Assembly (NCBI GenBank): GCA_017939025.1
Contig: JAGBAI010000152.1
Location: 1 to 19,324 of the forward strand
DNA from: Oscillospiraceae bacterium
GTDB taxonomy: Bacteria > Bacillota_A > Clostridia > Oscillospirales > Oscillospiraceae
Direction of reading: 5' to 3'
Length of the DNA: 19,324 nt
The notes under the pieces were generated by a model. The model had not been told where the DNA came from, ran no database searches, and was given only the letters and a program-made list of their open reading frames with translations. Positions 1-19,324 of the stretch are shown here, piece by piece. The first letter of the stretch is position 1, and every line of letters begins with the position of its first letter. A program made the position numbers and the translations under genes.

Positions 1-1
1 C

Positions 2-127
2 TGTTATGAGATTCTAAGCAAAATGGACGAGAAAGTAGACGTTCCCCGATATGAGCAAAATCTCGTAAAACTGTTTGCGCTTGAGAAAGCACAGAACGAT
101 GCTATCAATGGAAGCAAAAACGAATAA
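2..127 (+). CDS. C-terminal tail of an unidentified protein (5' partial)
   Basis: An open frame enters from the left edge and runs 41 codons to a TAA at 125-127. The visible residues are polar and helix-prone, with a KMDEKVDVPRYEQNLVKLF stretch and an end in NGSKNE. No family is recognisable from so short a piece. The next gene starts at 108, so the two overlap by 20 bases, which suggests translational coupling. KTR genes in related elements often lie next to accessory or resistance cargo, so this may be the end of a cargo gene, but that is only inference. Confidence 0.5.
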   Translation, partial: CYEILSKMDEKVDVPRYEQNLVKLFALEKAQNDAINGSKNE

Positions 128-293
128 CCAAAAGGACGAAGTCCGCTGGATTCGCTGCCCGGTCTGTGGCGGCAAAACCCGATTGAAGGTGTACTACAAT
201 ACAGCTCTTTTTAATTACCCTTTGTTCTGTCCCAAGTGCAAAACAGAGAAAATCATCAATGTTATGCAATTTAAAATGGCCGTGAGCGATTGA
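108..293 (+). CDS. Cysteine-rich KTR-domain protein
   Basis: This is a 61-residue protein with two CxxC pairs, CPVCGGKTR at about residues 17-25 and CPKCKTEK at about 41-48, forming a probable four-Cys zinc ribbon. The GKTRLKVYYNT...NYPLFCPKCK pattern matches the small cysteine-rich KTR proteins (Cys_rich_KTR) carried by Tn916-like and related tetracycline-resistance elements. Their function is not established. The ATG at 108 is preferred over an upstream in-frame TTG at 75, because family members begin a few residues before the first CxxC. It overlaps the preceding gene, and a strong intrinsic terminator follows at 312-355. Confidence 0.8.
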   Translation: MEAKTNNQKDEVRWIRCPVCGGKTRLKVYYNTALFNYPLFCPKCKTEKIINVMQFKMAVSD

Positions 294-311
294 GCCAGCC
301 GCAAAAAGCGC

Positions 312-355
312 AGAGCCTGCTCTCCAAGGAAAATGGAGACGCAGGCTCTTTTTTG
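312..355 (+). terminator. Intrinsic terminator after the KTR gene
   Basis: The arms AGAGCCTGC-TCTCCA (312-326) and TGGAGA-C-GCAGGCTCT (334-349) pair with a single bulge around a 7-base loop. A run of T residues follows at 349-354. This is a textbook plus-strand terminator. It closes the upstream transcription unit and isolates the regulatory gene pair that starts at 428. Confidence 0.85.
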
Positions 356-427
356 TTGCCAAATTATCCTTTCCCGGATTACTTACATGAGGGAAAGAAA
401 CGCTCACGCCGGAAGTGAGGTAACGAT

Positions 428-850
428 ATGAATGACGCTTATGAAAAGCGTGTCCAAAATCAGTTTGGTGGATTTTGCACCAAGGTTCTGAAAAATGAAG
501 CCAGACATATTCAGCGAGAATATGCCCGTCAGCGGGAACGGGAAATGTCCATAGATGACCTGACTTCTCAGGAACTGGAACAGACTTCACATGAAGATCA
601 CTATTTCAATGGTGAGCACAGCTTTGAAGTCGATGGTTTTCCCGTCGTAGTGGTCGGCGACACTCTTGCAAAAGCAATTTCCCAGCTTCCACCTATCAAT
701 CAGGAAGTCATTCTGAAATCCTATTTTCTTGGTATGACTGACCGGGAGATCAGCGAACAGGTTGGTGTATGTCGGCAATCCATCACGAAACGCAGAAATG
801 GTGCACTGAAAATGCTGCGTAGGCTTTTGGTAGAGGAAGGGTACGAATGA
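428..850 (+). CDS. Sigma-70 region 4-like transcriptional protein (Tn916 Orf7-like)
   Basis: This 140-residue protein resembles the Orf7-type sigma-like proteins of Tn916-family elements. The C-terminal half has the region-4 helix-turn-helix pattern: AISQLPPINQEVILKSYFLGMTD (about residues 82-104) followed by REISEQVGVCRQSITKRRNGALKMLRRLL. The N-terminal half is charged and lacks a convincing core-binding region 2. Such proteins regulate element genes, including excision or transfer functions, in the Tn916 group. The start ATG follows GAGGTAACG. Its stop overlaps the next gene's start as ATGA, so the pair is translationally coupled. It probably acts with the downstream Orf8-like gene. Confidence 0.8.
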   Translation: MNDAYEKRVQNQFGGFCTKVLKNEARHIQREYARQREREMSIDDLTSQELEQTSHEDHYFNGEHSFEVDGFPVVVVGDTLAKAISQLPPINQEVILKSYFLGMTDREISEQVGVCRQSITKRRNGALKMLRRLLVEEGYE

Positions 851-1077
851 ACCGGCTAATTCCTCTATCTATCATCTATGAAGCCATGAATGGGGATGAA
901 ATTGCCATTGCGGCTGTGATTTCCCACTATCGTGGGTACATTCGTTTTCTTTCCCAACGGTCCTGTAGGGATGCTCTCGGATTTGAGCATCTGTATGTGG
1001 ATGAAGATATGCAGCGCAGACTGGAAGCAAAGCTAATTTACGCCATTGTGACGGGCTTTAAGGTGCTTTCTGATTAA
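847..1077 (+). CDS. Helix-turn-helix domain protein (Tn916 Orf8-like)
   Basis: This 76-residue protein matches the pattern of the Orf8-type helix-turn-helix proteins next to Orf7 in Tn916-like elements: an N-terminal IPLSIIYEAMNGDEIAI helix, then VISHYRGYIRFLSQRS, then DEDMQRRLEAKLIYAIV. It overlaps the sigma-like gene by four bases (ATGA). The conserved pairing suggests one regulatory unit that controls the integration/excision module downstream. The biochemical role is not known to me. No terminator separates it from the TnpW-like gene, so read-through into that region is possible. Confidence 0.75.
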   Translation: MNRLIPLSIIYEAMNGDEIAIAAVISHYRGYIRFLSQRSCRDALGFEHLYVDEDMQRRLEAKLIYAIVTGFKVLSD

Positions 1078-1123
1078 ATCTCAGCTTTTTCCCTTCTAAC
1101 TATAATCTTACGAAAGGAGGTAC

Positions 1124-1280
1124 TTGACCAGCAGAAAAGAAAACCACATTAGAAACTAAAACTACATACCATTTTGGAAAGCGGAAGTACATTGTAGAGT
1201 CCGTTTTCAAGAAAGAAAGTCCCAACACAATAAGTAGCATCCTTCTCCGGCTTATGCAGGCAGAAACAGAAAAATCATAA
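1124..1280 (+). pseudogene. TnpW-like small transposon protein, reading frame broken by one base
   Basis: A good ribosome site, AAAGGAGG at 1113-1120, precedes a TTG at 1124 that encodes only MTSRKENHIRN before TAA at 1157. Shifting by +1 within the A-rich tract at about 1135-1144 opens a frame that runs to TAA at 1278-1280. It reads KTTYHFGKRKYIVESVFK, then a PNTISSILLRLMQAE end, which resembles the TnpW-type small proteins next to serine recombinases of Tn4451-like elements. That frame has a TGA at 1125-1127 and no usable start codon after it. So this is either a real single-base disruption, a sequencing error in the A runs, or, less likely, programmed +1 frameshifting. Confidence 0.6.
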
Positions 1281-1296
1281 ACTTTTCCTGACCAGG

Positions 1297-1325
1297 CTGA
1301 CAAGGGCGGCGAGTAGCGATATAAT
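1297..1325 (+). promoter_or_regulatory. Sigma-A promoter of the left serine recombinase
   Basis: A -35 box CTGACA (1297-1302) and a -10 box TATAAT (1320-1325) are separated by 17 bases. The -10 sits inside the perfect 11-base palindrome GATATAATATC (1318-1328). GCGAG at 1309-1313 can also pair with CTCGC at 1347-1351, just before the ribosome site. This suggests repression or an mRNA hairpin control on recombinase expression. Confidence 0.7.
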
Positions 1326-1370
1326 ATCTCCACAAGATAATTTTTGCTCGCTGTCTGGAAAGGAGGAAAT

Positions 1371-3080
1371 TTGAGACAGCCGAACAACAAGAAAGGCCGT
1401 GATGTGACCGCTTTCCTGTATGAGCGTCTCTCCCGTGACGACAATATGGAAGGTGAAAGCTACAGCATCGGCAACCAGAAGAAACTACTCACCAAGGTAG
1501 CCAAGGAGAAGGGCTATACCAATCTTGTCCACTTCATTGATGACGGCATTTCCGGCGTGACTATGGACCGCCCAGGATTTGTCGATATGCTCCGTCAGCT
1601 GGAAGAAGGGCGGGCTGCTGCGGTATTCGTAAAAGACCTTTCCCGTTTGGGACGGAACTACATCGAAGTAGGCCGCCTGACAGAAGAATTTTTCCCAGAA
1701 TATGACATCCGTTTGGTTGCTGTTTCCGATAACATCGATACTGACGAAGGGGAAAATGAGCTGGCACCCATCCGTAACCTGTTTAACGAATGGTATGCTA
1801 GGGATATCAGCAAGAAACGGCGCATCAGCAATAAAATCAAGGGCAATTCCGGAGAACCAATGGGACAGCCTCCCTATGGATATATGAAGGACCCCAACAA
1901 TCCCAAGCACTGGATCATCGATGATGAAGCAGCGTTGATTGTAAAGCGTATTTTCAGCATGGCAATGGATGGTTTTGGAACAGAACAAATCGCAGCCCAG
2001 CTACAAAGGGACGATGTTCTGACCCCCCGTGCCTACTGGCTAAAGAAGGGTATCAAAAAGCCAGGAAAATCAAAGGAACAGCCGCCAACAAAATGGAATA
2101 GTTCTTCCGTTTGCAAGATTTTGTCCTTACAGGAATATTGCGGCGATATTCTGAACTTCAAAACCTATTCCAAATCCTACAAGAACAAAAAGCGGCTCAA
2201 AAATGACCGTGAGGATTGGGTAGTTTTTAAGAACGTCCACGAGCCAATCATTGACCGAGCTATATGGGAGCAGGTTCAGCAGAAAAGGGGAAAGGTTCGC
2301 AAACGCCTTAACCAAGCAGGGGAACACAATATGTTTTCCGGGATTTTAGTATGCGCTGACTGTGGCAGTAATCTCCACTACCACTTCAATCAGGGGAATC
2401 CAGAGATCAAATACTTCAACTGTTCCAATTATAAAGGCAATCGTGGTTCCTGCATCTCTACACATTACATTCGTGTGGATTTTCTGGAACAGATCGTACT
2501 TGGCGAAATTAAGCGGCTCACTAAATATGCTGTTCACTATGAGGATGATTTCCTGAAAGCTGTCATAGGTAGTTCCAAACAGAACACGGAGCTGGAACGC
2601 AAGCTGAAACAAAAAGAGCTTGCAGCACTGCAAGCCCGTGATGAAGAACTGGATGGATTGTTTGAACGCATCTATGAAGATAATCTTTCCGGCAAGCTGT
2701 CCGACGAACGCTTTTCCAAAATGTCTCGCCGGTATGAAGCAGAACAACAGGAGCTTTCCGAAAAGATGAATGTACTTCATTCTGAACTTGAGAGATTGAA
2801 CAATCAAACCATGACCACAGATATGTTCATCGCCATTGTTCGGAAATATACACGCGCCAAGAAGCTGACTCCTCGGATGCTGAACGAACTGATCGACAGA
2901 ATCGAAGTCCACCAGTCTGAGAAGGTCAACGGCGAATGGATTCAAAAATTGACGATCCACTACAACTGTGTCGGTGCTTTACCCATCCCAGATAATACAT
3001 CCTTACCTGTCCCTGATGTGACCGTAAATACCCGCCGGGGCGTGTATGTCACATACGAGCCTGCTCAAAATGAGCAATAA
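1371..3080 (+). CDS. Large serine recombinase (TnpX/TndX type)
   Basis: This site-specific recombinase excises and inserts the left element through a 5' phosphoserine intermediate. The resolvase catalytic domain carries the nucleophile in YERLSRDD (Ser21) and the VKDLSRLGRNYIEVG motif. A recombinase domain follows from about residue 163 (GQPPYGYMKDP). A zinc ribbon lies at about 327-365 (CADCGSNLHYH, NCSNYKGNRGSC). A charged coiled coil covers about 405-475. The predicted length is 569 residues, normal for the family. The TTG at 1371 is chosen because AGGAGG lies four bases upstream; a longer frame from TTG 1344 would place that ribosome site inside the gene. A CTGACA-N17-TATAAT promoter lies just upstream. 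A hairpin begins six bases after the stop. Confidence 0.9.
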   Translation: MRQPNNKKGRDVTAFLYERLSRDDNMEGESYSIGNQKKLLTKVAKEKGYTNLVHFIDDGISGVTMDRPGFVDMLRQLEEGRAAAVFVKDLSRLGRNYIEVGRLTEEFFPEYDIRLVAVSDNIDTDEGENELAPIRNLFNEWYARDISKKRRISNKIKGNSGEPMGQPPYGYMKDPNNPKHWIIDDEAALIVKRIFSMAMDGFGTEQIAAQLQRDDVLTPRAYWLKKGIKKPGKSKEQPPTKWNSSSVCKILSLQEYCGDILNFKTYSKSYKNKKRLKNDREDWVVFKNVHEPIIDRAIWEQVQQKRGKVRKRLNQAGEHNMFSGILVCADCGSNLHYHFNQGNPEIKYFNCSNYKGNRGSCISTHYIRVDFLEQIVLGEIKRLTKYAVHYEDDFLKAVIGSSKQNTELERKLKQKELAALQARDEELDGLFERIYEDNLSGKLSDERFSKMSRRYEAEQQELSEKMNVLHSELERLNNQTMTTDMFIAIVRKYTRAKKLTPRMLNELIDRIEVHQSEKVNGEWIQKLTIHYNCVGALPIPDNTSLPVPDVTVNTRRGVYVTYEPAQNEQ

Positions 3081-3122
3081 AAATAGGTGTTCTTACAGCT
3101 TATCAAATGCTGTAAGAACACC
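3081..3122 (-). terminator. Intrinsic terminator for minus-strand transcription
   Basis: There is a perfect 14-base-pair stem: GGTGTTCTTACAGC (3086-3099) and GCTGTAAGAACACC (3109-3122) around a 9-base loop. On the minus strand the hairpin is followed by TATTTTTATT. On the plus strand there is no T tract, so it chiefly terminates transcription coming from the operon and through the tRNA remnant. It may also give weak termination or 3'-end protection for the recombinase transcript. Confidence 0.8.
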
Positions 3123-3127
3123 CATTA

Positions 3128-3178
3128 TGGTGCGGGCAACAGGACTCGAACCTGCACGCTCTCGCAGTGGAACCTAAG
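3128..3178 (-). tRNA. tRNA-Leu(UAG) 3'-half remnant (integration scar)
   Basis: Read on the minus strand this is the 3' half of a class II leucine tRNA. It has an anticodon loop CTTAGGT with anticodon TAG, the anticodon-stem 3' strand TCCAC, a variable arm, a T arm GCAGGTTCGAGTCCTGT, the acceptor strand TGCCCGC, discriminator A and an encoded CCA. The 5' half is absent: bases upstream (3179 onward) show no D arm or acceptor strand. The fragment begins exactly at the anticodon loop, the crossover position of many tRNA-targeting tyrosine integrases. That makes it a probable displaced att repeat. A terminator follows directly, as for a native tRNA 3' end. It is not a functional gene. Confidence 0.85.
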
Positions 3179-3238
3179 GGTGATGTCACCACAGTGAAGG
3201 TTTTGGCTGCAGTTTCGGGAATGCCATTTCAAGACATA

Positions 3239-5518
3239 TTATTCAGAAAGATACAGATTCAGCGCCTGCAAGGCAGCCTCTGCTGCCTGTTCCGGGGTGA
3301 TTGCGCCGGTGCAGCAGTCATACATAGGCTCCATAACCATTTTGCGGATGGTGCGGTTGGTATTGGCGGGGGCAGTAAGGTTATCTACCCATCCCTTCAG
3401 CTGCTGGCGCTGGGCGGCGTTGGGCCACTGGGCGCTGTATGTGATCTCGTTGCCGTCAGCATCAGACGAACCAAACACGGAATCCGTGTAGCCCTCCTCC
3501 TGAATCTCACGGTCAAAGGTCACTTTGTTCACAGGGAAACCGGTGGACAGGGTTTCAGACTGTACCGCATCGCTGAGCATGAACGTGAGGAAGGTTTCTG
3601 CTGCCTGGGGATGCTCTGCAGTGGTCAGGATACCCATGATCCGCCGGGGCAGGAAGATATTGGAAACCTGACCGGAGAACGCAATGGTGGCATAGCCGTC
3701 ACCCAGAAATTCCGATTCGCCTGCCAGTGCATAGGACCATTGGGTCATGCCATCCAGGGTACCGGAGGACAGATAACTGATATTCTGGAAAATATAAGAT
3801 GCGCCGCCAAGGCCCGTATACTCACCGGGAACAAAATAATCATCCAGCTCTGCTTCGATTTGGGCAACCCAGTCCTGATTCTTCTGGCGGAAGGGCTCGT
3901 CCAGGGCATATAATTCCGTCATGGCAGCATAGAACTGGGCCAGCTTTTCCGCATCCAATGTGCCATCGGGGTTCATCCAGGCCGCGGAGCAGCTGTCATA
4001 ATAAATATCTGCCATCATAACAGGATGCATGGCATTGACGATCCGCTCCAAATCGGGATTTTCCGCTCGTGCCTGCTTTGTGGCAGCCACCAAAGAATCC
4101 AAATCGTGGATCTGGGAAACGATATGCTCCGCGCCGTACATGGCCGGGATCGCAAAGGTGGTGGGCACGGCACATACCTTGCCGTCTGCACCATAGCAGT
4201 GGGTGATCTGCTCCAGCAGGGGATCTGCCTGGGCAAGAACACCGCTCACATCTGCCAGCAGGCCCTTTTCCAGATAGGTATTCAGGTCGAAGCCATCCAG
4301 ACAAATCAGGTCTGGGCCGGTACCTGCCAGAATTTCCGTATTCAGTGTGCGCACTGCATCCGCTTCTGTGATGCCGTCTTCACCGGACAGGCCTACTTCC
4401 AATTCCACGGAAATATCCGGATTGGCTCTCTGGAAATGGTTGATTATCTGCGTCAGATCCTCATCCTGATACAAGCTGTAAATGCGTAGCTGGGTATCCG
4501 CCGCTACGGGAGCGGCCTCATCGAACGTAAAGTGGCATAATGTGGGTGTACTTCCCACGTTTGCCAGAACATAAAAGCTGCCGTCGTCGCTTCCTGTCAG
4601 GGCTACCGGAAGGCAGGCGGGATCGCCCAATGTCGAGCGGGAACCGCTGACCAGCTCCTCGGTGACGCTGCCCCCGGGGATGTAGCTGTACAAGCCGTCG
4701 AAGGTGGTGAAGAACAGGTAGCCGTCTTTGTTTTCCCAGAAGGTCATCCGTGGGGTGGTTCCTTCATTTTTTTCCAGAGAATCTTCCAGCTGGGCTTTCA
4801 ACACATCGGGAAGGGCTGTGGTTTCGCCATCTTTGTGATAGCTGGTGCTGGTCATGCCCATCATGTAAATGCTTTCGCCACCGCAGCCCATGCGGGAGAC
4901 ATTCGTGATCAATTCACTTACGTTTTCTCCAAATTCACCGGTGGTCAGGTCAATTTCCCGGACATCGCTGATGTAAACCTGGGCAATCAGGCGGCCATCT
5001 TCGGTGAAATCCGCATAGGGGATAAAGAAGCCCCACTCCGGCAGCAGATCGGAAAAGCCCAGGGGAAGCTCCCGGTAGCTTCCATCCGGGTCAATGACCC
5101 AAATGTGAGGCTGATGGGTGTCGTCGCCCAGGTCTTCAATGGTATCGCAGAAAACGGTGCCGTCCGGGGAGAGGGCAACCGATTCCACACTGCCGCTCAT
5201 CACGATCTCAGCAGGAAGAGAAAACGTTTCTTCCCAGGTGCATCTGTCTGCGCCGCTGGTGCAGATTAGAACATTACTGTTTTCTTCCTGCAATGCGACC
5301 CGGAGCCGCCCGTCGGAGAGCATAACCATGTCCATGGCGTACCTGCTGTCCGGCAATGCAATGGTCTTCTCCACATACCGGCCTGTTGCCCCGGTGCTGA
5401 TGGATGGCATCAGGACAATTTCTTCAGCCTCCACGTTTTTCTCTTTTCCGCAGCCTGCAGAGCAGCCAATGATTATGACCATAGCTAACAGCACGGATAA
5501 TACTTTTTTTATCTTCAT
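3239..5518 (-). CDS. Lipoprotein: beta-propeller-like region fused to a family 1 solute-binding domain
   Basis: The 759-residue product starts with a lipoprotein signal (MKIKKVLSVLLAMVIIIGCSAGC; lipidation at Cys19 or Cys23). Residues about 50-340 contain spaced blade-like motifs (LSDGRL, LSPDGTVF, TEDGRLI, KDGYLFF, SDDGSFYVL), suggesting a beta-propeller. From about residue 344 (LRIYSLYQDEDLTQIINHF) to the end it looks like an extracellular family 1 substrate-binding protein, with AGTGPDLICLDG and an SNIFLPRRIMGI segment. Usual family members are about 400-450 residues, so the extra N-terminal region is unusual. The ATG at 5518 follows AAGGAGG; an upstream in-frame ATG at 5563 lacks a ribosome site and precedes the predicted transcription start. 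It is last in the seven-gene operon and has its own promoter with the shared operator. It likely delivers a ligand to the two permeases or to the kinase. Confidence 0.8.
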   Translation of the reverse strand: MKIKKVLSVLLAMVIIIGCSAGCGKEKNVEAEEIVLMPSISTGATGRYVEKTIALPDSRYAMDMVMLSDGRLRVALQEENSNVLICTSGADRCTWEETFSLPAEIVMSGSVESVALSPDGTVFCDTIEDLGDDTHQPHIWVIDPDGSYRELPLGFSDLLPEWGFFIPYADFTEDGRLIAQVYISDVREIDLTTGEFGENVSELITNVSRMGCGGESIYMMGMTSTSYHKDGETTALPDVLKAQLEDSLEKNEGTTPRMTFWENKDGYLFFTTFDGLYSYIPGGSVTEELVSGSRSTLGDPACLPVALTGSDDGSFYVLANVGSTPTLCHFTFDEAAPVAADTQLRIYSLYQDEDLTQIINHFQRANPDISVELEVGLSGEDGITEADAVRTLNTEILAGTGPDLICLDGFDLNTYLEKGLLADVSGVLAQADPLLEQITHCYGADGKVCAVPTTFAIPAMYGAEHIVSQIHDLDSLVAATKQARAENPDLERIVNAMHPVMMADIYYDSCSAAWMNPDGTLDAEKLAQFYAAMTELYALDEPFRQKNQDWVAQIEAELDDYFVPGEYTGLGGASYIFQNISYLSSGTLDGMTQWSYALAGESEFLGDGYATIAFSGQVSNIFLPRRIMGILTTAEHPQAAETFLTFMLSDAVQSETLSTGFPVNKVTFDREIQEEGYTDSVFGSSDADGNEITYSAQWPNAAQRQQLKGWVDNLTAPANTNRTIRKMVMEPMYDCCTGAITPEQAAEAALQALNLYLSE

Positions 5519-5548
5519 GTTGTGTTCCTCCTTATTGAAGATGGAACC

Positions 5549-5583
5549 AGTGTAGTACTTCAATCTCTAATGAATCTCTAAAG
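5549..5583 (-). promoter_or_regulatory. Internal promoter with tandem response-regulator box for the lipoprotein gene
   Basis: On the minus strand TTTAGAGATTCATTAGAG spans 5582-5565: two TTAGAG half-sites with 11-base period. Ten bases later comes the -10 box TACACT (5554-5549). The ATG is 31 bases further on. No good -35 is present, as expected for an activator-dependent promoter. The box overlaps the last codons and stop of the kinase gene. The same arrangement occurs before the first operon gene at 11961-11996. Confidence 0.7.
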
Positions 5584-6825
5584 AATTGGCAATTCCACCA
5601 CAAATTCGGCACCGCCGATGGACGCATCCTGCACCCAAAGTTTGCCGTGGTGCTTCTTCACGATCTCTGCCGCAATGCTTAGACCCAGACCGAAATGTTC
5701 CCTTTCGGAACGGGATTTTTCGCTGCGGTAGAACCGTTCAAAGATCCTGCGTTTCTCCTCATCCGGTATGCCCGGGCCGGTATCGGATACCCGGATCTGC
5801 ACAGATTTTCGATGGACAATCAGTTCCAGTTCGATTTTTCCCGGCGCAGGTGTATGATTTCGGGCATTGTCCAGAAGAATGGAAACCACCTGTGTGATGC
5901 GGTCCTTGTCAAGCTGCATGGCTGGAATATCCTGCTCATAGAGGGACAGCGTCAGATTCAGCCCCTTTTCCTTTGCCAGGGGGGCATGGGCTTCGTACAC
6001 ATCCAGAAGCAGCATATCCAGCTCTACAGATTCCTTTTGCAGCTGCCATTGCTTGCTGTCCGAGCTTGCCAGGGTCAGCATATCCCCAACAAGGTGGGAC
6101 ATCCGGTTTCCCTCCCGGTGGATCATGTCGCAGAATTGAGAACGCTGCACCGGCTCTGCACGCTCCATGGCGGATGCGGCAGAGAGGATCGCTGCCAGAG
6201 GTGTCCTGAGTTCATGGGAAGCCGCCGCGATAAATTCCGTCTGGCGCTGCTGATTTTCCTGAATGGGGCGCAGCATTTTTCCGGTAAACAGCCAGGAGAA
6301 AATACCCAATACAACCACCGCTGCCAAAGATGCCAGGAATACCAGTATCCGCTGATTTTGGATGCCTTCTTCCATTTCCGCCAGAGCATACAGCAAAATC
6401 AGTTCCACCATGGAATCCTGTTTTTCGATTCGATAGACCGCGGCATAGTAGCCTTTCATAGAGAACATCCGATAGCCGGTCCTGCCAGACGGCAATTGAG
6501 CAAACGCTCTGGCCGTCTGAAACACAGCCGAAAGCTGCGCTTTTTCTTCAGAAAGGGTCATGGAAAACAGGGGCATTCCCGCGTCCAGAACGGAAATATG
6601 GATGTTGGGATCGGCCTCCATCTGCCGCAGCCAGGTATCGGAAATCTGAGACTGCACTTCCAAGTAAGAAGAAACCGCATGGGCGGTATCCGTGAAATTG
6701 CGAAGGGTCTGCTCCTTCGTGTTCTTCTCCGAGAGAGTCAGGCACAATACGATCATGCACAAAAGGATGGAGCCTGTGATGACGGTATTGAAGGCAGTTA
6801 ATTTCCACCGAAGTTTATCAAACAT
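5578..6825 (-). CDS. Sensor histidine kinase
   Basis: This 415-residue membrane kinase has TM1 at about residues 12-31, an extracytoplasmic sensor loop of about 125 residues, and TM2 at about 160-180. The H box is AASHELRTPLAA, with phospho-acceptor His204. The N box LLDNARNHT, G1 box DTGPGIP and G2 box GLGLSI all lie in a HATPase domain. Every catalytic motif is intact. The ATG at 6825 is chosen because GGAGG lies upstream at normal spacing and it overlaps the end of the response-regulator gene by eight bases (ATGTTTGA). An upstream extension in the same frame lies inside that gene. It should phosphorylate the adjacent regulator. Its signal is unknown; the neighbouring lipoprotein or permeases are candidate partners. 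Confidence 0.92.
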   Translation of the reverse strand: MFDKLRWKLTAFNTVITGSILLCMIVLCLTLSEKNTKEQTLRNFTDTAHAVSSYLEVQSQISDTWLRQMEADPNIHISVLDAGMPLFSMTLSEEKAQLSAVFQTARAFAQLPSGRTGYRMFSMKGYYAAVYRIEKQDSMVELILLYALAEMEEGIQNQRILVFLASLAAVVVLGIFSWLFTGKMLRPIQENQQRQTEFIAAASHELRTPLAAILSAASAMERAEPVQRSQFCDMIHREGNRMSHLVGDMLTLASSDSKQWQLQKESVELDMLLLDVYEAHAPLAKEKGLNLTLSLYEQDIPAMQLDKDRITQVVSILLDNARNHTPAPGKIELELIVHRKSVQIRVSDTGPGIPDEEKRRIFERFYRSEKSRSEREHFGLGLSIAAEIVKKHHGKLWVQDASIGGAEFVVELPIL

Positions 6826-7498
6826 GCTTTTCCTCCAGCCGGTAACCCACACCCCGGACGGTGGCAAGCTGCACAGAAGAGCCGACTTTCCGCAGGCTTC
6901 GCCGGAGGAAATAGGCGTAATTGTCCAGATTTCCGTCTTCCACTTCCGCATCCATCCCCCAGACCCGGAGTAAAATCGTTTCTCTGGGCAGGGTTTGTCC
7001 GTGATTTCGCAGGAGCAGTTCCAGTAGGTCTCCCAGCCGCTTGGACAGCACCGTTGTGTGTCCTTCCCGGGATAGGGTCAGGGTATGGGGTTCATATTGA
7101 ATGTCACCAAAGGCCAATTTTTCCGAAAGCTGCATCACCGCCGGGCGGCGCAGAACACTGCGGATCCGGGCCAGCAGTTCCTCAAAGGCGAAGGGTTTCA
7201 CAATATAATCGTCAGCGCCGCTGTTTAAGCCTGCGGTGCGGTCATGGAGCTGCCCCAAGGCTGTCAGAAAAATCACCGGGGTGTTGATATTTTCCCGGCG
7301 CAGAATCCTCAGGATCTCCATGCCATCCAGGCCGGGAAGCATCCGATCCAGCAAAATCAGATCATGGAGCCGCTCCCGGGCAAAATGCAGACCATCTTCC
7401 CCATTCATAGCCACGTCCACAGAAAACCCTTCCTGACGCAGCTGGAAAGGAATGGTCTGGCATAAGGTTTCATCATCTTCAATCAGCAGTATTCGCAT
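6818..7498 (-). CDS. OmpR/PhoB-family response regulator
   Basis: This 226-residue regulator has an N-terminal receiver domain with the acidic pocket IEDDE, phospho-acceptor Asp51 in LILLDRMLPGLDG, Thr in FLTALG and Lys in DDYIVKPF. The C-terminal winged helix includes LSKRLGDLLELLLRNHG and ends in TVRGVGYRLEE, the standard OmpR-type signature. It overlaps the preceding membrane-protein gene by 20 bases and the kinase gene by eight bases. A CGGAGG ribosome site precedes the ATG. OmpR-family proteins bind tandem direct repeats of 10-11 base period. Two such boxes occur in this operon (5565-5582 and 11977-11994), making it the likely activator of its own operon. Confidence 0.93.
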   Translation of the reverse strand: MRILLIEDDETLCQTIPFQLRQEGFSVDVAMNGEDGLHFARERLHDLILLDRMLPGLDGMEILRILRRENINTPVIFLTALGQLHDRTAGLNSGADDYIVKPFAFEELLARIRSVLRRPAVMQLSEKLAFGDIQYEPHTLTLSREGHTTVLSKRLGDLLELLLRNHGQTLPRETILLRVWGMDAEVEDGNLDNYAYFLRRSLRKVGSSVQLATVRGVGYRLEEKHV

Positions 7499-8444
7499 AG
7501 GTTTGCCTCCGGAATGTCCACAAAGTCAGCAAAGCAGCCGCTGTGGTAGATAGTATTGATTTTACCATATTCAGCAGCATTTGCAAATGCCGCTCTCCCA
7601 TGGGTGTCAGAAGTACAAGCTGAATATTCTCTTTTTGCGCTTCCAGCCAGTTTCCCCAAAAAGAAAAGTCAGACCAGCGGGAAGGGAACATATCCGGAAG
7701 GAAGAGGATCCTGCTGCCGAGAAAAACCAAAAGGTAAGGAGTAGTCAGGAAAAGGATTATCTGCCTGACTCTGCTCTGATTCTGTTTTCTCCCACGGAAA
7801 AAGATTCCCAAAATCAGGAAAAGTGGAGGTATCAAAAGGAAGTTATACACCGCCACCCACAGCGGGTAGAAGTCAACACATTCCCCTTGCAGTCCCCAGC
7901 GAAGAAGAAACTGCTGCACCGTCTGCTGTCCTGTTTCCGCTGTTACATCCAAAACACACCGGTTCAGAACCAGACCGTCTGATTCTTCGGCAACAGCTAT
8001 CCTGGTTGGTTGCGTGGCTGGGATTGTTCCCAAAACCCGGTATGGCCTGTCATCGTGCCACGCTGACTGCTCCGAGCAATCCGCTGTGCCAAACAGCCTT
8101 TGCGCAGTGGATTCGTCCAGAAAGCAGCCCTCCTGCCAGGTAAGTTTCTCTGCATCCAATAGCCCCAGATTGCCGGACAATAAAACTGCCGTGACTTCCG
8201 CAACACCGCCGGTTTCCTTGCAGGACACCCATTGGTTTTTCTCCTCGCCCCAAAAACAGAAACCTACGGAATCAGGAAGTGCTGCTTCCCGGGTGAAGAT
8301 ATCCTCTGCCCGGGCCGCACCGATGGGCTCTGATAACAGTAAGTAAGTACGGTTTGCGTCCTCCTTTGCAGACCGGCAGAAAAGAACAGCGCAGCCATAG
8401 AGGATAACCGCCGTCAAAATCAGTAATATTTTTCGGATACGCAT
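7479..8444 (-). CDS. FtsX/MacB-like membrane protein with no partner ATPase
   Basis: The 321-residue product has an N-terminal membrane segment (about residues 5-23), an extracytoplasmic region of about 165 residues, and three C-terminal membrane segments: LWVAVYNFLLIPPLFLILGI, then QIILFLTTPYLLVFLGSRI, then one near MVKSILSTTAAALLTLW. That is the topology of FtsX/MacB-type permeases. The extracytoplasmic part has the MacB-core-like run CFLDESTAQRLFGTADCS...DDRPYRVLGTIPA. At about 320 residues it is smaller than MacB permeases. The ATG at 8444 lies one base after the adaptor stop, with GGTGGA upstream. Being next to a HlyD-type adaptor supports an export or envelope-signalling pair, but no ATPase is encoded nearby. 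The family call rests on topology and weak motifs. Confidence 0.6.
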   Translation of the reverse strand: MRIRKILLILTAVILYGCAVLFCRSAKEDANRTYLLLSEPIGAARAEDIFTREAALPDSVGFCFWGEEKNQWVSCKETGGVAEVTAVLLSGNLGLLDAEKLTWQEGCFLDESTAQRLFGTADCSEQSAWHDDRPYRVLGTIPATQPTRIAVAEESDGLVLNRCVLDVTAETGQQTVQQFLLRWGLQGECVDFYPLWVAVYNFLLIPPLFLILGIFFRGRKQNQSRVRQIILFLTTPYLLVFLGSRILFLPDMFPSRWSDFSFWGNWLEAQKENIQLVLLTPMGERHLQMLLNMVKSILSTTAAALLTLWTFRRQTYANTAD

Positions 8445-8445
8445 A

Positions 8446-10209
8446 TTATTCCACCCGTACCCGGCTGCCATTGTCGATTTCTTTGTCAGAACCCACAATC
8501 ACCTGATCTTTTAACCCTACACTGCCTTCGGCAATCGCTGCCATGGCCGCATTCTGTTCCAGTACTGTCACACTGACCTTCCGAGCCTGCAATTCATCAC
8601 CCATAATGGACTCTGCCTGTTCCACTACCAGTACATAAGGCTGATTCCGGCTGTCCAGGCGCAGGGCCGACAGGGGCACACAGCAGAGATAGGGCTGGGA
8701 TTTTTTGGTAAAGCTCAAATGAAGATTGGCTCCCAATGCTAAATTATCAGCCGGGATCTGCACCGTCAGGCGGTAACCGCCACCCGGTTCCTCTGTGGTG
8801 GAGAAGGTGGTCACAGGCAGATCCTTATAGAGTTTTCCGGTGCCGGTTTGCAGCAGCACCTTGTCCCCAACGCCGATATACCGGCAGTCATCCTCGGTGG
8901 CAAGACCTGAGAATTTACAGCCCTGGCTCATGTCTGCCAGCAAAACGGCAGTGGTATCGGTGGTTTTCTCGCCGGTCTGCACATTGCATCTGGTGACGAT
9001 ACCATCTGTTGGTGAAAGGATCATTCCTCCCGCCTCTTTCAGTGCCTGCAGCTTTTCCAGTTCCAGCTTCATCTGGTCATAGGTGATCTGCCCAATCTGG
9101 GCAGAATTACTGGTACTGGCAGAGAGACTCGCGGAATTGACCGCCCGTCCATAGGAGGTTTTCGTGGATTCCAATGCTGCAACCGCATCATCATAAACCT
9201 CCTGCGCCTGTTCTATGGCATCCATCAGGTCTTTCTCGGATACTTCTGTACCACTGCCTTGCCTCTGATAGAATGCTTCCAGTTCTGTATCTGCATTGGA
9301 AGCCGCATGCTGCGCTGTCTGCACAGCAGTCTGGGCGGCGGAAAGTCGGTCCGCATAGCTTGCCCGGACAGAGACTTCGATTCCGTCCTTTTGTTCCTGT
9401 GTCAGTTCGGCAGCAATGATTGCAGGGGTATCCACCGTGACCGACTCCGTTGGGAAAGTGGTTTCTTCGGAAGCACCGGTTTCCCCGGACGGCTGTGTTT
9501 CTTCTGGGATTGCTGCCTGAGCAGCAGCCTCCTGCAGCTCTGCCTCTGCCTGTGAAATCGCATCCTGCACGGCCTGGTCAATTTCTCTTTGCAAACTTTC
9601 CAGAGCTGCTACAGCATTGTCATAATCTACTTTGGCTTCCTGACAGGTACGGAGCAAGGCTTCCTCTTCCGCTTTGTCATTGGATACGCCGTTATAGAAA
9701 TTTTCAAGGGCTGTCTTTGCCCGTTCCAAATCCCGCTGGGCACGGTCCACAGCCGTTTGAGCTTGGTCCACCGCATTGTCATAGTTTTCCTCTGCCTGAG
9801 CCTGTTGGTTTTCCCTCTGCTTTTGGGCGTTGGAATTTTGCGTCCAGGCATCCCACACAGAAAGCTGCTGCTTTTTCATATCCTGTTCCTGCCGTAAAAT
9901 CATTTCGTCCAGATAAGCAAGGTCAAGAACAAACAGAACATCTCCCTGCTTTACCTGCTGTCCTTCATTGACACAAACACTGCCGATCCGCAGACCACCG
10001 ATGGTGGTAACAGCCAGCTCCTGATTTTGAAGCACCTTGCCGGTAATCTGCACCGTATGATTGATGGTGCCGCCGGTGGGCATCTCCACGCTTACCACAG
10101 CCGTACCATGCTGATAAATGGCTCTGGAAAGAATGGTAAACAGGATCATGGCTGCGAAGAACAAACAGATCCATTTCCAAATCCGGCCTTTTTCTTTTTT
10201 CAGATACAT
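8446..10209 (-). CDS. HlyD/MacA-type membrane fusion (adaptor) protein
   Basis: This 587-residue protein has one N-terminal membrane anchor (about residues 12-30). The first half of a lipoyl domain follows (IGSVCVNEGQQVKQGDVLFV, about 74-93), then a very long coiled-coil hairpin (about 100-385), the second lipoyl half (ILSPTDGIVTRCNVQTGEKT), a beta-barrel region and a C-terminal membrane-proximal domain. A Glu/Ser/Thr/Pro-rich insert near residues 235-265 sits at the hairpin tip. The two helical arms resemble each other (ENFYNG/EAFYQR; YDNAVAALES/YDDAVAALES). A GGGAGG ribosome site precedes the ATG, one base after the preceding stop. Such adaptors pair with MacB-like permeases, so the FtsX-like gene that follows is the likely partner. 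Confidence 0.85.
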   Translation of the reverse strand: MYLKKEKGRIWKWICLFFAAMILFTILSRAIYQHGTAVVSVEMPTGGTINHTVQITGKVLQNQELAVTTIGGLRIGSVCVNEGQQVKQGDVLFVLDLAYLDEMILRQEQDMKKQQLSVWDAWTQNSNAQKQRENQQAQAEENYDNAVDQAQTAVDRAQRDLERAKTALENFYNGVSNDKAEEEALLRTCQEAKVDYDNAVAALESLQREIDQAVQDAISQAEAELQEAAAQAAIPEETQPSGETGASEETTFPTESVTVDTPAIIAAELTQEQKDGIEVSVRASYADRLSAAQTAVQTAQHAASNADTELEAFYQRQGSGTEVSEKDLMDAIEQAQEVYDDAVAALESTKTSYGRAVNSASLSASTSNSAQIGQITYDQMKLELEKLQALKEAGGMILSPTDGIVTRCNVQTGEKTTDTTAVLLADMSQGCKFSGLATEDDCRYIGVGDKVLLQTGTGKLYKDLPVTTFSTTEEPGGGYRLTVQIPADNLALGANLHLSFTKKSQPYLCCVPLSALRLDSRNQPYVLVVEQAESIMGDELQARKVSVTVLEQNAAMAAIAEGSVGLKDQVIVGSDKEIDNGSRVRVE

Positions 10210-10210
10210 A

Positions 10211-11059
10211 CTAATCCTTTCCTCCCGACATAGCGATTCCCTGCTCCAAATATTCCTGACATCCCAAAAACAGCAGCAGTGCCGGGATCAGCATCATCAG
10301 AGCTGCCGCAAAGCCCAGACCCATTTCCGCCATGCCGATTTCCGGCAGGAACAAGGACAGGGGCCAGAGGGATTTTGTTTTCAGATAGGTCATAGGCTGC
10401 TCGATCATATTCCAGGAATCCAGAAAAGTCAGAATACAGACGGACAGGATTCCTGGAGCGCCCATGGGAATGCCGATCTGGCAAAAAATCCGTAGTTCTC
10501 CCGCACCGTCCAGCCGGGCAGCTTCGATAATTTCCTGTGGAATTGCTTTGAAAAACCGATGCAGGATAAATACCGGGAAGGTAGAAAACACCGCCGGCAA
10601 AATCACCGCACCAAGGGTGTCCAGCAAGCCAAGATCATTCAGCACCAGATACTGCGGGAACATCAGCACCTGAAAAGGCATGAGCATTAACACAATATAG
10701 AGATTCAGAATCGCCTTTTTGGTCTTCAGCGGGAACCGAGCCAAGGCCCAGGCAGCAGACACATCCACCAGAAGCTGCCCTGACAGAATGAAAAGGGATA
10801 TTGTGACGGAGTTCCAGAACATGGTAAAAAACCCAGGGCTGTCCAGCAGGACTTCCACCAGGGATTTCAGGGTTGGTGCAGCAGGCAGCAGCGGCCAGTT
10901 CGCCATTCCCTCACTTCCTGCAAAAACAGGAGACAAATTCTGTTCCAATTCCCATTGGGCGGAAAAGGTTCCCGTGATGGCAACCCAGATGGGAAAACAA
11001 ATCAAAAATGTGAGAAACAGTATCATAGCGGCAAGCAGTATCTTTTTCATTTTCTGCAT
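10211..11059 (-). CDS. Carbohydrate-type ABC transporter permease (MalG-like)
   Basis: This inner-membrane permease of about 282 residues has six predicted hydrophobic segments. Its cytoplasmic EAA loop, EIIEAARLDGAGELRIFCQIGIP, is the site that docks the ABC ATPase. The family normally handles sugars or oligosaccharides with a partner permease and a binding lipoprotein. The chosen ATG at 11059 lies one base after the preceding stop; an alternative in-frame ATG at 11074 would overlap that gene, and neither has a strong ribosome site. It overlaps or abuts both neighbours, so it is co-translated. The loop is intact, so it should still accept an ATPase, perhaps a shared MsmK-like protein encoded elsewhere. 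Confidence 0.87.
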   Translation of the reverse strand: MQKMKKILLAAMILFLTFLICFPIWVAITGTFSAQWELEQNLSPVFAGSEGMANWPLLPAAPTLKSLVEVLLDSPGFFTMFWNSVTISLFILSGQLLVDVSAAWALARFPLKTKKAILNLYIVLMLMPFQVLMFPQYLVLNDLGLLDTLGAVILPAVFSTFPVFILHRFFKAIPQEIIEAARLDGAGELRIFCQIGIPMGAPGILSVCILTFLDSWNMIEQPMTYLKTKSLWPLSLFLPEIGMAEMGLGFAAALMMLIPALLLFLGCQEYLEQGIAMSGGKD

Positions 11060-11060
11060 A

Positions 11061-11927
11061 TCATTCTTCACCATCCCATGCTTTCCGTAAGGCTCCAATC
11101 AGAAGAAACACAACCGCAGAAGTCATAACAGAAGCGGCAGCAATCTTATCAAAATCCAGTTCCCGGAACCAGTTGTTGTACAGGTGCTGCAACAGGTACA
11201 TACTCTCGTGTGGATAGTCACCAGCTACCAGCCACGCCTCCCGGAATACCTTGAAGGAATTGAGTAATGACATGACCGTAATGGTATAAGCTGTTCCCCG
11301 CAGATTGGGAAGAGTGATGTGCAGGAATGTCTGCCACTGGTTCGCTCCATCCACCTGGGCCGCTTCATAGATACTTTCTGGGATTGCTGACAAGCCCGCA
11401 GTCCAGAGGATCATGGTGTATCCGAGATTTTTCCAAAGATAGCTGATCACCAGCATCCAGAAGGCTGCATTAGATCCCATCCAGTTGACTCCGGTGCCGC
11501 AAAATGTAAGCAAGGCACCATTGATCAGACCGTTTTCATGGAACAGCACTTTCCACACCAGTACCACCGATGCCGCTGGAACAGCCATGGGCATCAGAAA
11601 GATGCTGCGAAGGGTACTGCCAACCATGGGTATTGCGTATATCAACACAGCCAGTGCAAGCGAAATCGTAATCAGCAGCGGAATGCACACAGCAATGAAT
11701 TTACCCGTGTTCATAACAGCCAGTCGAAAAGCTGTGTTGTTCAAAACCACTGCATAATTTCGAATACCTACCCATTTTCCGCCAATAGCACTTTGAAAAG
11801 AGCGCAGCAGCACCTGCAGCATGGGAAGCAGAGAGAAATACAGGACACCCAGCAGGTTTGGCAGAAGGAAGGACCAGTAAATCCATATTTGTCTGCTAAA
11901 TGTACTGGAGATTTTTATCTTGCGCAT
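11061..11927 (-). CDS. Carbohydrate-type ABC transporter permease (MalF-like)
   Basis: This first gene of the operon encodes 288 residues with about six membrane segments (IYWSFLLPNLLGVLYFSLLP at the start). The EAA loop is SIYEAAQVDGANQWQTFLHITLP, typical of MalF/UgpA-type permeases. It lacks the long periplasmic loop of enteric MalF, as is usual in Firmicutes. The ATG at 11927 is chosen because AAAGGGA lies upstream. The in-frame ATG at 11951 would start at the predicted transcription start, leaving no leader. The promoter with the tandem operator lies at 11961-11996. It presumably forms a heterodimer with the next gene's product and receives substrate from the lipoprotein encoded at the end of the operon. 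Confidence 0.87.
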   Translation of the reverse strand: MRKIKISSTFSRQIWIYWSFLLPNLLGVLYFSLLPMLQVLLRSFQSAIGGKWVGIRNYAVVLNNTAFRLAVMNTGKFIAVCIPLLITISLALAVLIYAIPMVGSTLRSIFLMPMAVPAASVVLVWKVLFHENGLINGALLTFCGTGVNWMGSNAAFWMLVISYLWKNLGYTMILWTAGLSAIPESIYEAAQVDGANQWQTFLHITLPNLRGTAYTITVMSLLNSFKVFREAWLVAGDYPHESMYLLQHLYNNWFRELDFDKIAAASVMTSAVVFLLIGALRKAWDGEE

Positions 11928-11960
11928 TGCGACAGTTTCCCTTTCTTGCATTTGCGGTCA

Positions 11961-11996
11961 AGTATATTGGTTCTGCCTCTAATCTATCTCTAAAAC
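11961..11996 (-). promoter_or_regulatory. Operon promoter with tandem response-regulator box
   Basis: On the minus strand TTTAGAGATAGATTAGAG spans 11994-11977. It is followed after exactly ten bases by the -10 box TATACT (11966-11961). The region 17 bases upstream of -10 (AGATAG) is a poor -35, so activation is expected. Sixteen of 18 bases in the box match the one before the lipoprotein gene, and the distance to -10 is identical. The predicted transcription start (about 11954) leaves a leader of about 27 bases before the ATG at 11927. Confidence 0.7.
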
Positions 11997-12001
11997 ATAC
12001 G

Positions 12002-12045
12002 AAAAGCGCAACTGACAGTTCGGTACTGTCCAGTTGCGCTTTTTG
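12002..12045 (-). terminator. Bidirectional intrinsic terminator
   Basis: The arms GCGCAACTG-ACAGT (12006-12019) and ACTGT-C-CAGTTGCGC (12025-12039) form a long stem with one bulged C. A runs lie on the left and T runs on the right, so both strands have a T tract. It ends the minus-strand sigma-like gene and insulates the operon promoter a few bases away. Confidence 0.85.
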
Positions 12046-12046
12046 A

Positions 12047-12868
12047 TTATAAACCTTTCAGAGCTGCCAACTTCGTGTCCACATAAGCCCTGCGCCAGAG
12101 GTGCAGAGGAGTTCCGTGGTACTTCTGCTTCAGCCGACGGAGAGCCGCATCCCTTGCCTTGTACACACCATCCACCGTCAGTTCCAACTCCAGTCCCAGC
12201 TGCTCCGGTGGCTTCTTCTCGCAGTCATACAGACCATAGTAGTGTCCCAGTATGTACCTGTCCTTGATTTTCAAGCTGTTGAACACCTCCGGCAGCAGGG
12301 AGAGCCAGATCTCATTCATTACGATATGCTCTACATTTTCTGCCGCAGGCATAAGCAATGCATTGTCGTTCTCAGAATTATCCTCTGCATACGCCAATGC
12401 AGCTTTCAGATCATCCAGAGAGATCGGATGGGTGTTATGCAGAAGAAGCTGTGCCGTTTCCTCCGGGGAGATCTTCAATTCCTGTGCAATGGTAGCAGCA
12501 TCGTAGTTGTACTCATAGTACATCTGCTGTACCCGGCGGATCTTTTCCATCTGGTGTTTGGAAACAGCCATGGTGCCGAGATTCTTTTCAAGCCACCGGC
12601 ACATAGCTCCCCGAATGAAGGGTAGGGTATAGGTCATCAGCTTTCCCTTTGCAGGATCGTAGCTGTTACCCACAATCACTTCCAGCAGTGCCAGATTGCC
12701 CTCACTAATCAAGTCCCCTATCTGATCATTCTGTTTTGCACTGTAAATGTGTGCAACCTCGCTGGCTGTTTTTCGGATGAGCCCTTCGTTCTGGATAAAA
12801 AGCTGATGCAGGGCATCCGTGTTGCTTGGATCGTTGCGGTATGTTTGAATCAGTTCTTCGTTGGTCAT
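12047..12868 (-). CDS. Sigma-70 family RNA polymerase sigma factor
   Basis: The 273-residue product has a region 2-like N-terminal half (LFIQNEGLIRKTASEVAH...IGDLISEGNLALLEVI...MTYTLPFIRGAMCRWLEKN), a region 3-like middle (VSKHQMEKIRRVQQ...ATIAQELKISPEETAQLL), and a region 4-like end (LKIKDRYILGHYYGL...LGLELELTVDGVYKARDAALRRLKQKY). It is compact and resembles sigma factors carried by Clostridia mobile elements rather than a housekeeping sigma. The ATG at 12868 follows GGAGGTGAG; an in-frame ATG at 12886 would place that site inside the gene. It lies 85 bases after the zinc-protein gene and probably shares its transcript. It may direct transcription of element genes, but its target promoters are unknown. 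Confidence 0.8.
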   Translation of the reverse strand: MTNEELIQTYRNDPSNTDALHQLFIQNEGLIRKTASEVAHIYSAKQNDQIGDLISEGNLALLEVIVGNSYDPAKGKLMTYTLPFIRGAMCRWLEKNLGTMAVSKHQMEKIRRVQQMYYEYNYDAATIAQELKISPEETAQLLLHNTHPISLDDLKAALAYAEDNSENDNALLMPAAENVEHIVMNEIWLSLLPEVFNSLKIKDRYILGHYYGLYDCEKKPPEQLGLELELTVDGVYKARDAALRRLKQKYHGTPLHLWRRAYVDTKLAALKGL

Positions 12869-12953
12869 GGGCTCACCTCCACCCATAGACTATCACATTA
12901 ACTGTCCAAAATACTTCCCATTATGTCGAGGAACAGGAGAATTTGCAATCTGT

Positions 12954-14261
12954 TCATTTCTTCTTTGGTCTGCCAACGCTGCCGGACTTTCGTTCAATGC
13001 CGCACAGTTGACATAAGTTTTTCGTTGCCAGAGACTTCTCGAAATCCTCGTTTCTGATATTGGGATTCTTCCGTGCATCAAAGTACAGTTCTTCTGCTTT
13101 GGTGTACAGGATATCCCGCTCCCCGGAAGTCAGATTCCCCCGGCTCACATCCTGATTCAGCCGCTGATAGCAGCGGAGGAGAGATTGCTTCATCGGATTA
13201 TCCTTAGCAGCTTCCTTCATTCCCGTATTGCGGTAACCGATCTGCCGACAGGTATAGCGGGGATCCTCCGGGTAGGGCATATCACAATACTTTGTGTGGT
13301 AGCCTTTTTCCAGCATGAAATACCGGCTGCAACACTGGCAGCGGCGAATGATATGTCCTGCACCCAGTCCCCGGTAGAAATCCATTTTTAAAAAGGTCTG
13401 TAAATTCTTCGCTTCATAGTATTCATAGATTTGAAATTCTCCGTCTGCATCCTCCTGGGGAACAAAGCGCATGGTCACGTTATCTGCATTGGTGTAGAAT
13501 CCTGTCCCCCGGAAAGGATTGGCGATCCACTTCTCTGCACTGGGATGGTTCAGAAAATCATGGAGTGCCGCCGCATAGTTGTTTGGATTCAGAGTATGCA
13601 GCTTGGAAAGAAACAGATTGATAAAGTTATGGATCGTCATATTGAAAGAGGCAATATCATCCAGGACATTCCTATACCCGGCACAAACCCGTTTATATAC
13701 CGCCAGCTTCAGTTCCAGATCACCGGGAACGATCAGGAGATTCTTTGCCTTCGGTGGAGGTGGTGCAGGAATTGGTGGCTGTGGTCTGCTGTACTGATAA
13801 CGCTCCCCAGTGCGTACGTCCGTGGCTTCCCAATATGTCTCGTCACCGAAAGCATCGGGGTTCTGCAAACACTCTTCGTAGAGATTCATTGCATTAAGAA
13901 TCTTGTAATCTTCTTCCGTAAGATCAAAGTCATGGGTCTTCAATTCTTCCAAATCAGAAAACAGAACCTGTGCTTCTTCCAGCACGGAAGGTTTCTGTTT
14001 CAAAAGCCGGAATAGACTTCTGGTGCAGAGTATAGCATCCAGTTCCAGGTAACAGTCATTGGCAGACTTCCAGTAAGATAACTCCAAAGTATCAGCATAG
14101 CGGGACAGTTCTTCCTCCGCCTGTTCCAGAAGCGTCTGCATTTTCTCATACTCCTGGGGTGTGATATTCAGAACCTCCGCTGTCAGCTTTCCCAGAGAAA
14201 AGGATTCACCACCAACCTCAATAGTCTTCCTGCCGATCATATAAAAGATGGATTCATACAT
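12954..14261 (-). CDS. Zinc-cluster protein with AT-hook-like tail, possibly DUF6076 family
   Basis: The 435-residue protein is mostly helical in its N-terminal 170 residues. It then has a Pro-rich linker (RPQPPIPAPPPPKAKN), a conserved-looking middle region, and a Cys cluster near residues 307-340 (RRCQCCSRYF, then YCDMPYPEDPRYTC). A second CxxC (NLCQLCG) lies near the end, followed by GSVGRPKKK, an AT-hook-like basic tail. From memory it resembles proteins labelled DUF6076 in Clostridia elements, but this is not certain. The ATG at 14261 is preferred over the one at 14285: GAAGGTGA lies upstream, and the predicted promoter (-10 at 14300-14305) would leave almost no leader for 14285. It probably binds DNA. 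It is divergent from the helicase gene. Confidence 0.65.
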   Translation of the reverse strand: MYESIFYMIGRKTIEVGGESFSLGKLTAEVLNITPQEYEKMQTLLEQAEEELSRYADTLELSYWKSANDCYLELDAILCTRSLFRLLKQKPSVLEEAQVLFSDLEELKTHDFDLTEEDYKILNAMNLYEECLQNPDAFGDETYWEATDVRTGERYQYSRPQPPIPAPPPPKAKNLLIVPGDLELKLAVYKRVCAGYRNVLDDIASFNMTIHNFINLFLSKLHTLNPNNYAAALHDFLNHPSAEKWIANPFRGTGFYTNADNVTMRFVPQEDADGEFQIYEYYEAKNLQTFLKMDFYRGLGAGHIIRRCQCCSRYFMLEKGYHTKYCDMPYPEDPRYTCRQIGYRNTGMKEAAKDNPMKQSLLRCYQRLNQDVSRGNLTSGERDILYTKAEELYFDARKNPNIRNEDFEKSLATKNLCQLCGIERKSGSVGRPKKK

Positions 14262-14297
14262 GACGGTCACCTTCTTTTTTGTCATTGGAATGATTTT

Positions 14298-14328
14298 TAT
14301 ATGTAAATGACATATATTATTTTATCAA
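14298..14328 (-). promoter_or_regulatory. Promoter and palindromic operator in the divergent region
   Basis: On the minus strand TTGATA (14328-14323) and TACATA (14305-14300) are separated by 17 bases. A perfect inverted repeat, TATATGT-N5-ACATATA (14298-14316), covers the -10 box and part of the spacer, as a repressor or autoregulator site would. A second, imperfect inverted repeat (AAGTAGGAGTAC against GTACTTACTT) lies between about 14345 and 14376, before the helicase gene. Confidence 0.55.
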
Positions 14329-14400
14329 ATCCCGTCCACAATTCAAGTAGGAGTACAAAATCAGCTGTACTTACTTTTGAATCTGTAAAGGAGAATGATA

Positions 14401-16164
14401 TTGACCGAATCGAAAACTGAAAGCCGATCAACCTATGCGCCCAGCTACAAAGTCATTGACCACTGTCTGCTGGAAACCAAAAACAGCAAACAGGGACCCT
14501 ATGATAAAAAGCTGTGTAACTTCATGCCCTGGATCACCAGCGAGGTGACACTGGATGACGGGGCACAGACCACCACCAGGATCCGTCTGAGAGGAATTCA
14601 TCAGAGCGGACGGGAACTGCCAGAGATTGAAATTCCCGCTGACGAGCTGGGAAACTTCAACTGGGTGGCAAAACACTGGGGCATCAACTGCATTCTGGAA
14701 GTGGGACAGAATGTGAAAGACAGTCTCCGCTATGCCATCCAGACCACCGCTGAGAAAGCTGACCATCAAACGGTGTATGCAGTGACCGGGTGGAAGAAGA
14801 TCGCTGGTGAGTGGCAATTCCTCATGCCGGGAGCAGAGAAATTAACGGTGCATCTTCCCGGAAAGATGCAGGGCTACCGGATGGAGCAGGAATATGATTA
14901 TCTGGATGTGCAGGTTGTGTCCTGCCTGATGCAGGATTCCTTTGCACCGGATGAAATCCTGCTTCCTCTGCTGGCATTTACTTTCCTGACACCGCTGAAT
15001 CATTTCCTGAAGCTGGCAGGCTGCGAACCCAAGTTCGTATTGTTCCTCGTAGGCAAGACCGGCTCCCGGAAAAGTACCTTAGCAGCTCTGTTCCTGTCCT
15101 TCTTCGGAAGGTTCACAGGAACGGAGCTGCCTTTGTCATTTCGGGATACCACCAACAGCATCCTGCATAACGCATTCACACTGAAAGATGTGCTGACCTG
15201 CATCGATGACTTCCATCCCGCAGGCCGTCAGGAGGAACAAAAGCTCACCGCAACCGCGCAGAGCATCATGCGTGCCTACGGCGACCGCACAGGCAAAGGT
15301 CGTCTCCGTGCTGATTCCACTCCCATGGATGCACGACCACCCCAGGGCAATGCTATCATCACCGCAGAGTTCCCACCGGACATTGGGGAAAGCGGTACCG
15401 CCAGATACTTTGCGCTGGAACTGAAAAATGGTGACATTGATCTGGAATATTTGACTTCTCTCCAGCGGGAGACGGAGAGAGGTACATTGCAAAGATGCAT
15501 GTTCGCTTACATCCAATGGTTGAAAGAACGCTTTCTGGTGTCGGACGATACAGCGAAGGAATTTGTTTCTCTTTTGAAAAGCATGTTTGAAGCCAGACGG
15601 AATGACTTTCGGGAAAGTGGAATCCAATGTCATGGTCGTGTTCCGGAGGCGGTTGCTCATCTGCGAATCGGGATGGATATGTTTTTGCTCTTTCTGAAAG
15701 ACAATGGAAACATCCCGGAGGATTATATGAAATACATAGCAAAGCGTTTCAAGGATATCCTCTATGATCTTGCCCAGAAACAGGCAGACAACATTGTGCA
15801 GGACAAGCCTACACACAAATTCATCCGAAAGCTCTATGCACTGATAGAAAGCAACCAATGCAGTTTGCTGCCAAGAAATCAGATCCATGATTTTGTTCCA
15901 AACAACTGCATCGGCTATGAAGATGATACGCTTCTCTATCTGAATAGTGACCTGGCGCACAGGGCGGTGAAGAAGCTGTGCGAGGATCAGGGAGAAGCAT
16001 TCACCATCTCCTGCAAATCACTGTTAAAACAACTGGCGGAGGAAGATCTTATTTTTACAAGTGCAGGACAGAACACAAGATCGGTTCGCATCAACGGAAA
16101 GTCAAAGCGTCTGCTGTGTCTCTACCGGGAGAAAGCGCAGCTCATCGCAGACGGTGTATTGTGA
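14401..16164 (+). CDS. P-loop ATPase, DUF927-like replicative helicase
   Basis: This 587-residue protein has a clear Walker A motif, GKTGSRKST (about residues 218-226), a Walker B-like TCIDDFH (about 267-273), and a conserved ARYFALEL strand near 345. The region before the P-loop (YAVTGWKKIAGEWQFLMPG) and the helicase core match DUF927-type helicase/primase-associated proteins of mobile elements. It probably supports element replication or unwinding after excision or transfer. The TTG at 14401 is chosen: AAAGGAG lies seven bases upstream, whereas the ATG at 14395 is one base from it. The gene is divergent from the zinc-protein gene. A 425-base noncoding stretch follows. Confidence 0.75.
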   Translation: MTESKTESRSTYAPSYKVIDHCLLETKNSKQGPYDKKLCNFMPWITSEVTLDDGAQTTTRIRLRGIHQSGRELPEIEIPADELGNFNWVAKHWGINCILEVGQNVKDSLRYAIQTTAEKADHQTVYAVTGWKKIAGEWQFLMPGAEKLTVHLPGKMQGYRMEQEYDYLDVQVVSCLMQDSFAPDEILLPLLAFTFLTPLNHFLKLAGCEPKFVLFLVGKTGSRKSTLAALFLSFFGRFTGTELPLSFRDTTNSILHNAFTLKDVLTCIDDFHPAGRQEEQKLTATAQSIMRAYGDRTGKGRLRADSTPMDARPPQGNAIITAEFPPDIGESGTARYFALELKNGDIDLEYLTSLQRETERGTLQRCMFAYIQWLKERFLVSDDTAKEFVSLLKSMFEARRNDFRESGIQCHGRVPEAVAHLRIGMDMFLLFLKDNGNIPEDYMKYIAKRFKDILYDLAQKQADNIVQDKPTHKFIRKLYALIESNQCSLLPRNQIHDFVPNNCIGYEDDTLLYLNSDLAHRAVKKLCEDQGEAFTISCKSLLKQLAEEDLIFTSAGQNTRSVRINGKSKRLLCLYREKAQLIADGVL

Positions 16165-16589
16165 TTTTTATGTGTGGCAGGCGTTACGCAATTCCAAAAT
16201 CCGTTGCGGTGCTAGGAAAAACTTGTGGCAGAGTATCCGTCGCAGAAGAGCAGCGCAGGTGTTGCATGACACTGAAAAACTGTTTTCTATCTCTGCTGTG
16301 ACACTGCAAAAGTCACTGGAAGCAAATTTCAAAAAGCATTGCGGTTCTAGCGGAAACGGAATCTGTAGCTGGAAACACACATAAAAATCAGCGCCTATCG
16401 CAACAAACATACACCGCTGTTGCGGCACTATGGGAAGTCCATGCAAAATGTGCCCCGCTGTCAGCGATTTGCGGGGCTTTCGTAAAAGGATAGGGTTGGG
16501 ATACCATTCCCTAAAATTAAGCGGCGTTTGGGCGCAGGAAACCGTCAAAACCGCCCCGTAAAACGACCCAAGGCAGAAGGAGGTGAGAA
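16165..16589 (+). other. 425-base noncoding region with repeats and hairpins
   Basis: I see no credible coding frame here. It contains three direct copies of RTTGCGGNNCTA (16203-16214, 16338-16349, 16419-16430). One inverted CGCAACA at 16399-16405 pairs with TGTTGCG at 16418-16424. A GC hairpin (16452-16477) has a weak T run. A small hairpin, TTGGGA/TCCCTAA, lies at 16496-16514. Its place between a helicase and mobilization genes suggests a replication, transfer or regulatory region. Confidence 0.5.
16452..16481 (+). terminator. Possible intrinsic terminator
   Basis: GCCCCGC (16452-16458) pairs perfectly with GCGGGGC (16471-16477), followed by TTTCGT. The T run is short, so it may be a weak terminator or a structural element of the transfer region. 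Confidence 0.4.
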
Positions 16590-16751
16590 ATGCCCAGAAT
16601 GAGCAAACGCAGAAAGCAGGCGCTGGCTTTCTTTCTGACGGACAAATGCAGGATAGTTTATAACAGGCTGTGCCTGAGATGTACACACGATTGCAAACAG
16701 AGTCACCGTGCGGTGATTATCGAGTGCCGACGGTTTGAGAAGCGGCGGTGA
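16590..16751 (+). CDS. Small four-Cys mobilization-region protein
   Basis: This 53-residue basic protein begins MPRMSKRRKQALAFFLTDKC and contains LCLRCTHDCKQSHR followed by IIECRRFEKRR. A strong ribosome site, GAAGGAGGTGAG, precedes the ATG. Counting C20, C28, C31, C35 and C46 there are five cysteines; CxxC-x3-C is the core. From memory, similar short basic Cys-rich products occur just upstream of MobC/relaxase genes in Clostridia mobilizable elements, but their function is not known to me. A hairpin-rich stretch separates it from the MobC-like gene. A nucleic-acid-binding or relaxosome accessory role is plausible from charge and position only. Confidence 0.65.
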   Translation: MPRMSKRRKQALAFFLTDKCRIVYNRLCLRCTHDCKQSHRAVIIECRRFEKRR

Positions 16752-16757
16752 GAAATT

Positions 16758-16807
16758 CCCGTCGCTCCGACGACGGGGCAAGCAGAGCGCCTGGCTGTCT
16801 GCCTGCC
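16758..16807 (+). other. Paired hairpins, candidate oriT
   Basis: CCCGTCG (16758-16764) pairs perfectly with CGACGGG (16771-16777). Next to it GGCAAGCAGA (16777-16786) pairs with TCTGCCTGCC (16798-16807) with one mismatch. A GC-rich unpaired stretch, CCCCCGCCCCTAAAGGGAG, follows. Adjacent inverted repeats directly upstream of a MobC/relaxase pair are the usual form of an origin of transfer. The nic site is not assigned. Confidence 0.45.
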
Positions 16808-16888
16808 GCACCCCCGCCCCTAAAGGGAGAACCGGGCAGCAGCCCAGACCCACTTGGAAACCATATTTTTAAGAAAATGGAGGTAATA

Positions 16889-17203
16889 TTGAGCAACAGA
16901 AAACGAAACCTGACCGTGACCATCCGGGTCACACCATCAGAGAAAGAAGCCATTCTCAGGAAAGCATCCGAAGCGGATATGACTCTGACGGACTATCTGG
17001 TTACCGCAGCTCTCAGCACGGAGATTCATGTAGCTGAGGATATAAAACCTGTAGTGTCAGAACTGAAACGGATCGGAACCAACATGAACCAGATTGCTAT
17101 GAAGATCAACGCAGGCGTGTTCCGCTCCTATAATTTCAGCGAAGTCATCGACTGGCAGCGGAAGCTCTACGAAGAAGTCTACCGCATTGGCAGAGGTAGC
17201 TGA
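16889..17203 (+). CDS. mobC: MobC-like relaxosome accessory protein
   Basis: The 104-residue product has an N-terminal ribbon-helix-helix-like DNA-binding segment (NLTVTIRVTPSEKEAILRKA, then ADMTLTDYLVTAAL). Its C-terminal half carries the MobC signature LKRIGTNMNQIAMKINAG. Such proteins bind oriT and help the relaxase nick it. The TTG at 16889 is preferred because GGAGG lies five bases upstream; the ATG at 16877 lies before that site. Its stop overlaps the relaxase start as TGATG, so expression is coupled. The candidate oriT hairpins lie just upstream, consistent with autoregulation. Confidence 0.87.
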   Translation: MSNRKRNLTVTIRVTPSEKEAILRKASEADMTLTDYLVTAALSTEIHVAEDIKPVVSELKRIGTNMNQIAMKINAGVFRSYNFSEVIDWQRKLYEEVYRIGRGS

Positions 17204-18672
17204 TGGCGACAGTCACATACATCAAGGAAAAGAAGCAGCACCTCGGTGCCATGGTTACTGTGATGAAATACTGTGCTCAGGAACAGAAAACCTGGGACGA
17301 GCAATCCCAGCAGAAACTGGTAAGCGGTATCAACTGTGACGGAGGCAATGCCATCACGGAGTTTCTGGCAACGAAGGCTGCCTACAACAAAATGGACGGC
17401 ATCAACTTCTACCAGTACGTTCAGTCCTTTCATCCCCGGGAGAATATCACTCCCCAGCAGGTGCATGAGATTGCAAGAGCGTTTGCAGAGAAAGCATGGC
17501 CGGGATATGAGGTGCAGATCTGCACCCACTGCGATGCCCAGCACATCCATTCCCACTTTGTAATCAACTCCGTCAGCTTTGTAGACGGACGAAAGCTCCG
17601 CCAAGATCCCAGCACTCTGCGTCAGCTTCGCAGCATCAGTGACAAGATCTGCAAGGAACATAACCTGAGCATCCTGCCGCCCTATCAAAAGGGCGGCAGA
17701 AAACTTTCCCCGCGGGAATACCGTGCCGCCCGGAGAAATCAAAGCTGGAAGTTCCGTCTGATGTACGACATCAATAAAGCGATGGAGAAAAGCTGCAGTC
17801 GCGAGGATTTTATAAAACTGATGAATCGTTCCGGGTACAAAGTCCTCTGGACAGAAGAACGGAAGCATATCACTTTCTCCTGTCCCAGCGGAATGAAATG
17901 CCGGTGCAATAAACTACATGATGATAAATACTTAAAGGAGAATATCGAATATGAATTCACAATCCGAGAACAATACCTGGCTGGAAGACTTCATCCAGAG
18001 CAACGGTCAGGCGATGGAAGAAATCAAAGAAGCACCCTACCCGCCAGTCGTGTACACAGTGCCGAAAGAATGGTTGGAGAACGGAATAAAACTGCTGGAG
18101 CAGGCCGTGGAGTTCCAGCCTACCCTGTACCGCCTGATCAGCCTGCTGTCCACCCGGAAGGAGTTGGAGCAGATGCAGGTTCGGCAGCGGCAGCTTCTGC
18201 AAGCGGAGAAGCAGGACACTCTGGCAACCATCCGCAGCACACTGCAACAGGATGGGAAAACGAGAGAAAAGTTTTCTACCGATACATCGAAAATGCTCTC
18301 CGACAGTCTCAAGGCTATGGAAGATACGGCCCAGCGTTTGGAGCAGCGCATTCTGAAGAAGGTCGCCAGGGCATCTGTCCTGTCGGCAGTGCTGTCGGTG
18401 CTGGCCTGCGGGCTGCTTCTGCACTTGGCGGGCTGATCGATAGCAACTCCGATGACCCGGATGAGCAGAGAAAGAAGATCGGAGCCCAGCAGGCTGCGTC
18501 CAACCTAGGAGCCGTCATCGGTCTCGCCGCAGGAATCATCGGCGCACTGGCAGAGAAAGAAAAAGAGGAGGAGCAATCCATTCAGGAGGAAGAAGAATTC
18601 AAAGAGTTCCTTGCTGAGATGGATAAAGAATATGAATACGAAGAAGAACAGAATTGGCAGCAGACCATGTGA
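17203..18672 (+). CDS. MOB-P type relaxase
   Basis: The 489-residue relaxase has a candidate catalytic Tyr23 (MKYCAQEQKT) and the three-His metal motif HCDAQHIHSHFVIN (about residues 109-122), so the nicking domain is intact through about residue 250. It nicks oriT and pilots the strand into the conjugation channel of a helper element. After about residue 250 the sequence becomes Gly/Arg/Ala-rich because a second gene occupies the +1 frame (17951-18436). The relaxase frame stays open and ends in an Ala/Gly segment (GAVIGLAAGIIGALAEKEK) and an acidic tail. Overlap with MobC is one base. The C-terminal half could be genuine dual coding, or the functional relaxase could be shorter. Confidence 0.85.
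   Translation: MATVTYIKEKKQHLGAMVTVMKYCAQEQKTWDEQSQQKLVSGINCDGGNAITEFLATKAAYNKMDGINFYQYVQSFHPRENITPQQVHEIARAFAEKAWPGYEVQICTHCDAQHIHSHFVINSVSFVDGRKLRQDPSTLRQLRSISDKICKEHNLSILPPYQKGGRKLSPREYRAARRNQSWKFRLMYDINKAMEKSCSREDFIKLMNRSGYKVLWTEERKHITFSCPSGMKCRCNKLHDDKYLKENIEYEFTIREQYLAGRLHPEQRSGDGRNQRSTLPASRVHSAERMVGERNKTAGAGRGVPAYPVPPDQPAVHPEGVGADAGSAAAASASGEAGHSGNHPQHTATGWENERKVFYRYIENALRQSQGYGRYGPAFGAAHSEEGRQGICPVGSAVGAGLRAASALGGLIDSNSDDPDEQRKKIGAQQAASNLGAVIGLAAGIIGALAEKEKEEEQSIQEEEEFKEFLAEMDKEYEYEEEQNWQQTM
17951..18436 (+). CDS. Nested MobB-like membrane-anchored protein inside the relaxase gene
   Basis: A 161-residue frame lies entirely within the relaxase gene, in the +1 frame. AAAGGAG about ten bases upstream of the ATG provides a ribosome site. 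The product looks like a real protein: an acidic N-terminus, an amphipathic coiled-coil middle (LEQMQVRQRQLLQAEKQ; MLSDSLKAMEDTAQRLEQ), a basic LKKVAR and a C-terminal membrane helix (VLSAVLSVLACGLLLHLA). In plasmid RSF1010, mobB likewise lies inside mobA in another frame, and MobB has a membrane-associating C-terminus. That parallel suggests a relaxase-stabilising or membrane-tethering role. Sequence homology to RSF1010 MobB is not claimed. Confidence 0.75.
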   Translation: MNSQSENNTWLEDFIQSNGQAMEEIKEAPYPPVVYTVPKEWLENGIKLLEQAVEFQPTLYRLISLLSTRKELEQMQVRQRQLLQAEKQDTLATIRSTLQQDGKTREKFSTDTSKMLSDSLKAMEDTAQRLEQRILKKVARASVLSAVLSVLACGLLLHLAG

Positions 18673-18701
18673 TCTGCTGCCGCAATTATTTTATGGAGGT
18701 A

Positions 18702-18875
18702 ATGCCTATCGCAAAGAAGAATCCCATTGTAAGCGTCACATTTTCCTATGTAGGGAAGGACTCGCACTTCGAGACCTTTCTTAAAACCATTGTCCGGGAT
18801 TACCTGGCGGTGGATGATCCAGCGGCAATTCCAGAAGACAGTTTTGTCGATAAGGTAGAATCTGATGCCGCATAG
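18702..18875 (+). CDS. Small protein upstream of the right serine recombinase
   Basis: A 57-residue product reads MPIAKKNPIVSVTFSYVGKD and continues FETFLKTIVRDYLAVDD to an acidic end. I do not recognise a named family. In size and position it parallels the TnpW-like gene that precedes the left recombinase, with a strand followed by a helix ending in a short LLRL/IVRDY-type segment, but this similarity is loose. GGAGG lies just two bases before the ATG at 18702; the ATG at 18693 lies on the ribosome site itself. It follows the relaxase stop by 29 bases and is probably in the same transcript. Confidence 0.55.
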   Translation: MPIAKKNPIVSVTFSYVGKDSHFETFLKTIVRDYLAVDDPAAIPEDSFVDKVESDAA

Positions 18876-18907
18876 CATATTCCCGCTAGCTATTCCAAAA
18901 ACTATGT

Positions 18908-18942
18908 GCTATGGTGTGTGCTACGAACGTAGAACCATAAGC
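18908..18942 (+). promoter_or_regulatory. Long imperfect palindrome before the right serine recombinase
   Basis: Outer arms GCTATGGT (18908-18915) and ACCATAAGC (18934-18942) enclose inner arms CTACG and CGTAG (18921-18925, 18928-18932) around AA. The structure ends just before the ribosome site GGAAAGGAG (18943-18951). It could be an operator, an mRNA hairpin that limits translation of the recombinase, or part of a recombination site. Confidence 0.45.
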
Positions 18943-18960
18943 GGAAAGGAGAAAAGACTA

Positions 18961-19324
18961 TGAGAGTATGGCTTTACTACCGCCTGTCTCGTGATGAAGA
19001 TGAAGAACTCAATTCCCTGCTGAATCAAAGAAGCATTATCGAAAGCTATGCTCTCAGCCATGGGCATACGATTGTGGGCGAGTCCTGCGACGATAATATT
19101 TCAGGTATGCACTTTGACCGCGACGGTATTGAGCAGCTGACAGAAGCAGTGGATGCCGGACTGATCGATGCAGTCATCGTCAAAGACCTGTCCCGCCTTG
19201 GGCGGCACCGCACACAGACTGCCCTATACATCGATTACCTGCGGCAGAATCATGTGAGGGTACTGTCCGCAACAGAAAACATCGATACCTTCAACGAAGC
19301 AGACGATCTGGTCATCGGTTTCAA
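18961..19324 (+). CDS. Large serine recombinase, N-terminal part (runs off the window)
   Basis: The visible 121 residues are a resolvase catalytic domain. They include YYRLSRDEDEE with catalytic Ser10, then GESCDDNISGMHFDRDG, and VKDLSRLGRHRTQTALYID with the conserved Arg residues. The start is unambiguous: GGAAAGGAG lies nine bases upstream. It is clearly different from the left recombinase (YERLSRDDNMEGES; SRLGRNYIEVG), so the two are not copies of one element. Its position after the mobilization genes fits the integration module of the right element. The DNA-binding domains lie beyond the window, so completeness cannot be judged. Confidence 0.88.

Follow-up and report, generated by a model that had tools for sequence, protein, structure and literature searches.

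A Bce-type sensing and detoxification module consists of a BceA ATPase, a large BceB permease, and a histidine kinase without an outer domain. In the extract of PMC5985334 considered here, such modules place a MacB-type subunit beside a two-component system, and the YknWXYZ and MacAB-like pumps of Gram-positive bacteria (structures 5f9q and 5xu1) combine a subunit of the same fold with an adaptor partner. MsmX-dependent CUT1 importers carry MalF/MalG permeases and a solute-binding lipoprotein in an ATPase-free operon, with the MsmX-type gene elsewhere in the genome (PMC7658222; Clo1313_2554 in PMC9601137). Borrowing of an ATPase by such importers is already known (PMC7658222, PMC9601137), and an importer without an ATPase of its own is therefore not strange. 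For transporter C of Clostridium thermocellum with its binding protein CbpC, the function is unsolved in print: the CbpC pocket is blocked, and mutation of transporter C leaves growth on glucose, cellobiose, and Avicel normal (PMC9601137).

The locus described here lies in a 19,324-nucleotide stretch of contig JAGBAI010000152.1 from an Oscillospiraceae bacterium (the window). It comprises seven genes, all on the minus strand, as originally described (Table 1). The gene identities, their order, and the lack of an ATPase agreed with Pfam and NCBIfam matches and with the coordinates, and no operon protein matched an ABC ATPase in these databases. With likely start sites taken from the sequence, the PF-PG, PG-MFP, and MFP-P4 distances are 1 base each, P4 and RR overlap by 20 bases, RR and HK overlap by 8 bases, and a gap of 59 bases separates HK from SBP. 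The original prediction that the genes are expressed as one unit is only partly right, because SBP is preceded by its own ribosome site and by a second operator copy.

Table 1. Features of the seven-gene cassette in the window
Feature	Position	Strand	Basis
Operator TTAGAG-N5-TTAGAG, before first gene (PF)	11977..11993	-	Pattern match
PF, MalF/UgpA-type permease	11061..11927 (ORF listed from 11951)	-	BPD_transp_1 6.9e-14; EAA loop
PG, MalG/UgpE-type permease	10211..11059 (ORF listed from 11098)	-	BPD_transp_1 1.5e-13; EAA loop
MFP, HlyD/MacA-type membrane adaptor	8446..10209	-	RND_mfp (TIGR01730, E 5.6e-19) and Biotin_lipoyl_2, each below its cut-off (Pfam/NCBIfam)
P4, ATPase-less transmembrane subunit of the MacB/YknZ type (type VII), 321 aa	7479..8444 (ORF listed from 8498)	-	
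RR, OmpR/PhoB-type response regulator	6818..7498	-	Pfam/NCBIfam
HK, sensor histidine kinase	5578..6825 (ORF listed from 6951)	-	HisKA and HATPase_c (Pfam/NCBIfam)
Operator TTAGAG-N5-TTAGAG, before SBP	5565..5581	-	Pattern match
SBP lipoprotein	3239..5518 (ORF listed from 5563)	-	SBP_bac_1/8

SBP has a lipobox-like Cys (assigned by eye), a beta-rich, propeller-like domain (residues ∼45 to 337), and a solute-binding domain (∼342 to 759). HK, also by eye, spans the membrane with two helices and has an ∼125-aa outer domain. Together with the small P4 and the lack of a BceA ATPase, this outer domain sets the operon apart from Bce-type modules. No Rfam family was matched in the window, and a protein of the flanking element (14395 to 16164) gave only a weak DUF927 match. 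Although the operon sits between two mobile elements, a role as mobile cargo was not supported: no relative of P4 was found in viral contigs, plasmids, or phages; the region likewise had no near match among plasmids.

Protein searches yielded 188 P4 relatives and 462 MFP relatives. Genome contigs were probed with the P4 alignment (MFP as a probe gave no matches), and 111 relative loci were picked by P4, many of them cut by contig ends. All seven genes occurred together in 64 of these loci; PF, PG, MFP, P4, and SBP occurred together in 91, and MFP was present in 108. The gene set is thus more than a chance arrangement, and the cassette is a conserved unit. No eighth gene is conserved alongside it (the next cluster was found in only 7 of 80 loci), and so no sugar enzyme is conserved either. 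Distances of the seven proteins correlated at 0.55 to 0.86 over 59 loci, which fits joint inheritance but also plain species phylogeny. The cassette is common: strong P4 matches (E ≤ 1e-28) occurred, by our count, in 27 of the 200 genomes sampled from one family, and its carriers include the non-pathogenic Anaerocolumna aminovalerica DSM 1283 (L066). An operon of such composition was not named in the titles among the literature matches listed, which lie outside the subscription journals. MFP and P4 occurred without the permeases on a long contig once (L044).

P4 has the MacB/YknZ fold, with one transmembrane helix (TM), an outer domain, and three further TMs, four membrane helices in total. 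As a single sequence, it had no Pfam or NCBIfam match. Among its relatives, MacB_PCD was matched in 39 of 94, and the FtsX domain (PF02687) was absent among the best 25 of 30 families. The coupling motif between TM2 and TM3 was found in 0 of 107 relatives and in 0 of 7 distant P4 proteins, compared to 16 of 30 genuine FtsX-family controls and 9 of the 10 controls shorter than 470 aa. Given its presence in just 16 of 30 controls, the motif is a weak test alone and was therefore weighed solely together with the results on Pfam families, fold, and conservation. Over eight stretches of P4, conservation was lowest in the inner TM2-TM3 loop (1.08 bits) and highest in the outer TM3-TM4 loop (2.40 bits). 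Two proteins that the P4 profile matched at 29 to 30 bits in control loci (L120 and L125) are true FtsX-family members and are not counted among the 107. The distant P4 proteins of L183, L186, and L189 score no higher (29 to 31 bits) and were therefore tested separately; they have MacB_PCD and lack both the FtsX domain and the motif. P4 and MFP appear to be a MacAB-like pair that has lost its ATPase, and the earlier FtsX/MacB-like and HlyD-like labels were borne out. By sequence, MFP had no relative in the PDB. This pair is the part of the cassette truly without an ATPase. It differs from the pumps in the PMC5985334 extract in lacking a cognate ATPase, fused or adjacent, in lacking the coupling motif, and in being tied to an importer. 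An ordinary operon of an ATPase, a YknZ-like protein, and an adaptor shares a genome with one relative of the cassette (L120 and L002 in G001), which agrees with this reading. Against it, the TM2-TM3 loop is longer in some P4 relatives and could in these still serve for docking of an ATPase.

The other half of the cassette combines two BPD_transp_1 permeases with a solute-binding lipoprotein, as in CUT1 importers. EAA docking loops were found in 65 of 67 PF and 66 of 69 PG proteins, those of the window included, by a relaxed pattern. All 18 relative genomes, a set that excludes the window's own genome, encode an OB_MalK-type ATPase, versus 2 to 58 PF matches per genome. In 13 of the 18, no PF- or PG-like gene lies in the stretch examined around the ATPase gene; in a fourteenth, only a 20-bit PG match lies near it, beside another ABC gene. 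At least three of the four MsmX residues tested in PMC7658222 are present in the ATPases of 16 of the 18 genomes. Within the gene row, an ABC ATPase was found at only 3 of 111 loci: a C39 exporter at L160 and a MalK-type ATPase directly behind PG at L166 (32 bp) and L167 (16 bp). Homologous loci therefore do not always include an adjacent ATPase, a MalK-type gene being adjacent in 2 of 111, and the ATPase-less character first described stands. The suggestion that the transporter borrows shared ATPases is well supported for the MalF/MalG pair by the EAA loops, the OB_MalK-type ATPase in 18 of 18 genomes, and the in-operon MalK-type ATPase of two relatives. Judged from these sequences, the MalF/MalG pair and SBP are probably a type I importer that uses a shared MsmX-type ATPase, which would explain why such operons lack one. 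Compared to the MsmX-dependent importers, the cassette adds MFP, P4, the propeller-like domain, its own OmpR-type two-component system, and the operator, and it has no conserved sugar enzymes nearby. Counting against the reading, ABC genes also occur around some loci: two same-strand ABC exporters precede SBP by 113 bp at L155, and at L182, a distant relative, genes for an ABC ATPase, a DUF6449 protein, and a GntR protein lie directly upstream of PF. The ABC exporters near L044 and L155 may be chance neighbors.

The operator, an 11-bp direct repeat that is new with this analysis, occurs at both promoters (PF and SBP) and nowhere else in the window, i.e., two matches compared to 0.07 expected with up to 1 mismatch. 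It is also found upstream of PF in relatives L001 to L011. With up to 1 mismatch, it was present at PF or SBP promoters in 51 of 67 loci with both HK and RR (absent from 16), 5 of 7 with one of them, and 10 of 36 with neither; among loci that lack both HK and RR and extend at least 3.4 kb upstream of SBP, 2 of 7 have it. In the 18 genomes, of which 3 lack the operator, 26 of 35 exact matches by our tally lie near the cassette's own genes. Three control patterns gave 49, 3, and 0 matches, versus 14 off-promoter matches of the real operator, and the reversed pattern gave 17, versus 35 for the real one; the counts of 49 and 17 are inflated because they stem from repeats of GAGATT, some of which coincide in part with true operators. 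The two-component system and the operator belong to the cassette. RR is the presumed binding protein, and the conservation of the operator makes this regulator testable.

These results suggested a working model in which ABC parts are recombined across two fold classes. SBP, PF, and PG would form a type I (CUT1) importer that draws on the cell's shared MsmX/MalK-type ATPase, supplied in trans. MFP would join P4, which appears to have lost its ATPase and coupling motif and for that reason is modeled as passive, in an extracytoplasmic platform where a ligand bound to the membrane or wall is captured and handed to SBP. HK would sense the ligand, and RR would bind TTAGAG-N5-TTAGAG before PF and SBP and induce mainly its own cassette. 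The likeliest ligand would be a bacteriocin-like peptide acting on the envelope, or a fragment of the cell wall, rather than a food sugar. A probable role of this self-regulated cassette of gut Clostridia is to sense something at the cell surface or to remove it, with peptides as one possibility. The model builds on computed results for the gene set, the folds of P4 and the SBP domain, conservation, the operator, the missing ATPase, and the EAA loops; contact between the two halves, MsmX use, transport direction, RR as the operator-binding protein, and the ligand are inferred. That importer, platform, and regulator make up one envelope device with a peptide or cell-wall ligand is the reading we favor, tentatively, as plausible but somewhat short of probable. 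A bolder version seems unlikely to us: a single machine of two ABC folds sharing one borrowed ATPase, in which the importer's ATP cycle also moves the grafted, ATPase-less MacA/MacB-type pair and which serves gut Clostridia to sense and clear bacteriocin-like peptides or wall fragments, with a dedicated two-component system and its private operator in control.

The best solved relative of the SBP domain is CbpC of C. thermocellum (structure 7x0o), and the domain's nearest solved relatives are mostly sugar binders. With the CUT1 permeases, the shared MsmX-type ATPase, and a propeller-like domain that could bind glycan, this is consistent with an ordinary oligosaccharide importer in which long glycans are captured at the wall with help from the accessory proteins MFP and P4, a reading that we regard as possible but rather unlikely. 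A MacA/MacB-like pair is not known to us from any sugar importer, which counts against this reading, as does the lack of a conserved sugar enzyme. CbpC speaks on both sides: its blocked pocket and the growth of the transporter C mutant argue against a sugar, although an earlier study, in the terms in which PMC9601137 cites it, reported sugar binding by CbpC. The cassette suggests that sugar may not be what some "sugar" SBPs of Clostridia bind. In the genome with a 100% match to CbpC (G556, presumably C. thermocellum), the gene row of L183 runs SBP, one other gene, PF, PG, two pieces of MFP, and P4, and it contains no ABC ATPase. A CbpC-related SBP with PF, PG, MFP, and P4 is therefore common to both loci. 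They differ in that CbpC has no propeller, no OmpR-type two-component system was found at L183, and the P4 match there reaches only 31 bits. The legend of Fig. 1 in PMC9601137 names an acrA gene among the clusters, and, going by that legend, acrA may belong to the CbpC cluster. The original prediction knew of no described system with this gene set, which was nearly right; transporter C appears to be a published relative, and the cassette places it in a wider family.

The favored device is also to be weighed against a pure sensor, the first guess of the original prediction, in which the transporter parts are receptors controlling HK and nothing is transported. A two-component system with its own operator, matches to which elsewhere are no more frequent than those of controls, agrees with a sensor, as do P4 without an ATPase and the replacement of the regulator at L170, where BlaI and M56 (BlaR1-type) genes lie behind P4 and no HK or RR was found. 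Retention of the EAA loops, the MalK-type ATPase inside the operons of L166 and L167, the outer domain that HK itself appears to have, and the single occurrence of MFP and P4 without permeases on a long contig argue the other way, and we consider a pure sensor distinctly unlikely.

For the envelope device, bacteriocin-type peptides or the cell wall are our leading guess as cargo. Among window-type loci whose sequence continues past SBP, 4 of 8 have VanY 4 to 6 bp behind it, the C39 peptide exporter of L160 lies between SBP and PF, and in G239 the cassette lies directly behind a sactipeptide-type (CcpM) cluster. The last two, and the protection against peptides that the PMC5985334 extract attributes to Gram-positive MacB-type pairs with adaptors, would also suit an exporter or immunity pump in which MFP and P4 expel a peptide, energized through PF/PG and the shared ATPase, but SBP and MalF/MalG are import parts and the coupling element found in MacB-type exporters is missing from P4, which makes such a pump highly doubtful. 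Each of these ligand hints is drawn from a small number of loci: four with VanY, one with an in-row peptide exporter, one complete sactipeptide case, and one with BlaI/BlaR1-type genes.

Seven genes make up the operon: PF and PG (MalF/MalG-type permeases), MFP (HlyD/MacA-type adaptor), P4 (MacB/YknZ-type transmembrane protein), RR and HK (OmpR/PhoB-type response regulator and histidine kinase), and SBP (solute-binding lipoprotein). Read from the sequence, PF-PG, PG-MFP, and MFP-P4 are each separated by 1 base, P4/RR and RR/HK overlap by 20 and 8 bases, and 59 bases separate HK from SBP. Domain calls on the seven proteins bore out the original prediction that the operon encodes no ABC ATPase. 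An importer without its own ATPase is the ordinary half of the puzzle. The half new to us is an ATPase-less MacAB-like pair (MFP and P4) grafted on an importer with a private regulon; we know of no other such arrangement, and no title among the literature matches listed names such an operon.

Features of the operon and its flanks in the window
Feature	Position	Strand
Large serine recombinase gene	1344-3080	
Inverted repeat, 18 nt	3082-3126	
tRNA 3'-end-like sequence with terminal CCA	3120-3180	minus
Operon PF, PG, MFP, P4, RR, HK, SBP	11927 to 3239	minus
Second mobile element (sigma-like gene, DUF6076, ATPase, NikA/MobC, MobA relaxase, resolvase)	12047-19324	

P4, the operon gene without a family, was chosen as the search query. 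A protein search yielded 188 relatives (E ≤ 0.001), and scanning a genome contig collection with a 36-sequence P4 alignment yielded 91, the best 80 of which are loci L001 to L080. To be less tied to the motifs of the contig scan, a search with a 94-row P4 alignment was run on 200 genomes from a single family; with no more than 10 candidates per genome scored, P4 matched in 76/200 genomes at E ≤ 0.001 (many weakly, over ∼40 residues) and, by our count, in 27/200 at E ≤ 1e-28. This listing supplied 31 additional loci (4 strong ones were already in the set), for a total of 111.

The predicted seven-gene unit proved real and conserved, with the complete set in 64 of the 111 loci. PF, PG, MFP, P4, and SBP occurred together in 91 and MFP in 108; these three counts were unchanged under score floors excluding unrelated kinases and regulators. 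L072, whose P4 is cut by the contig end, was the sole locus with none of the genes. Absences are partly truncation, since both locus sets were selected via P4 and many contigs are short. In a class-wide sample, P4 matched at E ≤ 1e-10 in 6/391 genomes, and all five new loci (L178 to L182) contained PF, PG, MFP, and P4 together. No eighth conserved gene was found, the next commonest cluster occurring in 7/80 loci. Gene order varies: window-type loci have PF-PG-MFP-P4-RR-HK-SBP, many Lachnospiraceae-type loci have a divergent two-component system followed by SBP-PF-PG-MFP-P4, and L166, L167, L179, and L180 have SBP-MFP-P4-PF-PG. L147 (8286-12585), possibly a decayed copy, retains P4, MFP, and PG, with unrelated genes after PG; PF and SBP were not found there. 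L044 (7359-10966) has HK, MFP, and P4 without permeases or SBP and adjoins two full ABC exporters.

The suggestion that the transporter borrows shared ATPases was supported for the importer half. The ATPase-docking EAA loop was recognized in 65/67 PF and 66/69 PG proteins with a relaxed pattern and in 52/67 and 45/69 with a strict one. All 18 relative genomes tested had an OB_MalK match inside an ABC ATPase gene, with 2 to 58 matches to PF per genome. The 11 to 14 kb surrounding the OB_MalK-type ATPase had no PF- or PG-like gene in 13/18 genomes and had one in 4/18; in the genome of L103, the sole hit was a 20-bit PG match, next to a different ABC gene. One relative's ATPase matched MsmX (6yir) at 8.5e-136, and of four MsmX residues mutated in PMC7658222, at least three are kept in the ATPases of 16/18 genomes and all four in 9/18. 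A similar use of a shared ATPase was shown for Clostridium thermocellum transporter B (PMC9601137). A MalK-type ATPase gene lies downstream of PG in L166 and L167, at distances of 32 and 16 bp. Given the EAA loops, the OB_MalK-type ATPases, the MsmX residues, and L166/L167, the importer half is therefore very probably powered by a shared ATPase. In L182 (12803-16246), a GntR gene, an ABC ATPase gene, and a DUF6449 protein gene stand immediately upstream of PF-PG-MFP-P4-SBP, an arrangement that we take to be reminiscent of ytr-type operons.

The putative RR operator, TTAGAG-N5-TTAGAG, has exactly two matches in the window, one before PF and one before SBP (0.07 matches expected with one mismatch permitted). 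Such an 11-bp direct repeat fits an OmpR/PhoB-type regulator. The operator was present in 49/189 loci. With ≤1 mismatch, it stood at the promoter of PF or of SBP in 51/67 loci with both HK and RR, 5/7 with one of them, and 10/36 with neither; seven loci without HK/RR had ≥3.4 kb upstream of SBP, and two of these carried it. Off-promoter sites numbered 14 in 1.8 Mb of loci. The 18 genomes contained 35 exact matches (none in 3 genomes), of which 26 were placed, by position relative to the PF matches and the loci, close to genes of the system and the other 9 away from them; a reversed-pattern control gave 17. The regulator thus seems to serve mainly its own cassette.

As to the ligand, the lack of conserved enzyme neighbors leans against food sugars. 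So does CbpC, the transporter C protein of C. thermocellum and closest solved relative of the SBP domain: its pocket is blocked, and mutant growth was normal on three carbon sources (PMC9601137). A VanY D,D-carboxypeptidase gene lies 4 to 6 bp downstream of SBP in L004, L005, L006, and L010, i.e., in four of eight window-type loci with downstream sequence; no member of this cluster is present in the remaining four. In L170, BlaI and M56 (BlaR1-type) genes immediately follow P4, and HK/RR were not found. C39 peptide exporters occur between SBP and PF (L160) or, as a relative, upstream (L157). In relative genome G239, the system lies behind a peptide cluster (CcpM, TIGR04066, TIGR04069) that contains Cys-rich precursor-like ORFs; genes for a histidine kinase and a LuxR-type regulator come first, then one further gene, SBP, PF, PG, MFP, and P4. 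The bacteriocin SacP23 is the product of a cluster carrying TIGR04068, TIGR04066, and TIGR04069 (PMC10731318). These neighbors, like those of the CbpC-related SBPs below, lean toward the cell wall or peptides. The whole reading, an importer plus an ATPase-less pair with its own two-component system and a peptide or cell-wall ligand, is put forward tentatively, because each ligand hint rests on few cases.

CbpC-related SBPs in L184, L185, L187, and L188 have as neighbors either sactipeptide-type maturation genes (in L187, without permeases) or an ABC gene together with a gene for a subtilisin-like protease (L188). In L183 (8633-9986), the adaptor of the CbpC cluster shows up in two overlapping frames.

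Mobile-element genes flank the operon, which lies between two such elements in the window. Searches of plasmids, phages, and viral contigs found no P4 copies. The tRNA 3'-end-like sequence between SBP and the serine recombinase gene, where ARAGORN called no whole tRNA, is followed by the inverted repeat and looks like an attachment site of the left element. The place taken by VanY behind SBP in other loci is occupied by a mobile element in the window.
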